Source: an uncultured Carboxylicivirga sp. (GTDB lineage Bacteria; Bacteroidota; Bacteroidia; Bacteroidales; Marinilabiliaceae). Taken from it: DNA of 64,000 bases. The DNA lies in assembly GCA_947503525.1 (NCBI GenBank), contig CANNEA010000001.1, positions 992,001-1,056,000 of the forward strand, in the 5' to 3' direction. Every line of letters begins with the position of its first letter. Position 1 is the first letter of the stretch. Position numbers and translations under genes: made by a program. The notes under the pieces were generated by a model. That model was not told the origin of the DNA. It worked only from the letters and a program-made list of their open reading frames with translations, and did not search any database. Positions 1 through 64,000 of this stretch are shown piece by piece.

Positions 1-1
1 T

Positions 2-619
2 GGTACTAAATATACCGATAGAGTTGAGTTTGTTTATCCAATACCAGGAAAAAACACCTTTACTTATCATGTTACTACGGCTTATATGCCAAATGGTAAT
101 CCTTCAGAAACCGAATATATTTCTAAGACGATTGATGTAACAATTGATGTGTTAGATCATCCGCTACCAGAACAATGGTATTACTTAGTAGGTGATGAAC
201 TAGAAGGTAAGACTTGGGTATTTGATGGAGTTGGTGGTGATGAGCGTATTTGGTGGACTATGGTCGCACCATACAATCATGCTGAAGTTTGGTGGAATGC
301 AGGAGGAACTTGTTGCCCTCCTTTGGATGCAAGTGGAAGTATTCGTTTTGATTTAGATGGGGCTGCTAATTATACATACAAAGCTTCGCCCGATGGTGAT
401 GAGGTAGTTGGATCCTACGCTTTAGATACCAATAATGGTAAATTGGCCATTGTTGATGCAGAACTAATTGGTAAAACGCATAATGAAGCAGAACCTAGTC
501 GCTTAAATCCTGACGGTATTTATGAGGTAATTGAGCTAAGTAAGGATAAGCTTGTACTATATACCAATACCAATGACGGAGGTACAGGTTGGAAATGGAT
601 TTTTAAACCACAATCATAG
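2..619 (+). CDS. Surface glycan-binding lipoprotein, C-terminal part (partial)
   Basis: The frame is open from base 2, so the start and any signal peptide lie upstream of the window. The visible N-terminal residues look like the last strands of a PKD/Ig-like domain. They are followed by a roughly 150-residue Trp- and Gly-rich beta domain containing WWTMV, EVWWNAGG and a closing GWKWIF. This layout matches the PKD-containing glycan-binding proteins (SusE/F position) of Bacteroidota beta-glucan loci, which hold polysaccharide at the cell surface. The next genes are GH5, GH16 and GH3 enzymes on the same strand, which supports that role. Ligand specificity cannot be read from the sequence. The binding role is inferred from position and composition, not from a diagnostic motif. 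Confidence 0.6.
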   Translation, partial: GTKYTDRVEFVYPIPGKNTFTYHVTTAYMPNGNPSETEYISKTIDVTIDVLDHPLPEQWYYLVGDELEGKTWVFDGVGGDERIWWTMVAPYNHAEVWWNAGGTCCPPLDASGSIRFDLDGAANYTYKASPDGDEVVGSYALDTNNGKLAIVDAELIGKTHNEAEPSRLNPDGIYEVIELSKDKLVLYTNTNDGGTGWKWIFKPQS

Positions 620-668
620 ATTTTTCATAAGCGCCTGTTGATTCAGGTTTAATTTAGGTTAGTTAGAC

Positions 669-699
669 ATTTTCCGATTCCTCTTAGGAATCGGAAAAT
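669..699 (+). terminator. Perfect 14-bp hairpin without U-tract
   Basis: Bases 669-682 are exactly complementary to 686-699, with a 3-nt loop (CTT). No T-run follows, so a classical intrinsic terminator is doubtful. An mRNA-end-stabilising or partial attenuation element between the binding-protein gene and the first GH5 gene is likelier. Confidence 0.6.
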
Positions 700-809
700 T
701 CTAGCCAACAAGTATACTTTCTACTATATTGTAAATTCAATGTTTTAATGGCTTTTAAAGTAAGCTAGTAAGGATTATCATGTTTCAAAATGAACAATAC
801 TTGTTAATC

Positions 810-2573
810 ATGAATACTACTTTTAAGAAAATCCTTATTTTATTTACCTTCCTATTATTTGTACTGCCCGCCTTTTCTCAAGGCTTTCTTCGATGCGAAG
901 GGCAACAAATAGTTAATGACAATGGTCCATTTATTATCCGCAGTATTGGCACAGGCAATTGGATGATCCAAGAAGGCTACATGATGCAGTCTACCAGTGC
1001 CGGAATTCATACCCATACACAATTTAGAAATAAACTAAACCATACAATTGGAGTAGAGCGATGCAATCAATTTTACGATTATTGGTTAAGAGAGCACTTC
1101 ACCAAAACGGATTTAGATTCAATGAAGGCCTGGGGTTTTAATGCCGTGCGGCCGGCTTTGCATTATAAATGGTTTACACTTCCAATCGAAGAAGAACAGG
1201 TACAAGATAATGGCACTTTATCCAATACATGGGTTGAAAAAGGTTTTATAATGCTTGATGAACTGGTGTCGTGGTGTGAGCAAAATCAAATGTATGTCAT
1301 TTTTGATATGCATGGAGCACCGGGAGGTCAGGGTAAAAATGCAGATATAAGTGATTATGACCACAACCTACCATCTTTATGGGAAAGTGAAGCCAATAAG
1401 GAGAAATTAATTGCACTATGGATTAAATTGGCTGAACGCTATAAAGATTCGAAGTGGGTAGGTGGTTATGATATTATCAATGAAACGAATTGGGATGTTG
1501 ATGGAAATACTGGTCATGAAAATGGATGTAACTGTCAGCAAAATAAAGCTCTGTGGGATTTGCAACTTCGATTAACGGAAGCGATTAGAGAGCTGGATCA
1601 AAAACACATCATTTATATATCTGGTAATTGCTGGGGAAACAATTACAAAGGCTTTGAGGAACACAATTTAAAGGGCTTTGATAAAAATACAGCCTTAACC
1701 TTCCATAAGTATTGGAATGTGAATGATTACAATTCAATTAAATGGGTGCTTGACATGCGGAAGCGCTTGAACATGCCAATTTGGATGAGTGAGGGAGGTG
1801 AAAACTCCAACCACTGGTTTGCCGAAGCTGTTGAACTTTTTGAAAAAAACAATATCGGATGGTCATGGTGGCCGGTTAAAAAGAGTCGATTAAATAACAT
1901 TTTAAAAGTCACTACCAACGATGATTATTATAAGTTGATAGATTCCTGGAAAGAAGGTAATACTCCTTTGTCAGGTGATGAAACTTATGAAGCAGTCATG
2001 AGTTATGCTAAGGCTCATAAAATTAGTAATTGCACTATTGCTCCGGATGTTATTTATGCCTTAAATAGTAGAACAAATAGTCAGGCTACAAAAGCGTATA
2101 ACGTGAATCACTCTGATGAATGGATCGCTTTTGTCAATTACGATTTAGGCAAGGATGGTTTTGCTTATCACGATATGCTATCGGAAAATTCTACTGGGAA
2201 TAGTGGGAATGCCAAATGGAACAGCGGTAATCAATACCGAAATGATGGTGTTGATATTGGCTTTGATGGTATTAATTATTACGTGGGTTGGACTGAGCCA
2301 GGCGAATGGTTACACTATTCTTTTAATGCATTAGAAGAGGGGCAATATCATTTGGAGGTAATATCATCATCTGACTTAATTGATACTGAAATTGAGATTC
2401 ACATTAATGGGACTCAGCTTGAGACTATTCAATTACCTCTTACAAATGGTAAGCATAATTGGGAAACAACAAAAAGTAAAACCTTTACTATTTCGCAGAA
2501 TGGTGTGAAATTAAAGGTGTTAATAAATAGCGGAGGGGCAAATTTAAAGTCCTTTCGATTGAAGAAAATCTAG
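810..2573 (+). CDS. GH5 family glycoside hydrolase with C-terminal CBM6
   Basis: An exported (alpha/beta)8 endo- or exo-glucanase of 587 residues. I chose the ATG at 810 because it directly precedes a signal peptide (MNTTFKK, hydrophobic stretch, AFSQG); an upstream in-frame ATG at 780 would add ten polar residues. The GH5 acid/base is Glu225 in DIINETNW and the nucleophile is Glu328 in WMSEGGEN. Residues from about 450 to 587 form a CBM6-like jelly roll (YHD, VGWTEPGEWLHYS and a C-terminal SFRLKKI). GH5 enzymes of this layout hydrolyse beta-glucans. With GH16 and GH3 neighbours, a beta-1,3 or beta-1,6-glucan substrate is likely, but subfamily and linkage are not assignable here. The next gene begins 42 bp downstream. 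Confidence 0.88.
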   Translation: MNTTFKKILILFTFLLFVLPAFSQGFLRCEGQQIVNDNGPFIIRSIGTGNWMIQEGYMMQSTSAGIHTHTQFRNKLNHTIGVERCNQFYDYWLREHFTKTDLDSMKAWGFNAVRPALHYKWFTLPIEEEQVQDNGTLSNTWVEKGFIMLDELVSWCEQNQMYVIFDMHGAPGGQGKNADISDYDHNLPSLWESEANKEKLIALWIKLAERYKDSKWVGGYDIINETNWDVDGNTGHENGCNCQQNKALWDLQLRLTEAIRELDQKHIIYISGNCWGNNYKGFEEHNLKGFDKNTALTFHKYWNVNDYNSIKWVLDMRKRLNMPIWMSEGGENSNHWFAEAVELFEKNNIGWSWWPVKKSRLNNILKVTTNDDYYKLIDSWKEGNTPLSGDETYEAVMSYAKAHKISNCTIAPDVIYALNSRTNSQATKAYNVNHSDEWIAFVNYDLGKDGFAYHDMLSENSTGNSGNAKWNSGNQYRNDGVDIGFDGINYYVGWTEPGEWLHYSFNALEEGQYHLEVISSSDLIDTEIEIHINGTQLETIQLPLTNGKHNWETTKSKTFTISQNGVKLKVLINSGGANLKSFRLKKI

Positions 2574-2615
2574 GGATTGGATTCAAAACAATTTTTTAAA
2601 CGAGGAAAGCGTATA

Positions 2616-3980
2616 ATGAAGAAGCAATACAGACAAAATGCAATTCTTACACTGTTAAGCTTATTGGTAATTAGCGGATTTTGGTCATGTGAAAAGAATG
2701 AAACGATAAGTGCTTATGAAGTTGATTTCGAATTTGAAAAGCACTCCACTAAGGGCAACGTAATTGTGTTTACGAACACAAGCAAAGGTGATCACTATTT
2801 TGTTAGATGGAATTTTGGAAATGGTGAGCGTACTGATCGTATAGCTGTTGAAGAAGGAAGTTCAATGGAAATCTTCTATCCTGAGAAGGGTGAGTTTGAA
2901 GTAGAGCTTACGGTGTGGGGACATCAAAATGATTTATCCGATAATAAATCCATTAAGAAGAAGGTGCCCATTGACACTGATGTTTTTTCAGTGGATTTCA
3001 ATGTTAGTGCCAAAGCCAATAGTGATAATCACGTTATTCTTTCAAATACTACCCAAGGTGACTATGAGTCTCTTGAATGGATTGTTGACGGTGAATTAAT
3101 GGAAAGTCACTTGGATGAAATTGAAGTTTATATGCCTTTGGCGGGTAAATATGATATTGAGTTAAATGTGATGCAGGGATCATATACCCAAAGTAAAACG
3201 GACGATTATACCATTTCAAAGGATGACCCTGAGTACTTTAATAACTTCGAGTTGGTTTGGTACGATGAATTTGACGGTAGCACTGTAAGTGCTGATAAGT
3301 GGTTGTTTGAGACAGGTCAGCATGGATGGGGAAATAATGAATGGCAAAATTATACCAGTGGAGAGAACAGCACAATTTCCGATGGTAAACTATCAATAAC
3401 AGCAAAGAAAACCGGTGATGGGCAAAAAGTTGGTGATTATACTTCTTCACGAATGAACAGTAAGACCAATTTCACATATGGCCGTTTTGAGATTAAAGCC
3501 AAAATGCCTGAAGATAAAGGTCCGGGCTTATGGCCGGCTATTTGGATGTTAGGTCAATCTATTAAAGATGGAACGTCATGGCCCTTGTGCGGAGAGATAG
3601 ACATAATGGAGTATGTGAGTTTTGATCCTAATCATGTATCCTGTGCAATTCATACCGAGAGTAATAATCACCGTAAAGGAAATGCAATATCTTCAGGGCA
3701 TGTGCCATTGTCGACTGCGGAAGAGGAGTATCACATTTATGGCCTTTTGTGGACCAAGCGTTGGCTAAAGTTTTATCGCGATGACGTGGATAATGTGATT
3801 TTGGAATATAAGCGGCCAAATAATTTTAATAAAGAAAACTGGCCTTATGATGAGCCTGCATTTATTTTATTGAATGTAGCCGTTGGTGGAGATTACGGTG
3901 GTGCGCATGGTGTTAATGATGATATTTTTCCGGCATCAATGGATGTGGAGTATGTGAGAGTTTATCAACATCCGGAATAA
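2616..3980 (+). CDS. GH16 beta-glucanase lipoprotein with PKD-like domains (laminarinase type)
   Basis: A 454-residue lipoprotein. ATG 2616 follows a GAGGAAAG purine stretch and opens MKKQYRQ plus a hydrophobic segment ending in FWSC, a relaxed Bacteroidota lipobox. A TTG at 2577 would only add an atypical leader. Two PKD/Ig-like repeats (about residues 30-115 and 125-205) each carry the 'W..G.GE...' or 'EW.VDGE' style core. The GH16 domain runs from about 215 to 454. Its catalytic signature is GEIDIMEYV, with Glu327 (nucleophile), Asp329 and Glu332 (acid/base). GH16 enzymes of this EIDIMEY type cleave beta-1,3-glucans such as laminarin. Lipidation suggests attachment at the outer membrane near the glycan-binding protein. 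It lies tightly within the locus. Confidence 0.9.
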   Translation: MKKQYRQNAILTLLSLLVISGFWSCEKNETISAYEVDFEFEKHSTKGNVIVFTNTSKGDHYFVRWNFGNGERTDRIAVEEGSSMEIFYPEKGEFEVELTVWGHQNDLSDNKSIKKKVPIDTDVFSVDFNVSAKANSDNHVILSNTTQGDYESLEWIVDGELMESHLDEIEVYMPLAGKYDIELNVMQGSYTQSKTDDYTISKDDPEYFNNFELVWYDEFDGSTVSADKWLFETGQHGWGNNEWQNYTSGENSTISDGKLSITAKKTGDGQKVGDYTSSRMNSKTNFTYGRFEIKAKMPEDKGPGLWPAIWMLGQSIKDGTSWPLCGEIDIMEYVSFDPNHVSCAIHTESNNHRKGNAISSGHVPLSTAEEEYHIYGLLWTKRWLKFYRDDVDNVILEYKRPNNFNKENWPYDEPAFILLNVAVGGDYGGAHGVNDDIFPASMDVEYVRVYQHPE

Positions 3981-4038
3981 GAATAGAATTTGATTTGAAA
4001 TTAACCTGACCTGGAATAAATTGATAAAATATTGGGAG

Positions 4039-4842
4039 ATGCACAAAAAAATTAGAAATACGAGTATGTTTCTTTTGCTGCTTTGTCTTGGATTATCATG
4101 CAATCAGGAAGAAGATTATAAGTTGGTCTGGAATGATGAATTCGAAAGCAACGGTCTTCCTGACTCCACCAAATGGAGTTACGATACAGAAGGTAACGCC
4201 TGGTCATGGGGGAATAATGAACTTCAGCAATATACTTCGCACCGAACGAAAAATGCCGAAGTTATTGATGGAAAGTTATTTATTACAGCTTTAAAGGAAG
4301 AAGGGTTTAATCAGGCCTATACTTCAGCTCGTTTAATAACAAGAGATAAAGGAGATTGGCTGTATGGAAAGATAGATGTTTGTGCCATGGTGCCCGGGGG
4401 AAAAGGGGCCTGGCCGGCTATATGGATGTTGCCAACAGATTGGGAATATGGCAACTGGCCAAAGAGTGGAGAAATAGATATTATGGAGCATGTGGGGTAT
4501 GAGCCGGATTCTTTATTTTTTTCCATTCATACCGAAGCATTTAATCATACGATAGGAACGCAAAAATCAGCTGCTATTTACGCACCTGATTCTGAAAAAG
4601 GGTTTCATGTTTATTCAATAGAATGGACAGCTAAACAATGCGATTTCTTTTTCGATAAAGAAAAGGTGTTTTCTTTTAAAAAGGGAAGTAATGGTTCATC
4701 TAAGTGGCCATTTGATAAACGGTTCCATCTTATCCTCAATGTTGCTATTGGAGGAAATTGGGGCGGAAAATTGGGTGTGGATGATGATATCTTTCCTTGC
4801 CAGATGGTAGTGGATTATGTAAGGGTTTACCAGAAACAGTAG
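4039..4842 (+). CDS. GH16 beta-glucanase lipoprotein, single domain
   Basis: This is a second GH16 enzyme, 267 residues, without the PKD repeats of its upstream paralogue. ATG 4039 gives MHKKIRN, a hydrophobic core and the lipobox LGLSC. The mature N-terminus CNQEED is acidic directly after Cys, like the surface-export signals known for Bacteroidota lipoproteins. The catalytic motif GEIDIMEHV places Glu145, Asp147 and Glu150. A flanking WPAIWMLP and the C-terminal VDYVRVYQ are typical of bacterial laminarinases and lichenases. Two tandem GH16 genes suggest division of labour, such as attacking different chain lengths or branched regions; this is inference. A TTG at 4021 is a less likely start. 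Confidence 0.9.
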   Translation: MHKKIRNTSMFLLLLCLGLSCNQEEDYKLVWNDEFESNGLPDSTKWSYDTEGNAWSWGNNELQQYTSHRTKNAEVIDGKLFITALKEEGFNQAYTSARLITRDKGDWLYGKIDVCAMVPGGKGAWPAIWMLPTDWEYGNWPKSGEIDIMEHVGYEPDSLFFSIHTEAFNHTIGTQKSAAIYAPDSEKGFHVYSIEWTAKQCDFFFDKEKVFSFKKGSNGSSKWPFDKRFHLILNVAIGGNWGGKLGVDDDIFPCQMVVDYVRVYQKQ

Positions 4843-4920
4843 GTAGAAAAATATAAAAGGACCAGTATTATTTTTTTGATGGTCCGAATATGATATAGAG
4901 CTAGAAAAAAACCAAATAAT

Positions 4921-7179
4921 ATGAAAACGATACAACTATTAAGTCTTGTGTTGATCGCAGGCTGGATGTTTGCTTGTAATGCACCAAAAGGTGAATTGGA
5001 TGAGCTGGATAAAAAAGTTGAAGAATTGTTAGGCCAAATGACCCTCGAGGAAAAAGTTGGTCAAATGAATCAATACAATGGATTTTACGACGTAACAGGG
5101 CCTGCACCATCAGCCGGTGATGCAAAAAATAAATATGACCATATCAAAAAAGGGTGGGTTGGTTCAATGCTAAACGTTCGCGGTGCAAAAAACGTGCGCG
5201 AAATGCAAAGTTTAGCTGTGGATAGTTCACGATTAGGAATTCCTATGATTTTTGGCTTTGATGTGATACACGGGCATAAAACACTTTCACCAATTCCTTT
5301 GGCAGAATCGGCAAGTTGGGATTTGGAAGCCATTGAAAAATCAGCGCGTATTGCGGCTATTGAGGCATCAGCGGAAGGTTTAAACTGGACTTTTGCACCA
5401 ATGGTAGATATTTCAAGAGATGCACGCTGGGGACGTGTAATGGAAGGTGCCGGCGAAGATACATATTTAGGAACTCGTATTGGCGTTGCTCGTGTAAAGG
5501 GCTTTCAGGGCGATGATTTATCTGCCAATAATACCATTGCTGCATGTGCCAAGCATTTTGCTGCCTATGGATTTGCCGAAGGTGGACGTGATTATAATAC
5601 TGTAGATGTTGGAACAGCTACTTTGTATAATGTGGTATTTCCTCCCTTTAAAGCTGCAATTGAAGAAGCGGATGTAAAAACCTTTATGAACTCATTTAAT
5701 ATTGTTAATGGAATTCCGGCAACCGGTAATTCATTTTTAATGCGTGATATACTTAAAGGAGAATGGGGTTTTGAAGGATATGTAATTTCTGATTGGAGTA
5801 GTGGTGAGGAAATGATTGATCATGGTTTTGCCCGCGATACTGCTCATGTTGCTCAACTGGCAGCCATTGCCGGATCGGATATGGATATGGAGTCCTATGC
5901 CTATGTCAAGTATTTGGCTAAACATGTTAGAGAAGGTAGAGTAGCAGAATCGGTAGTTGACGAAGCTGCAAGACGTATTTTAAAGGTTAAATTTGAATTG
6001 GGCTTATTTGATGATCCCTATAAGTATTGTGATGAAGCTCGTGAAAAAGAATTGATCTATCATCAGGACCATATGGATGCCGCCCTGGATATGGCTAAAA
6101 AATCAATCGTTCTGCTTAAAAACGAAAATAATACTTTACCCCTTTCTAAGGAACAGAAGAAAATTGCTGTTATCGGTACTTTAGCAAAGGATAAGGACAG
6201 CCCGCTTGGCAACTGGCGTATGGCCGGAGAGGATAATACTGCAGTATCGGTTCTTGAAGGTTTAGAAAAGTATACTTCTAACATAAAATATGCTGAAGGT
6301 GTTAAATTGGTTACAGGTCCTACGGCCTTTCCTATTGAGCTGGAAGTGAATGAAACTGATAGAAGTGGATTTAAGGAGGCTATTCGTCTGGCTAAAAAAT
6401 CAGAAGTTGTAATTATGGTGTTGGGAGAGCATGGACTTCATAGTGGAGAAGCTCGTTCTCGTGCTAATATTGATCTGCCCGGACTTCAGCAGGAGTTGTT
6501 GGAAGAAGTATATAAGGTAAATCAAAATATAATTTTGGTTCTTACCAATGGTCGTCCTTTAGCCATTACATGGGCGGATGAGCATTTACGTGCCATTGTT
6601 GAAGCCTGGCAACTGGGTACGCAGGCAGGTAACGCTATTGCTGAAGTTCTGTTTGGAGATTATAATCCATCCGGTAAATTACCTATGACATTTCCACGTC
6701 ATGTAGGTCAGGTGCCTATGTATTATAATTATTTCAATACCGGTCGCCCTGGTCCTGATGGTGAATTATTTTACCCACACTATATGGATGAGAGTCACTT
6801 GCCTTTGTATGCCTTTGGATATGGTTTAAGTTATTCTTCGTTTGAGTACTCCGATTTAAAGGTTCAGGTAGTGGATAAGGAAAATGTATCAGTGGAAGTG
6901 ATGGTAAAAAATACCAGCTCGGTTGATGGAGAAGAAGTGGTGCAATTATATATAAGAGATAGAGTAGCAAGTATTGTTCGCCCTGTTAAAGAACTAAAAG
7001 GATTTGATAAGATAAATCTTAAAGCAGGGGAAGCTCAAAGTGTAAGTTTTAAATTGAGTAAAAAGGAGCTTGGCTTTTATAATGGTAATGGTGAATTCTT
7101 ATTAGAGCCGGGTGATTTTGATGTTATGATTGGCGGAAGTTCCGACAAGGTTTTAACAGCCTCTTTTGTGTTGAATTAA
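4921..7179 (+). CDS. bglX: GH3 beta-glucosidase, BglX-like lipoprotein
   Basis: A 752-residue GH3 enzyme that removes terminal beta-glucosyl units from oligosaccharides. The N-terminus is a lipoprotein-type signal (MKTIQLL, then WMFAC). The order is a TIM-barrel domain (about 30-370), the alpha/beta sandwich (about 390-600) and a fibronectin-III-like domain (about 660-750). The nucleophile is Asp291 in YVISDWSS. The acid/base candidate is the Glu in the GEHGLHSGEARSR loop. KHFAAYG and GRDYN are the expected substrate-binding segments. Length and loop motifs match the BglX group. It begins 78 bp after the second GH16, and products of the GH16 enzymes are plausible substrates. A long stem-loop and T-run follow the stop codon. 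Confidence 0.9.
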   Translation: MKTIQLLSLVLIAGWMFACNAPKGELDELDKKVEELLGQMTLEEKVGQMNQYNGFYDVTGPAPSAGDAKNKYDHIKKGWVGSMLNVRGAKNVREMQSLAVDSSRLGIPMIFGFDVIHGHKTLSPIPLAESASWDLEAIEKSARIAAIEASAEGLNWTFAPMVDISRDARWGRVMEGAGEDTYLGTRIGVARVKGFQGDDLSANNTIAACAKHFAAYGFAEGGRDYNTVDVGTATLYNVVFPPFKAAIEEADVKTFMNSFNIVNGIPATGNSFLMRDILKGEWGFEGYVISDWSSGEEMIDHGFARDTAHVAQLAAIAGSDMDMESYAYVKYLAKHVREGRVAESVVDEAARRILKVKFELGLFDDPYKYCDEAREKELIYHQDHMDAALDMAKKSIVLLKNENNTLPLSKEQKKIAVIGTLAKDKDSPLGNWRMAGEDNTAVSVLEGLEKYTSNIKYAEGVKLVTGPTAFPIELEVNETDRSGFKEAIRLAKKSEVVIMVLGEHGLHSGEARSRANIDLPGLQQELLEEVYKVNQNIILVLTNGRPLAITWADEHLRAIVEAWQLGTQAGNAIAEVLFGDYNPSGKLPMTFPRHVGQVPMYYNYFNTGRPGPDGELFYPHYMDESHLPLYAFGYGLSYSSFEYSDLKVQVVDKENVSVEVMVKNTSSVDGEEVVQLYIRDRVASIVRPVKELKGFDKINLKAGEAQSVSFKLSKKELGFYNGNGEFLLEPGDFDVMIGGSSDKVLTASFVLN

Positions 7180-7187
7180 AAAGAATT

Positions 7188-7272
7188 GGGAGATCATGTT
7201 TTTTAGCTTAACCGGAATAAAGCTGAGAAGTATTTGAATAATCGCAGATTCACTTAATGATCTCCCTTTTTT
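7188..7272 (+). terminator. Long-loop intrinsic terminator after first GH3
   Basis: Bases 7188-7197 (GGGAGATCAT) pair perfectly with 7257-7266 and are followed by TTTTTT. The 59-nt loop contains a smaller nested hairpin (AGCTT paired with AAGCT). The T-run makes termination or partial read-through likely before the next GH3 gene. Confidence 0.6.
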
Positions 7273-7375
7273 AGATTTATTGGCTTTTAAATTGGGGATA
7301 CTGTATGCTAATTGCTCTGCATTTACTTATTGAAACTCTTGTGCCAAAGCTGAACATGAACTAAAATATTAACAG

Positions 7376-9763
7376 ATGAAGAGAGTACTAATATTAGCAA
7401 TTGTGATTATGGCTGGTATAAACTTGTCGGCACAGAATGAGAACATAAAAGAAAAGGTGGAGCTCCTGGTTTCACAGATGACTCTGGAAGAAAAAGTTTC
7501 GCTTTGCTCAGGTCGTGATGATTGGAGTACAGAACCCATTGAACGATTGAATATTCCATGGATCTGGATGGCTGACGGACCGCATGGTTTGCGTCGTGCC
7601 CCGGCAACCAATAAAGCAGGATACGGCGATCAGCATCCTGCAACTTGTTTTCCTACCGCATCTGCCTTGTCAGCAAGCTGGGATACTGATTTAATTTATC
7701 AGGTAGGTGAGGCCCTTGGTGAAGAGTGTCAGGCCCTGGGCGTTAATGTGTTATTAGGCCCTGGTGTTAATATTAAGCGATCAGTTCTGGGAGGACGTAA
7801 TTTCGAGTATTTTTCTGAGGATCCTATCTTATCGGGCGAACTGGGAGCAGCTTATATTAACGGAGTACAAAGTCAAGGTGTAGGAACATCATTAAAACAC
7901 TTTACGGCCAATAATGTGGAAACCATGCGTATGTTCATGAATTCGAATGTGGATTCGCGCACCTTGCATGAAATTTATTTAACTCCCTTTGAGATAGCCG
8001 TGAAGAAAGCCCAGCCATGGACTGTGATGGCTTGTTACAACCGTGTACAAGGTGAGTATGGAACTCAAAGCCCGCATTTGTTGACAAAGATCTTAAAGGA
8101 AGATTGGGGATTTGAAGGCATCGTTGTTTCCGATTGGTTTGCTGTTATCGATAGGGTTGAAGCATTAAAGGCAGGTATGCACATCGAGATGCCTCATGTG
8201 AGCAATGTTAATGATGAAATATTACTACAAGCTTTAAAAGATGAGCTGGTTGAAGAAGAGGTATTAGATAAGTTAGTGAAAGAAATATTGATGGTGGTAT
8301 TGAAAGCGAAATCATTGGATCGTGATGGAGTTGATCAAAATGTGGAAGAGCATCATCTCTTTGCTCGCGAGGTACATGCTCAAACAATTACTTTGCTTAA
8401 GAACGATAAGGGTGTATTGCCTGTTAGTAAGTCAAAATATAAAAAAATCGCCATCATTGGAGAGTTTGCTGCTAATCCTCGTTATCAAGGAAATGGAAGT
8501 TCAGAGGTTAAACCCACTCAATTGGATAATGTACTTGACATTGTTAAAAACGAATATGGAAAAGGCCTGAAAATTACCTATTCACAAGGTTATAGTTTAA
8601 AGGATGATAATGACTACAGTCTGATAGAAGATGCGGTTAAGGCCGCAGAAGATGCTGATCTGGCTCTTGTGTTTGTTGGACTGCCTCTACAATACGAATC
8701 AGAAGGTATCGATCGTAAGCATATTAATATGCCTGCTGCGCATAATAAGTTAGTTGAGGCTGTGGCTAAAGTACAATCTAATACAGTGGCTGTATTAACC
8801 AATGGTAGCGCTGTTGCCATTCCATGGCTTAATCAGGTTGATGGTGTGCTGGAAACATGGTTGGGAGGTCAGGCAGGTGCGGGAGCAGTTGCTGATGTAC
8901 TATTTGGTGTGGTCAATCCATCGGGTAAATTGGCGGAAACTTTTCCTCAGAAATTAGCCGATACACCTGCTGCATTTAATTTTCCCGGTGAACAGGGAGA
9001 GGTCTTGTATGGTGAGCGTATTTTTGTTGGTTACCGCTACTATGACGAGAAACAAATTGAACCTTTATTTCCTTTTGGTTATGGATTATCTTATACCAGC
9101 TATGAATATTCCGACTTAAAAGTTTCGCAGGATGTAATTAACGACAAGGATGTACTTCAGCTTAGTTTAAAAGTAAAAAATACCGGAGACATAAGGGGTA
9201 AGGAAATTATTCAGATTTACGTATCAGATGAAGCCTGCACCTTACAAAGACCTCAAAAGGAATTAAAAGCCTTTAAGAAAGTAGAATTAGCTCCGGGAGA
9301 AAGCAAAGAAGTCACCTTTCAACTTAAGGGTAGAGATTTTTCATATTACGATGCAAAGCGCTCAATGTGGATAGCGGAGAGTGGAGAATTTACAATCTCA
9401 GCTGCTGCCTCCTCCAGAGATATTCGTGAAAGTGTTTCTGTTCGCTTGAATTCAACTCAGAAAGTTCCGTTGATGGTGGATGAGTATACTTTTGTTAAGG
9501 AGCTTTGGGACAATACGGATACTCGTGAGCTACTGAAGGAGTATATGCCAAATTGGATTGGCGGATGGGTACCCGAGGGTAAAAGCACCGATGAAGCCAA
9601 TATTCCGGGATTCTTCCTGGAACATCCACTGATTAAATTTCCTTATATCACGCATGATGAATTCAGTCATAAGGAAGTGAAGGAATTAATCGAAAGATGT
9701 AAGGATATTTACTATACTCCTGAATTTAAGACCTATGAGGAGAAAGAGAATGTTTCATTCTAA
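7376..9763 (+). CDS. GH3 beta-glucosidase with C-terminal extension
   Basis: A 795-residue exported GH3 enzyme. The signal peptide is MKRVLIL, a hydrophobic core and NLSAQN, which is SPI type without a lipobox Cys. The barrel carries MADGPHGLR and the nucleophile Asp253 in IVVSDWFA. The alpha/beta sandwich and fibronectin-III-like domain follow (LFPFGYGLSYTSYEYS, then ADEACTLQRPQKELKAF-type strands). About 90 extra residues after the fibronectin-like domain include PNWIGGWVPEG. A tail of this kind occurs in part of GH3, with no role I can assign. The family hydrolyses beta-1,2-, 1,3-, 1,4- or 1,6-gluco-oligosaccharides, so specificity is not resolved. It is preceded by a terminator-like structure and followed by a second one, so it may be expressed as its own unit. 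Confidence 0.88.
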   Translation: MKRVLILAIVIMAGINLSAQNENIKEKVELLVSQMTLEEKVSLCSGRDDWSTEPIERLNIPWIWMADGPHGLRRAPATNKAGYGDQHPATCFPTASALSASWDTDLIYQVGEALGEECQALGVNVLLGPGVNIKRSVLGGRNFEYFSEDPILSGELGAAYINGVQSQGVGTSLKHFTANNVETMRMFMNSNVDSRTLHEIYLTPFEIAVKKAQPWTVMACYNRVQGEYGTQSPHLLTKILKEDWGFEGIVVSDWFAVIDRVEALKAGMHIEMPHVSNVNDEILLQALKDELVEEEVLDKLVKEILMVVLKAKSLDRDGVDQNVEEHHLFAREVHAQTITLLKNDKGVLPVSKSKYKKIAIIGEFAANPRYQGNGSSEVKPTQLDNVLDIVKNEYGKGLKITYSQGYSLKDDNDYSLIEDAVKAAEDADLALVFVGLPLQYESEGIDRKHINMPAAHNKLVEAVAKVQSNTVAVLTNGSAVAIPWLNQVDGVLETWLGGQAGAGAVADVLFGVVNPSGKLAETFPQKLADTPAAFNFPGEQGEVLYGERIFVGYRYYDEKQIEPLFPFGYGLSYTSYEYSDLKVSQDVINDKDVLQLSLKVKNTGDIRGKEIIQIYVSDEACTLQRPQKELKAFKKVELAPGESKEVTFQLKGRDFSYYDAKRSMWIAESGEFTISAAASSRDIRESVSVRLNSTQKVPLMVDEYTFVKELWDNTDTRELLKEYMPNWIGGWVPEGKSTDEANIPGFFLEHPLIKFPYITHDEFSHKEVKELIERCKDIYYTPEFKTYEEKENVSF

Positions 9764-9788
9764 GGAAGTTTTATAAACGCATTGAGGA

Positions 9789-9836
9789 GTATTGGAAGTA
9801 TATTGTTTTATGAAATACTTCCAATATTTCTTTTAA
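9789..9836 (+). terminator. Intrinsic terminator or attenuator after second GH3
   Basis: Bases 9790-9801 pair perfectly with 9815-9826 (12 bp, core ATTGGAAGTAT) around a 13-nt loop. TTTCTTTT follows. It lies between GH3 and GH5 genes on the same strand. Confidence 0.65.
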
Positions 9837-9903
9837 TTAATCAAAGGAATTACAGCACAACTCAGTTTTTAATCTAAACCTATTGCCCTGTAAAATTACC
9901 CCA

Positions 9904-11865
9904 ATGAATACACTAAAATACATTATTGTATTTGCTTTTCTGATGCTTACAAACCAAATGTGGGCTCAGATAACACCTATGGAGGCCATTGAGCAAATGG
10001 GTCGAGGTATTAACCTTGGAAACACATTGGAGGCTCCGAAAGAAGGTGAATGGGCATCTAAAGCACAAGAACACTTTTTTGATGATTACAAAACAGAGGG
10101 CTTTTCTACCATAAGAATACCGGTTCGTTGGTATCCATATACAGCCGAGCAAGCGCCTTACAAAATTGAAGAATCCTGGATGGATCGGGTTGAAGAAGTG
10201 CTTGACTGGGGACTAGCTCAAGACTTCTATATTATCCTAAACATTCATCACTCCTCGCCAATTAAGGAAGATTACAATGGACAGATAGCAAGGTATGAGG
10301 CCATATGGACACAGATCGTAGATCGTTTTAAGGGCAAAAGCGAACGTTTGTTTTATGAAATGATTAATGAACCAAAAGGCTTTACTCAAGCTCAAATCAA
10401 TGACTTTAATGAACGAATACTTAAAATTATCCGCCAGGAAAATGCGCAACGTATCGTAATTTTTGGAGGACATGAATGGTCAAATTCGGCTGAGCTGATT
10501 ACTCCAAACTTAATTATACCTGATGATGATTATGTGATGGGATACTTTCACTCATACGATCCCTGGTCCTTTGCCGGTGAAGGAACAGGAACATGGGGAA
10601 CTGAAAGCGATAAAGCTGAATTGCAAAATAAATTTGAGGGAGTAGCCAACTGGTCAAGCCAAAATAATGTACCCGTCTTTTTAGGTGAATTTGGAGCAAC
10701 TAATGTGGATAGTGATTTGAATTCGAGGTATAGACACTATGCCGCCTATGTGAAAAATTGCCTTGTTCATAATATGGCCTTTGCCGTTTGGGATGATGGA
10801 GGTTGGTTTGAAATTTATAATAGGAATGCACGATCGTGGAATGAATTCAAAGATATAGTACTTCATTATTCGCCTCAAAGTCCAACAAATATAGAAGCAG
10901 AATCTACATCAGAAGGAGATGTGTACTTGAAGTGGCTAAATAGCTATAGCGATTATCAGAAATTGGTGATTCAACGCAAAAAAGCTTCTGAGGATTATAT
11001 CAATCTAATTGAATTAGCTGCTGATCAGGAAGAATATCTGGATGAAGAGGCCGGTGAAGGTGTACACTACCATTATCGTGTATTGGCGCATCGTAAAGAT
11101 ACGGCCATCACCTATTCTTATCCCCAATATATTTATGCTAAAAAACTTGTTAGAAAGCCTTTTAATAATTGGCCATTAAGTATTCCAGGTACAATTGAAG
11201 CTGAAGAGTTTGATGATGGGGGTGAAGGCTTAAGTTACCACGATACGGACATGGGTAATACGGGTGAAGCCTTCAGAACAGATGTTGATGTTGACATTGA
11301 GAAGCGAGATGACGGCGCTTATCATGTTGGATGGATTGAAGATGGCGAATGGCTTGAATACTCAGTAAGTGTTGATGAAAATGCTGAATATCGCATCGAA
11401 TTGCATGTTGCTGCCATGGAAGCCGGAGGTAAAGTAAAGCTTAAAGTGGGCCCCAATGAATCAGATGTACTCGATGTTCCTTCAACAAATAGCTGGCAAA
11501 CAACTACGCAGCTCGTAACCTTGATGAATTTAGATAAAGGTGATCATATACTGAGACTGCAATTCCCAAAGGGTGGCTTTAATCTGGATAAGCTAAAGGT
11601 AAGCTACAGTGATGTAGGTATATTATCTAATTCTGCTCTTTCTTTTAATATCTATCCTAACCCGGGCACGGATTTTGTGAATATCGACGGAGTTGAGGCC
11701 AATGCCATACAAACGATGGATATATATGATGTGGGTGGGCAAAAAGTTAAGTCGATACATAGTTATACACCAGTAAATATAAGCAGTTTAAAAAATGGCA
11801 TGTATTATATACACATCACTGATAATCAAGGTAAGGTGTATGTCAGTAAGTTTTTAAAAAAGTAA
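9904..11865 (+). CDS. GH5 endoglucanase with CBM6 and T9SS C-terminal sorting domain
   Basis: A 653-residue secreted enzyme. ATG 9904 precedes a signal peptide (MNTLKYI, hydrophobic core, WAQ). A TTG at 9883 is rejected because it would add seven residues before it. The GH5 catalytic domain spans about 20-330, with MGRGINLGNTLE, acid/base Glu156 in MINEPKG and nucleophile Glu262 in FLGEFGA. A fibronectin-like segment (about 335-415) follows. Then comes a CBM6-like jelly roll (about 425-570; IEAEEFDDGG, GWIEDGEWLEYS). The last 75 residues begin FNIYPNPG and end VSKFLKK, the classic type A T9SS sorting domain. The protein should therefore cross the outer membrane through T9SS and be released or anchored outside, unlike the lipoprotein GH16 enzymes. 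This GH5 resembles cellulase-type endo-beta-glucanases more than the first GH5 does. Confidence 0.9.
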   Translation: MNTLKYIIVFAFLMLTNQMWAQITPMEAIEQMGRGINLGNTLEAPKEGEWASKAQEHFFDDYKTEGFSTIRIPVRWYPYTAEQAPYKIEESWMDRVEEVLDWGLAQDFYIILNIHHSSPIKEDYNGQIARYEAIWTQIVDRFKGKSERLFYEMINEPKGFTQAQINDFNERILKIIRQENAQRIVIFGGHEWSNSAELITPNLIIPDDDYVMGYFHSYDPWSFAGEGTGTWGTESDKAELQNKFEGVANWSSQNNVPVFLGEFGATNVDSDLNSRYRHYAAYVKNCLVHNMAFAVWDDGGWFEIYNRNARSWNEFKDIVLHYSPQSPTNIEAESTSEGDVYLKWLNSYSDYQKLVIQRKKASEDYINLIELAADQEEYLDEEAGEGVHYHYRVLAHRKDTAITYSYPQYIYAKKLVRKPFNNWPLSIPGTIEAEEFDDGGEGLSYHDTDMGNTGEAFRTDVDVDIEKRDDGAYHVGWIEDGEWLEYSVSVDENAEYRIELHVAAMEAGGKVKLKVGPNESDVLDVPSTNSWQTTTQLVTLMNLDKGDHILRLQFPKGGFNLDKLKVSYSDVGILSNSALSFNIYPNPGTDFVNIDGVEANAIQTMDIYDVGGQKVKSIHSYTPVNISSLKNGMYYIHITDNQGKVYVSKFLKK

Positions 11866-11886
11866 ATTAATATAAACAGCAGGGTG

Positions 11887-14067
11887 ATGAAGATGAGATA
11901 TCTGGTATTGTTGATTGCCTTTATGGCAATAGGTCAGCTGAAAGCTCAGTCTGATGAGACTTTAATTGATGAGAAGATTGAAACGATTTTAAAGCAGTTG
12001 ACGCTTGAGGAAAAAGTAAAAATGTGCCATGCACAATCAAAATTTAGTTCACCTGGAGTGGAGCGTTTGGGCATACCTGAGATATGGATGTCGGACGGGC
12101 CGCACGGCGTGCGCGCTGAAATTGCATGGGATGCCTGGAATCATGCCGGATGGACAAATGATTCTTGTACGGCTTTCCCGGCCTTAACCTGTTTGGCGGC
12201 TACCTTTAATCCTGATTTGTCATATAAATATGGTGTAGCTATTGGGGAAGAGGCACGCTATCGTAAAAAAGATATTTTGTTAGGACCAGGAGTTAACATT
12301 TACCGCACGCCACTAAACGGACGCAACTTCGAATACATGGGCGAGGACCCTTACCTGGCTTCAGTAATGTGTGTACCCTACATAAAAGGTGTTCAGACTA
12401 ATGGGGTGGCGGCATGTGTTAAACATTATGCTCTCAATAATCAGGAAGTTTGGCGTTCGCATATTAATGTGCAGTTAAGTGACAGAGCCTTGCACGAGAT
12501 TTATCTGCCAGCCTTTAAAGCCGCTGTTGAAGATGGTGGTGTATGGTCAATTATGGGCGCCTATAATAAATATAATGGACAACATACGAGTCATCATGAG
12601 GTGTTGATCAACGACATCTTAAAAGGAGACTGGGGTTTTGATGGTGTTGTGGTAACCGACTGGGGAAGTGCTCATGATACCAAGGAAGCCGCCTTAAATG
12701 GATTGGATATTGAGATGGGTACCGGAACAGATGGACTAACATCTTCAACTGAAAATGCCTACGACTATTATTACCTGGCCAAGCCATTTCTGGAAATGAT
12801 TAAAAGTGGTGAGATTGACGAAAGTGTGGTGGATGATAAAGTTCGTAGGATCTTACGCTTGATGTTTCGTACCAATATGGATAAAAATAGGTCGTTCGGA
12901 CGAAAAGCTAATCAAGAGCACTTTGATGTGGCAAGAGAGGTGGCACAGGAGGGTATTGTTCTGCTTAAGAACAATAGGAATTTCTTTCCATTAAATCCGG
13001 AGACTGATCAAAGCATTGCTGTTATTGGTGAAAACGCCACCAGAATGATGACTGTTGGAGGAGGCTCATCAGAGCTTAAAACAGTTCATGAGATTTCTCC
13101 ATTGGAAGGAATTAAAAAGAGATTTGCAAAGGCCAATGTTACTCATGCCATGGGTTATTCATCCGGGCCGTCGGTATATGGCAGAGTTCTACCATCTGAT
13201 CTAGATCAGGATAAATTAAAAAAGGAAGCACTTGAATTGGCTAAAACAGCTGATGTGGTGATTTTTGTTGGAGGTCTTAATAAAAGCCATGAACAGGATT
13301 GTGAAAACGGTGATCGCAAGAGCCTTAATTTACCATTCGGTCAGGATAAATTACTAAATGAAATAATGGCTGTTAATAAAAATGTGGCTGTTATATTGGT
13401 AAGCGGAAATGCTGTTGCCATGCCATGGCAAGATAAGGCCAAAGCCATAGTGCAGGCCTGGTATCTGGGCAGTGAAACCGGTCATGCTTTGGCCGATGTA
13501 TTATCCGGTGACGTTAATCCGTCGGGTAAATTACCATTTTCATTTCCTGTTAACTTAGAAGATAATGGTGCCCATGCCTTCGATGAATTGTCTTATCCGG
13601 GTGATGGTGTCAATCAAGTGTATAAGGAAGATATATTAGTGGGTTATCGTTGGCACGATACCAAGGCTATTAAACCTTTGTTTGAATTTGGTTTTGGAGA
13701 ATCTTACACGCAATTTGAAATTAAGGAAGCTACAACTGATAAGAGTAACTATAAGTCGGGCGAAGAGATCAGAGTTAGTGTTGAGTTGAAAAATAAGGGC
13801 AAAACCAAAGGCGCTGAAGTAGTGCAAGTATATCTTGGTGAGATAGATGCTGAGGTTCTTCGACCGGAGAAAGAGTTAAAGGCCTTTAAGAAAGTAGAAT
13901 TAGAAGCCGGGCAGAGTCAAATTGTGCATTTAAAGGTTCCGGTTGATCACCTGGCCTACTATGATGAAGCCACTGGTAATTGGAAGCTTGATCAGGGACA
14001 ATTTAAAATAAGCGTTGGTCGTTCATCACGACTAATAGATGAAGAGCTGAATATTACAGTAAGATAA
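11887..14067 (+). CDS. GH3 beta-glucosidase
   Basis: The third GH3 of the locus, 726 residues, begins 21 bp after the GH5-T9SS gene, so the two are probably cotranscribed. ATG 11887 is taken; GTG 11884 and ATG 11893 are alternatives differing by one or two codons. The signal peptide ends QLKAQSD. Conserved parts are MSDGPHGVR, LLGPGVNIYRTP, the nucleophile Asp258 in VVVTDWGSAHD, GGGSSEL in the sandwich domain and a C-terminal fibronectin-III-like domain. It is no close duplicate of the other two GH3 proteins, as loop motifs differ throughout, so a separate linkage preference is likely. It is the last gene before the 2-kb gene-free island and is followed by a terminator. Confidence 0.88.
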   Translation: MKMRYLVLLIAFMAIGQLKAQSDETLIDEKIETILKQLTLEEKVKMCHAQSKFSSPGVERLGIPEIWMSDGPHGVRAEIAWDAWNHAGWTNDSCTAFPALTCLAATFNPDLSYKYGVAIGEEARYRKKDILLGPGVNIYRTPLNGRNFEYMGEDPYLASVMCVPYIKGVQTNGVAACVKHYALNNQEVWRSHINVQLSDRALHEIYLPAFKAAVEDGGVWSIMGAYNKYNGQHTSHHEVLINDILKGDWGFDGVVVTDWGSAHDTKEAALNGLDIEMGTGTDGLTSSTENAYDYYYLAKPFLEMIKSGEIDESVVDDKVRRILRLMFRTNMDKNRSFGRKANQEHFDVAREVAQEGIVLLKNNRNFFPLNPETDQSIAVIGENATRMMTVGGGSSELKTVHEISPLEGIKKRFAKANVTHAMGYSSGPSVYGRVLPSDLDQDKLKKEALELAKTADVVIFVGGLNKSHEQDCENGDRKSLNLPFGQDKLLNEIMAVNKNVAVILVSGNAVAMPWQDKAKAIVQAWYLGSETGHALADVLSGDVNPSGKLPFSFPVNLEDNGAHAFDELSYPGDGVNQVYKEDILVGYRWHDTKAIKPLFEFGFGESYTQFEIKEATTDKSNYKSGEEIRVSVELKNKGKTKGAEVVQVYLGEIDAEVLRPEKELKAFKKVELEAGQSQIVHLKVPVDHLAYYDEATGNWKLDQGQFKISVGRSSRLIDEELNITVR

Positions 14068-14089
14068 AACCTTAGAAGTGTTATTTAAT

Positions 14090-14126
14090 GCCTGCTTCCG
14101 TTTACATGGGAGTGGGCGTTTTTTTT
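14090..14126 (+). terminator. Intrinsic terminator at end of glucan locus
   Basis: GCCTGCTTCC (14090-14099) pairs imperfectly with GGGAGTGGGC (14108-14117), and eight T residues follow. It closes the plus-strand polysaccharide locus. Confidence 0.6.
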
Positions 14127-14498
14127 AAGCGACTTTAAGTATTTAACTGCTGTTTTTTATCTGTTGTCCCAGGATTTTCCATTTGAATAAAGTCAAATAG
14201 AATAAACAATTTACGTTTGGGAAAAAAGTCGCACCCTCATGCCTTCTTTTGTCTCTGGCTGTCCTGCGACTTTGAGCAGGTATTGGTATTGTTTTTCAAA
14301 AATTCTCTGCGCCTCTGTGCCCCTGTGTTCCATTTCATTTATCTTCATATTAGAGTTTTTTCCTTTTTGTCATTGCCACAAAAAGAAAGAAAAAAGTCTA
14401 GCCGAGAAGATGACCCTCACACTCTTCCCAATTGTCATTAATTCTAAAGAAGTAAGATGTTCTGCGAACATAAAGGCAAGCCCCTTCTTTGAATTAAT

Positions 14499-14530
14499 AT
14501 GCCAATTGGAAATTCACACCCCATTGGCAT
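14499..14530. repeat. 8-bp inverted repeat, ATGCCAAT/ATTGGCAT
   Basis: ATGCCAAT at 14499-14506 is complementary to 14523-14530 around a 16-nt spacer inside the repeat island. It is not associated with a gene end and its function is unknown. Confidence 0.4.
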
Positions 14531-14630
14531 CTCCTCCTCGGCAGGCCAACGCTCTGTGATCCGGTGTACTTATATCTTTCTATGGATTGACTATTCCTTA
14601 GTAAGCCCAAAGGGCTTTAAGCCATAATAG

Positions 14631-14658
14631 CCCCAGGCAAACGTAGTGCCGCCTGGGG
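14631..14658. repeat. CCCCAGGC hairpin repeat
   Basis: CCCCAGGC (14631-14638) pairs with GCCTGGGG (14651-14658) around a 12-nt loop, just upstream of the second module A copy. Its GC-richness contrasts with the AT-rich surroundings. It resembles a REP-type palindromic unit. Confidence 0.5.
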
Positions 14659-15417
14659 TATAATACGTTTGGGAATAAAGTCGCACTCTCATGCCTTGTT
14701 ATATCTTTGGCTGTCTTGCGACTTTGATGCTGATCCTCTTTCTTGTGCCTCCGCGTCTGAATGTTTCGAAACTGCGTTTCGATTAGGGTAAAAAAAGGTT
14801 TAATGATAATGGGGGAGCCTATTAATCATTTGCAGGAGGTTCTATTCAGTCTTTTGTTCTAATGAAACTCTGTACCTCTGCGCCTCTGCGTTTATTTTGT
14901 TTGTATTGCAAAGGAGCTGCTCCTTACTGATTTCTACTTTCTTTGTCTGCCAAACAAAGAAAGTATGCAAAGAAAATTCACCACGAATTACGATTTTCTG
15001 AAATGTTTAAGTCAGCTGAAATAATGCGGTATGGAGTCGGTAGCATTTCAGACAAATCCGCACAATTCGTGCCTACCTGCTGTAGGCAGGGACAGCTAGC
15101 GCACTTGCAAGTTTTGATAATTTGCATCTAAAGCATTCAGCATAGAGTATTATGAAATGATGTATTTATTTGTAGAATGTTCTAATCAGTCTTTTGTTCT
15201 AAAGAAACTCTGTGTCTCTGCGCCTCTGTGTTTATTTTATCTCTGACTGTCGATGTTTCGAAACTGCGTTTCAATTTGGGAATAAATGGTTTAACCCGGA
15301 TATATACATTTAATAAAATCAATTAGCATATACGATTAAGGATTAATACTAATAGCTAATGTTGAATATTTCAATGATTCCTATTGAATAATTCAGGTTT
15401 AAAGAGAGTTCTTCTTT

Positions 15418-15552
15418 GCGATTAGCGAATTATCATTGCTCTTGGCCAATTCGTGTGCGCCGGCAGCGAATTGCTAATGACTTTAAGCGAACCTTTTGGT
15501 AATTAAGCGAACAGCGAATGTAGTGTAGCGAACTTTCCGGTACTTGAGCGAA
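15418..15552 (-). repeat. Left arm of divergent helically phased motif array (AGCGAA)
   Basis: AGCGAA or a close variant starts at 15424, 15444 (GGCCAA), 15465, 15486, 15506, 15527 and 15547. Intervals are 20, 21, 21, 20, 21 and 20 bp, with one extra copy at 15513. Upstream of several copies, at four bases' distance, lies ATGTA or a relative (15518-15522, 15497-15501). Read on the minus strand this is the same TTCGCT-N4-TACAT motif as the right arm. The 20/21 alternation keeps helical phase but not reading frame. Confidence 0.8.
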
Positions 15553-15577
15553 ATACAATTGTAAATCAACATTTGCT

Positions 15578-15772
15578 TTTCGCTCTAATACATGGCTTTT
15601 TCGCCACTCTACATACTCATCTCGCCGGCTTACATGAGCTTTTCGCTGCCCTGCAGGTGTGTTTCGCTAGCCTACAAGTTCATTTCGCATACTTGCATAC
15701 GCATTTCGCTGCCTTACATGTGCATTTCGCTAGAATACATACTTGTTTCGCCGCCTAACGATGCCTTTCGCA
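15578..15772 (+). repeat. Right arm of the phased array: 21-bp units TTTCGC-N5-TACAT
   Basis: Ten units start at 15578, 15599, 15620, 15641, 15662, 15683, 15704, 15725, 15746 and 15766. The spacing is exactly 21 bp eight times and 20 bp once. Positions 1-6 are TTTCGC in nine units (TCTCGC in one). Positions 12-16 are TACAT or a one- to two-base variant in most. The other bases vary. 21 bp equals two helical turns and TACAT sits about one turn from TTTCGC. The orientation is opposite to the left arm. Confidence 0.88.
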
Positions 15773-15963
15773 ACCAAACATGTGCTTACCCTTTCAAACA
15801 ATGGAAGAATGTTTGCTTACAATTGTATCTTGCTGCATTCAAGCCCATTTCGCCATAATGCATGCGTGTTTCGCTGCCTAACGATGCCTTTCGCAACCAA
15901 ACATGTGCTTATCCTTTCACAAAATGGGAGAATGTTTGCTTACAATTGGATCTCGCTGTATTC
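15745..15963 (+). repeat. Direct duplication of a ~96-bp segment, 123-bp offset
   Basis: Bases 15745-15840 recur at 15868-15963 with few substitutions. Shared blocks include CCTAACGATGCC, CAACCAAACATGTGCTTA and GTTTGCTTACAATTG. The second copy extends the TTTCGC array (units at 15848, 15869 and 15889, plus TCTCGCT at 15951). This is array growth by segmental duplication. Confidence 0.85.
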
Positions 15964-16186
15964 TGACTGTGATTGCCCTAAATATTTGAATTTCTAATAA
16001 CTGTTTGACGACTTCTTCCAACTGAGCTTATTAATTCTATTATAATAATTGTCATTCGCTATGTTTTTTATTCTACGATAGAGCTTATCGGAAACATGAT
16101 ATTTGTTAAGATTTTGATATTGCATGCTTGGAGTGTGATAATTTAAATTTTCAATTCCTATCTTCGAAGTACTAAATATTTAAATT

Positions 16187-19117
16187 ATGCAAAAAGTATT
16201 GATAAACTTATTCTTACTATCATCCTTTTTATTGCTCAATATTAATGGAGCTAAGGCTGATGGCAAGAAAAAGATGGATTATACCATTTATGACAATTGG
16301 AAATCGATTGATCGAGGATATACAATATCAAATGACGGACAGTTTGTGTCCTATGTGATTAAGCCGCAATATGGTGATTCGTATTTGTATGTGTATAATG
16401 TACATAAGCAGAAGTTAGATTCAGTTCCAAGAGGTAAATCACCGATGTTCTCACCGGAAGGCAATTTTCTGACATATAGAATATCGGCACATGCGGATTC
16501 TATCCGACAGTTAAAATTGAAAAAGGTTAAAAAAGATAAACTTCCAAAAGATTCCCTATTTATTCAAAATCTGAATACAGGCGAGATAAAAAAAATAGCA
16601 AATCTTCATAAATGGAAGGGCGCTAAAGATGGTGGAGATTGGTTAGCTTACATTCTGGACAAGGAAATTAAAAAGAAAGAGGAAAAGAAAGATACGGCTA
16701 TTGTGAAAGGCTCTGAAATGGCTAAAGGCAATAAAGAAGAAAAATCTACTGCCGGTGAAGTGAAGGAAGTAAGTAGCTTGAACGAAGAAGAAGCTGAAAA
16801 GAAAGAAAAGAACGAAGAGAAGAAAAAGGATAAAAAGAAAAAGAAAAGTTTTAAATCAAAGGGTAAACCTTTAGTGTTCTATCGACCATCGACGGGCGAT
16901 AGTTTATATGTTGAAAAGGTAACTCACTATGCCATTGCAGAGTTAGGAACATCCGCATTTGTTGTGCAAAGTGTAGGTGATACTACAGAGGTATCAATGG
17001 TACTGAAGTTCGATCCTGGGACTTTTACTGTGGATACTATTTTTAATGAAATTGGTAAGATTGCAAAAATAAGCAGTGATTATAAAGGAACGCAATGTGC
17101 TTTTTTATTTAACAACGATACTTCAAAGGTAAAGGTGGATCGCTTGTATCATCTGGGAGCGAAAATGAAAGCTCCTGTACAAATTCTCGATACAATACAT
17201 CCTGCTTTATCATCGGAATGGTCAGTATTATCCAAGGGTAGTTTATCATTTTCCAGAGATGGATCTAAGCTATACTTTGGAGCTGGAATTCGCCCAACAG
17301 AGCAACCTAAGGATACATTAACTTCAGACGAAATAGCGCATGTTGATGTATGGAATTGGTTGGATAAGGAGATACAACCCATGCAAAAGAAAAATTTAGC
17401 TAAGGCTAAAGATCCGGCCTATAAGTGTGTGTATCATATTAAAGACAGCAAAGTGGTTGTGCTTGAGTCTGAAAAATTTAAAAATGTAACAGTTCCGGAT
17501 AAAGGCAATCTGAATGTTGGTTTTGCTTTTGTAAGTGATCCATATAAAAGAGCCCAGTCATGGTCGGGGAAATGGTCCAATGATGTATATAAAGTGGATA
17601 TTTCAACAGGCGCAAAGAGCTTATTGAAAGAAAATATCAACGGATCTTCTTCCTTTTCTGAAACAGGCAAATGGTTTGTTTACTACGAATATGCTGATCA
17701 AAGTTTCTATTCCTTAAACGTGACTACTGGTGTTGCTACTAATTTAACAAAAGACCTGACTGTTTCCTTTGTTAACGAAATACATGATACTCCAAGCGAT
17801 CCCAGGGCATATGGAATAGTGGATTTTACGAAAGATGATAAATCAGTATTGGTTTATGATCGCTATGATATCTGGAAGTTGGACTTAATGGGTAAGAAAG
17901 CCCCTGTTTGCCTGACGAAAGGACAGGGACGTGAAACAAATACGGCTTTCAGGTACCTTAAACTGGACAAGGAAGCAAGCAGTATTGATTTAAAAAATGA
18001 ATTGTTATTAAAGTCATTTAATGATCTTAATAAGAAGTCGGGTTATTACAAACTAAATAAATCAGAGCTAAGTAAGATAATTGAAGGCGATTACAGCATT
18101 TATAACCCTTTGAAGGCAAAAGAAGCTGATGTTTATTTATGGCGTAAATCTACCTTTAAAAATTATCCTGAAATTCGACTTAGTGATGCATCATTTAGTA
18201 ATGAAAAGGTAATTTCAAATACTAATCCTCAACAAAAGGATTATGTATGGGGAGATATTCAATTGGTTGATTGGGTAGCCTCAGATGGATTAGTTCATCA
18301 GGGCTTATTGGTAACTCCTGAAAATATGGATCCAACGAAAAAATATCCAATGATCTCCTACTTCTATGAGCGTTATTCCGATAACCTGCATAATTACCGT
18401 TCGCCTGCACCGAGTCGCTCAACTGTAAACTGGAATTTTTATGCATCCAATGGCTATGTCATTTTTATCCCGGATATTTATTATCGCGATGGTGATCCGG
18501 GTTTGTGTGCTTATGAGGCGGTGGTTAGCGGATGTTTAGCCATGTCTGATCAATTTGACTTTATTGATCGTGAGCATATGGGAATTCAAGGCCAGAGCTG
18601 GGGAGGATATCAGGTGGCACATTTGGTGACCCGAACCAATTTATTCAAAGCTGGTATGGCTGGTGCTCCGGTTAGTAATATGACCAGTGCATACGGTGGT
18701 ATTCGATGGGGATCAGGTATGAGTAGAATGTTTCAGTATGAGCATACCCAAAGTCGTATTGGAGGAACTTTGTGGGAAAAGACTAATAAATACATTGAAA
18801 ACTCACCTGTATTTTTTACCCCTCAAGTGGAGACGCCTTTGTTGATGATGCATAACGATAAAGATGGTGCAGTGCCATGGTATCAGGGAATAGAATATTT
18901 TATGGCTTTACGTCGTTTGGATAAACCGGCCTGGTTATTGGTTTATAACGATGAAGATCATAACCTGACGCGAAGGGCGAACTCAAAGGATTTAAGCCGT
19001 AGAATGATGCAGTTTTTTGATCACTATCTGAAAGGAGCTGCAATGCCTGTTTGGATGCATGATGGTATACCTGCGGTCAAGAAGGGTAAAGATCTGGGAT
19101 ATGATTTAGTTGAGTAG
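16187..19117 (+). CDS. S9 family serine peptidase (prolyl oligopeptidase / DPP4-like)
   Basis: A 976-residue exported peptidase that cleaves short peptides, often after proline. The signal peptide is MQKVLIN, a hydrophobic core and GAKAD. A beta-propeller-like region spans about 40-690. The C-terminal alpha/beta hydrolase domain carries the triad Ser804 (GQSWGGY), Asp893 (MHNDKDGAVPW) and His925 (NDEDHNL). Residues from about 160 to 225 are an insertion made almost only of Lys, Glu, Asp and Ser, longer than usual for S9 proteins, and it interrupts a propeller blade region. The gene stands alone on its strand and ends in a strong terminator. The peptide substrate is unknown, and nothing nearby connects it to the glucan locus. 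Confidence 0.88.
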   Translation: MQKVLINLFLLSSFLLLNINGAKADGKKKMDYTIYDNWKSIDRGYTISNDGQFVSYVIKPQYGDSYLYVYNVHKQKLDSVPRGKSPMFSPEGNFLTYRISAHADSIRQLKLKKVKKDKLPKDSLFIQNLNTGEIKKIANLHKWKGAKDGGDWLAYILDKEIKKKEEKKDTAIVKGSEMAKGNKEEKSTAGEVKEVSSLNEEEAEKKEKNEEKKKDKKKKKSFKSKGKPLVFYRPSTGDSLYVEKVTHYAIAELGTSAFVVQSVGDTTEVSMVLKFDPGTFTVDTIFNEIGKIAKISSDYKGTQCAFLFNNDTSKVKVDRLYHLGAKMKAPVQILDTIHPALSSEWSVLSKGSLSFSRDGSKLYFGAGIRPTEQPKDTLTSDEIAHVDVWNWLDKEIQPMQKKNLAKAKDPAYKCVYHIKDSKVVVLESEKFKNVTVPDKGNLNVGFAFVSDPYKRAQSWSGKWSNDVYKVDISTGAKSLLKENINGSSSFSETGKWFVYYEYADQSFYSLNVTTGVATNLTKDLTVSFVNEIHDTPSDPRAYGIVDFTKDDKSVLVYDRYDIWKLDLMGKKAPVCLTKGQGRETNTAFRYLKLDKEASSIDLKNELLLKSFNDLNKKSGYYKLNKSELSKIIEGDYSIYNPLKAKEADVYLWRKSTFKNYPEIRLSDASFSNEKVISNTNPQQKDYVWGDIQLVDWVASDGLVHQGLLVTPENMDPTKKYPMISYFYERYSDNLHNYRSPAPSRSTVNWNFYASNGYVIFIPDIYYRDGDPGLCAYEAVVSGCLAMSDQFDFIDREHMGIQGQSWGGYQVAHLVTRTNLFKAGMAGAPVSNMTSAYGGIRWGSGMSRMFQYEHTQSRIGGTLWEKTNKYIENSPVFFTPQVETPLLMMHNDKDGAVPWYQGIEYFMALRRLDKPAWLLVYNDEDHNLTRRANSKDLSRRMMQFFDHYLKGAAMPVWMHDGIPAVKKGKDLGYDLVE

Positions 19118-19138
19118 AAGCTTGTTAATATATAATAT

Positions 19139-19168
19139 AAAACGCTGCCTAAGGGCAGCGTTTTTTTT
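19139..19168 (+). terminator. Intrinsic terminator of S9 peptidase gene
   Basis: CGCTGCC (19143-19149) pairs with GGCAGCG (19154-19160) around a TAAG loop. Flanking AAAA and a run of eight T complete the structure. Confidence 0.9.
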
Positions 19169-19233
19169 GTGAAATTATTAATATCGAAATAAATATTTTA
19201 TGTTAGTTTTAGGGTTCTAAACCTCAACTAAAA

Positions 19234-20307
19234 ATGAAGAAGAATATAATTCTGGTATTATTGACATTCTGTTTTATTACTGTTTATTCACAAGATTATT
19301 TACTTGGTAAGATAATTACGGTTGATCAAGATACGATTAAGGCTGTCTTAAAAAAGGATTGGAATAATTCTGCCTTTAACAATATTTCATATCAGAGGGA
19401 GCCTTCTTCACAAGAGACTTTAGAACTAAAAAAAGAGAATATCTTATTGTTATATTTTGATGCCCTTGATTTGACTTTTGAAGGACTTGAAGTAGATAAT
19501 GAGTCCGTCATTGTGAAAAGGCTGGTAGAAGGTCGATTAAGTTTATATGAAATTGAAGATAAGTGGGATGATTGTCAATTCCTGGTTAAAGATAGTTTGT
19601 CAGTTTATAAATTAAGGCTTGTAACTAAGGTAGAGGATGGAGTGAAGCGAGAATATAAAAAGTATATTAATATGCTGACTTTTTTAATGCAGGATTGTTC
19701 TGATGCCACATCCCGGCAAATCTCCAAGACTGCATACTCCGCAATGGATCTCTCAGGTTTAATAATGGCCTATAACAGTTGTTTTCAAAATAACAATAAA
19801 GGGTTAGTTGATAATTTAAATAGTATTGAAGAAGATAGATTCAATGCTTCAAATGGTAAATTAATATTAGGCTTTGGAGGAGATGTAGTTGGCGCTGGAA
19901 ATTATAGTTTTGGATTAGGAACTGATCTAGGGTATTTCTTTGGTAAGCCTAATTCAATATTTAAATTTGGCTTTAATTCAGGTTTGTTGTTTTATAGCGG
20001 AAAGTCACAAACTTTTTCAGCTTCAGGAAGCGGTTTTGGGTTTAGTTCAGAATTCACAACAAAGGATTTATTTATTGTTCCGATATCAGGAGTTCTACGA
20101 TTAAATATTGCAAATGTAGCTGAAATAGGATCTGACATTGGTACGGCTCTTATTTTTAATGGAGGTAATGGCTCGGGATGGTACTTTAAACCCCATTTAA
20201 ATATTAAGTTATCAAGAAAAGCTATGATTCAAATTCTTTACAGAAATGTAGATTTGGGCAGAGATAATTTAGAAACATTGGGGGCCGGAATTCACTTTAT
20301 ACTTTAA
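19234..20307 (+). CDS. Exported protein of unknown function, possible outer-membrane barrel
   Basis: I do not recognise a family. The 357-residue product has a clear signal peptide (MKKNIIL, hydrophobic core, VYSQD). The first ~190 residues are mixed polar sequence. From about residue 205 the chain alternates short hydrophobic and Gly/Ser/Phe-rich strands (GFGGDVVGAGNYSFGLG, SGLLFYSGKS, GAGIHFIL), with an aromatic or hydrophobic C-terminus ending in Leu. That pattern fits a small outer-membrane beta-barrel, which is inference. It lies between two terminators and is therefore probably monocistronic. Confidence 0.55.
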   Translation: MKKNIILVLLTFCFITVYSQDYLLGKIITVDQDTIKAVLKKDWNNSAFNNISYQREPSSQETLELKKENILLLYFDALDLTFEGLEVDNESVIVKRLVEGRLSLYEIEDKWDDCQFLVKDSLSVYKLRLVTKVEDGVKREYKKYINMLTFLMQDCSDATSRQISKTAYSAMDLSGLIMAYNSCFQNNNKGLVDNLNSIEEDRFNASNGKLILGFGGDVVGAGNYSFGLGTDLGYFFGKPNSIFKFGFNSGLLFYSGKSQTFSASGSGFGFSSEFTTKDLFIVPISGVLRLNIANVAEIGSDIGTALIFNGGNGSGWYFKPHLNIKLSRKAMIQILYRNVDLGRDNLETLGAGIHFIL

Positions 20308-20344
20308 TTTCATTAAACTCCTTCTTTAGCAATTGTTATGCTGC

Positions 20345-20382
20345 AAAAAAAAACGCCACTCAATTCGAATGGCGTTTTTTTT
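20345..20382. terminator. Bidirectional terminator between convergent genes
   Basis: AAACGCCA (20351-20358) pairs with TGGCGTTT (20370-20377). The A-run before and the T-run after make it work for the plus-strand exported-protein gene and for the minus-strand DUF418 gene. Confidence 0.88.
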
Positions 20383-20397
20383 GATCTTCTGTTATTA

Positions 20398-21618
20398 TTA
20401 GTTTTTCTTCTTCCGGATTGGAAACCACTTGCCATAGGTGGCGCAGCGCCACAACCATTCAATTGGACCAAAACTAAAGTATCGAAACCAAACCACCGCA
20501 AAAACAAACTGGAAAACCAGAATTAAGGCTGCAATCTGGAAGGTTTCCTGTAAGGTTAATTCTCCAAAGTAGCCCAAAGCAAAGAAAGGATAGAAAACAA
20601 ATATGCCCATGAAGGTATGCCCAAGGTATGAGGACATGGACTGTTGTCCATAGTTTTTCAATAAGGTAAAAAGAAAGAACTTAGGAAACTTGTCAACCAA
20701 TAAGGCCAATAAACCTACATAGGATAAACCAAGGGTAACTTGACCTATTTCGTGCGTTAGTTTATATAATACATTACCCCAGTCCTTTGAAAAAGAGGCA
20801 ACACTACCGCTCATTGTAGCTGCAAGGCCTGTAAAGCCAAGTCCTAATATTAGCAAAGGAATCAAATATTTCAGTTTTTTACTTCCATCAGTTATAAAGC
20901 CTATTTTGTGCAAATAGAAACCCATCATAAATAAGCCCAATACCTTGAAGGGTCTGCCGGAAGGAATAAAATCATACCAACGCCATATCAGGTTATGCAG
21001 GTTTGTTTTGAATACATCAATGTACTGTGTACTCCTAAAACCTTCAACAATTAAATCAGGAGCCATATCCGGATATACTTTAAGTGCTGTGGCAGCCGGT
21101 TTAACAATGTCTTGAGCAAAAGTATACATGTAAATAATATCTAATAAAAGCGGGAAGGTGAATAGGATAATTGATAATCTCAATATATTCTTGGTCTCGA
21201 GCTTACGCATGCTCCATAGCAGCACTCCCATCAAGGCATAAAGGGTTAAAATATCACCTGACCAACAAAGTGCATGAACTACGCCAATTGCAAATAAAAT
21301 ACCCAAACGCTTTAAATATGTACGGTCAAAACCATCCTTATCCCCATTTCTTGAATACTGTATGTAAAAGCCTATGCCAAACAAGAGAGAGAAGATGGTG
21401 TAAAACTTGGTATCTACAAAGAACTTGAGTAGGTTATATAAGGTGGTGTCAGTTTCGATATTACCTAAGGCCTTAATTGATTCAAATGGTAAAAACTTTA
21501 GGCCACTCCAACTTAATATGTTGGCATAGATGATTCCTACAAGTGCAAATCCGCGAAGAACATCAAGAAAAATAATGCGATTTTTAGCCAGAGTAGGCTT
21601 CATTTCTTTCTGATTCAT
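20398..21618 (-). CDS. DUF418 family membrane protein (YeiB-like)
   Basis: A 406-residue multi-pass inner-membrane protein. The N-terminal signature RIIFLDVLRGFALVGIIYAN and the C-terminal GPIEWLWRCATYGKW are hallmarks of the DUF418/YeiB family, related to acyltransferase-3-type membrane proteins. About ten hydrophobic segments can be counted. The molecular function of the family is not established; some members are thought to modify or transport exported compounds. It is convergent with the exported-protein gene and shares its terminator. A Met six residues in is an alternative start. Confidence 0.85.
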   Translation of the reverse strand: MNQKEMKPTLAKNRIIFLDVLRGFALVGIIYANILSWSGLKFLPFESIKALGNIETDTTLYNLLKFFVDTKFYTIFSLLFGIGFYIQYSRNGDKDGFDRTYLKRLGILFAIGVVHALCWSGDILTLYALMGVLLWSMRKLETKNILRLSIILFTFPLLLDIIYMYTFAQDIVKPAATALKVYPDMAPDLIVEGFRSTQYIDVFKTNLHNLIWRWYDFIPSGRPFKVLGLFMMGFYLHKIGFITDGSKKLKYLIPLLILGLGFTGLAATMSGSVASFSKDWGNVLYKLTHEIGQVTLGLSYVGLLALLVDKFPKFFLFTLLKNYGQQSMSSYLGHTFMGIFVFYPFFALGYFGELTLQETFQIAALILVFQFVFAVVWFRYFSFGPIEWLWRCATYGKWFPIRKKKN

Positions 21619-21811
21619 TTTTGTTAGGTTATGTCCGTATTAGAAATTAAGGCATTAAGATAATAAAATTACTCTATGAATTTTACCCTATGGCTTAATC
21701 AAAAATAATAATGCATCCGATATTTCGTGTTATTTATTCGTGAAATTCATTCTGCAATATTTGAGATTTGAATTCATTCATTTACCTTTCAGCAAATTAA
21801 ATAATAAGAGT

Positions 21812-23164
21812 ATGAAAGGCATTTCAAAAGTTATATTTATTGCTATCTTCTTAATCTCAACAATTGCAACAGCTCAATCGGATCTTTTGCAATCAGGACC
21901 AATGGTTGGGTATTCTACCATGAAAGAAGTATTACTTTGGGCTCAAACCACCAAGCCGGCTAAGGTTCATTTTGTATATTGGGATGTTGAGGTTCCTAAT
22001 ACAAAGTTAAAAACAGCTCAACTTACAACTCAAAAAGAAAATGCTTATGTAGCCAGGCTTATTGCTGATGTGCTTGAGCCGGGTAAACAATACAATTACG
22101 AACTGTATATTAATAATAAGAAGGTTCAACGTCCATATGAATTGAAATTTGAAACTCAGGCCTTATGGCAATGGCGAACAGATGCTCCTGATTTTTCGTT
22201 TGCCACCGGAAGCTGCGCTTATATTAGTGAAGAGAAATATGATCGACCGGGGCAACCGTATGGAGGGGATTATCAAATTTTTGAGGATATTTATAAAAAG
22301 AAACCTCAATTTTTCCTTTGGTTAGGCGATAATGTGTATTTGCGTGAAGCGGACTGGCATAGTGTAAGTGGGATTAATTATAGATATACACATACCCGAT
22401 CAAATCCTGAGATGCAAGCCATGTTGGGTTCAATGCACCACTATGCTATTTGGGACGATCATGATTATGGACCTAATGATTCGGATAGAAGTTATCATCT
22501 AAAGAAAGAAACATTAAAAACGTTTAAGAATTTCTTTGGCAATCCTAATTATATATTTGATGAAGGAACAAGCGGATTTTTTCAATGGGCCGATTGTGAT
22601 TTTTTTCTATTGGATAACCGCTATTGGAGAACTCCTAACAATCGTTCGGATATTGATGAGCATGATGTTTTAGGACAAGAACAAATAGAATGGATGCTTG
22701 ATGCTTTGGCAAATAGCCATGCTCCTTTCAAATTTATAATAATGGGTGGTCAATTCATTAATCCGATGAAGCGATTTGAAAAACACGAGAATGTTGCACC
22801 TAAAGAACGCTATGAAATAATAAATGCCATTGAGAAACTTCAAATAGAAGGTGTGGTATTTATAACGGGAGATGTACATCATACTGAGTTATCAAAGCTT
22901 GATCGTGATGGATCCTACCCTTTATATGATTTAACGGTATCTCCATTAACTTCTGGAGTTGCAGGATATGATGCAGAAGAAAATCCAACGCAGGTGGACG
23001 GAACTCTGGTTAAAGAACGTAGCTATGCCAAAATAAATGTTACAGGACCAAGAAAAGATCGTTCATTAACCATTAAGGTGTACAATAGTAATGGGGAAGA
23101 GAAGTGGGAGTATATCATTAATGAAAATGCGCTTAAATTCAAGACTGAAAAGAAGGGGCATTAA
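21812..23164 (+). CDS. PhoD-like alkaline phosphatase / metallophosphodiesterase
   Basis: A 450-residue exported metallophosphatase. ATG 21812 starts a signal peptide (MKGISKVIF, hydrophobic core, ATAQS); the in-frame GTG at 21740 would place 24 extra residues before it. An N-terminal PhoD-type beta domain (about 25-130) precedes the catalytic domain. Metal-binding and catalytic motifs are GSCAYI, FLWLGDNVYL, IWDDHDYGPND and FITGDVHHTEL, in family order. PhoD-like enzymes hydrolyse phosphomono- and diesters with metal cofactors. No phosphate transporter lies nearby, so a dedicated phosphate-starvation role is not supported by context. The rhodanese gene follows 111 bp downstream. Confidence 0.88.
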   Translation: MKGISKVIFIAIFLISTIATAQSDLLQSGPMVGYSTMKEVLLWAQTTKPAKVHFVYWDVEVPNTKLKTAQLTTQKENAYVARLIADVLEPGKQYNYELYINNKKVQRPYELKFETQALWQWRTDAPDFSFATGSCAYISEEKYDRPGQPYGGDYQIFEDIYKKKPQFFLWLGDNVYLREADWHSVSGINYRYTHTRSNPEMQAMLGSMHHYAIWDDHDYGPNDSDRSYHLKKETLKTFKNFFGNPNYIFDEGTSGFFQWADCDFFLLDNRYWRTPNNRSDIDEHDVLGQEQIEWMLDALANSHAPFKFIIMGGQFINPMKRFEKHENVAPKERYEIINAIEKLQIEGVVFITGDVHHTELSKLDRDGSYPLYDLTVSPLTSGVAGYDAEENPTQVDGTLVKERSYAKINVTGPRKDRSLTIKVYNSNGEEKWEYIINENALKFKTEKKGH

Positions 23165-23275
23165 TGAATGATGCCTTGCTTTTGATCTTCATTTATTTAT
23201 AGGCTTAATTTTCTTCCGGGATTTTGAACTATTGAATATGTTAAGTGTTTTGGACTTAAACCAAACATTGAAACT

Positions 23276-23668
23276 ATGAAAGATCAAATTCAATATTACG
23301 AAGATAAGTTGGCGTATGAGATGGACTCGGCGGATTTATTTAGCAGTTTAAATCAAGGTGAGAATGTTGTGGTTGTAGATACCCGTAGCAAAGAGGTTTA
23401 TGAGAAAGAACATATTCCTGATTCCATCTCTTTTCCTCATCGCGATATGAATAATGAAACGGTTAAAGTGTTAGATAAAACTAAAGTATATGTTTGTTAT
23501 TGCGATGGAATAGGATGCAACGGGTCGACTAAAGGAGCCTTGAATTTGGTGAAATTAGGTTTTCAGGTTAAAGAACTAATCGGAGGATTGGATTGGTGGA
23601 AAAGAGATGGTTATGCAACGGATGGAAAGAAATCGGTTTCAGATTCATCCATTAGCTGTGGTTGTTAA
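23276..23668 (+). CDS. Rhodanese-like domain protein
   Basis: A 130-residue single-domain cytoplasmic sulfurtransferase-like protein. The N-terminal helix region is followed by VVVDTRSKEVYEKEHIPDSISFPHRDM, split here only by function: the DTR and EHI-P-S motifs are the rhodanese core. The active-site loop is VCYCDGIGCNGS, with two candidate nucleophilic Cys residues. The C-terminal GGLDWWKRDGY is typical. A Cys-x-Cys end (SCGC) is unusual and could bind metal or act in sulfur relay (inference). It ends 7 bp from the convergent EgtD-like gene. Confidence 0.82.
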   Translation: MKDQIQYYEDKLAYEMDSADLFSSLNQGENVVVVDTRSKEVYEKEHIPDSISFPHRDMNNETVKVLDKTKVYVCYCDGIGCNGSTKGALNLVKLGFQVKELIGGLDWWKRDGYATDGKKSVSDSSISCGC

Positions 23669-23675
23669 ACTCCTA

Positions 23676-24707
23676 TTATTTCACCAATTGAACTAAGGCA
23701 AACCATTTATTTTTGTCATAGAATATATCTTTCACCGATAATTGGCTGTTATAAGCCAATTCCTTTATTTTATTTTCAGTGTATTTATATGAGTTTTCGG
23801 TATGAATAGTTTCACCGGCATTCATTCGTATAACTTGTCCAGATAAATTTGATTTAACTGCGATATCATTTTTAGCAACAAGGTGCATTTCAATTCTTTC
23901 ATGCTCTTGGTTGAAAAAAGCTCGATGTTTAAAGTTGATTAATGAAAAATCAGATTCAATGGTTTTATTAACAACATTCAGGATGTTTTTATTAAAGGCT
24001 TCCGTAATACGCTGACTGTCGTTATAAGCAGCTTCAATGGTAGGTATGTCTTTTACAATATCAACTCCCATTATTAACTGATCACCAGTTTTCATTTTAT
24101 CAGCTATTTGACTTAATAAATTTTGGGCTTGCTTGGGAGTGAAATTACCAATGGTACTTCCAAAAAAACAGATCACCCTGGGTTGACCATTTGGAAGGCT
24201 ATCCAAATGTTGCGTAAAATCAGCAACAAGCCCTTCTATTTTTAAGTTGGGATAACGTTTGTTTAAAAGTTGGGTTGCACCATTAACCGCCGATGCACTA
24301 AAGTCAACCGGCCGGTAGATCAATGATTTCAAGTTAAGTAAAGGAATTGCATCCAGAACCAAAGATATTTTAGAACAGTCTCCACTTCCCAATTCTACCA
24401 AGTCAATTTTTTGGAGGGGAGCAAAAAGCTTTGAACCCACTTCTTTAAGAATGCTTTTTTCCGTCTTGGTAGGATAATATTCCGGTAATTTTGTTATCCA
24501 TTCAAATAATTCCGAACCTCTACGATCGTAAAAAAACTTACTTGAAATGTATTTCTGTTTAGCACTAAGTCCACGTAAAATCTCATTTTGCAAGGTTTCA
24601 GATGATATCTTACGCAATTCGTTTTTTATTGATATTTTCTGAGCTAATGAGCTGGTCGATTTTTCAATGTGCCTCTTAGTAATAGGGGTATAGGTGGGTT
24701 TGTCCAT
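23676..24707 (-). CDS. egtD: EgtD-like L-histidine N-alpha-methyltransferase
   Basis: A 343-residue SAM-dependent methyltransferase of the EgtD family, which trimethylates histidine to hercynine in ergothioneine synthesis. ATG 24707 is preferred over an upstream TTG at 24722. Family motifs seen are YDRRGSELFEWIT, LPEYYPTKTE, the SAM-binding LVELGSGDCSK, CFFGSTIGNF, and HERIEMHLV near the C-terminus where the histidine-binding Glu of EgtD lies. No EgtB or EgtE partner is in the window. The product could be complete for hercynine alone or pair with enzymes elsewhere. It converges on the rhodanese gene, which may be coincidental. Confidence 0.82.
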   Translation of the reverse strand: MDKPTYTPITKRHIEKSTSSLAQKISIKNELRKISSETLQNEILRGLSAKQKYISSKFFYDRRGSELFEWITKLPEYYPTKTEKSILKEVGSKLFAPLQKIDLVELGSGDCSKISLVLDAIPLLNLKSLIYRPVDFSASAVNGATQLLNKRYPNLKIEGLVADFTQHLDSLPNGQPRVICFFGSTIGNFTPKQAQNLLSQIADKMKTGDQLIMGVDIVKDIPTIEAAYNDSQRITEAFNKNILNVVNKTIESDFSLINFKHRAFFNQEHERIEMHLVAKNDIAVKSNLSGQVIRMNAGETIHTENSYKYTENKIKELAYNSQLSVKDIFYDKNKWFALVQLVK

Positions 24708-24856
24708 AAAAGCAATATACAAAAAAAGAGATTAATCTATTTTATAACAATGTTGAACTTCCAATAATTGTTCATTAAGCCATTGAATGTATACTACAAA
24801 TACTCACCAATACCAATTATGACGACAGAGTAAAAGCTGTTAGCAAATAGTGTAAT

Positions 24857-25594
24857 CTATTTTACCAGTATGCGTTCGTGCTTTGGGTTGGATTTATCCA
24901 ATACCGAGACTTTTATGATTTTATCGGGAAAGAGAGTTTGTAATTCAGTTTTAATCGCCATAGGAGGTTTGGCATCCAAAGAATAATTGTTGAGGTAGTA
25001 ATAGATTTGATATACTATTAGTGAATCTTTTGAATGTCTGATTATCGAGGATTCAACTAAACTGCCCTGATTGAACTTAACTTTATCCAATATGTCCCCA
25101 ATACTTTCGGTGTAGGGAACAGTTCCAGTTGCAGAATATTTAAATTCATTTCCATCCCTTGAAGTATAAGTATTGGATTTCGGACCATAATAATCCTCAA
25201 ATGCGTTAATGTGCATATGGTATTTAGTTTCAAATCCATCTTCAGGATCGTAATTGCTGTGTTTCGACAAGTCACGGCGAACTTCCGATATTCGATGTTT
25301 TTGAGGATAGAAGCGAAGGAGCTTAATGACCAGTGAATCGCCAAGTTCTAACTCGTTAAGCACAACTTCATCCTTTTTGTCAAAGTAAATATTGCCTTCA
25401 TATTCGTATGAATATTTAAGGGTCTTTATTTCGTACCTTCCACCTTTGAAAACACTTTCTCCATATATTTTACCATAAACCTGAGCGTTTAAAACAAGTA
25501 CATAGTGATACACTAAAAATATTGATATAACAGCAAGTACTAAAGCGCTCATGGCAATAGTCCGAATAATAAAACTGCGGTTTTGATTTTTCAC
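24857..25594 (-). CDS. Membrane-anchored protein of unknown function
   Basis: I do not recognise this 245-residue protein. It has one N-terminal transmembrane segment (after MKNQNRSFIIRT, about residues 12-33). The rest is a soluble extracytoplasmic part rich in beta-type alternation. The segment VYGKIYGESVFKGGRYEIKT resembles a DUF3592-like or OB-type strand pattern, but this is too weak to call. It starts 21 bp after the Cys-cluster gene's stop on the same strand, so the two may share a transcript. Confidence 0.5.
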   Translation of the reverse strand: MKNQNRSFIIRTIAMSALVLAVISIFLVYHYVLVLNAQVYGKIYGESVFKGGRYEIKTLKYSYEYEGNIYFDKKDEVVLNELELGDSLVIKLLRFYPQKHRISEVRRDLSKHSNYDPEDGFETKYHMHINAFEDYYGPKSNTYTSRDGNEFKYSATGTVPYTESIGDILDKVKFNQGSLVESSIIRHSKDSLIVYQIYYYLNNYSLDAKPPMAIKTELQTLFPDKIIKVSVLDKSNPKHERILVK

Positions 25595-25615
25595 TAAAGA
25601 GAAGTTTGATTAGGT

Positions 25616-26305
25616 TTATTTGGGCTTAGCAAATAAAGGTAGGTCATTTATTTTTAAACTATCCATTTCATCACCATTATTATGAGCTAGCAGTAAACCT
25701 TCTTCAATAAGCATCTCTCTGCTGTGCAGCTCTTTCTCATTTAGACCTTTATTTAATCCTTCGTTTAACATTCTACCGGCTTGTAGCGGAAACTCAAATA
25801 ATTGAGGATAAGAATCTTTCTTTTTGGGTTCATCATAAAAAGTACGACAACTCGGTTCTGACATGGAAAGATAAATGCGACAAGTCAAAGGACGTGCCGG
25901 ATATACGGAACATGAACCATTTTTGAGTAAGGGGCAAGCTTGCTTCGATGATAGCAATTCTTTTTCACCCAAACGACCTCGTTTCTGGTAATTATCGAAA
26001 GCTCTTTGTACTGTTGATTTTATATTTTCTTCGCTAAAGTTTAATTTCATAAATTCCCAAACAAACAGCATCTCATGACCTGTTGCAAAAATTGGTTGAT
26101 GACAACACCAGCTGCAGCCTTTTTTACAATCAATCTTAATGTTTTGTCGTTCAGCCTCGCCTGACAAAGCTTCTACCAAACCATCAATGGCATCCTGTGC
26201 TTGTCTCGTGGTTTGTAATACAGATTTTTTCTCTAATCCTTTTTCATTCGTAACTAGGGCTAAATTATAGCCATCATTAAAAAATACCTTGTCGTTATCA
26301 GTCAT
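25616..26305 (-). CDS. YkgJ family Cys-cluster (Zn/Fe-binding) protein
   Basis: A 229-residue cytoplasmic protein with the YkgJ-type cysteine cluster. CKKGCSWCC at about residues 60-68 is followed about 60 residues later by CPLLKNGSC, YPARPLTCR and a further Cys in SEPSCR. The family binds a metal, probably Zn or Fe, and is sometimes linked to Fe-S or post-translational chemistry, but no reaction is established. It precedes the unknown membrane-anchored protein in the same direction. Length is typical of the longer family members. Confidence 0.82.
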   Translation of the reverse strand: MTDNDKVFFNDGYNLALVTNEKGLEKKSVLQTTRQAQDAIDGLVEALSGEAERQNIKIDCKKGCSWCCHQPIFATGHEMLFVWEFMKLNFSEENIKSTVQRAFDNYQKRGRLGEKELLSSKQACPLLKNGSCSVYPARPLTCRIYLSMSEPSCRTFYDEPKKKDSYPQLFEFPLQAGRMLNEGLNKGLNEKELHSREMLIEEGLLLAHNNGDEMDSLKINDLPLFAKPK

Positions 26306-26368
26306 CTTATACTATTATGTAATTATACTGAGGTATGCCTATAGTGCTATCTTCGTTTTTGAGATTTG

Positions 26369-28603
26369 TTAGACGATCTCCTTTTTTTCTTGCGAATTAA
26401 CGAAAAGAATATCACCTGATTCATCATATCCATCAAAAATATCAGAATGATTACGTTTCAGTTGTTCTTCTCTAAATCCAACAATTGTTAATCCGGCATC
26501 CGATGAATATTGATTGATTAGTGATTTCACCGATACATTTTCATCAACAGGAAGTATCTCAATATTGCTTAGCGTAATAGGTAAGCGACCTGTTTGAACC
26601 AAGTCACTTAATTCCTGTCTTGTTTCTTCCATCTGTTCTTTAGGACACATGCTGTAAATAACGATGTGGCCTTTTTTCCAATCAGGATGTGACAGAATAA
26701 TATAGCCCAGAAGTATCATCAGATTAGCATTGGTATGATCTGTAGGTCGTATCCATACATGTATGCCATTTCTATATTTTATTAATTTTTTAGATTGAGC
26801 AAATACGCAAACATCATAATCGCCTGCCCTGGTTAGATTTATGTTTTCAATTATTCGTTCCAACTCATCGGGTTGTTCTTTAATGTATTCAAATACAATC
26901 ATGTTATTTTCCATCCCGGAAATACTTGGTGATTGTATGGCTTGGGCAATTGCGGTTGTATAGGATGGGGAAATCATTGTATCGATATAAACCGAATTAT
27001 CATCATCATTCTGATTATGTATAAGTTTATCCAACTCCTTTTTGGCCTCGGTATATGTTTTTCGCGAGAAGTAACCCTCCATAAAATGAAAATAGGTGCC
27101 AAAGCCATGTTTGTACGATATCCAATTCATTAGGCTAAAAATCTTATCTCGCTCAAACGAATTGCTTGAGAGGCACAGTGCAGCAGGTCTCCATTCATCA
27201 CTGTGATTTTTATTGCGATTACGCTGCATATACACCTGAAGCTTCCTGTTCAACTGGAAAATAGCCTCCTTAAAAATAGTCTCAAATCCTTTCCTGTTTT
27301 TGTGATAATTATTTATGTATAAATAAAGGATTGTAATAAGTAAATAGGATAAGATGGTATATAGGGCATTAATCTGGAACATTAACCAAACCGAAAGAAT
27401 AAAACCGGCTAAACTGATGTACCATTTTGATTTAAATTTAGGACGGTAGGAGGGAGCGGATCCAAAGTGGTTTAAAAAAGAGATCAGGCATAAGGAACCA
27501 TAAGTGATCATGAAAAACATTGAAATTATTTCGGCGACAAAATTTACATTCCCCATTCCGACGAAAACAAAGGCTATTGCAATTGCCACATAGGTCGCAT
27601 TTATTGGTTCTTTTGATTCACCTTTAGATTTTGATAAGAAATGATTCACCTTTCGCCTTGGAAAGGAATTGTCGGTGGCAAGAGCCTGTAACGTGCGTGG
27701 AGCTACCAATACTGATCCCAGAGCAGAAGATATTGTTGATGCCGCCAGACCAAGAGGGATGAGTATAAATCCGCCCAGGGCGATGTTTTTCATAACCAGT
27801 TGGTGAGTCAGTAAATCCTCTTGAGTAGCAGAGACTGAGAGCTTATATACCACGGCCAAATAAAACAGCATTCCACCAATTGTAGCAAGCATTGTCCCTT
27901 TTGGTATACTTTTACTTGGATTCTTTAGGTCGCCACTCAGGCCGACTCCCGCTGTCATACCTGTAAATGCAGGAAAGCAAATGGCAAATACACGGAAGAA
28001 TTCATTTTTGTTGAAAAAGCCTATGTTTTGTTTGCCAATGGCAATGCTTTCAGCTTCGGAAGGTGTGCCTAAAAAGAAGGCTAAAAGAGAAATGGCTAAT
28101 AATACAACAACTATATATAAAGCTTTGACGCCCAGGTTAGCTCCTTTTTTGATGATAAGAAGAGCAAGTAATGTCATTACCGGAATACTAATGGCCTGAC
28201 GGGGTAGTTCCCATCCAAAGCTTCTGCTCCACCATTCAAATAAAGGTTCGAATGTTTCGGTAAATGCGATGACGTAAAAAGCTACGCTAATGGCTTGCGA
28301 CATGAAAAGAGCAAGTCCAATGGTTGCGCCAATATTGAGTCCAAAAGAACGGGATATAATAAAATACTCTCCGCCGCCCTCAACTCTTTTGTTGGTGGCT
28401 ATTTCACTAATGGCAAGTGCTGTAGGTATGGTAACTAAATGTCCGAGTATAATAATGAGCAAGCCTCCCAACATACCGGTTGTCCCTACCGCATAACCAA
28501 ATCGCAGAAATAAAATGGCTCCTAAGATTGTGGAGATAGCAGTGAAAAAAACAGGTCCGGTTCCAAATCCTTGTTTCTTATTTCCACTTGAATTTATACT
28601 CAT
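26369..28603 (-). CDS. SLC12-like cation-chloride cotransporter / APC superfamily permease
   Basis: A 744-residue transporter. About twelve transmembrane helices fill residues 15-440. The first helix region GTGPVFFTAISTILGAILFLRFGY and FPAFTGMTAGVGLSGDLKNP are typical of the SLC12 (Na-K-Cl cotransporter-like) branch of the APC superfamily, here paraphrased by short anchors ILGAILF and GMTAGVG. The C-terminal ~300 residues are a soluble cytoplasmic domain with repeats like those of eukaryotic SLC12 C-termini (PALCLSSNS, then VIYSMCP). In bacteria such proteins are expected to carry ions or amino acids, and the substrate is unknown. It is transcribed alone, upstream of the Cys-cluster gene. Confidence 0.82.
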   Translation of the reverse strand: MSINSSGNKKQGFGTGPVFFTAISTILGAILFLRFGYAVGTTGMLGGLLIIILGHLVTIPTALAISEIATNKRVEGGGEYFIISRSFGLNIGATIGLALFMSQAISVAFYVIAFTETFEPLFEWWSRSFGWELPRQAISIPVMTLLALLIIKKGANLGVKALYIVVVLLAISLLAFFLGTPSEAESIAIGKQNIGFFNKNEFFRVFAICFPAFTGMTAGVGLSGDLKNPSKSIPKGTMLATIGGMLFYLAVVYKLSVSATQEDLLTHQLVMKNIALGGFILIPLGLAASTISSALGSVLVAPRTLQALATDNSFPRRKVNHFLSKSKGESKEPINATYVAIAIAFVFVGMGNVNFVAEIISMFFMITYGSLCLISFLNHFGSAPSYRPKFKSKWYISLAGFILSVWLMFQINALYTILSYLLITILYLYINNYHKNRKGFETIFKEAIFQLNRKLQVYMQRNRNKNHSDEWRPAALCLSSNSFERDKIFSLMNWISYKHGFGTYFHFMEGYFSRKTYTEAKKELDKLIHNQNDDDNSVYIDTMISPSYTTAIAQAIQSPSISGMENNMIVFEYIKEQPDELERIIENINLTRAGDYDVCVFAQSKKLIKYRNGIHVWIRPTDHTNANLMILLGYIILSHPDWKKGHIVIYSMCPKEQMEETRQELSDLVQTGRLPITLSNIEILPVDENVSVKSLINQYSSDAGLTIVGFREEQLKRNHSDIFDGYDESGDILFVNSQEKKEIV

Positions 28604-28699
28604 GTTTTAAGTTTTCCTTAAAAGTAGCAACTTTCGTTCTATTCTTCCATGGAATATACATTGTTTATCCAAATAGATATTTAACAGTGGAGTTTTAGT

Positions 28700-28753
28700 A
28701 AAAAAACAACCGTCTGAAAGGAGAGTAGTGCGAAAAGGGAGTCAGACGGTTGT
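28700..28753 (-). terminator. Intrinsic terminator downstream of LytTR gene
   Basis: ACAACCGTCTGA (28706-28717) pairs perfectly with 28742-28753 around a 24-nt loop. The A-run at 28700-28706 becomes a U-tract on the minus strand, so it terminates the LytTR gene transcript. Confidence 0.75.
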
Positions 28754-28869
28754 AGGGAAAATTGTTACATAATTTAATGAGCAAGTTGCCTATTCATTAA
28801 TAGGCTTTTGCTTAGATAAAATTAATAAAAGATATGTGATGATAAATATAGAATTGTAGAAATAAAGCT

Positions 28870-28917
28870 GAGCGTGCCAAATTTTGCATTGAGCGTAGTG
28901 AAATTGCCTTTAAGCGT
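28870..28917. repeat. Three-unit AGCGT array at 21-bp spacing
   Basis: AGCGT begins at 28871 (AGCGTG), 28892 (AGCGTA) and 28913 (AGCGTT). The intervals are 21 and 21 bp, and TTGC recurs between units. The last copy overlaps the stop codon of the LytTR gene. Spacing matches the large array at 15.4-15.9 kb, but the motif match is shorter. Confidence 0.5.
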
Positions 28918-29245
28918 TAACGGAAAAATTCCGAAACGCCTCAGTTATGTTTTTAATATTACGGTGTGATACCACTAATTTGTCATTATTTATTAATGTT
29001 ATTTGCCTGTCTTTTTTATTAAATTCAATTATGGCCTGGAAGTTCACAATGAAATTTCGATTAATACGAATAAAGTTATGAGGCAATAATTTACTGAGTT
29101 CAGTAAGACTTTTTTGGCATAGCTTGTCACCTTCAACCAAAACAAAAGTGGTTAATTCATTCTGATGTTTAATGTACAAAACATCAGAAGCAGAAATCTT
29201 TAAGATCTTTAATTCACATTCAATTACAATAAAGTTAGCACTCAT
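28910..29245 (-). CDS. Stand-alone LytTR DNA-binding regulator
   Basis: A 111-residue protein consisting almost only of a LytTR domain, which binds DNA in many Bacteroidota response regulators. Family features include EILYIKHQ-like DVLYIKHQNE, KSLTELSKLLP and FIRINRNFIVN. There is no receiver domain, so phosphorylation control is not encoded in this gene. LytTR-only proteins are known in Bacteroidota; target genes are unknown here. It sits between a terminator and a divergent AT-rich region. The phased AGCGT repeats overlap its 3' end. Confidence 0.82.
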   Translation of the reverse strand: MSANFIVIECELKILKISASDVLYIKHQNELTTFVLVEGDKLCQKSLTELSKLLPHNFIRINRNFIVNFQAIIEFNKKDRQITLINNDKLVVSHRNIKNITEAFRNFSVNA

Positions 29246-29440
29246 AGTAAAATTTCGATTTGTGTGTACACTACTATGTGACTTTTACTCTAACTACATG
29301 GGTTAATACCAAAAGTGAGGAATCGTAACACTTTTTTTCGAATTTTTTTTAATATTATATTGTAAATGAGTGATTGATAGGCAGATAAAATAGGGCGTCT
29401 TCTATAATTGATGTTAAATAGAGTGTTGATACTATTGCAT

Positions 29441-29469
29441 AAAAAAACCTGATCACTTATGATCAGGTT
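29441..29469 (-). terminator. Intrinsic terminator of DUF4136 lipoprotein gene
   Basis: AACCTGATCA (29446-29455) pairs with 29460-29469 around CTTA. The A-run at 29441-29447 is the minus-strand U-tract. Confidence 0.88.
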
Positions 29470-29493
29470 AAATTCCAGAAATTTTTTAGGATT

Positions 29494-30039
29494 CTATTTT
29501 TTCGAGTTTGGCATTGTTCTAAACACCTTCGCAATCATATTATTTAAATCTTTCTCTTTGCGTTTGTCTGAACCTTTAAAAGCACCCGTTGCAATACCCT
29601 GCCATACCAATAGTTTATTCTCTTTATCAATTATATCAATTACCAGTGTACCTTCCTTGTATGTGTTATAACTTACCTTATTAATTCCGGTACCAATTCC
29701 CCAACCGTAATTATAAGTTGAGCTACCCCAATAGAAGTCATTATGACGAGTAACCATTGCTGCCTCTTTTTCACGAGATATAACCATGACTTTAACAATT
29801 AGGTCAGGAGAAAGTGTTTGGTTGTAACCACGTTTATCCATTTCTTTAGCTATGGCCGAACCAATTAGTTTCTTGGTTTTATCAGTAAGCATTTCTGATT
29901 CCAGTCGTTGCATCATCATATAATTATCGAATGTTGTAAAGTCGATTGTAGGATCAACTTCAGTCACGATATCAACAGTTCTACATGAAGACAAAAGCAG
30001 TATAAAACCAAAAACAAGTGATAGGTTAAGTTTTCTCAT
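29494..30039 (-). CDS. DUF4136 domain lipoprotein
   Basis: A 181-residue lipoprotein. The signal MRKLNLSLVFGF ends in the lipobox LLSSC. The mature part reads FTTFDNYMMM and continues with a DUF4136-type alpha/beta domain: LIGSAIAKEMDKRGY, PDLIVKVMV and GTLVIDIIDKENKLLVWQG are close to the family pattern. DUF4136 proteins are envelope lipoproteins without established function. The gene is monocistronic by its flanking terminator. Confidence 0.82.
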   Translation of the reverse strand: MRKLNLSLVFGFILLLSSCRTVDIVTEVDPTIDFTTFDNYMMMQRLESEMLTDKTKKLIGSAIAKEMDKRGYNQTLSPDLIVKVMVISREKEAAMVTRHNDFYWGSSTYNYGWGIGTGINKVSYNTYKEGTLVIDIIDKENKLLVWQGIATGAFKGSDKRKEKDLNNMIAKVFRTMPNSKK

Positions 30040-30139
30040 TTAAAAAATATTAGTGATTCTTTATGCAATATTGAAAAATGTAATACGGCTTTAAAAGTAA
30101 TGATTTTTACTGAACCATGGCAGTATTAAGCAAAGGGAT

Positions 30140-30169
30140 AAAAAAAGGGAAACATTTGAGTTTCCCTTT
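30140..30169 (-). terminator. Intrinsic terminator of M18 aminopeptidase gene
   Basis: AAAGGGAAAC (30144-30153) pairs with GTTTCCCTTT (30160-30169) around ATTTGA. The preceding A-run is the U-tract of the minus strand. Confidence 0.9.
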
Positions 30170-30180
30170 CTGAACTTTTA

Positions 30181-31479
30181 TTAAATCTGGTAGAAGGCTT
30201 CAAATGCCTTGGTAATATAGGTATGATCCTTTACGCCTCCCAACTCACGGACTGAGTGCATGCCTAGCATCGGGTTACCGATATCAACAGTTCTGATATC
30301 TAATTTTCCAGTTGAGATATTACCTAAGGTAGATCCGCCGATCATGTCAGATCGATTAACAAACTTTTGAACAGGAATATCCGCCTTCTTACAAATATTT
30401 TCAAATATTGCAGAACTCTCACCATCTGTTGTGTATTTCTGATTAGCGTGGATTTTTATTACTGGTCCACCATTCATAACGGGATGAAGCACAGGATCGT
30501 GTTTCTCCGGATGATTAGGGTGAACGGAATGAGCCATGTCAGCTGAGATCATAAATGACTTGTAAATTGCGCGTTGAAAATCTTCTTGTGATTTACCCAT
30601 TTTCTCCATTAAACGCTCAATGATATTTCTTAATACAGGTGATCCGGCGCCTTGTTTGGTAACGCTACCCACTTCTTCATTGTCAAATACACATAGGAAA
30701 TTAGTTGTGGCTGCACTTTTTTTACCAATAAATGCAGTTAATCCCGCATGTACCATAGCTAAATCATCCAGTTTACCCGACGAAATAAATTCATTGTTCC
30801 CACCTAGAATACAGCCTTTTTCAACTTCATACAGAAAAAGATCAAAGTCCAGTATGTCTTCAGGTTTAGCTTTAAGCTCCTCTGAAATAAGATTTAACAG
30901 ATAATTCTTTTTCTCGAATGTTGAATTAACAATCCCCATTAATGGTAGCATGTCAACCTGCTTATTTAATTCAACGCCATCGTTAACACTACGATTAAGA
31001 TGGATAGCCATATTAGGTATGATTAAAAGAGCTTTCTTGAAATCAAGCAATTGTGTAACTGTATTTAGCGGATCTTTACTTTTAAGGAGGACTCTACCGG
31101 CAATTGATAAGGGTCTGTCTAACCATGTGCTTAAAATAGGGCCGCCATACACCTCGGTGTTTAGTTTTAAATAACCGTTAGCAAGCATCTCCGGATCTGG
31201 TTTAATCTTAAAACCCGGAGAGTCGCTATGTGCACTTATAAGTTTGATGCCTGTTTCCTCAGGGCTTTTAGAGCCTATCTGAAAGGCAAATAATGCGGAT
31301 CCGGATTTGGTGGTAAAGTATTTTCCTCCCTTTTTAACTTTCCAAACATCACCCATGTCAAGTTCAGTGTACCCGGCTTTTGCAAGGCTGGCTGCTGTAT
31401 TTTCAACAACATGAAATGCTGTTGGACTGGAGTGAATAAAGTCAATAAGATTTTCGGCTAATTTTATTTCCTGTGACAT
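30181..31479 (-). CDS. M18 family aminopeptidase
   Basis: A 432-residue cytoplasmic metallo-aminopeptidase of family M18 (aspartyl aminopeptidase group), which releases N-terminal residues and uses two metal ions. Metal and catalytic segments are ISAHSDSPGFKIKP, DNEEVGS and DMAHSVHPNHPEKHD. Length and motif order match full members. A second substrate-domain segment follows TKSGSALFAFQIG. It ends at a strong terminator and looks monocistronic. Role: peptide turnover. Confidence 0.92.
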   Translation of the reverse strand: MSQEIKLAENLIDFIHSSPTAFHVVENTAASLAKAGYTELDMGDVWKVKKGGKYFTTKSGSALFAFQIGSKSPEETGIKLISAHSDSPGFKIKPDPEMLANGYLKLNTEVYGGPILSTWLDRPLSIAGRVLLKSKDPLNTVTQLLDFKKALLIIPNMAIHLNRSVNDGVELNKQVDMLPLMGIVNSTFEKKNYLLNLISEELKAKPEDILDFDLFLYEVEKGCILGGNNEFISSGKLDDLAMVHAGLTAFIGKKSAATTNFLCVFDNEEVGSVTKQGAGSPVLRNIIERLMEKMGKSQEDFQRAIYKSFMISADMAHSVHPNHPEKHDPVLHPVMNGGPVIKIHANQKYTTDGESSAIFENICKKADIPVQKFVNRSDMIGGSTLGNISTGKLDIRTVDIGNPMLGMHSVRELGGVKDHTYITKAFEAFYQI

Positions 31480-31569
31480 AATATCTTTGAACTATCAGTT
31501 TATGTGCTACAAGATAATGAAAAATGAAGGGTGCTTTCAATGAGAAAGCTCAGGGAATTACTTAATGGC

Positions 31570-31602
31570 AAAAAAAAAGCTGCCTCGGGCGAGACAGCTT
31601 TT
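31570..31602 (-). terminator. Intrinsic terminator of cold-shock gene
   Basis: AAAAGCTG and CTCG (31575-31587) pair with CGAG and CAGCTT (31590-31600), with one mismatch. The preceding A-run is the minus-strand U-tract. Confidence 0.85.
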
Positions 31603-31623
31603 AATAAGTTCTAAATGATAAAT

Positions 31624-31815
31624 CTATGCTAGTTTAACATTTACAGCATTCAAGCCTTTACGGCCTTCCTGAAGTTCGTAGGTTACTTCATCGTTTTCTT
31701 TAACTTCATCGATAAGACCTGATACATGTACAAAATACTCTTTGCTTGATTCTTCATCTTTAACAAAGCCATATCCTTTTGACTCATTAAAGAATTTTAC
31801 AATACCTTTATTCAT
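31624..31815 (-). CDS. Cold-shock protein, CspA family
   Basis: A 63-residue single cold-shock domain protein, which binds single-stranded RNA/DNA as an RNA chaperone. ATG 31815 gives the standard N-terminus MNKGIVKFF. RNP1 is KGYGFV and RNP2 is YFVHVSG. An in-frame upstream TTG would add six residues and is not needed. A hairpin and a TACATTTG promoter-like element lie upstream, described separately. Divergent from topoisomerase III. Confidence 0.92.
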   Translation of the reverse strand: MNKGIVKFFNESKGYGFVKDEESSKEYFVHVSGLIDEVKENDEVTYELQEGRKGLNAVNVKLA

Positions 31816-31835
31816 TATAAAAAAATTTGTCAATA

Positions 31836-31861
31836 CTAACGCTATTAGAATGATGCGTTAG
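31836..31861 (-). promoter_or_regulatory. Hairpin in 5' untranslated region of cold-shock gene
   Basis: CTAACGC (31836-31842) pairs perfectly with GCGTTAG (31855-31861) around a 12-nt loop. It lies about 21 nt before the start codon on the minus strand. It could act in cold-dependent mRNA folding (inference). Confidence 0.5.
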
Positions 31862-31887
31862 ATTAATTACTAAAAAATTGTTACAAA

Positions 31888-31895
31888 CAAATGTA
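31888..31895 (-). promoter_or_regulatory. Promoter -7 element of cold-shock gene
   Basis: On the minus strand this reads TACATTTG, matching the Bacteroidota TAnnTTTG. No clear -33 TTTG is seen at the usual distance. It implies a 5' UTR of about 65 nt. Confidence 0.5.
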
Positions 31896-32147
31896 AAAAC
31901 TATTTTCTAATAACTCTACTTTTTGCTCAGATTCAAGTTCTATTTTACAATTATTTATTGTTGGAATTTAGCATTCCTGAATTCCTATTCTTTTATAATG
32001 CATAAGTATCAGAAAATCAATATTGAATAAAGGTGTTGAAAACTAGTTCAAACAGTACTTTAATTTTTAGTTACAGAAATATTATCTTCGCTATCCATCG
32101 CGTAAGCGTATTGAAGACCTTAAAAGTTACAAAAGAAGTATTTAGGA

Positions 32148-34508
32148 ATGATTGTTTGTGTTGCTGAGAAACCAAGTGTAGCCTATGAAATTGCTCAAAT
32201 TGTTGGAGCAAAATCAAAACGTAGTGGTTACTATGAAGGTAATAATTATCAGGTAACCTGGACATTTGGTCATCTTTGTACTTTAAAGGAACCACATGAT
32301 TATTTAGCCGATTGGAAAAGGTGGTTTATTAGTTCATTGCCAATGATTCCTTCCCGTTTTGGCATTAAGATAATTGATGATACAGGAATACAAAAACAAT
32401 TTGATACCATTGCGAAGCTTGTTTCTACTGCAACTGAAATTGTAAACTGTGGTGATGCCGGACAAGAGGGGGAGCTTATTCAGCGTTGGGTGCTCCTAAA
32501 GGCCGGGGCTAAATGTCCTATAAAACGACTTTGGATTTCATCACTAACGGAAGAGGCTATTCGTGAGGGTTTTGAAAAGTTACGAACTAATGATGAATTT
32601 AATAACCTTTATGCCGCAGGCAGTTCACGTGCAATTGGTGATTGGTTGTTGGGGATGAATGCTACACGCTTGTATACCCTAAAATACGGGCAGCAGGGAC
32701 AGGTTCTTTCTATTGGAAGGGTGCAAACGCCAACTTTGGGATTAATTGTGGAACGTCAGAAATCGATTGATCATTTTAAGCCGGAACCCTATTGGGAGTT
32801 GAAAACCAAGTATAAAGATGTTTTATTCTCGGCAACAAAAGGCCGATTTAATAAAAAGGATGAGGGTGAAGATTTTCTGAAGCAGATAAAAGAAGAACTG
32901 TTTCATATTAAAGATTTTTCGAGGAAGAAAGGAAAAGAAGCTCCGCCTCGTCTCTTTGATTTAACGTCTTTACAGGTTGAATGTAACCGTAAGTTTGGAT
33001 TCTCGGCCGATGATACTTTAAAGACTATTCAGTCTTTATATGAAAAAAAGGTAACCACATATCCCAGGGTAGATACTAGCTATTTGAGTAACGATATTTA
33101 TCCTAAAGTACCGGGTATATTAAAAGGTTTGAAAGATCACAGCCAGCTAACAGCACCACTATTAAATACAAAACTTAAGAAATCGAAGAAGGTTTTTGAT
33201 GATAAAAAGGTAACCGATCACCATGCTATTATTCCAACAGGTGTGCACGCAAAGGCCTTGGGTCGGGACGAGAAATTAGTTTATGAGCTTGTAACGCGTC
33301 GCTTTATTGCGGCCTTTTATCCTGATGCTACAATATCGAATACAGTTGTAGTAGGGAACGCTGCTGATGTAGAGTTTAAGGCCACCGGGAAGCAATTGCT
33401 TGAACCGGGATGGCGTGTTGTGTTTCAGGATAATAAAGAAGGTGATAAGAAGGATAGTGAGATTATGCCAGAATTTACGGTTGGGGAATCCGGACCGCAT
33501 GAGCCGCAATTGTTGGAAAAAGAAACACAGCCACCTAAGCCATATACCGAAGCTACCTTGCTGAGAGCTATGGAGACTGCAGGTAAGCAAATAGATGATG
33601 AGGAGTTGCGCGAGGCCATGAAAGAAAATGGAATAGGCCGTCCATCTACGCGTGCTGCAATTATTGAAACACTGTTTAGGCGCAAATATATTAGTAAGGT
33701 TAGGAAAAATCTTCATCCGACTATTACAGGCACACAATTGATAGATACCATTGGAAACGATCTATTAAAGTCGGCAGAATTAACGGGCCTGTGGGAAAAG
33801 AAACTAAGGGAAATTGAAAAGGGAGAATATGATGCTGGTGAGTTCATGAATGAACTTAAGCAAATGGTATCAGATATTGTATTTCAAGTTAAGCATGACA
33901 GAAATGCACGCAAATTAGACATTGTTAGCGAGGAGAAGGAAAAAGCTGCAGTTAAAGCAAAAACTAAGACATCGTCTAATTCAAAAAGCTTATTATGCCC
34001 TGTTTGTAAAAAGGGGACCATCCTAAAAGGCAAAGGAGCCTGGGGATGTTCGGCATACAAAGAAGGTTGTAAAACAATTATTCCGTTTGAATATTTAGGG
34101 AAGAACTTAAGTGATAAACAGATTGAGCAATTGGTTTTGAAAGGACAAACCGGTGTGATAAAAGGTTTTGTTGAAGGGAGTGATAAAGTAAATGGGAAGC
34201 TCAAATTTACATCCCAAGGGCTTCAGCTTATCAAAGAGGAGGCTGCAGTTTGGACATGCCCTTCTTGTAAGAAAGGAACGGTAATAAAGGGAAAAACGGC
34301 TTATGGATGTAACAATTACACCAATGGTTGTAAATTGAGAATTCAGTTTGAATATGGAGGTAAAAAACTTTCACAAAAGCAGCTTGAGAGTTTGATTCTA
34401 AAAGGTAAAACACCATTGATAAAAGGTTTTACTCTTAAGGATTCTGATAAAAAAGTGGATGGTTTTCTCAAAATTGAATCAGGAACTATAAGCTTTCAGG
34501 CAAAGTAG
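32148..34508 (+). CDS. topB: DNA topoisomerase III
   Basis: A 786-residue type IA topoisomerase that relaxes and decatenates DNA. The TOPRIM-containing N-terminus begins MIVCVAEKPSVAYEIA, with CGDAGQEGELIQR as the acidic metal site. The active-site Tyr305 is in TTYPRVDTSYLS. Two C-terminal zinc-ribbon-like repeats of about 90 residues (CPVCKKGTI..GCSAYKEGC and CPSCKKGTV..GCNNYTNGC) follow, each ending in an ELKxLSxKQxxxLxLKGxT-like strand. Length is normal for the Bacteroidota TopB group. The start at 32148 is the first Met of the domain. It is not next to conjugation genes, so a chromosomal housekeeping copy is likely. Confidence 0.93.
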   Translation: MIVCVAEKPSVAYEIAQIVGAKSKRSGYYEGNNYQVTWTFGHLCTLKEPHDYLADWKRWFISSLPMIPSRFGIKIIDDTGIQKQFDTIAKLVSTATEIVNCGDAGQEGELIQRWVLLKAGAKCPIKRLWISSLTEEAIREGFEKLRTNDEFNNLYAAGSSRAIGDWLLGMNATRLYTLKYGQQGQVLSIGRVQTPTLGLIVERQKSIDHFKPEPYWELKTKYKDVLFSATKGRFNKKDEGEDFLKQIKEELFHIKDFSRKKGKEAPPRLFDLTSLQVECNRKFGFSADDTLKTIQSLYEKKVTTYPRVDTSYLSNDIYPKVPGILKGLKDHSQLTAPLLNTKLKKSKKVFDDKKVTDHHAIIPTGVHAKALGRDEKLVYELVTRRFIAAFYPDATISNTVVVGNAADVEFKATGKQLLEPGWRVVFQDNKEGDKKDSEIMPEFTVGESGPHEPQLLEKETQPPKPYTEATLLRAMETAGKQIDDEELREAMKENGIGRPSTRAAIIETLFRRKYISKVRKNLHPTITGTQLIDTIGNDLLKSAELTGLWEKKLREIEKGEYDAGEFMNELKQMVSDIVFQVKHDRNARKLDIVSEEKEKAAVKAKTKTSSNSKSLLCPVCKKGTILKGKGAWGCSAYKEGCKTIIPFEYLGKNLSDKQIEQLVLKGQTGVIKGFVEGSDKVNGKLKFTSQGLQLIKEEAAVWTCPSCKKGTVIKGKTAYGCNNYTNGCKLRIQFEYGGKKLSQKQLESLILKGKTPLIKGFTLKDSDKKVDGFLKIESGTISFQAK

Positions 34509-34520
34509 TTTATTAATGCT

Positions 34521-34551
34521 TTTGTTTGATGGTAGGCTTTTCTTACTTTTG
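34521..34551 (+). promoter_or_regulatory. Promoter of LysM-protein gene
   Basis: TTTG (34521-34524), 19 bp, then TACTTTTG (34544-34551). This fits the Bacteroidota consensus TTTG-N19-21-TAnnTTTG and lies about 94 bp before the start codon. Confidence 0.7.
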
Positions 34552-34644
34552 AAAGCTTTATTTTAATGGATCGGTTTTTGCAAAATACAATTTGGTGCAT
34601 TACGTTCTATTAAAGCAAACTTGCATTAATTAGGTTTCTAGTGT

Positions 34645-37005
34645 ATGTTGAAAATGAAACAGATCAAATTTATTATTTCAAGCCTTTTAATTCTTTTCTT
34701 TATTGCAGTAAATATTGCAACAGCTCAGCAAGATGCTATGGATAAGATAGTACTTAACGGGCAAGAGTATTACTTGCATAAAGTAAAAAAATCCGAGGGT
34801 TTATATCGAATAGGTGTGAATTATGGGGTTTCTCAAAAAGAGATTCTGGAAGCCAATCCTGAAGTTGCGTTTGGATTAAAAGAAGGGCAGTTAATTAAGA
34901 TTCCTGTTATATCTGGTAGAAACAGTAATGTTGAGGAGCTGCAAGCGACAGAGTTTATTTTCCATACTGTTGAAAAAGGACAAACGGTATATTTTATTTC
35001 GCGGAAATATGATGTTCCACTTGAGGTAATTTATAAAAATAACCCGGGAAGCGACCAGCAACTGATTAATGGAACCATAATTAAAATTCCCAAAAAGTAC
35101 GACACTGCATCTGATGTGGCTGAAGTGAAGGAAGGTAAGTATGTAATGCATACCGTTCAATCAAAAGAAACGATGTATGCTTTGTCTAAGCAATATGGCG
35201 TATCTATTTCAGAAATTATCGATAGTAATCCGGTTTTAAAATCGGGCATTTTAGAGGAAGGTTCTTCAATTCGAATTCCTCAATCGGCAAATGAAGTTGA
35301 GCAAGTTGTAGTTGACAAAGATCAGAAGCTTGAAGACGAATTATATATCTACCATAGCATTAAGCAGGGCGAAACAATGTACAGCATTGCTCAAAGTTAT
35401 CGCGCTAAACTGAATGATGTAGAAGAAGCCAATCCTACGGCAAGTGCTGATGATTTAGCTTTGGGTTATTTGATACGTATACCGAAGGCATCGATAAAAG
35501 CTAGTCGTCAGGATATTAGCGAGGATGACAATTTGTTTATCCTTCATAAGGTAAAACGAAAAGAAACGCTCTTTGCCATCTCGAGAGAATACAATGTTGA
35601 TATTGAAATATTAAAGACAATAAACTCGGATAAAAATTTAAATCGATTAAGGAAAGGTTCTATTATTAAAGTACCAAACAGATATTGGTTTAAAACGATT
35701 TACGAAAAAGATCAGGTGACCGAAGTGGAAGACATTCCTGTAGGAAATGATTTTGCTGAAATTAAAGATATTGATTGTAATTCATATAATTATTACGAGC
35801 GCAAACCAAGCTTAAAAGTAGCAGTACTTCTACCTTTTAATGTTGAGGCAAGTAAACAAGTCAACATTATAGAAGAAGAGCTTGATGACGAAATTGTAGA
35901 AAAGGAAAGAGAAGAGAAAATTATTTCCAGACGATCAAAGGTATTTGTTGAGTTTTATCAGGGCACATTAATGGCTTTGGATTCAATAAAAAAACAAGGT
36001 GTGAATGTTGAAATGTTTGTTTACGACACCTCTCCGGATACAAATAAAGTAAAGCAGATATTGGCTAACCCGGAAATGAAATATGCCGACATAATATTAG
36101 GGCCGGCCTTTGCTCAAAACCTTCCAATTGTATCTGAATTCTCTAAGCGGAACAATATACCGCTGGTTTATCCTTTCTCTACCAATAATAGTGAATTAAG
36201 CAAAAATGTACATTTGTTTCAATTGATGCCAATCGATACTTTACTTTTTGAATCAATGGCAAAGCAAATTATAGCATCATCTGTTGGAAAAAGAATAGTA
36301 TTGATTCGTACTGAAGACGAAGATTCGAAATATGAGTCTCAATTGAGCGAATTGATTAGGAATAAGGTTTACTGGGAAAGTTTTCAGAATGGTACGGTAC
36401 CTGATTTTGTTGAATACAAATTTAAGCAAGATGATCTGGCCAGTTTAGAAAAGATGTTTAGCAAAGAAAAAGCTAATACAGTTATTATTCCATCCATTGA
36501 GGAGGCTCAGGTTAATCGAATTATTACAACAGTTAAAGGGGCCCGAGAAAAAACTAAAACTAATGTTACCCTATGGGGTATGCCGGAATGGTTGAAATAT
36601 CAAACCATTAACCCCGAAGATATTCATCAGTTAAATGGCCATATGTTTAGTTATTATGCCGTTGATTATACTAATGCGGTAAGTGCCGCAGTTGTGGATA
36701 AATACCGTACTTGGTTTAAAACTGAGCCAATGTCTATATCGCCTTATTTCCAGAATGCAAGGGTGCAGTCGAATTTAAGCAGATATAGTTTATGGGGATA
36801 TGATGTGAGCTATTACTTTTTAAGTGCCCTTAAGGACTATGGTAAACAATTTGAATACTGTCTTGATAATCACCACCCACATGCTATCCAATCAAGGTTT
36901 GCATTTGATAGAATTTCAAATTGGGGAGGTTTTTATAATAAAGGATTATATATTTTACACTTCACTCCTGATTATAAAATGTTGGTAAGTGAGGTAAAGG
37001 AATAA
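34645..37005 (+). CDS. LysM-repeat protein fused to a periplasmic-binding-protein-like domain
   Basis: A 786-residue exported protein. The signal peptide ends NIATAQ. Five LysM-like repeats of ~45 residues fill about 28-350, recognisable by HKVKKSEGLYRI, HTVEKGQTVYFI, HTVQSKETMYAL, HSIKQGETMYSI and HKVKRKETLFAI, each ending in an IKIP/IRIP/IKVP strand. Residues from about 385 to 786 form a PBP type-1-like domain (LKVAVLLPFN, FVEFYQGTLMALDSI, DIILGPAFAQNLPIV). LysM binds peptidoglycan, so the PBP part would be fixed to the cell wall in the periplasm. No ligand or transporter partner is evident. The alternate ATG 34654 is equally plausible. Confidence 0.85.
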   Translation: MLKMKQIKFIISSLLILFFIAVNIATAQQDAMDKIVLNGQEYYLHKVKKSEGLYRIGVNYGVSQKEILEANPEVAFGLKEGQLIKIPVISGRNSNVEELQATEFIFHTVEKGQTVYFISRKYDVPLEVIYKNNPGSDQQLINGTIIKIPKKYDTASDVAEVKEGKYVMHTVQSKETMYALSKQYGVSISEIIDSNPVLKSGILEEGSSIRIPQSANEVEQVVVDKDQKLEDELYIYHSIKQGETMYSIAQSYRAKLNDVEEANPTASADDLALGYLIRIPKASIKASRQDISEDDNLFILHKVKRKETLFAISREYNVDIEILKTINSDKNLNRLRKGSIIKVPNRYWFKTIYEKDQVTEVEDIPVGNDFAEIKDIDCNSYNYYERKPSLKVAVLLPFNVEASKQVNIIEEELDDEIVEKEREEKIISRRSKVFVEFYQGTLMALDSIKKQGVNVEMFVYDTSPDTNKVKQILANPEMKYADIILGPAFAQNLPIVSEFSKRNNIPLVYPFSTNNSELSKNVHLFQLMPIDTLLFESMAKQIIASSVGKRIVLIRTEDEDSKYESQLSELIRNKVYWESFQNGTVPDFVEYKFKQDDLASLEKMFSKEKANTVIIPSIEEAQVNRIITTVKGAREKTKTNVTLWGMPEWLKYQTINPEDIHQLNGHMFSYYAVDYTNAVSAAVVDKYRTWFKTEPMSISPYFQNARVQSNLSRYSLWGYDVSYYFLSALKDYGKQFEYCLDNHHPHAIQSRFAFDRISNWGGFYNKGLYILHFTPDYKMLVSEVKE

Positions 37006-37028
37006 ATATAAAGATTTAAGCTAAGTGG

Positions 37029-37059
37029 GAGAGGAGTGTTAGTAATGCTCCTCTCTTTG
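37029..37059. terminator. Hairpin between LysM gene and convergent jelly-roll gene
   Basis: GAGAGGAG (37029-37036) pairs with CTCCTCTC (37048-37055) followed by TTTG. It overlaps the stop codon of the minus-strand gene at 37039. Likely terminates the plus-strand transcript. Confidence 0.65.
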
Positions 37060-38067
37060 TTTGTTCCAGTATTGGATATATTTATCTTGTTTGATCAATC
37101 CAATTGGGCCTTCGTAAATTCCACCGGTAAGTCTGGAATCATAAACTCTAACGGCAATACTTATGGTTTTTGATTTCTTTAATATTTCCTTTGGTATATA
37201 ATAACCCCTTAAATTTTTGTAGGCATTGGGATAAATAAAATTAAAGGGATCAACTAAGCCTGTGTTACCAATCATTTCACCATTAACAAACACCTCATCA
37301 ACATCATCGATTTTTCCAAGTAATAATACCAATGACTCATTGGCTAAATGATTGGGTACTTCAATGGTTTTTCGATACCAGGCAATTCCATCGTAATATT
37401 CAAAACCCTGATCTTCCCATGCCGAAGGTACGGTAATTGAAGTCCAATCTGAATCGTCATGATTAGTGTCTTTGTATTGCTGACGGTCACCGGTAGTAAA
37501 TTTCCATTTTCCTGACATTGAGTAATCGGGAACTAGTGGGTGTGTATTTTCCCATATTCCAATTTTTCCTGATAAGATTCCACCCTCGTTATATGAATCA
37601 TAAACTCTGACAGCAATTACATTTTTACCACCATAAATCAAATCCTCATGATTTAAATGATAAAGGCGATGTGCTTTATGCGCTGTTTTATGATGAGGAG
37701 GAAAAGTTCCTGTTCGGCCAATGTATTTACCATTAAGATAGCATTCATCCACATCATCAATATAGCCTAAGTCGAGCCATAAGTCTTGTTGTGATGCATT
37801 AGCTGGTAGTGTAAACTCTTTACGGTACCAGGCATATCCGTCATATCCACTAAAACCTTGTTGTTCCCATGATCCGGGAACATAAATTTCATCCCAATGC
37901 GAGTCATTAAAATCATAGGCTTTCCATTCTTCTCTGTCACCGATCGAAAACTTCCAATCGCCTCTTAAAGCTTCGTACAATCGTAGTTCATGCTTTTGCG
38001 CAAGTAAACCGGCTCCCATGGCGAAGGTTTGTAGAATTATGAAGATATATATAAATAGAGTTTTCAT
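37039..38067 (-). CDS. Exported double jelly-roll protein (beta-galactosidase sugar-binding-like)
   Basis: A 342-residue exported protein made of two tandem galactose-binding-like (GH2 N-terminal-type) domains. Each contains the core GDWKFSIGDREEWK.. or GKWKFTTGDRQQYK.., a WxxVPGSWE-type segment (VPGSWEQQG, VPSAWEDQG) and WYRKEF or WYRKTI, then DDVDECYLNGKYIG or DDVDEVFVNGEMIG. No GH2 catalytic barrel is present, so it is a binding or scaffold protein rather than an enzyme by what is visible. The second gene 38110-39165 is a paralogue on the same strand, 42 bp upstream. The sugar ligand is unknown. Confidence 0.8.
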   Translation of the reverse strand: MKTLFIYIFIILQTFAMGAGLLAQKHELRLYEALRGDWKFSIGDREEWKAYDFNDSHWDEIYVPGSWEQQGFSGYDGYAWYRKEFTLPANASQQDLWLDLGYIDDVDECYLNGKYIGRTGTFPPHHKTAHKAHRLYHLNHEDLIYGGKNVIAVRVYDSYNEGGILSGKIGIWENTHPLVPDYSMSGKWKFTTGDRQQYKDTNHDDSDWTSITVPSAWEDQGFEYYDGIAWYRKTIEVPNHLANESLVLLLGKIDDVDEVFVNGEMIGNTGLVDPFNFIYPNAYKNLRGYYIPKEILKKSKTISIAVRVYDSRLTGGIYEGPIGLIKQDKYIQYWNKQREEHY

Positions 38068-38109
38068 TTTTCAGAATCTTGATGTGATGTGTGTTTTCCT
38101 CTTAAGTCA

Positions 38110-39165
38110 TTAATTGTTCATCCAGTCCCAGAACATATCCCAAGCACTCTGATGATTAATGCTTATACTTTTGATTTCATTGGCCTGTTCTCTGGTAACT
38201 AGGCCAATTGGACCTTCATAGATACCTCCGTCAAGTTGCTCATCTTTTACCTTAACTGCAATTACATTGGGCTTATTGGATGAAAGCAAACCTTTGCGAA
38301 TACGATAAATTCTTAACTCACGATATGCGGTGCGATTCCAGCTACCGTTGCTGTTTTTAGTTTCACCAATCTTCTCGCCATTTAAATAAACAACATCTTC
38401 ATCGTCTATTCTACCAAGTACCAGGTACAGTTCCTTATTATTTATTTGATTAGGTAAATAAAATGTTTTTCTATACCAGGCAATGCCATCGAGATATTCC
38501 CATCCCTGGTCTTCCCATCTTCCCGGAACGTTAATGGTTTTCCAATTTGAATGATTGTATTCATAGGTTTTAAATTGACTACTGTTAGCCGCTTTAAAAT
38601 GCCATTCTCCGGCAAGGTTGTATGAAAGGTATTCTTCTGAATTATCTTCGTATATCGCCACTGGATTATTGATGATACCACCATCCAGGTAATAATCATA
38701 AACTCTTATGGCAATTGTGTTTTTACCGGTTTTCCATAGGTTTAGGGGGATTTCATACATTCGGTCTTGATTATAGGCGGTTTCAGGGTTTGGTGGAAAG
38801 CTGCCTTTTCGACCTATCAGTGAGCCGTTAAAATAAACTTCATCAGCATCGTCTATTGCCCCAATTTTAAGATAAACCGAATTAAGAGGCTTTTCATTTA
38901 CATTTAGAATCTTGCGATACCAGGCAATGCCATTATAATCATCATATCCTTGCGATTCCCAACTTTGACCAACTTTTATCTGGTCCCACATACTATGATC
39001 AAATCCTGCCTCTTTCCAATCTTCCTGATCTCCAACAGAAAAACTCCAATGTCCTTCAAGATGATACTTTTTATTAAGTATTTGGGCAGAAGAGTTTATG
39101 CTGATGGAACTGACCACAATTAAGCTTAAAATGGAAATATGATATTTTATAAATTTAATCAACAT
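38110..39165 (-). CDS. Exported double jelly-roll protein, paralogue of the downstream gene
   Basis: A 351-residue protein with the same two-domain plan as the gene at 37039-38067: HWSFSVGDQEDWK, IKVGQSWESQG, WYRKILNV and DDADEVYFNGSLIG, then EWHFKAANSSQFK, VPGRWEDQG, WYRKTFYLP and DDEDVVYLNGEKIG. The signal peptide ends SINSSAQ. The two genes arose by tandem duplication of a gene that already held duplicated domains, so there are four related domains in this pair. A C-terminal helix-like tail (SAWDMFWDWMNN) is Trp-rich. Neighbouring genes do not fix a role. Confidence 0.8.
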   Translation of the reverse strand: MLIKFIKYHISILSLIVVSSISINSSAQILNKKYHLEGHWSFSVGDQEDWKEAGFDHSMWDQIKVGQSWESQGYDDYNGIAWYRKILNVNEKPLNSVYLKIGAIDDADEVYFNGSLIGRKGSFPPNPETAYNQDRMYEIPLNLWKTGKNTIAIRVYDYYLDGGIINNPVAIYEDNSEEYLSYNLAGEWHFKAANSSQFKTYEYNHSNWKTINVPGRWEDQGWEYLDGIAWYRKTFYLPNQINNKELYLVLGRIDDEDVVYLNGEKIGETKNSNGSWNRTAYRELRIYRIRKGLLSSNKPNVIAVKVKDEQLDGGIYEGPIGLVTREQANEIKSISINHQSAWDMFWDWMNN

Positions 39166-39248
39166 GCTGATGTGTTTTGGCCTATGAAATTAGAATTTTT
39201 AATTGAAATAAGAAATGGCGATTTCTTTTGTTTGGCGCGATGCAGATA

Positions 39249-39614
39249 TCATGCTGGATCATGATAGAAATCCAATTCGAATTTTACCATTTTTCCGGCT
39301 AATCTTGGATTGGTTTCAATTTCTTCTTTGTTGATCGCTTCTTTTACGTAGTCCATTAATTCTTGGTCGGCACCTTTAACTTTAAATACTTCAAGTTCAT
39401 TCTCCAAATTAACCACACAAATCAAGGTGATTTCTTCAAAGTTGTCTGGTTTAAGATTTTCAAATGACGGTCCATCCAATGCTTTGCGAACTTCACGCTT
39501 TAGTTTCTTACAACATTTTTTCATTTCCTTTTCAGGTGTGCTTTTTGCTGCTACATCTGTGAAACTAAATCCAAATAATACGGCTGCTGTTAATACTAAT
39601 GCTAACTTTTTCAT
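39249..39614 (-). CDS. Small exported protein of unknown function
   Basis: A 121-residue protein with a clear signal peptide (MKKLALVLTAAVLFGFSF, then VAAKS). The mature part has a Lys/Cys-rich start (KKCCKKLKREV) and a beta-alpha region including ICVVNLENELEVFKVKGADQ and KFELDFYHD. This recalls the fold of TonB C-terminal domains, but without the conserved positions I would need. A phased array of TGTCA half-sites lies 64-129 bp upstream of its start, which suggests regulated expression. Confidence 0.55.
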   Translation of the reverse strand: MKKLALVLTAAVLFGFSFTDVAAKSTPEKEMKKCCKKLKREVRKALDGPSFENLKPDNFEEITLICVVNLENELEVFKVKGADQELMDYVKEAINKEEIETNPRLAGKMVKFELDFYHDPA

Positions 39615-39677
39615 GATGATTTGTTTTAGATTATTAATTATTACATCAGCAAATGTAGACTAGCAGTAACACCGTTA

Positions 39678-39743
39678 AGTCATAATGGTGTCACCAGATG
39701 TCATAAGATGTCACAGAAATGTCATCAAATGCATAAAGTGTCA
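39678..39743. promoter_or_regulatory. Helically phased TGTCA array, OmpR/PhoB-type operator
   Basis: TCA trinucleotides with TGTCA or AGTCA context start at 39680, 39691, 39701, 39711, 39722 and 39741, with intervals of 11, 10, 10, 11 and 19 bp. Direct TGTCA repeats at one-turn spacing are the known binding format of OmpR/PhoB-family regulators (Pho-box-like). It lies between the small exported gene (minus) and the SBP-kinase gene (plus), so either or both may be controlled. Confidence 0.6.
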
Positions 39744-39898
39744 GCCATGTTTAGGGTAATTCTTTGTTATATGTTGATAATTAAGGATTAAGGTTGTTTG
39801 TAGTTTTTTTAGAATTACTTCATTCTTGTATTACTAAAATTTATAACTTAGAATTTCTAAGAGAACATGCATAATTCCAGTTTTGGTTAACACGATCT

Positions 39899-41872
39899 AT
39901 GAATAAAACTATAAGCATTTTTTTAATTCTATTTGTTGTAATTACCATTTGTGTTTCGCAGGATACGGTCAGAGTAGGCGCATTTAACCTTTATCCTGGC
40001 ATTTTTCTGGATGTAGATGGAGAAGTGAAGGGTTTTTATGTGGATGCATTAAATGATCTTGGCAAAAAGGAAAATATTGTGTTTAAGTATGTGTATGGTT
40101 CTTGGGAGCAAGGTCTGGCGCGCGTTAAGAATGGAGAGGTAGATATGCTGACAAGCGTTGCTGTTACAGAGGAACGTTTAGCTTACATGGATTACACATC
40201 AACGCCTTTATTAACAGTTTGGAGTGAAGTTTATGTCAATCCAAATTCAGAAATCAATGGCATATTGGATCTGGAAGGTAAAACTATTGCTGTGATGAAG
40301 AGTGACTTTAATGGTGGTTTTTTAAAACAGTTGACAGATAAATTTGATGTAAGTTGTACGTTTGTTGAAACAGATGATTTTGAAAAGGTATTCGAGTTAA
40401 TTAATAGTAAGCAAGTCGATGCCGGAGTGGTAAATAATACCTTTGGCGCTCCAAAATCGGTACAATATGGTTTACTTTCAAGCGGTATTGTATTTAATCC
40501 ATTTGATATATTCTTCACCGTAAAAAAGGACACTAATCAAGTACTGTTGAAAATCCTAAACACACATCTTTATAAGTGGAAACACGACTTAAATTCGGTT
40601 TATAATATTGCCTTACAGAAATGGTCACACGATAATGTTGGTGCCATCGAAGTAATGCCAGGCTGGGTGCGAAAAGCCATTTATTCGGTATTGCTACTTA
40701 TTGCGATACTTATGATATTTATAGGTTTACTGCGATATAGAGTTAAGGTAGCTACCCGAAAAGTGAAATATAGTGAATTACTCTTTAAAACGTTTATGGA
40801 AAATACGCCTGCCTATGTTTACATAAAGGACAATAAGCTAAAGCATATCTATCGCAATCGAATGGTTGATAGGGTGAATAAGGTACAACCATCAAATAAG
40901 AATAGTTCCGCTAAAACCATATTTGAACCAGATATTGTTCAAATGGTCGAAAAGACGGATTATGAGATTTTAAATTCAGAAGTAAAGCAGACTAACCTTC
41001 AATACCAATGTAAATTAAATGGTAAAGATACCTGGCTTCACGATTATAAATTCTATCTAAGACTACCCAATAGCGAAGCCGCTGTTGGAGGTGTGTCATT
41101 TGATATTACAAAACTAAAAGAAACTGAGTTCGAGTTGATCAAAGCCAAGGAAAAGGCCGAAGAAAGCGATCGTTTGAAATCAGCTTTTTTGGCTAATATG
41201 AGTCATGAGATACGAACACCAATGAATGGTATACTTGGGTTTTCGGAATTATTAAAGCAGCCTGACCTTAATAATAAAGATAAAGATAAGTACATTGATG
41301 TTATTGAGAAAAGTGGAACTCGTATGCTTAATATTATTAATGACATTATTGATATTTCAAAAATTGAATCGGGTCAAATGGTGATTAATAATCAAGCCTT
41401 GAATGTTAATCATATAATAGATGACTTATATGGTTTCTTTCAGGAAGATGCCAAAGGAAAGGGTATAGATTTCGAAATGGTGAAAGGATTAACTAATGTT
41501 GAAGCTTCATTAACAAGTGATAGTGATAAGCTTTATGCCGTGCTTTCTAATTTGCTTAAGAACGCTTTTAAATACACATTCAGTGGAAGTATCGAATTCG
41601 GGTATAGATATCATTCTACTAAAACCGAATTAGAGTTTTTTGTGAAGGATACCGGTATTGGTATTGTTGAAAGTCAGTTAGAAAAAATCTTCGAGCGATT
41701 TATTCAGGCCGAAATTGATGATAAAATGGCTTTGCAAGGTGCAGGCCTGGGCTTGGCTATTTCAAAAGCTTATGTTGAGATGCTTGGAGGTAGGATATGG
41801 GTTGAAAGTGAATTTGGGAATGGAAGTACATTTTTCTTTATCCTACCATTTAAGACTAGTGAAGCTGTTTAG
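39899..41872 (+). CDS. Sensor histidine kinase with solute-binding-protein sensor domain and PAS
   Basis: A 657-residue kinase. A signal-like N-terminus (MNKTISIFLIL) leads to an extracytoplasmic SBP_bac_3-type domain (about 25-250; VRVGAFNLYPGIF, EVDMLTSVAVTEERL). One transmembrane helix follows at about 262-283, then a PAS-like region (about 295-415). HisKA carries phospho-acceptor His436 in NMSHEIRTPMNG. The HATPase domain ends with DTGIGI and GAGLGLAISKAYVEML. No receiver domain is fused and no regulator lies next to it in the same direction. The fused binding domain implies direct sensing of a small ligand such as an amino acid or carboxylate (inference). Confidence 0.88.
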   Translation: MNKTISIFLILFVVITICVSQDTVRVGAFNLYPGIFLDVDGEVKGFYVDALNDLGKKENIVFKYVYGSWEQGLARVKNGEVDMLTSVAVTEERLAYMDYTSTPLLTVWSEVYVNPNSEINGILDLEGKTIAVMKSDFNGGFLKQLTDKFDVSCTFVETDDFEKVFELINSKQVDAGVVNNTFGAPKSVQYGLLSSGIVFNPFDIFFTVKKDTNQVLLKILNTHLYKWKHDLNSVYNIALQKWSHDNVGAIEVMPGWVRKAIYSVLLLIAILMIFIGLLRYRVKVATRKVKYSELLFKTFMENTPAYVYIKDNKLKHIYRNRMVDRVNKVQPSNKNSSAKTIFEPDIVQMVEKTDYEILNSEVKQTNLQYQCKLNGKDTWLHDYKFYLRLPNSEAAVGGVSFDITKLKETEFELIKAKEKAEESDRLKSAFLANMSHEIRTPMNGILGFSELLKQPDLNNKDKDKYIDVIEKSGTRMLNIINDIIDISKIESGQMVINNQALNVNHIIDDLYGFFQEDAKGKGIDFEMVKGLTNVEASLTSDSDKLYAVLSNLLKNAFKYTFSGSIEFGYRYHSTKTELEFFVKDTGIGIVESQLEKIFERFIQAEIDDKMALQGAGLGLAISKAYVEMLGGRIWVESEFGNGSTFFFILPFKTSEAV

Positions 41873-41953
41873 TGCGAACTGCCTAACACAAGCCATCGAC
41901 ATATTCTTAAAATTTTTTAAGCCAGTCGGCAATAACAATTTTATATTATAGCA

Positions 41954-42646
41954 TTAAGGTATAAATCTATACCCAATTCCATGCACGGTTATTAGTATTT
42001 CGGGGTGGTTGGGATCTGTTTCTATTTTTTGTCTTAGTTTCAAGATGAAATTATCCACTGTTCGTGCTGTAGGTTGGTAATCATATCCCCAAATGGCATC
42101 CAAAATACTGTCGCGACTAATAGTGCTGTTTTTGTGTTCGAGTAGATAGCGGAGAATATCAAATTCTTTAGCCGTTAATTTAACGGGGCTACCATTGCTC
42201 TGTGCCAGGTAGTTTTCAAAGTTAACCTCCAACTTGCCTATTTCTACAAAATTTTGATGGTCTTCTTTATTAGCATCAGAACTTCTTCTGAGTACGGCTT
42301 TAATTCTGGCCATTAATTCGCGAAGGCTAAAAGGTTTGGTCATGTAATCATCACCACCTGATTCTAAACCAATGACCTTATCAATTTCTTCTCCTTTTGC
42401 AGTTAAGAATATAATAGGTGTTTCCACACCTTTATGACGTACTTGTTTGCAAACATCAAATCCACTGACTTTAGGTATCATGACATCAAGAAGAATTAAA
42501 TCGAAATGGCCTCCTAATATTTTTTTCAGCGCCATATCGCCATCATCAGCTGTATCAACAGAGTAACCTTCAAATTCAAGATTATCCTTTATGCCCAACT
42601 GCATATCTGGTTCATCTTCCACTATTAATATATGTTTATTGCTCAT
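41954..42646 (-). CDS. rprY: OmpR-family response regulator (RprY-like)
   Basis: A 230-residue regulator. The receiver domain has the acidic pocket EDEPD and phospho-acceptor Asp54 in LLDVMIPK, with Lys in FLTAKGEE. The winged-helix DNA-binding domain (about 130-230) ends TVHGIGYRFIP. It is encoded 7 bp downstream of its kinase gene, so the two form an operon. It resembles Bacteroides RprY. The symbol is provisional. OmpR-family dimers bind direct repeats such as those near 39.7 kb, but no link is proven. Confidence 0.88.
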   Translation of the reverse strand: MSNKHILIVEDEPDMQLGIKDNLEFEGYSVDTADDGDMALKKILGGHFDLILLDVMIPKVSGFDVCKQVRHKGVETPIIFLTAKGEEIDKVIGLESGGDDYMTKPFSLRELMARIKAVLRRSSDANKEDHQNFVEIGKLEVNFENYLAQSNGSPVKLTAKEFDILRYLLEHKNSTISRDSILDAIWGYDYQPTARTVDNFILKLRQKIETDPNHPEILITVHGIGYRFIP

Positions 42647-42653
42647 GATGTTT

Positions 42654-44204
42654 TTATTTTTGAATTGGGAAAACTAAAGTAAAGGTGCTACCTACGGATT
42701 CTTCACTTTCAACAGTGACTTTGCCTTTGTGTACTTGCATAACATGATTAACGATGCTTAACCCAAGTCCCGAGCCTTTGGCGTGAAGGGCGAGGGCGCC
42801 TTTTGTAACCCTATAAAACTTATCAAAGATATGCTTTTGCTCTTTGGTCGGGATTCCAATTCCAAAGTCCTTAATACCGATATGAATACTGTCTTTTACT
42901 TTTTTGGTGTATATCTCAATCTGCTTTATTTCTTTACTGTATTTAATGGCATTGTCTAAAAGGTTTGTTATCGCTTCGTTAATAGCTTCAGAATCTCCTT
43001 TTATCATTGGCAGATCATCGCACAACTCAACTTTTGCCGTAAAACCTTTGCTCTCTAATCGGTATGAGTAATTGGTCATTACGTCATTTAATACGTCATT
43101 AATGTCGATTAAATCAAAAGTAAACTGTCGTTTTCCACTTTCGATACGCGAAAAGTTAAGGATATTATTAACGATGCCTGATAAACGTTGAGCTTCTCTG
43201 TAAATGATGTTGTAATACTTACCCTTCTTGTCTTCCTCCGTTATCCGATTCATTTTAAGAGTTTCGGCATACATGCTAATCAGCGACAATGGTGTACGAA
43301 TTTCATGCGACACGTTGGATACGAAATCAGATTTAATTTTAGCAAGGTTAATTTCACGTTTAATATTACGATAAAAGAACCAGGCTCCAATCAATAAAAA
43401 CACATCGATAAGCAATAAGAATAAGATATTGTTGTAAGCTCTTTTTTTAGCTACATCTTTAATGGTCGCACCCTTTGGCTGAATTCCAATACTATAATCA
43501 GGCAAAAGCCAAATGCTTTGTTCATCAGTTATGGACTCGGGAGTGGTATTTAATAATGTACTGAATACCATATTGCCGGAGCTGATGTGTTTCACTGTTA
43601 GGATGAAATTTTCACCCGCAATACGTTGCATCCGAGGTGAAAGAATATCTGAAATAAAACGTCGGGAATCGACAATCATCGAACTTAAATATTTCTCCCC
43701 ATTTAACTGGGATATGAATAGAAACATACTATAATGTTCAATATCCAAATCAAAACCCATTATTTTCCGATAGCCTTCATTATAATAGGTAATAATCTTC
43801 CCAATATTATCTTGCTCTTTTTCAAATTTACTTTTGATATCGGCTTCCAGTGCAGGATTATCGATGGTCAAATACTCAATTTCACCATTTATGTTATCGG
43901 CTTTAAGCGAAAATATATAAGCACATTGAGGATTGTTGGTCAGCCAATTTTTATAGATTTCTTTTTTCGGGCCCACTTCCCAATCTAACTTTTCGAGATC
44001 ATTCACCCAGGCTCTCACATTATCATCGGCATATTGATTAAGTGAGAATAAGACTGCATCCAATTGATTTTTATAGATGCCTTCATATAGTTCTTCCTGA
44101 TCATCCATCGCACTTAATTCCAAAATGGTATATAAACCACTAGGGATGATAAGCAAGATTAAAATGAAAAACCAAGGACCTATTTTAAGCTTTACTTTTT
44201 GCAT
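42654..44204 (-). CDS. rprX: Sensor histidine kinase (RprX-like)
   Basis: A 516-residue two-pass membrane kinase upstream of the OmpR-type regulator. ATG 44204 is chosen because the TTG at 44225 would only add seven residues. Transmembrane helices are at about 11-30 and 265-285; the extracytoplasmic domain lies between. HisKA carries NVSHEIRTPLSL near residue 300, and the HATPase carries DFGIGIPT and GSGLGLSIVNHVM. Together with the regulator it forms a complete two-component pair, and the signal is unknown. Confidence 0.88.
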   Translation of the reverse strand: MQKVKLKIGPWFFILILLIIPSGLYTILELSAMDDQEELYEGIYKNQLDAVLFSLNQYADDNVRAWVNDLEKLDWEVGPKKEIYKNWLTNNPQCAYIFSLKADNINGEIEYLTIDNPALEADIKSKFEKEQDNIGKIITYYNEGYRKIMGFDLDIEHYSMFLFISQLNGEKYLSSMIVDSRRFISDILSPRMQRIAGENFILTVKHISSGNMVFSTLLNTTPESITDEQSIWLLPDYSIGIQPKGATIKDVAKKRAYNNILFLLLIDVFLLIGAWFFYRNIKREINLAKIKSDFVSNVSHEIRTPLSLISMYAETLKMNRITEEDKKGKYYNIIYREAQRLSGIVNNILNFSRIESGKRQFTFDLIDINDVLNDVMTNYSYRLESKGFTAKVELCDDLPMIKGDSEAINEAITNLLDNAIKYSKEIKQIEIYTKKVKDSIHIGIKDFGIGIPTKEQKHIFDKFYRVTKGALALHAKGSGLGLSIVNHVMQVHKGKVTVESEESVGSTFTLVFPIQK

Positions 44205-44394
44205 TTTTTTTATTGTAGACAGCAAAGTAAAAATATTTCGTGAAATTCCCTAGCTTATTCTTACTCCATCACCATTTACGTGATTTTTAAAAGATTAATT
44301 CACTTAACACTTTCAAACCTTTTTTAATCTTTATTTTAATTTGGAATAAATACAAACTACGTTCATTGTAACATTTGTTACAAAAACACAGTGA

Positions 44395-44676
44395 TTATCT
44401 TCTGAAGACTACAGTCCCACCTGAGCCATAACTTGACATATCACTGAAATAGACCACAGCTCCAACAACCTTGTGCTTGTTTGAAACAGCAACCAGAAGT
44501 TCGGTATGTTCTTTTTCGGTAAGCTTACCAACATTCAAAAGCATTTTGTAATATTCAGGTTGTTCAGTTTTAGTTGGAAAGCCATCTAATTGAGAATATA
44601 CTTTAACCATTAATTGACCAATTCGTTCAAACTCTTCTGGTTTTGCATTTCTAATTATCAATTCTGGGTTGTTCAT
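44395..44676 (-). pseudogene. GNAT acetyltransferase, truncated after N-terminal half
   Basis: The 93 encoded residues match the start of a GNAT acyltransferase: IIRNAKPEEFERIGQLMVKVY opens the fold and VGAVVYFSDMSSYGSGGT would continue to the acetyl-CoA-binding motif, described only by these anchors. Instead the frame ends in VVFRR at a stop, before the R/Q-x-x-G-x-G/A signature. The ~170 bp beyond contain no recognisable remainder in any frame. The protein lacks the cofactor site and is probably inactive. A recent deletion or frame loss is the likely cause. Confidence 0.6.
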
Positions 44677-44836
44677 ACCTGTTCTTATTTAAGCCAATTG
44701 ATGAATCTTAGCTTTGTCATAAAGATAGATATAAGTTTAAAATCAGGTATTATTTAATATTCACTTTTGGTGGAATATAATAAAAGGCAAATTATCACTT
44801 TCAGCTTGCAGAAATTTAAGGAAATGCTTTACGCTG

Positions 44837-46099
44837 TTATACATTATTTGCCAATAAATTAGCAGGCTTAAAATCAATCGAAGGATCAATTAAATTGCGT
44901 TTATTTACCTTATTAGCTCCTTTAATGAATTTTGTGCCCATCACATAAGCCTTGGTATTATTGACTGCATCAACAGCTAGTAATGTATCTCCATTAAAAT
45001 ACCACACAGAGAATTTGTGTTTTTCACCATTTTCATGTCGAACAATTATTTCATTGTACCCTTTGTACAAACCCACCATCTGTAGTTTAACATCAAACTG
45101 GTCGGACCAAAACCATGGTAAAGTATTATAGGCTTGTGGATTTCCGCAAATGGAAGATGCACAAACTTTGGCCTGATCATTCGCATTTTGAATTGATTCA
45201 AGACGAATATGCTTTTTATAATGAGGATTGAAATGATTTGTGCAATCTCCTACGGCATAAATATCAGGATCACTGGTTTGAGTATATTCATTGACTTTTA
45301 TACCATTATCCACTTCTAGTGCTGCATTTTCAGCCAATTCCTTATTCACAAATACACCTACCCCAATAATGATGATATCTGCATTATACAGTGTTCCATC
45401 ATCACAAATGATTTTGGTGTAGTCAGGCTGAGGCTCAAATGAAATGACATTTTTATTAGTAATAATGTGTACTCCATTTTCGCTGTGTAAGTCTTCGAAG
45501 TATTGCGACATTTCGGGAGCTGTTACACGAGCTAAAACCCGAGATTCTCGTTCCAGTACCGTGACTTTGGCTCCAATTTTATGTAGTGAGGCAGCTGTTT
45601 CCAACCCTACATATCCACCACCAATTATTAAAACACGTTTTTTGACACAACTATCAAGAGCTCTGCTTATTTGACCAGCGTCTTCTGCAGTTCTTAATGT
45701 ATATATATTTTTAGCCTCATTAATACCTTTAATGCCAGGAATGATTGGCCTGCTGCCTATTGCCAGAACAAGTTTGTCATATGTCTGGCTGTGGCCATCC
45801 TGCAATTCAATTGAACTTTTTTCTCTATTAATATAATCAACTTTAGAGCCAAGCCTAAGACTAATGTTTTCCGTTTCATACAGGCTTAAGGGTTTCAGCG
45901 TGTTTTCCTCTATGTTTTCGGTTTTGGTGAGTATTGCTTTTGACAAAGGAGGACGGTAATAGGGTAACATTGGATCAGAATCATACAATATTATTTCACC
46001 TTCCCAACCTTCGGAGCGAAGGGCAAAGGCACATGTAACCCCTGCCTGGCTTGCTCCAATTATAACACAAATTTTACCTTTGCTATTATTTTCTGACAT
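44837..46099 (-). CDS. Ferredoxin reductase (FAD/NAD-dependent, P450-type)
   Basis: A 420-residue flavoprotein that passes electrons from NAD(P)H to a [2Fe-2S] ferredoxin. The FAD-binding site is VIIGASQAGVTCAFAL; the putidaredoxin-reductase-like YYRPPLSKA follows. The NAD-binding motif is VLIIGGGYVGLETAASL and the second FAD segment is PDIYAVGDC. Length fits the family. The ferredoxin and P450 genes follow in transcription order upstream of it, 24 and 39 bp apart, so the three form a class I P450 electron-transfer unit. Confidence 0.9.
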   Translation of the reverse strand: MSENNSKGKICVIIGASQAGVTCAFALRSEGWEGEIILYDSDPMLPYYRPPLSKAILTKTENIEENTLKPLSLYETENISLRLGSKVDYINREKSSIELQDGHSQTYDKLVLAIGSRPIIPGIKGINEAKNIYTLRTAEDAGQISRALDSCVKKRVLIIGGGYVGLETAASLHKIGAKVTVLERESRVLARVTAPEMSQYFEDLHSENGVHIITNKNVISFEPQPDYTKIICDDGTLYNADIIIIGVGVFVNKELAENAALEVDNGIKVNEYTQTSDPDIYAVGDCTNHFNPHYKKHIRLESIQNANDQAKVCASSICGNPQAYNTLPWFWSDQFDVKLQMVGLYKGYNEIIVRHENGEKHKFSVWYFNGDTLLAVDAVNNTKAYVMGTKFIKGANKVNKRNLIDPSIDFKPANLLANNV

Positions 46100-46123
46100 C
46101 TACTAAACCCCTTAAATAACCTA

Positions 46124-46432
46124 TTAATTAGCAACGTGAACCACCAGACCATCCAAATCTTCAGTGATCTGTAGTTGACAACATAAACGACTATTATCTT
46201 GAACGTTATCACTTAACTCCAATAAGTCGTTCTCAATTTCGCTGGCTTCACCTGTTTTTGCCTGATGTTCTTCAGGAACATGAACATGACAGGTAGCGCA
46301 AGAGCAAACTCCTCCACATTCACCCTCAATGCCTTTAACGCCGTTTTGAGTAGCTAATTTCATTAGAGAACCAGATGTTCCTTCAAGAACTTTTTCTTCC
46401 TTGTTTTTTGTTACAAATGTTATTTGAGCCAT
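46124..46432 (-). CDS. [2Fe-2S] ferredoxin, adrenodoxin/putidaredoxin type
   Basis: A 102-residue ferredoxin. Ligands are Cys39, Cys45 and Cys48 in GECGGVCSCATC, and Cys85 in RLCCQL. The spacing C-x5-C-x2-C-x36-C is that of adrenodoxin and putidaredoxin. It would shuttle single electrons from the reductase gene product to the P450. It lies between those two genes with short gaps. Confidence 0.93.
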   Translation of the reverse strand: MAQITFVTKNKEEKVLEGTSGSLMKLATQNGVKGIEGECGGVCSCATCHVHVPEEHQAKTGEASEIENDLLELSDNVQDNSRLCCQLQITEDLDGLVVHVAN

Positions 46433-46471
46433 ATTCGATATCTTTTATTATTAAACTACTAGATTTGAGTG

Positions 46472-47635
46472 CTAGAGAGCATTAAATTTTACATTGATTT
46501 TATTGTAGCCTACTTTGCGCTCAATTCCTCCCCAATCTTCAATGTTTTCTTTGCTATCCAGAATTTCCATTGAGTCTACTTTTTCAACAATTAACTCAAG
46601 CAAAATTCGAAGTATAGCTCTGGCATGTGTTGCACCCAGACAATTGTGTGTACCAAAACCAAATGCGACATGCGGATTCATTTTGCGATCCAAAACCACT
46701 TCATTCGGTTTGTCAAATACCTTTTCATCACGATTGGCAGATGCCCAGCACATTGAAATTCGTGAATCATTTTTGATGGCATGCTCGCATACTGAGGTAT
46801 CTTCGGTTACAACCCGCCCCATGTGCGTGAGAGGAGAGAAGTAGCGCACTAATTCCTCAATAGCGGTGTTCATATGCTCCGGCTGTTTTCGCAAGAACTC
46901 TATTGATTCGGGATGGTCCGCGAAATAAGCTATGGAATTTGTAACAGCATTAATCACGGTATCACGCCCCCCAGCAAAGGTTAGCATCATAACGCCTTTG
47001 ACTTCATCATCGCTAAGTTTTTTACCATTTACTTCTGAATTAAGCAACACTGAGAAAAAATCTTCAGTTGGATTTTTCTTTGCTTCTTCCACTTTCTCAT
47101 CCAGATAGTCGGCAAGTACATTTGCTTTACTGTTATCCAAAGGATCATCTTCACTTCTGAAAACGTGAGTTCCCCATGAAATCCAGCGTTCGGCTTCACT
47201 ATATTCTGAATTTAGCAATACCGTTAAAGCACGGGATTGAAGTACTAATGAAAAGTCGTGAATAAGCTCAACACTTCCTTTTTCCAAAGCATCAGTAAGC
47301 ACTTCGTTTATAATGTTTTTAAGTTTCAACTGGTACTCTTCCTCTAATGGTCGTTTAAACCAGGGTTCGACCAAATCGCGATAATTGGTATGTTCAGGAG
47401 GATCTACTTCAAAAGGTATCTGGCGTAGGTCGCGTATCTCCACTTCAGAAGGAACAACAATGCGTCCTGGCTCAGCACCCGATTGGAAGGTTTTCCAATT
47501 ATGTGCTGCTTTACGAACATCTTTGTGTCCCAGAATCATGGTAACCGGATCGTTCTGATCGTCCATTTCGTGATAACCACAGGATTCACGTTTTTCTTTA
47601 AAGGGATCTTCGATGGTGCTTTTTTTATTATCCAT
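46472..47635 (-). CDS. Cytochrome P450 monooxygenase
   Basis: A 387-residue soluble bacterial P450. The I-helix oxygen-binding motif is FAGGRDT, the K-helix has ELVR (ExxR), and the heme-thiolate ligand is Cys332 in AFGFGTHNCLG. All core motifs are present, so it should be active. Followed by the ferredoxin and reductase genes, it is a complete class I system. P450 genes are scarce in anaerobic Bacteroidota. The marine CYP236A enzymes, which demethylate 6-O-methyl-D-galactose from porphyran and use ferredoxin and reductase partners, are a good hypothesis but not shown here. Alternatives include fatty acid or xenobiotic hydroxylation. Confidence 0.9.
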   Translation of the reverse strand: MDNKKSTIEDPFKEKRESCGYHEMDDQNDPVTMILGHKDVRKAAHNWKTFQSGAEPGRIVVPSEVEIRDLRQIPFEVDPPEHTNYRDLVEPWFKRPLEEEYQLKLKNIINEVLTDALEKGSVELIHDFSLVLQSRALTVLLNSEYSEAERWISWGTHVFRSEDDPLDNSKANVLADYLDEKVEEAKKNPTEDFFSVLLNSEVNGKKLSDDEVKGVMMLTFAGGRDTVINAVTNSIAYFADHPESIEFLRKQPEHMNTAIEELVRYFSPLTHMGRVVTEDTSVCEHAIKNDSRISMCWASANRDEKVFDKPNEVVLDRKMNPHVAFGFGTHNCLGATHARAILRILLELIVEKVDSMEILDSKENIEDWGGIERKVGYNKINVKFNAL

Positions 47636-47692
47636 ATACTCCTGTCTTTAATGTCAGCTGGTCTATTTTTATTTAGACTATTTCTATACAGG

Positions 47693-47700
47693 CAAATATA
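47693..47700 (-). promoter_or_regulatory. Possible -7 element upstream of P450 gene
   Basis: On the minus strand it reads TATATTTG, matching TAnnTTTG, about 60 nt before the P450 start. No -33 TTTG is visible at the right distance, so this is weak. Confidence 0.35.
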
Positions 47701-47849
47701 TGTATTGGATAGGCTTGATGCTATGATGTATATTGATGGAATAGTATACTATATTATCTTTTTATCTTTATTTATTGTGTTTAGGGGTTAATTTGCTTCA
47801 CTTTTATTTCGGAAAGACTGGTATAAAGTGATAATTGATCAATTGAATT

Positions 47850-50207
47850 TTAACCGTAAACATCATACTGTTTCCACCATATTTCGGCATCTTTTCGTGT
47901 CCATGAATGCTCTGTGGCCAGGCTTTCCAGTTGATCAATAAGTACAGACATCTCCGAAGGTCTTTTGTCAGGTTCAAAGGAAATGCAGGTTTGAAGCAGG
48001 TTTTTTAACTGTTCAGGAACATCATCCCGTTCAATCAGTTGGTTCTTAAAATCACCCTGTACCGTTTCAGCACCGGAAAGCATTTTTTGAGAAAGTAATT
48101 CAAGCAACATTTGACCACTAAGCATATATATACCCAAGGCACCAACTGCATATATATCCACTCTTTGATCAGCGTTAAACGGATCACGAAGACGTTCAGG
48201 GGCCATAAACATAGGAGTGCCTCCAATACGGTTAATCTGTGTATGTTGCGATAGCGAAGTATCCAGATTTTTCACCAAACCAAAGTCAAGCAACTTAATC
48301 ATATCGTAAATCTTGCCTTGATTACAAACCATAACATTCATTGGTTTTACATCGCGATGTACCACACCCATATCGTGTGCTTCTCTTAATGAGAGACAGA
48401 CTTTCAATAAAATGTCAATGGTCCATTCCAATGGAAATACCTTAAAATTTTGAACTACCACATCAAGTGAAACACCCTTCAGATACTCCATTACATAGTA
48501 AAACTGGCCGTTGTTTGATGTGCCATAATCAAATACTCGAATGGTGTATGGATTAGATAGTGAGGCGGTAACTTTTACTTCTTTTTCAAAGCGAGTAAGC
48601 ATATCTGTTCCTACAAACTCCTTCTTGAGGATCTTTATGGCTACAGGTGTTTTTAAAAAAGAGTGTTCAGCTTTGTATACCTGACCAAAACCACCTTCAC
48701 CTAGTTTTTCTTTCAGGTGATACTGACCCAATTTATTCAGATCATCCACTTTTTTGCCAATGCGTGCGATGCGAACATTAGAATTGTATAGTAAAAATGA
48801 TAGAATGAGGATGATAACAAAGAAGCTGACGAATGTAATTCTGAAATATTTTAAAGAAGCCAACGCTTCAGAAGCATCTTCTTCGGTAATAATTCCAAAT
48901 TCATATTTGGGAAACCAATGGTAGGCGCCAATTACATCGATGCCTCTATAGTCTTTATAAGGTTCTACAATGGCGCCGTTTATTATTGAATCCTGTAGTT
49001 CGATGTGTTCGGCAGCCATCTGAACTATTTCAGTATATTCTCGCTTGACTTTAGATTCTAATGGTACAAAGCCATCCATTACATTCCCCCCAGGGTCCTG
49101 AATGTGAATTTTGTAAATAGTTTGTGCAGTTGAATCATAATTCAGCAAAGCCGTTTTTCTAAGTTCTTTAGTGAAACGACTAGCGGATATCATCCGTGCT
49201 TCTCTATCGAAGGCATAAGTTTCATTTGTTTTTCCATGTGACGATATCAAAAGCATATTGGAGAATTCATTTTTGGCCAGGTTAGCAGAAACTAAGATGC
49301 CTTTAATTTCTCCTGCTTCATCTTTAATTGGGGTCAAGAAGATGCACCAAACATCTGGTGTAAAGCTTACCTTACTGTCATGTAAGGCATCATAATCAAA
49401 TGTTGGAGGAATAAATACGGTTGTCCCATTTTGCGACTCCAGGACATCTTTATAGATGTATTCACCAAGTGTTGATCCTATTAACTTTGTTACGCCACTT
49501 GAATCTAATAATGAAGTTGCTAATAGATATTTAGGGCTTCGATTACTCACAATGCCTAATATGGTAAAGGATGAGTTATTACGCAGTTTTAGCAGATGAT
49601 CGGTTGTTTGCTTCGAAATATTAGATTGACGAAGTAGCTCGTAGTTATCATCTAAATTTTCCAGACTATCAATTTTTATGGAAAAATCAATCAAAACCGG
49701 ATCGCTTGCAATGGTTTCAATTTTTTTCTTCTCTGAGTCTACCCAAGCTTCAAGAATCTCAGTATTGGTTTTGATCAAAGCCATTTGCTCCTCCTTTTCA
49801 GCGGCCAATATCCTGTCGCGAATAAAAGTGCCAAAATAATAACCGGATAGTAAAAGAGAAATAAGGAAGAGTATGATGGTTATAAGGCGGTTACGTTTAT
49901 TGCCGAAAACATACTTACTGACTTGAGAAATTTTTGAGGAGAAAAGGTTGGTCTCGGTTGAGCCTCTTTTTCGGATTCCAATGCGAGACATTCCAAGTGT
50001 TACATCCTTATCAGTTGGTTTTGAACTGACTTTTGAATCTGAATCGTCTTCAATAATTTCGTAATATAAGGAGAGAACATTACTTTTAAGTTCACTGTCA
50101 TTCACGCACAATTTATCAATCTTAGCAAGGGCGTCGGTTTTATCCAGCTCTAATACTTCAGCTAAAATGCTACTCGCTTTTTCGTGAAGAGATTGATTTG
50201 CGTTCAT
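47850..50207 (-). CDS. Transmembrane Ser/Thr protein kinase with extracytoplasmic sensor domain
   Basis: A 785-residue receptor-type kinase. The N-terminal ~55 residues are a short cytoplasmic helical domain like those preceding kinases of other environmental bacteria. Transmembrane helices are at about 102-124 and 456-478. The ~330 residues between form an extracytoplasmic sensor. The kinase (about 495-765) has GEGGFGQVYKAEH, the VAIK lysine, HRDVKPMNV, LLDFGLVK and GTPMFMAPERL, so all catalytic motifs are intact. The topology, with the kinase after two membrane spans, differs from PknB-type kinases whose kinase domain comes first. Substrates and signals are unknown. Confidence 0.88.
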   Translation of the reverse strand: MNANQSLHEKASSILAEVLELDKTDALAKIDKLCVNDSELKSNVLSLYYEIIEDDSDSKVSSKPTDKDVTLGMSRIGIRKRGSTETNLFSSKISQVSKYVFGNKRNRLITIILFLISLLLSGYYFGTFIRDRILAAEKEEQMALIKTNTEILEAWVDSEKKKIETIASDPVLIDFSIKIDSLENLDDNYELLRQSNISKQTTDHLLKLRNNSSFTILGIVSNRSPKYLLATSLLDSSGVTKLIGSTLGEYIYKDVLESQNGTTVFIPPTFDYDALHDSKVSFTPDVWCIFLTPIKDEAGEIKGILVSANLAKNEFSNMLLISSHGKTNETYAFDREARMISASRFTKELRKTALLNYDSTAQTIYKIHIQDPGGNVMDGFVPLESKVKREYTEIVQMAAEHIELQDSIINGAIVEPYKDYRGIDVIGAYHWFPKYEFGIITEEDASEALASLKYFRITFVSFFVIILILSFLLYNSNVRIARIGKKVDDLNKLGQYHLKEKLGEGGFGQVYKAEHSFLKTPVAIKILKKEFVGTDMLTRFEKEVKVTASLSNPYTIRVFDYGTSNNGQFYYVMEYLKGVSLDVVVQNFKVFPLEWTIDILLKVCLSLREAHDMGVVHRDVKPMNVMVCNQGKIYDMIKLLDFGLVKNLDTSLSQHTQINRIGGTPMFMAPERLRDPFNADQRVDIYAVGALGIYMLSGQMLLELLSQKMLSGAETVQGDFKNQLIERDDVPEQLKNLLQTCISFEPDKRPSEMSVLIDQLESLATEHSWTRKDAEIWWKQYDVYG

Positions 50208-50320
50208 TTAGTAATGTTGGTTTAGAAGTAAAAATAGTTAAATTTCTATATTTACTAACAACAACTACAGTTGATTTACTTTTGTTTAGAACTCGCAGCA
50301 AAGAATGTTTAATAGGGCTA

Positions 50321-50668
50321 TCAACCTCCACTCTTCTTTACTTTATATCCATTGTCTTTAAGCAAGTCAACTACTTTATCTCGAAAATCACCCTGAATTA
50401 ATATTTCACCATCCTTGGCAGAACCACCAACTCCACACTTACTCTTGAGCATTTTACCTAAATCTTTCAGATCATCAGTTGAACCGATAAAACCTGTAAT
50501 CAATGTTACTTTTTTGCCTCCGCGCTGTTTTTTATCCAATAAGACTCTTAAATCCTGTGCGTTGGGCTCCAGGGTTTCCTGCTCTTCGCTATCGTTAGTC
50601 TGGTAGTCATAATCCTGATTAGTCGAAAAGACAACACCATCAAGATTCTTCCATTTTTTCTTCGCCAT
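50321..50668 (-). CDS. SUI1/eIF1-like translation factor (YciH family)
   Basis: A 115-residue protein of the eIF1/SUI1 family. ATG 50668 is used, as it starts MAKKKWKNL; the longer frame to 50728 adds an improbable leader. The C-terminal SUI1 core has [38 protein letters not shown] and [10 protein letters not shown], here given as anchors. Bacterial YciH is thought to influence initiation fidelity. It is adjacent to and divergent from the beta-lactamase-family gene. Confidence 0.85.
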
Positions 50669-50794
50669 CGTTCTGAATTTTGTACGAAAATAAGCAATAA
50701 AATCAATTGTTAGGAAGCACCATTGCATGATCGGGTTATAATTATAACTGTTCTATTAAGAATTTTATTAAATTCAATCACTAAACTTTTAATC

Positions 50795-52132
50795 ATGAAA
50801 ATATTAACCCTGACCTTAGTTTTTGCTTTTAGTCTTTCTCTCTATTCACAGAGAAGTGTGGATCGGGAAAAACTCAACACCTACTTTGAGTTGCTCGAAG
50901 CCAATAATAAATTTATGGGAGGCGTATCCATTTATAAAGGTGATACTTTAATTTATGAGCAATATTGTGGTTTTGCCGATATTGAAAATCAAAAGCAAGC
51001 CAATAATCTGACTAAGTATCGAATTGGTTCCATTTCAAAAATGTTTACCTCTGTATTAGTCTTCAAATTTATAGAACAAGGCAAATTAAGTTTGGATGAT
51101 AAACTGTCGAAATTCTATCCCTCTGTTAAGAATGCCGATATAATCACTATTTCGCAACTGCTTAATCACCATAGTGGTATTCATAATTTTACCGACGACA
51201 AGGATTATCCGGGCTATATGATTCTTCAAAAAAGCAGGGAACAAATGCTTGATATTATTGTATCTAAGTCCGTTGATTTTGAACCAGGTGAAAAAGGGCA
51301 GTATAGCAATAGCAATTATGTACTTCTGAGTTTAATTCTGGAAGAGATTTCAGGACAGACTTATTCTGATTTGGTGCAGGATTATATTTGCAGGCCTTAT
51401 GGTTTAAAACATACAAAGATTGGAGATCAGATCAAACCTGATGAGAACGAGGCTTATTCGTATTCTTTTCAGGAACTTTGGGTTAAACGATTAGAAACAA
51501 ATATGAGTATAACAATGGGAGCCGGATCCTTAATTTCTGTTCCTGGTGATTTAAATTTGTTTATTCAGAAACTTTTTAACGGAGAAATTTTACCTGATTA
51601 TTTATTTCAGCAAATGATAGAAATGGAGGATGGTTTTGGCAGAGGCATATTCCAATTTCCATTCTATGATAAGACTTTATTGGGGCATAATGGAGGTATT
51701 GATGGTTTTAGGAGTAATCTGGCCATTTATCCGGAAGAGAAAATAAGTCTGGCGGTTACGGGTAATGGATTTAATTATGATTTGAACGATATTCTTTTAG
51801 TCTGCTTAAGCGAAGTATTTGATAAGGATTACGAATTGCCGGATTTTTCAGCTAAGAAAATGACGTGGCCTCAGGAGGAGTTGAAAAAGTTGGAGGGCAG
51901 CTACGCTTCAAGTCAAATTCCATTAAAGATTAGTTTAGCGTTAAAAGAAGGTGTTTTGTTTGCCCAAGCCAGCGGACAGGCGGCATTTCCTTTAACTTCT
52001 TTTGAAGGAGGTAGTTTTAGATTCGAACCTGCAGGTGTTGAAATTGTATTTAAGATGGATTCAACTCATTTGCTAGAGGGTGAATTTGAATTGCGTCAAC
52101 GGGGTGCTGTATTTAAATATGTGAAGGAATAA
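50795..52132 (+). CDS. Serine hydrolase of beta-lactamase / class C family
   Basis: A 445-residue exported enzyme. ATG 50795 opens a signal peptide (MKILTLT, hydrophobic core, YSQRS). The catalytic signature is Ser79-I-S-Lys82 (IGSISKMF), Tyr170-S-Asn172 in YSNSNY, and His298-N-G-G in GHNGGIDG, the SxxK, YxN and HxGG boxes of class C-type hydrolases. Most such proteins are carboxypeptidases, esterases or unknown peptidases rather than drug-resistance enzymes. The C-terminal ~100 residues form an extra beta domain. No resistance role is supported by context. Confidence 0.85.
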   Translation: MKILTLTLVFAFSLSLYSQRSVDREKLNTYFELLEANNKFMGGVSIYKGDTLIYEQYCGFADIENQKQANNLTKYRIGSISKMFTSVLVFKFIEQGKLSLDDKLSKFYPSVKNADIITISQLLNHHSGIHNFTDDKDYPGYMILQKSREQMLDIIVSKSVDFEPGEKGQYSNSNYVLLSLILEEISGQTYSDLVQDYICRPYGLKHTKIGDQIKPDENEAYSYSFQELWVKRLETNMSITMGAGSLISVPGDLNLFIQKLFNGEILPDYLFQQMIEMEDGFGRGIFQFPFYDKTLLGHNGGIDGFRSNLAIYPEEKISLAVTGNGFNYDLNDILLVCLSEVFDKDYELPDFSAKKMTWPQEELKKLEGSYASSQIPLKISLALKEGVLFAQASGQAAFPLTSFEGGSFRFEPAGVEIVFKMDSTHLLEGEFELRQRGAVFKYVKE

Positions 52133-52141
52133 TTCTTTCTG

Positions 52142-52149
52142 TACCTTTG
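52142..52149 (+). promoter_or_regulatory. -7 element upstream of HAD gene
   Basis: TACCTTTG, a TAnnTTTG match, sits just before the HAD start. No -33 TTTG is in place, so this is weak. Confidence 0.35.
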
Positions 52150-52153
52150 TTCT

Positions 52154-52858
52154 ATGGAATTAAGCAATGTAAAAGTTATTGGATTTGATGCAGATGATAC
52201 ACTTTGGGAGAACGAGACATTCTTCAGAGAAGCTGAGTTTGAATTTGCAAGAATTATGAGGGAATATGGATCGGAGGAGGTGATTCTGAAAGACTTGTAC
52301 AATGTAGAAATAGCCAACATGCCAATTTATGGCTATGGAATAAAAGCATTTATACTTTCATTAATTGAAACGGCAACGCACCTATCTAAAGGGAAGCTTA
52401 GTTCAATTCAAACCAGTCAAATCATTGCCATAGGAAAAAGCATGCTCAACAAACCTGTTGTCTTGCTTAAAGGAGTTAAAGAGGTTTTGGAATCATTGAT
52501 GCCAAACTATCGACTTATTGTAGCGACGAAAGGAGATTTGCTTGATCAGGAACGAAAATTAAACAAATCGGGTTTACTGGATTACTTTCATCATATTGAA
52601 GTAATGAGCGACAAACAACCGGAGGCGTATTTGAAACTTATAAAACATCTGGATATTAAACCGGAACAATTTGTGATGATTGGTAATTCGTTAAAATCTG
52701 ATGTTTTGCCGGCAATTGAGATTGGAGCTTCTGGAATACATGTGCCATTTCATACGACCTGGCAACATGAGCTTGTGGAAAATAAGGTAGAATCCATAAG
52801 ATATGCCGAGGTTGAAAATCTGCTTGATGTTTTACCATATTTTAATTTGAAACCATGA
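52154..52858 (+). CDS. HAD family hydrolase
   Basis: A 234-residue cytoplasmic HAD phosphatase. Motif I is VIGFDADDTLWE with Asp12 and Asp14; motif II appears as IVATKGDLL; motif III/IV as MIGNSLKSDVLPAIEIGA. The substrate is unknown; HAD phosphatases of this size often act on sugar phosphates or nucleotides. Its stop codon overlaps the start of the SemiSWEET gene (ATGA), so they are translationally coupled. Confidence 0.88.
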   Translation: MELSNVKVIGFDADDTLWENETFFREAEFEFARIMREYGSEEVILKDLYNVEIANMPIYGYGIKAFILSLIETATHLSKGKLSSIQTSQIIAIGKSMLNKPVVLLKGVKEVLESLMPNYRLIVATKGDLLDQERKLNKSGLLDYFHHIEVMSDKQPEAYLKLIKHLDIKPEQFVMIGNSLKSDVLPAIEIGASGIHVPFHTTWQHELVENKVESIRYAEVENLLDVLPYFNLKP

Positions 52859-53148
52859 TTGTAACAATTATAGGTACTGTAGCAGCTGTTTTGACAACAA
52901 CTGCAATGTTTCCGCAGGCTATCCGCATTATTCGTACACGTGATGTACACGGTATTTCTCTCATAATGTATTTGGCACATACAACTGGCATTCTTTTTTG
53001 GTTAAGCTATGGTGTAATGCTGAAAGAATGGCCCATTATTTTGGCCAATTGTGTAGGAATAATGCCAGCTTCATTCATTCTTTTTCTCAAGATTAAATTG
53101 GGACGTAATGAGCTGAATAAAACAAATTGCACAAGTGATGTTTCTTAA
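52855..53148 (+). CDS. SemiSWEET family sugar transporter
   Basis: A 97-residue three-helix PQ-loop protein. The motif FPQAIRIIRTRDVHGIS and two further hydrophobic helices are seen. SemiSWEETs work as dimers and carry small sugars across the inner membrane. It overlaps the HAD gene by four bases and precedes a DUF2721 gene by 10 bp. The HAD-transporter coupling could handle sugar phosphate, which is inference. Confidence 0.85.
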   Translation: MIVTIIGTVAAVLTTTAMFPQAIRIIRTRDVHGISLIMYLAHTTGILFWLSYGVMLKEWPIILANCVGIMPASFILFLKIKLGRNELNKTNCTSDVS

Positions 53149-53158
53149 TTTCAATGCT

Positions 53159-53557
53159 ATGGACAAATTAACATTAACCACACCAGCCTTATTATTCTCC
53201 GCTGTATCATTAATTTTGTTGGCTTATACCAATCGATTTTTAGGTTATGCTGCTATTATTCGTCAATTGTATGAAAAACTAAAGACCAATCCTGAGCGAG
53301 TATTAATAGATCAGATTAATAACCTTCGTAAGCGACTTTATCTGATTCGAAGTATGCAGTTATTGGGTGTGGGAAGTTTGTTTTTCAGTGTAGTATCAAT
53401 GTTCCTCTTGTATATTGATATCACTACTATGGGGGTGTATGCCTTTGGTCTTGGTTTGGTGATGATGATTGTTTCACTGCTACTCTCTGCCTGGGAGATT
53501 CAGATTTCGGTTAAAGCACTTGATTTGCATTTGAGGGATATGGAAAAAATGACGTAG
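53159..53557 (+). CDS. DUF2721 family membrane protein
   Basis: A 132-residue protein with about three hydrophobic segments. ATG 53159 is used because an upstream Met would overlap the SemiSWEET end. The segment LAYTNRFLGYAAIIRQLYEKL, here named only by its LxYTNRFLG start, is the family signature. Function unknown. The last gene of the HAD/SemiSWEET unit. Confidence 0.75.
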   Translation: MDKLTLTTPALLFSAVSLILLAYTNRFLGYAAIIRQLYEKLKTNPERVLIDQINNLRKRLYLIRSMQLLGVGSLFFSVVSMFLLYIDITTMGVYAFGLGLVMMIVSLLLSAWEIQISVKALDLHLRDMEKMT

Positions 53558-53577
53558 ATGATATAATGTTATGGCAT

Positions 53578-53629
53578 AAAAAAAACCACTCTACTGTATA
53601 TCTGAATAGGAATAACAGCAGAATGGTTT
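53578..53629 (-). terminator. Intrinsic terminator of rubrerythrin gene
   Basis: AAACCACTCTACTGT (53583-53597) pairs with 53615-53629 with two mismatches. The A-run at 53578-53585 is the minus-strand U-tract. Also suited to stop the plus-strand DUF2721 transcript. Confidence 0.7.
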
Positions 53630-53652
53630 GTACCAATTACTTATTTTGCGAT

Positions 53653-54228
53653 CTAGTAATTTTCTTCGTTCATTTCAAAATAGGCTTGAGAATGTAAGCA
53701 AGCAGGACACATTTTTGGAGCTTTCGCACCTTCGTGAATAAATCCACAATTACGACACATCCAGGTTACTTTTCCATCTTTCTCAAATACTTTACCCTCT
53801 TCTAAATTGCTGTATAGTTTTCTATAGCGAGCTTCATGATGGGCTTCAACCTTGGCGATCATTTTAAAGGCTACGGCAACTTCTTTAAAACCTTCTTCCT
53901 CTGCAATACGCGCAAATTCAGGGTATAATTCAGTCCATTCTTCATTTTCTCCATCAGCAGCAGCCTTTAGATTTTCCTTTGTGTCTCCAATTATGCCTGC
54001 AGGATAAGTTGCTGTAATTTCAACCATTCCTCCTTCTAAAAATTTAAAGAAGCGCTTGGCATGTTCTTTTTCTTGCTCTGCTGTTTGCATGAAGAAAGCA
54101 GAAATTTGTTCTAATCCTTCTTTTTTAGCTTGCTTGGCAAAATAAGTGTAACGATTGCGGGCCTGGGATTCACCAGCAAACGCTTTTAAAAGGTTTTGTT
54201 CTGTTTTAGATCCTTTTAAGCTGTTCAT
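53653..54228 (-). CDS. Rubrerythrin
   Basis: A 191-residue peroxide-reducing protein. The diiron four-helix domain shows [18 protein letters not shown] and EKEHAKRFF, then [11 protein letters not shown]. The C-terminal rubredoxin-like domain has CRNCG and CPACL. Rubrerythrins reduce H2O2 with electrons passed through rubredoxin-type domains and guard anaerobes against oxidants. The rubredoxin-flavin reductase gene upstream (129 bp away, same strand) is a plausible electron donor. Confidence 0.95.
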
Positions 54229-54356
54229 GTTTGTCTATTTATGGTTATTAAATCAGGATAGGTAAGACAATATTACTATTTTCTTCGATTGTCAGCGTAG
54301 GTCGAATAGTATTATTCTCTTATTTATTCTAAGTCTAAATATTATTTATAAGTATC

Positions 54357-55064
54357 CTAAAGAGGTTCAAACATTGATTTGGGAGAACCGCATGTTGGGC
54401 AAGTCCAGTCATCAGGTAAGTCTTCGAATGAAGTCCCGGGCTCTATTCCAGATTCTTCATCTCCGATAGCAGGATCATAAATGTAACCGCAAGCCAGACA
54501 TTTATACTTCGTTCCATTTTCCGCGATTTTCTCAGTTTTGTCAGACTCAATCCTGGATGGTTCAATGTAGGTAGGTGCATTTTTTGGGGCATGGCCTTTT
54601 TTTACTTCCCTGTAATAGTCATAGGTCAATGGAATAGCATTGGCATCAAGAAGGTCATTTTCAATAATTTCACCAATGAACATTAAATGGCTGCCCACAT
54701 CAACAGTTTTCATCACCTTACAATCAAACCAGGCAATGCAATCTTCAGTTACAATAGGAGTGCCTTGCCGACTTGTTTTATGGCCGAGGTTTTCAAATTT
54801 ATTTATGTTCTTACCACTTTGATAGCCTAGTAGTCCAATGGTTTCTGCTTTTGCATTCTGATTTAGGATCGAAATAGAAAATATGCCTGATGACTCAATT
54901 AATTGACAAGTGAAATTATCCTTATTGCAACTAATTGCAATTTGAGGTGGATTGGCAGTTACCTGAAATGCTGTATTTGCAACATAGGCATTTTTGACTT
55001 GCTCATGTTCCGATGTAATTATAAACAGGCCGTAGCTAATTTTAAAAAAGGCTTCAATGTTCAT
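54357..55064 (-). CDS. Flavin reductase-rubredoxin fusion (Hrb-like)
   Basis: A 235-residue fusion. The N-terminal ~165 residues are a flavin reductase-like FMN-binding domain ([32 protein letters not shown]). The C-terminal ~55 residues are rubredoxin: [12 protein letters not shown] and [14 protein letters not shown] with CxxC pairs. This is the domain pattern of high-molecular-weight rubredoxin, which supplies electrons to flavodiiron proteins and peroxidases. It lies just upstream of rubrerythrin and fits O2/peroxide detoxification. Confidence 0.9.
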
Positions 55065-55332
55065 TTTGTGGGTGTTTAAATTATCTGGATAATTAAATTT
55101 AGCTTAAATTGAGATATATAGAAAGAAAGCAGGATGGAGATATGCCATTTTAATGGGAATTGTTGATTATTTAGATTGATTGTAAATTAGATATTCGTAA
55201 TCTTTCTCATGTATATTTTGGAAAGCATGATTTACTTTTGATAAAGTTATTTTCAGAACTTGATAAGAACATTTTTACCTTCATTATTAATAGCATATAT
55301 TGCTTTTGCAATAAATAGATTAATTGCTTGTT

Positions 55333-56166
55333 ATGAACGAGATAATTGAAAAGGAGTTTTTTTCTGAAAACGTAGTCCGTTTAGAAATTAAAGCTCCTCG
55401 TATAGCTAAAGCCCGAAGAGCAGGGCATTTTGTAATTGTTAAGGTAGGTGAAACAGGAGAGCGTATTCCTCTAACCATTGCCTCTGCAAATCCTCATAAA
55501 GGAACTATTACTCTTGTAATTCAGCGTGTCGGCGTTTCTTCACGACGTATTGCTGAATTAAATGTAGGGGATGAGATAACAGATTTGGTAGGGCCTTTGG
55601 GAGAAGCTACACACATCGAAAATTTCGGAACTGTTTTGGCTTGTGGAGGTGGAGTTGGTGTTGCACCGTTGCTTCCAATTGTTGAAGCTCTTAAAAAAGC
55701 CGGAAATAAAGTAATTACTGTCATAGCGGCTCGTAATAAGGATCTTATTATTCTGGAAGATCAGATTAAGGAGTATTCAGATGAGGTTATAGTAATGACT
55801 GACGATGGCTCGTATGGTGAAAAGGGTTTGGTAACTGATGCTATGGAGAAAGTATTGCAGCGCGAGAAGGTTGATTTATCGGTTGTAATAGGTCCTGCTA
55901 TAATGATGAAATTTGCTGCTTTGACTACCAGGAAATATGAAGTGCCAACATATGCCAGTTTAAATACGATCATGGTGGATGGTACAGGTATGTGTGGGGC
56001 ATGCCGTATAACTGTTGGTGGTAAAACAAAGTTTGTTTGTATCGACGGACCTGAGTTTGACGCTCATCAGGTTGATTTTGATGAGATGTTACTCCGTCTG
56101 GGTGGTTATAAAGAAATAGAGAAACAAGCAGAACAAGAATATCTTCAAACAAAAGAAAAAAAATAA
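55333..56166 (+). CDS. nfnA: NfnA-like ferredoxin-NADP oxidoreductase subunit alpha
   Basis: A 277-residue FAD/[2Fe-2S] protein. ATG 55333 is used; TTG 55324 would add three residues. The FAD region carries RIPLTIA, the NAD region GGGVGVAPLLPI, and the C-terminal Fe-S region MCGACRITVGGK with a further Cys in FVCIDGP. Its pairing with the GltA-like subunit two bases downstream matches NfnAB, the NADH-dependent reduced ferredoxin:NADP+ oxidoreductase that bifurcates electrons. The family also includes sulfide dehydrogenase and dihydroorotate dehydrogenase electron-transfer subunits, so the symbol is provisional. Confidence 0.85.
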   Translation: MNEIIEKEFFSENVVRLEIKAPRIAKARRAGHFVIVKVGETGERIPLTIASANPHKGTITLVIQRVGVSSRRIAELNVGDEITDLVGPLGEATHIENFGTVLACGGGVGVAPLLPIVEALKKAGNKVITVIAARNKDLIILEDQIKEYSDEVIVMTDDGSYGEKGLVTDAMEKVLQREKVDLSVVIGPAIMMKFAALTTRKYEVPTYASLNTIMVDGTGMCGACRITVGGKTKFVCIDGPEFDAHQVDFDEMLLRLGGYKEIEKQAEQEYLQTKEKK

Positions 56167-56168
56167 GA

Positions 56169-57653
56169 ATGGCTGTCACAAAAGAATTCCTAAAAGCAGA
56201 AAGAGAGCAGTCCTGGAGGGTAGATATTCGTGGTTTGATGAAAAATAAGGATCGCACTGGATTAGCAAGAGTTCATATGGGAGAAGTAAATCCTGATGAA
56301 CGTATTCTTTCTAATATAGAAGTAAATAAAGGGCTGGAGGCCGATGAAGCGGTAAATGAAGCACGTCGATGTTTAGACTGCCCGGATCCGACTTGTATAA
56401 GCGGATGTCCGGTAGAAATTAATATCCCAAAGTTTATTAAGCGCATTGAGCAGAATGAATTTTTAGAAGCTGCCAAGGTGTTGAAAGAGACGAGTGCTCT
56501 GCCAGCTGTTTGTGGACGAGTGTGTCCCCAAGAGAAACAATGCGAGGCCAAATGCTTTTACCAACTTAAACTGAAAAAAGAACCAGTAGCCATTGGCCAT
56601 CTGGAGCGATTTGCTGCTGACTTTGAGCGCGAATCTGGTAAAATGTCTGTTCCGGATGTTGCGGCTGGTAATGGGATAAAAGTTGGTGTTATTGGAAGTG
56701 GTCCGGCCGGATTAACTTTTGCCGGTGATATGGCCAAACTAGGTTATGATGTTACTGTGTTTGAAGCATTGCACGAAATTGGCGGTGTATTGAAATATGG
56801 TATTCCTGAATTTCGACTTCCTAATCAAATTGTTGATGTTGAGATTGATATCTTAAGGAAAATGGGTGTTAAGTTCGAAAATAACTTTATTGTTGGTCGT
56901 ACTGCAAACATCGAAGATTTAAAAGAGGAAGGTTATCAGGCATTCTTTACTGGGAGTGGAGCCGGTTTGCCTCGTTTTATGAATATCCCTGGCGAAAATT
57001 ATATAGGCATTTTAAGTTCGAATGAATACTTGACACGTGTAAATTTAATGGATGCAGCTAATCCTAAAACAGATACACCTGTTGTTAGCGGAAAAAATGT
57101 AGCCGTTATTGGTGGGGGAAATACTGCGATGGATTCAGTGAGGACAGCCAAGCGTTTGGGGGCTGACAGAGCAATGATTATTTATCGTCGCTCAATGGAT
57201 GAAATGCCGGCAAGGGTAGAAGAAATTAAACATGCTCAAGAAGAAGGAATTGAATTCTTAAATCTTTGTAATCCTGTTGAGTACTTTGCTGACGAAACGG
57301 GTCGTGTAAATAGAATGAAGGTTCAGAAAATGGAATTAGGTGAGCCGGATAGCTCCGGACGCAGGCGCCCTGTTCCGATGGAAGGATCAGAATATGATAT
57401 TGATGTAGATACTGTTGTTGTTAGTGTAGGTGTTTCACCAAATCCTCTAATTCCAAATTCTTTACCTCAATTAGAAACCACGAAATGGGGAACTATAGTT
57501 GTGGATGAGGAAAAATTACAATCATCTATCCCGGAAATGTTTGCGGGTGGCGATATTGTTAGAGGTGGTGCAACCGTTATTCTGGCAATGGGAGATGGTC
57601 GAAATGCAGCTGCATCAATGCATACATATCTTCAAGAAAAACTTAACTCATAA
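56169..57653 (+). CDS. nfnB: NfnB-like subunit, GltA/glutamate synthase small-chain family
   Basis: A 494-residue flavoprotein. The N-terminal Fe-S domain has CLDCPDPTCISGCPVEI and CGRVCPQEKQCEAKC, giving two [4Fe-4S] sites. The FAD site is VGVIGSGPAGLTFAGDMA and the NADPH site VAVIGGGNTAMDSVRTA. It starts 3 bp after the NfnA-like gene and is followed 4 bp later by the DHOD-like gene, so the three are one operon. In NfnAB this subunit binds NADPH and the bifurcating FAD. It could also be a stand-alone glutamate synthase small chain, but no large subunit is present. Confidence 0.88.
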   Translation: MAVTKEFLKAEREQSWRVDIRGLMKNKDRTGLARVHMGEVNPDERILSNIEVNKGLEADEAVNEARRCLDCPDPTCISGCPVEINIPKFIKRIEQNEFLEAAKVLKETSALPAVCGRVCPQEKQCEAKCFYQLKLKKEPVAIGHLERFAADFERESGKMSVPDVAAGNGIKVGVIGSGPAGLTFAGDMAKLGYDVTVFEALHEIGGVLKYGIPEFRLPNQIVDVEIDILRKMGVKFENNFIVGRTANIEDLKEEGYQAFFTGSGAGLPRFMNIPGENYIGILSSNEYLTRVNLMDAANPKTDTPVVSGKNVAVIGGGNTAMDSVRTAKRLGADRAMIIYRRSMDEMPARVEEIKHAQEEGIEFLNLCNPVEYFADETGRVNRMKVQKMELGEPDSSGRRRPVPMEGSEYDIDVDTVVVSVGVSPNPLIPNSLPQLETTKWGTIVVDEEKLQSSIPEMFAGGDIVRGGATVILAMGDGRNAAASMHTYLQEKLNS

Positions 57654-57657
57654 AACC

Positions 57658-58650
57658 ATGAAGGATTTTTCAACTACATATTTAGGTATACCTATAAAAA
57701 ATCCAATTGTTATAGGAAGTTCAGGATTGGCTTCAACCATTGGAGGAATTAAGAAACTAGCAGATGCCGGAGCTGCGGCAATAGTTTTGAAATCTATTTT
57801 TGAAGAAGAGATTGTTGCTGAAGCAGAACAAACCATTGGTCAGCAATTGGGAATGGATGAAAACAATCTGGAGTTTTTTGATTACTACGATTATCAGGTG
57901 AAAAGTGAAGCACTTGAAAACTATGTGTCGCTTGTTCGTGAGGCTAAGCAATCAGTAGATATTCCGATTATAGCCAGTATTAATTGCTCTTCATATAGCG
58001 AATGGGTTTCCTATGCTAAAAAGATACAAGACGCAGGTGTTGATGGTATTGAATTAAACATTTTCAAATTACCATTCGATGTTAATGCCAGTGCGTCTCA
58101 AATTGAAGACTTGTATTTTGAGATCATTAAAAAGGTAAAACAATATATAAATGTACCGGTAGGTATAAAATTGAGTTCGTATTTTACCAACCTGGGAAGT
58201 GTTTTAAAGCGTTTATCTGAAAGTGATGCGGATGGGCTGATCTTATTTAATCGATTTACAGCCTTAGATTTTGACATTGAGAATGATCAGGTTGTGAGTG
58301 GCAAAGTTTATTCCAATCCTGATGATTTTGTTATGCCACTGCGTTGGATCTCGATACTTTCACCGCAAAGTAATTGTGATTTAGTGGCGTCCACAGGTGT
58401 ACATGATTATAAATCTTTGGTAAAAATGTTAATGGCTGGAGCAGCTTCCGTTGAAATAGTTTCTTCGGTGTATAAAGAAGGACCCGAAGTAATTGGCTGG
58501 ATGCTTGGTGAAATGGAAAAATGGATGGAGCGTCGTGGCTTCAATTCAATTGCGGATTTTCAAGGGCGTTTAAGTCAAGGGAAAAACAGCAATCCTGAAG
58601 TTTTTGAACGTGTCCAGTTTATGCGCTATTTCTCAGGGCATAAAAGTTAA
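57658..58650 (+). CDS. Dihydroorotate dehydrogenase-like flavoprotein
   Basis: A 330-residue TIM-barrel protein of the dihydroorotate/dihydropyrimidine dehydrogenase group. ATG 57658 (MKDFSTTYLGI) is the natural start; the frame extends upstream within the previous gene only by chance. FMN-binding parts are NPIVIGSSGLAS, IASINCSS, VGIKLSSYF and the GLILFNRF region. Several positions of the pyrimidine-binding NxSCPN-type motif are missing (ELNIFKLPFD), so orotate chemistry is uncertain. The operon with NfnA and NfnB suggests that it exchanges electrons with that complex (inference). Confidence 0.8.
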   Translation: MKDFSTTYLGIPIKNPIVIGSSGLASTIGGIKKLADAGAAAIVLKSIFEEEIVAEAEQTIGQQLGMDENNLEFFDYYDYQVKSEALENYVSLVREAKQSVDIPIIASINCSSYSEWVSYAKKIQDAGVDGIELNIFKLPFDVNASASQIEDLYFEIIKKVKQYINVPVGIKLSSYFTNLGSVLKRLSESDADGLILFNRFTALDFDIENDQVVSGKVYSNPDDFVMPLRWISILSPQSNCDLVASTGVHDYKSLVKMLMAGAASVEIVSSVYKEGPEVIGWMLGEMEKWMERRGFNSIADFQGRLSQGKNSNPEVFERVQFMRYFSGHKS

Positions 58651-58678
58651 ATTAGAGAAGACTAAGAAGTATATAAAG

Positions 58679-58712
58679 AAGGCAGTTAATGATGTTTCAT
58701 TACTGCCTTTTG
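58679..58712 (+). terminator. Intrinsic terminator of NfnAB/DHOD-like operon
   Basis: AAGGCAG (58679-58685) and TAATGA (58687-58692) pair with TCATTA (58697-58702) and CTGCCTT (58703-58709), with one bulged T and a TGTT loop, followed by T's. Confidence 0.85.
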
Positions 58713-58739
58713 CCTTTGCTTTAAATACTTAAGTTAGTC

Positions 58740-58770
58740 TTTGATTCTTAATGAATAATTTCTATCTTTG
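58740..58770 (+). promoter_or_regulatory. Promoter of rpsF-rpsR-rplI operon
   Basis: TTTG (58740-58743), 19 bp, TATCTTTG (58763-58770). This is a full match to the Bacteroidota primary sigma consensus and implies a short leader of about 30 nt. Confidence 0.8.
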
Positions 58771-58788
58771 CGCCCTGATTATATAAAC

Positions 58789-58806
58789 CTTCTAAAAATT
58801 AGGAAG
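58789..58806 (+). promoter_or_regulatory. Leader hairpin covering purine-rich site before rpsF
   Basis: CTTC and TAA (58789-58795) pair with TTA and GAAG (58799-58806), with one bulged G and an AAA loop. The 3' arm is AGGAAG, directly before the start codon. The stem would hide it and could serve translation control (inference). Confidence 0.5.
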
Positions 58807-58808
58807 AT

Positions 58809-59156
58809 ATGTTAAATCGTTATGAAACCGTTTTCATTTTAACTCCCGTTTTGTCTGATGTTCAGATGAAGGAAGCGGTAGACAAATTCAAAGGTTTGGT
58901 TACCGAGAATGGAGGTAAAATGGTGAACGAAGAAAATTGGGGCCTTAGAAAATTGGCTTATCCAATTCAGAAAAAATCAACAGGTTTTTACCAGTTGTTC
59001 GAATTTGAAGCAGCACCTGACTTCATTTCAAAGTTTGAAGTAGCTTTTCGTCGTGATGAGCGCATCCTACGCTTCTTGTCGTTTAAATTAGACAAGTATG
59101 CCGCTCAGTATGCAGAGAAAAGAAGAACTAACAAAAAAGCAGAAAAGGAGAACTAG
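58809..59156 (+). CDS. rpsF: 30S ribosomal protein S6
   Basis: A 115-residue S6. It starts [11 protein letters not shown] and includes [17 protein letters not shown] and the [10 protein letters not shown] segment, both family hallmarks. S6 binds 16S rRNA next to S18, whose gene follows by 3 bp. Operon order rpsF-rpsR-rplI is standard for Bacteroidota. Confidence 0.97.
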
Positions 59157-59159
59157 ACC

Positions 59160-59429
59160 ATGGCACAGAATCAATCAGAAATCAGATATCTTACTCCTCC
59201 GTCGGTAGAGATTAAGAAGAAGAAGTATTGCCGTTTTAAGAAAAACAAGATCAAGTTTATTGATTACAAAGATCCTGAGTTCTTAAAGAAATTTTTAAAT
59301 GAGCAAGGTAAAATTTTACCTCGTCGTCTAACAGGTACTTCTTTGAAATACCAGAGAAAAGTTTCTCAGGCAGTTAAGAGAGCACGTCACTTGGCCTTGT
59401 TGCCATACGTAACCGATTTGATGAAATAA
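59160..59429 (+). CDS. rpsR: 30S ribosomal protein S18
   Basis: An 89-residue S18. The C-terminal [29 protein letters not shown], recognised by its [10 protein letters not shown] and [10 protein letters not shown] parts, is diagnostic. It partners S6 in the platform of the small subunit. Confidence 0.97.
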
Positions 59430-59447
59430 GAAAAAGGAGGATTTACG

Positions 59448-59891
59448 ATGGAAATTATTTTAAAAGAAGATATTCAAAATCTTGGCCATAAGAATGATAT
59501 TGTAAGCGTGAAGAATGGTTACGGACGTAACTATTTAATTCCACGTGGTTTGGCCATTTTGGCTACAACTTCTGCCAAGAAAGTTCATGCGGAAAACATC
59601 CGCCAGAGAGCTCATAAAGAAGAGAAGATCAAAAATGAAGCTCTTGAATTAGCTAAAACACTAGAAGGTAAAGCATTTACTATTGGTGCTAAAGCAAGTT
59701 CAACAGGTAAGATTTTCGGTTCGGTTAACACAATTCAAATTGCTGAAGCTTTAACTAAAGATGGATTTGCTGTTGAACGCAAAAACATTTCGATGAAAGA
59801 CGATGCAAAAGAGTTGGGTACTTATACTGCGACTGTTAAATTGCACCGCGAAGTTAAGGTTGACATCTCAATTGAAGTTGTTGCCGAGTAA
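59448..59891 (+). CDS. rplI: 50S ribosomal protein L9
   Basis: A 147-residue L9. It begins MEIILKEDIQNLGHKNDIV and continues VKNGYGRNYLIPRGLA, the family signature, with a C-terminal VDISIEVVAE domain. A purine-rich AAAGGAGG lies before the ATG. A terminator follows. Confidence 0.97.
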   Translation: MEIILKEDIQNLGHKNDIVSVKNGYGRNYLIPRGLAILATTSAKKVHAENIRQRAHKEEKIKNEALELAKTLEGKAFTIGAKASSTGKIFGSVNTIQIAEALTKDGFAVERKNISMKDDAKELGTYTATVKLHREVKVDISIEVVAE

Positions 59892-59932
59892 CATTTATTA
59901 ATCTACGGATTAAACATTTTTCAAACAGATAT

Positions 59933-59962
59933 AAAAACCACCATGGGGACATGGTGGTTTTT
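59933..59962 (+). terminator. Intrinsic terminator after rplI
   Basis: AAAAACCACCATG (59933-59945) pairs with CATGGTGG (59950-59957) and the following TTTTT, around a GGGA loop. Confidence 0.92.
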
Positions 59963-59997
59963 CTTGTCTTATACTATAGAATTAAGAAATTAGATCC

Positions 59998-60028
59998 AAA
60001 AAAAGCCGAACTGTAAACAGAACGGCTT
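59998..60028 (-). terminator. Intrinsic terminator of ridA gene
   Basis: AAGCCG and CTGT (60003-60014) pair with ACAG and CGGCTT (60017-60028), separated by an AA internal loop. The A-run before it is the minus-strand U-tract. Confidence 0.85.
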
Positions 60029-60064
60029 GGGAGGATATCCATTCAAAAATGGATGGTATTGTTT

Positions 60065-60442
60065 TTACTTTACAGCAATAGTTTCAATTTCTACCATTAC
60101 CGACAGTGGTAATTCTTTAACTGCAAATGCGGCTCGTGCAGGAGGATTTTCTTTGTAGTACGATCCATAAACTTCATTCATGGCCTTAAAGTTAAGCATG
60201 TCACTTAACAGGCAAGTGGATTTTACTACATCGCTAAAACTATAACCGGCTTCCTCAAGTATTGCTGAAATATTTTTCATGACTTGTTCGGTCTGTTCAG
60301 TAATTCCGCCTTCAACAATTTTACCTGTTGCAGGATCAACTGGTACCTGACCTGAAATGTACAGTGTTCCATTTATCTCAACTGCTTGGCTATATGGTCC
60401 AATAGCACCAGGGGCTTTGTCTGTGGATATTATTCTTTTCAT
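60065..60442 (-). CDS. ridA: RidA family deaminase
   Basis: A 125-residue RidA protein that hydrolyses reactive enamine/imine intermediates from amino acid metabolism. Signature elements are APGAIGPYSQAV, LYISGQVPVDP and PARAAFAV with the catalytic Arg, then VEIETIAV. Full length. It is followed by a terminator; the LptD-like gene lies upstream on the same strand, 29 bp away. Confidence 0.95.
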   Translation of the reverse strand: MKRIISTDKAPGAIGPYSQAVEINGTLYISGQVPVDPATGKIVEGGITEQTEQVMKNISAILEEAGYSFSDVVKSTCLLSDMLNFKAMNEVYGSYYKENPPARAAFAVKELPLSVMVEIETIAVK

Positions 60443-60471
60443 TATTTTGTTGATTAAATATTAAAATTCTA

Positions 60472-63237
60472 CTAATTATAGAAATTGGCATTGTCACGTG
60501 GGCTGCTTCGTTTTTCATATTTCAAGTCCTGAAGCATACTTGAATTAACTCTAATTGTAAAGAAATAGGATTTGTATCTACCTACCGGAACAACGTTAAA
60601 ATTCATGCTCCAGCAATGTAAATCTCTGCTTACTCCAACGTTGGTATGGGCCAGGGTTTTTTGATCAAAGCTATAGCCCGAAGCGAAGTTAATCTTCCAT
60701 TTTGGAGTCAGGCTGACATTACCATTAAAGTTTATATCAGAGGTGACTTTAAAGTCATAATCCATTTTGGAGGGATTGAAATCCCCTCTGCTAAGCCTGA
60801 ACGAATAGTTGAAGGATAAATTCCATGGTATTGAAAATTCGGCATAGCCATCATCCCCTTCTGTGAGATTTGTGTTTCTGTTCTTATCGAAGGTAGGGAG
60901 TTGCGAACGTACATCATCCGGATTCATAGGATCGGGAATCGGTGGTTCTTCGGTTTCCTCTGCTTGCTCGTCTTCTTGTCTGTCCTTTTTCTTAAAAGTA
61001 TCTGAGCCGAAATTAAATCCAAAACTCAGGTTGGCACTTTCTAAGCGCGCAATCCTTCTTTGAGTTGACCAAACAGATTTGTTTACACGTATTACCTGCC
61101 CCGTTTTTGTAGTATCAAGTGCATAGGGATCGAATCGAGCTCCAAAATTTATATTGGTACCAAGTATTTTAGTTCGTCCCGACATGGATATTGGTTGCCA
61201 TTTCAAGGAATCAGCCAAAAAGTTGTAACTGGTATTAAAGTTAAGGCTCTCAAGAATCTTAGCCTTTTTAAAACCAGTAGAATCTTTATCGCTTTTTAGC
61301 TTCATTTCTAAGGTGTTGCCTAAGCTGAAGCCCATTGATCCTGAGCGCCCTTTTCCCGGAACACCATAAATAGCACCTTCGTAATATGAATATTCATGCC
61401 TTACAACTTCATCCTGATCCGGATTATAGTACTCAAAGTAATCGTAATAACCATATGAAGGATCTCCAAAATCCGGTCTGTAAGAAAACGAAACGGAGGG
61501 GGTGGCTACGTGACGAATCGCATCAACTTTATTTCCAAATAACTTTCTCCATGGCTTAAAGAAGGTGTATACCTTAGTTGAAGTTCCTGCACTAAAACTA
61601 TAATCATATACCCGGTTGAAACCTGATGTTGTATCCGTTTTAACAACTGTATTAGTTGTAGGATCATAACCTTGTTTAGTTTTGGAAAAGTACCATCTTT
61701 CAGTATAGTTAAAAGATGGATTAACAGTGAAATGTTTTAAGAATTTTAAATTCATAGCCACTGGTACACTATGCTTAACTCCATTTTTCCATTGTGTAGA
61801 AAAAGCATCGCCATCAACCCTTAAATCATTTTCCTTAGCATGAACATAGTTTTTTGCATTACCAGTATATGAAATATTAATTTTTTCTAATAGATTTTCG
61901 TTTGTGCCAACTTTGTTTTTTCGTTTAAAAGGATAAAAACGATTAACTGTGAAAGTTAAATCCGGAATGGTTAAGTCAATAGTAGTATCACGACTATTCT
62001 GCGAATGTAAGAGGTTAGCTGAGAAATTAAAAGGTCGGCCTGCCCAGCGTCTGCTATAGGAAACACTTGATCGTTTTGTATTTCTGGAAATGTCACTTTG
62101 ATTTGGGTCAACAAGGTTATTAACGTTGTTTTGGTCGAAGGAGCTGGTTGAGAAATTTACACTGGCAGAAAAGTTTTGATATGGATTAGCCTTTGCATCC
62201 TGACGATGCGTCCATGCAATTGACATATCTTTTGTTTTCCTATAATCCGGTAAATCTTTTTCACTAAATATGTTCACTAAATATTGGAAATTAAATCGAC
62301 CACTGTATTTATAACGCATCTTGTAATTCGAACCTAATCGGGTGGCCCAAGAACCATTTGTAAAAATGTCGGCTTTAACCATTAAGTCGAAATAGTCATT
62401 TGCTGCCCAATAATAACCACCATCGGTTAAACCAAACCCACGTTCAGCCTCATCTCTAAATGATGGAAATATAAAACCAGAACTATAGGATGAAGTACTT
62501 GGTATCATTGCAAATGGTATGACTAGAGGCAATTTAACATCTTCAACTACCAGATATGCTGGTCCGGTTATTGTTTTTTTGCCAGGAACAACTTTTGCTT
62601 TGGTTAGGTTAAGGTAGAAATGTGGATGATCGTGATTGTCACAAGTCGTGTATTTTGCATGTTTCATACAATAGGCATCATCTTCAATTTTTTTTGCCCT
62701 ATTACCAACTACAAATCCTTCCCCCTGTTCCGTAACTATATGTTCGATTATTGCTTTTTCTGATTCGAAATTGTACTTCATGCGGCGCATGGTATATTCT
62801 CCACTAGGATCTTTAAATACGGGCAACCCAATTTCATTATTAAGGGAGTCAACCGTTCCGTAAGCAACCGCAGTACTGCTATCCATATCCAAAATAATGG
62901 TGTGAGCAGTTAAAAGAACATCCTGGTAGCTGACTTCTGCATCTCCATATAAATAGGTTTTCTGGGTCAGCATGTCCGTAAAAATGGAGTCTTTTGCCTT
63001 GTACTTAATTTCAGCTTCAATTGCGAAACCGTTTCTTGAAGGAGGCTGAACAAGCGAATCTTGTTGCAGGGAATCGGGTTGCATTTCCACCCTTGCGAGT
63101 GGCTCAGATTGTGCAAAGGCTGTATTTGTATTGAGGCAAACAACTGAAATGATAGTTGTTAACATCAGATTTTTAAACTGCTTTATGTATCTAAAGTATG
63201 GAAGTGTCAAAGTGGTTATTTTTTCAAGCGTCCACAA
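60472..63237 (-). CDS. LptD-like outer-membrane LPS assembly protein
   Basis: A protein of about 920 residues with an N-terminal OstA-like beta-taco region (about 70-170; YGDAEVSYQDVLLTAHTI, DGTVDSLNNEI region) and a long beta-barrel-like C-terminal part rich in aromatic strands. It is the usual Bacteroidota LptD-type protein that would place lipopolysaccharide in the outer leaflet. The N-terminus is uncertain: TTG 63237 opens a long leader, and ATG 63165 starts MLTTIISVV with a weak n-region; the signal peptide cleavage after TAFAQ is common to both. It is divergent from the amidase gene, as often seen in this phylum. Confidence 0.8.
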   Translation of the reverse strand: MWTLEKITTLTLPYFRYIKQFKNLMLTTIISVVCLNTNTAFAQSEPLARVEMQPDSLQQDSLVQPPSRNGFAIEAEIKYKAKDSIFTDMLTQKTYLYGDAEVSYQDVLLTAHTIILDMDSSTAVAYGTVDSLNNEIGLPVFKDPSGEYTMRRMKYNFESEKAIIEHIVTEQGEGFVVGNRAKKIEDDAYCMKHAKYTTCDNHDHPHFYLNLTKAKVVPGKKTITGPAYLVVEDVKLPLVIPFAMIPSTSSYSSGFIFPSFRDEAERGFGLTDGGYYWAANDYFDLMVKADIFTNGSWATRLGSNYKMRYKYSGRFNFQYLVNIFSEKDLPDYRKTKDMSIAWTHRQDAKANPYQNFSASVNFSTSSFDQNNVNNLVDPNQSDISRNTKRSSVSYSRRWAGRPFNFSANLLHSQNSRDTTIDLTIPDLTFTVNRFYPFKRKNKVGTNENLLEKINISYTGNAKNYVHAKENDLRVDGDAFSTQWKNGVKHSVPVAMNLKFLKHFTVNPSFNYTERWYFSKTKQGYDPTTNTVVKTDTTSGFNRVYDYSFSAGTSTKVYTFFKPWRKLFGNKVDAIRHVATPSVSFSYRPDFGDPSYGYYDYFEYYNPDQDEVVRHEYSYYEGAIYGVPGKGRSGSMGFSLGNTLEMKLKSDKDSTGFKKAKILESLNFNTSYNFLADSLKWQPISMSGRTKILGTNINFGARFDPYALDTTKTGQVIRVNKSVWSTQRRIARLESANLSFGFNFGSDTFKKKDRQEDEQAEETEEPPIPDPMNPDDVRSQLPTFDKNRNTNLTEGDDGYAEFSIPWNLSFNYSFRLSRGDFNPSKMDYDFKVTSDINFNGNVSLTPKWKINFASGYSFDQKTLAHTNVGVSRDLHCWSMNFNVVPVGRYKSYFFTIRVNSSMLQDLKYEKRSSPRDNANFYN

Positions 63238-63321
63238 AAATAATTAAAAATTGCGCTTATAGCGGGAAAGAGAAAAAAAATAGGGCATTACTCATTCATT
63301 TTTATCTCTTCAATTATTTCC

Positions 63322-63329
63322 TATTTTTG
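63322..63329 (+). promoter_or_regulatory. -7 element upstream of amidase gene
   Basis: TATTTTTG matches TAnnTTTG, 19 bp before the amidase ATG. No clear -33 TTTG, so this is weak. Confidence 0.35.
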
Positions 63330-63348
63330 AACTGTAATCCGTAAATGT

Positions 63349-64000
63349 ATGACAAATTATTTAGTAAATACACGCATAATTTTCTTACTCTTATTGCTAT
63401 CGGCAAGCTTACTTTCGGCTAATGAGTTATTTGGGCAAAAATCAATATCTCTTAAAACTGTGGTAATTGATGCTGGTCATGGTGGACGTGATCCGGGGGC
63501 AGTAGGTAAAATCTCAAAAGAGAAGGACATAGTTTTGGATGTAGCTCTTAAAGTTGGTGCATATTTAAACGAATATTTGCCCGAAGTAAATGTGGTTTAT
63601 ACTCGTACCAAAGATGTCTTTGTTCCCTTAAATAAGCGAGCAGAAATTGCTAATAAAAGCGAAGCTGACCTTTTTGTTTCAATTCATGCCAATGCTATTG
63701 GGGCTTCTTCCATATATGGTGCTGAAACCTTTGTTCTGGGTTTGCACCGATCTGAAGAAAATCTGGAAGTGGCAAAGAAGGAGAATGCTGTTATTGTTCT
63801 TGAAGAAGATTATAGCACAACCTATGAAGGCTTTGATCCAAATTCAACAGAGTCGTACATAATATTTGAATTGATGCAGAATGTGCATTTAGATCAAAGT
63901 ATTCATGTCGCATCAATGTTACAAAGTCAATTTCATGATCGTGTGGGACGACGAGATCGCGGTGTTAAGCAAGCCGGTTTTTTGGTGCTAAGAAAGGCTG
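63349..64000 (+). CDS. N-acetylmuramoyl-L-alanine amidase, N-terminal part (cut by window end)
   Basis: A partial gene: 217 codons are visible and the frame is still open at the last base. ATG 63349 gives MTNYLVNTRIIF with a hydrophobic signal and ELFGQ. The amidase_3 Zn site is visible: His in VIDAGHGGRDPG, Glu in RAEIAN and His in SIHANA. The enzyme cuts the amide bond between MurNAc and L-Ala of peptidoglycan. It is divergent from the LptD-like gene. Any C-terminal domain lies beyond the window. Confidence 0.93.
   Translation, partial: MTNYLVNTRIIFLLLLLSASLLSANELFGQKSISLKTVVIDAGHGGRDPGAVGKISKEKDIVLDVALKVGAYLNEYLPEVNVVYTRTKDVFVPLNKRAEIANKSEADLFVSIHANAIGASSIYGAETFVLGLHRSEENLEVAKKENAVIVLEEDYSTTYEGFDPNSTESYIIFELMQNVHLDQSIHVASMLQSQFHDRVGRRDRGVKQAGFLVLRKA

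Follow-up and report, generated by a model that had tools for sequence, protein, structure and literature searches.

A non-coding array of TTCGC words lies between two genes of the window (the whole stretch of 64,000 nucleotides that was analysed); the words are set in two opposite arms, follow each other in steps of 20-21 bp, and leave a core of 26 bp where the arms meet. This type of array belongs with the PQLLE gene family (NCBIfam NF052641). Relatives keep the same design before PQLLE genes, and for this reason a docking platform for a protein is a probable role. We consider it moderately probable that the window array is a cis-acting DNA platform, in which many sites on one face of the helix serve one DNA-binding protein or assembly. 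The window copy stands without a PQLLE gene, so that its place in the class rests on the shared word and geometry.

The left arm (15424..15552, minus strand) carries AGCGAA words, which are TTCGC on the minus strand. The first-pass annotation had described seven of these words at a spacing of 20-21 bp. Seven are indeed present and the phase holds, but the successive steps are 41, 21, 20, 7, 14, and 20 bp: six words are in phase (starts at 15424, 15465, 15486, 15506, 15527, and 15547), the word at 15513 is an off-phase extra, and one in-phase unit is absent. The core (15553..15578; 26 bp) extends from the inner GCGAA (15548-15552) to the inner TTCGC (15579-15583), and corresponds to the inversion between oppositely oriented arms that had been pointed out before. 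The right arm (15578..15771, plus strand) consists of ten units, as had been claimed, with starts at 15578, 15599, 15620, 15641, 15662, 15683, 15704, 15725, 15746, and 15766; nine of them are TTTCGC, but the unit at 15620 reads TCTCGC. The steps are 21 bp, except for the final step of 20 bp. Three outer TTTCGC units (15848..15894, plus strand; starts at 15848, 15869, and 15889) begin 82 bp past 15766 and keep the phase. A tandem duplication of 123 bp (15723..15963, plus strand; two copies, 88% matches) carries them in its second copy; both the duplication and these units fell within the span first described but were omitted from the reasoning on it. With the outer units included, the right arm has 13 units, one being TCTCGC. 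The invariant part of the array is 5-6 bp, and the spacers of 14-16 bp are partly shared.

The best-fit period of the left arm (six in-phase units) was 20.53 bp with a coherence of 0.998, where 95% of random placements were below 0.82; that of the right arm (13 units) was 20.74 bp with a coherence of 0.980, where 95% of random placements were below 0.62. The longest phased chain in the array region was 9, compared with at most 2 in 2000 mononucleotide shuffles of its bases; the phasing is better than in shuffled sequence of the region. In a 400-kb sample of the own genome, which took in bases 1-20000 of the window, chains of at least five exact hexamers at periods of 9-69 bp were confined to the two arms. 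The self-match score of the window was 5.40, against a 95th percentile of 1.40 for the controls. When the nine 21-bp units were compared, the six columns of the hexamer contained only one of the 53 differences from the consensus; none of 20000 permutations gave a 6-column run as low, a value which is indicative, as the units may share ancestry. Stop codons occur in all six frames of 15424-15957, with 3 to 9 per frame, and the mixed 20/21 bp steps break the frame, in agreement with the argument made at the outset; a coding tandem repeat was rejected on these grounds. Chance and coding are excluded as the origin of the window array.

The word TACAT had been placed about one turn from TTTCGC. It occurs at an offset of exactly 11 in five of the 13 right-arm units, with TACAA in one more, and at that offset in one of the six in-phase left-arm units; the placement is therefore correct for a minority of units. 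TACAT is the window's own, and relatives show GGT or GGTTTG near that place. This word is outside the general design of the arrays. As a second half-site it was rejected, being confined to the window and to a minority of the units there.

The array is flanked by a GH3 (glycoside hydrolase family 3) gene (11884..14067, plus strand) and an S9 (prolyl oligopeptidase) peptidase gene (16187..19117, plus strand), both of which are outside it. The ~2.1 kb between these genes is free of long ORFs, apart from a frame of 106 aa (14239-14559) and, within the array, two of 84-88 aa. A dispersed repeat is seen in the same intergenic region, with near-identical CTCTGYGCCTCTGYGTTTATTTT-type stretches at 14846-14900 and 15188-15242, and TGTTTCGAAACTGCGTTTC is present there in two near-identical copies at 14763-14784 and 15254-15275. 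The S9 gene has orthologues in all 13 congeners. A DNA search of the own genome (G000) returned the window array alone, with no second locus, and a DNA search of the 13 congeners gave no counterpart, only one weak 35-base match. The TTTCGC triplet pattern was found in none of the 13, and no array was seen by eye upstream of the S9 orthologues among the congener sequences listed, which represent part of the 13. The first-pass annotation had proposed a search for the motif in the rest of the genome and in relatives, and the outcome in close relatives is mixed. Neither this locus nor an exact TTTCGC pattern is present in the 13 congeners, but TTCGC arrays are located elsewhere in two of them (G008 and G009), and a looser TTCGC pattern found further arrays in the family.

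This looser pattern, which calls for three TTCGC words 20-21 bp apart, matched 15 of the 71 family genomes searched. Twenty regions were taken up, and five were dropped by eye, namely L454 (one arm), L459 and L460 (single orientation), L467 (inside a likely gene), and L468 (a different repeat); the other 15 and the window make up 16 loci. In 14 of the 16 loci, the window included, the arms are divergent and the core measures 26-28 bp (modulo 20.5). The two misses are L461, which is without an exact left arm, and L463, which has a core of 21.5 and one left unit. It should be mentioned that the second arm and the core were not part of the search pattern. The 13 further divergent arrays are from six other genomes and have the same 20/21-bp steps and the 26-28 bp core, with diverged spacers; this recurrence of the layout supports the earlier proposal of a helically phased, divergent element at the DNA level. 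By genome, the loci are distributed as follows: the window in G000, five loci in G676 (Marinilabiliaceae record JAEINY010000101.1, identical with L151), four in G681, two of which are near-duplicates, one locus shared by the congeners G008 and G009, and loci in G693 and G694.

The steps in these arrays were 20 bp in 44 cases and 21 bp in 56 cases, and in L449 the two follow each other in strict turn. Skipped units stay in phase (41 bp in ten cases; 62 and 82-83 bp in six cases), under a chain rule that permitted skips of 40-42, 60-63, and 80-84 bp only. The start-to-start distance from the inner GCGAA to the inner TTCGC is 31-33 bp, and the core corresponds to about three turns. TTCGC alone is fixed over 149 units, as imposed by the search, and the remainder is genome-specific.

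The word TTTCGC is not special in the window's order, because the reversed hexamer is as frequent there: TTTCGC arrays were found in 18 of 393 genomes and arrays of the reversed hexamer in 16 of 393, a control which itself picks up some TTTCGC-rich repeats. TTTCGC as a special word of the whole order was thus unsupported. A pattern scan of viral contigs, run without a matched control, gave 104 stretches, and that of genome contigs gave at least 120, including simple 7-bp repeats, coding repeats, and chance matches. Among 137 variable arrays from mixed taxa, 63 overlapped a mechanically defined ORF and 74 were between two such ORFs; the arrangement of the ORFs around these 74 (tandem pairs, 25 and 19; convergent, 23; divergent, 7) is suggestive only. 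In L251, a second array with a period of ~21/42 bp and the word TTGAACCGACC / CCGAATTGT directly follows the TTTCGC array.

The TTCGC array is immediately upstream of a PQLLE gene in four of the 13 further arrays (L458, L462, L465, and L466), and TTCGC arrays upstream of PQLLE were also recognised by eye at L476 and L477. This link to a gene family had escaped the first-pass annotation. PQLLE was absent from the DNA examined around 10 of the 14 divergent arrays. To our knowledge, the PQLLE family has no known function. The gene at these loci encodes a protein of ~217 aa, and the L462 protein matches NF052641 with an E value of 1.6e-71. The median pI of the PQLLE proteins is 5.6, with a spread from about 5 to above 9, and their net charge is -3. 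Pfam profiles gave no above-cut-off match for these proteins and no DNA-binding domain. The search for a solved relative gave none: the sole match was a human Hook3 fragment (E 0.034), which was taken as chance and rejected as a relative. The PQLLE protein may not be the binder, because it is on the whole slightly acidic and has neither a Pfam DNA-binding domain nor a solved relative. PQLLE genes are present in 48 of the 71 family genomes, often several in each. G000 has five, which are away from the window array; in the 64 kb of the window, frames of 40 aa or more gave no match to PQLLE, as a gene or as a relic, at E values up to 1. Searches of plasmids, of phages, and of viral contigs likewise gave no PQLLE gene.

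PQLLE genes of this order are usually preceded by an array of the same geometry with its own motif. Chains of exact 5-mers with a period of 19-21 were found in 10 of 30 PQLLE loci, where the background was 3 (period 20-21) in 780 kb. Of 45 PQLLE genes from 40 further loci, which overlap the first 30, 16 have such a chain, all of them upstream. The mean self-match over 45 PQLLE upstream regions peaks at lags of 20-21, 41-42, and 62-63. When 67 distinct PQLLE genes were compared with 67 intergenic control regions, each 300 bp or longer, 50 of the 67 upstream regions exceeded the 95th percentile of the controls (Mann-Whitney P 7e-17, uncorrected for kinship; the counts are not independent, because the genes are related). 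This threshold is exceeded by 40 of the 46 genes that have PQ close to the C-terminus and by 10 of the 21 that do not; the 17 genes below it include 11 of the 21. A cruder test of the upstream periodicity gave 42/54 against 13/86. In a set of 62 genomes, nine over-cut-off PQLLE genes, which are from other families, were found in seven. Lag 21 is among the three best lags in all nine, four of which are from genomes chosen regardless of arrays, and a sub-cut-off gene in G023 gave no lag-21 peak. Tandem pairs of PQLLE genes with unlike C-termini were observed at L500 (G000), L528 (G010), L538 (G013), L526 (G002), and L509 (G009); in several tandem pairs, one gene is without a clear upstream array.

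In L462 (G009) and L466 (G008), the order on the minus strand is a cas9-like ORF, the array, PQLLE, a REP-transposase-like gene, and cas1, and in L458 (G681) it is cas9, the array, PQLLE, and the transposase-like gene. By profile, both cas9 and cas1 were confirmed in L466, cas9 also in L458, and cas1 also in L462. At these three loci, the array, the PQLLE gene, and the REP-transposase-like gene are inside or beside type II CRISPR-Cas operons.

The 11 PQLLE genes nearest to the TTCGC-linked ones have kept arrays, often with inverted arms, and the motifs differ (judged partly by eye). The TTCGC word is found in L469, L470, L473, and L477 and partly in L476; other words are found in L471, L472 (TGTAA), L474 (GGATG or GGCGG), L475, L478, and L479. 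Some of the lags listed for the TTCGC loci among these 11 were displaced by marker characters. The arrays persist while the words differ; in other words, the geometry is better kept than the sequence.

Phased TTTCGC arrays are also abundant in the Bacillaceae, in the order of Neobacillus sp. SuZ13. In 249 genomes of this order, the TTTCGC triplet at 20-21 bp gave 545 matches in 54 genomes, compared with 99 matches in 18 genomes for the reversed hexamer (counts summed by eye) and with 13 matches in 10 genomes for TTTCGC at 23-24 bp, several of which are Ala-rich coding sequence. The order was picked after the pattern scan had shown it, so that its richness is not unbiased; the internal controls stand. 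The extended units are lineage-specific, with 21-bp steps in Neobacillus, 20-bp steps in Rossellomorea, and both in Salipaludibacillus. PQLLE was found in 0 of 17 array-rich Bacillaceae genomes. In SuZ13 (L198, genome G406), all 35 TTTCGC triplet matches share a strand and fall between 3.92 and 5.90 Mb of C1, the 6.1-Mb chromosome; this clustering possibly reflects replichore polarity. The Neobacillus loci L320, L161, L174, and L401 contain blocks of 5-6 TTTCGC units every ~150-200 bp with a shared inter-block piece, and this two-level repeat resembles the 123-bp duplication of the window.

The array might be a decaying minisatellite, i.e., a functionless tandem repeat of 20-21 bp, produced by slippage or unequal exchange and now drifting. 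The 123-bp duplication represents recent local copying, related genomes commonly contain homogeneous tandem repeats of 20-21 bp (e.g., L269, L254, and L263), the window array is missing from the 13 congeners, and the reversed hexamer forms phased triplets about as often as TTTCGC in the order, all of which would suit such an origin. However, the differences between units avoid the hexamer, and the arrays are concentrated upstream of one gene family. In addition, slippage predicts neither opposite arms with an equal core length in seven genomes nor the steady 20/21 alternation of L449, and we regard a minisatellite as unlikely. It is very unlikely that the array is a miniature mobile element (MITE) that contains tandem repeats, as BrickBuilt of Porphyromonas gingivalis does. 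The copies in one genome have the motif and geometry in common, but not the sequence; the own-genome search gave the window locus alone, and inspection of the loci by eye showed neither a common leader nor a common tail, the related flanks being unlike. The arrays are intergenic, with several copies in G676 and G681, as would be expected of such an element, and a REP-associated transposase-like gene (sub-cut-off matches to NF047646) adjoins three PQLLE-array loci; this gene is missing, however, from the other listed array flanks.

At the RNA level, the arms might pair as a long imperfect hairpin in a transcript, or the array might act in the 5' untranslated region of the next gene. Plus-strand RNA from 15418-15960 gave a better fold than each of 100 dinucleotide shuffles (z -2.65), and the central 156 bases of the window array gave z -7.2 against local shuffles, the strongest value of 13 arrays. 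Seven of these 13 are below z -2, but six are above it, three of them near 0. Arm complementarity beyond the motif was not raised, since the spacers of matching units gave 0.333 in register (39 pairs) and 0.327 off register (288 pairs), with the register uncorrected for three arrays in which the inner unit is missing. Some of the PQLLE arrays reach to within ~50 bp of the start codon, which is consistent with an untranslated region, whereas single-orientation arrays also exist and pairing needs no strict two-turn period. Rfam gave no match at E 0.1, and a known RNA family was rejected accordingly. An RNA role seems quite improbable, and it is less likely than the DNA platform.

In the platform reading, subunits would bind each word cooperatively on the same face of the helix, and two oppositely oriented rows of protein would meet at the core. 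The assembly might bend, bridge, or silence the DNA. A platform before a PQLLE gene may control that gene, and the orphan copy in the window could be a distant site for this type of protein, or a remnant after loss of PQLLE. We infer the binding, the binder, and the function of the array; by analogy, face-aligned sites, opposite rows, and a fixed core would be the needs of a cooperative DNA-protein assembly. Such an assembly might work like iterons or parC, as a multi-site nucleoprotein platform, and the cooperative protein binding or centromere-like role suggested at the outset may apply. Iterons are the nearest measured precedent: in the sections of PMC4980987 cited here, binding of Rep to iterons is cooperative and is abolished by a half-turn displacement.

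We propose here the class name "PQLLE-associated phased array". The window has the divergent array phased at ~20.5 bp, and a PQLLE gene is not directly downstream of it. As a more tentative idea, which we hold to be possible but somewhat doubtful, PQLLE and the arrays may constitute a self-contained chromosomal system of Bacteroidales. Each gene would then bring a two-turn-phased, often divergent platform, with the geometry selected and the word replaced repeatedly, so that every paralogue has sites of its own; the orphans would be dispersed targets, and the Bacillaceae arrays an independent invention. Open-licence literature gave no description of such arrays or of PQLLE. If the proposal is true, a gene family without a function gains a defined DNA partner, and its role becomes directly testable. 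For a binding site, it is unusual that the geometry is kept and the motif rapidly replaced; this suggests either a conflict or that paralogues escape cross-talk with each other. Two congeners have the array and PQLLE inserted between cas9 and cas1, and another genome has them downstream of cas9; the pair may thus be connected with defence loci. The Bacillaceae arrays suggest that arrays of this two-turn type extend more widely in the intergenic DNA of bacteria and have been overlooked there.

Several known systems resemble the array in part. CRISPR arrays have near-identical repeats of ~20-50 bp and unique spacers of ~30 bp; a CRISPR array was rejected, as the window array has only 5-6 invariant bp and its short spacers are partly shared. 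REP/RAYT elements have palindromic units of ~20-40 bp with a GTAG-type foot, and were likewise rejected, the window units being non-palindromic TTCGC words. Centromeres of the ParR/parC type are phased repeats of ~10-20 bp beside the gene of the binder, sometimes in two blocks. The present arrays are similar in that phased repeats, sometimes in two blocks, adjoin a gene, but they have no partition gene in the listed flanks, none was found on a plasmid, and several PQLLE paralogues are found per chromosome.

BrickBuilt of P. gingivalis, as far as described in the cited part of PMC4596501, has a 23-nt unit without a spacer, a leader, a tail, and terminal inverted repeats, and forms one sequence family. 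It shares with the arrays the occurrence in Bacteroidales, the intergenic location, the imperfect tandem repeats, and the several copies, but in that part it has a single orientation, whereas the arms are divergent here; G000, moreover, gave one locus in the DNA search. The TAACTGA heptamers are adjacent direct repeats in unrelated phyla including Bacteroidetes, for which an RNA-level role was proposed (MacGregor 2015, PMC4679880, in the portion cited). As in our arrays, a short word is located between genes, often upstream of start codons, but the heptamers in that account are adjacent, without two-turn spacing or divergent arms. Compared with plasmid iterons, the arrays are chromosomal and dispersed, with two opposite arms, 5-6 conserved bp, and a locus-specific motif, and no rep-like gene or origin was recognised beside them (GH3 and S9 in the window; other flank ORFs were called mechanically and mostly read by eye). 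The spacing itself is that of iterons: they are direct repeats of 17-22 bp, spaced to let a protein sit on one face of the helix, and the period of the window array is 20.5-20.7 bp.
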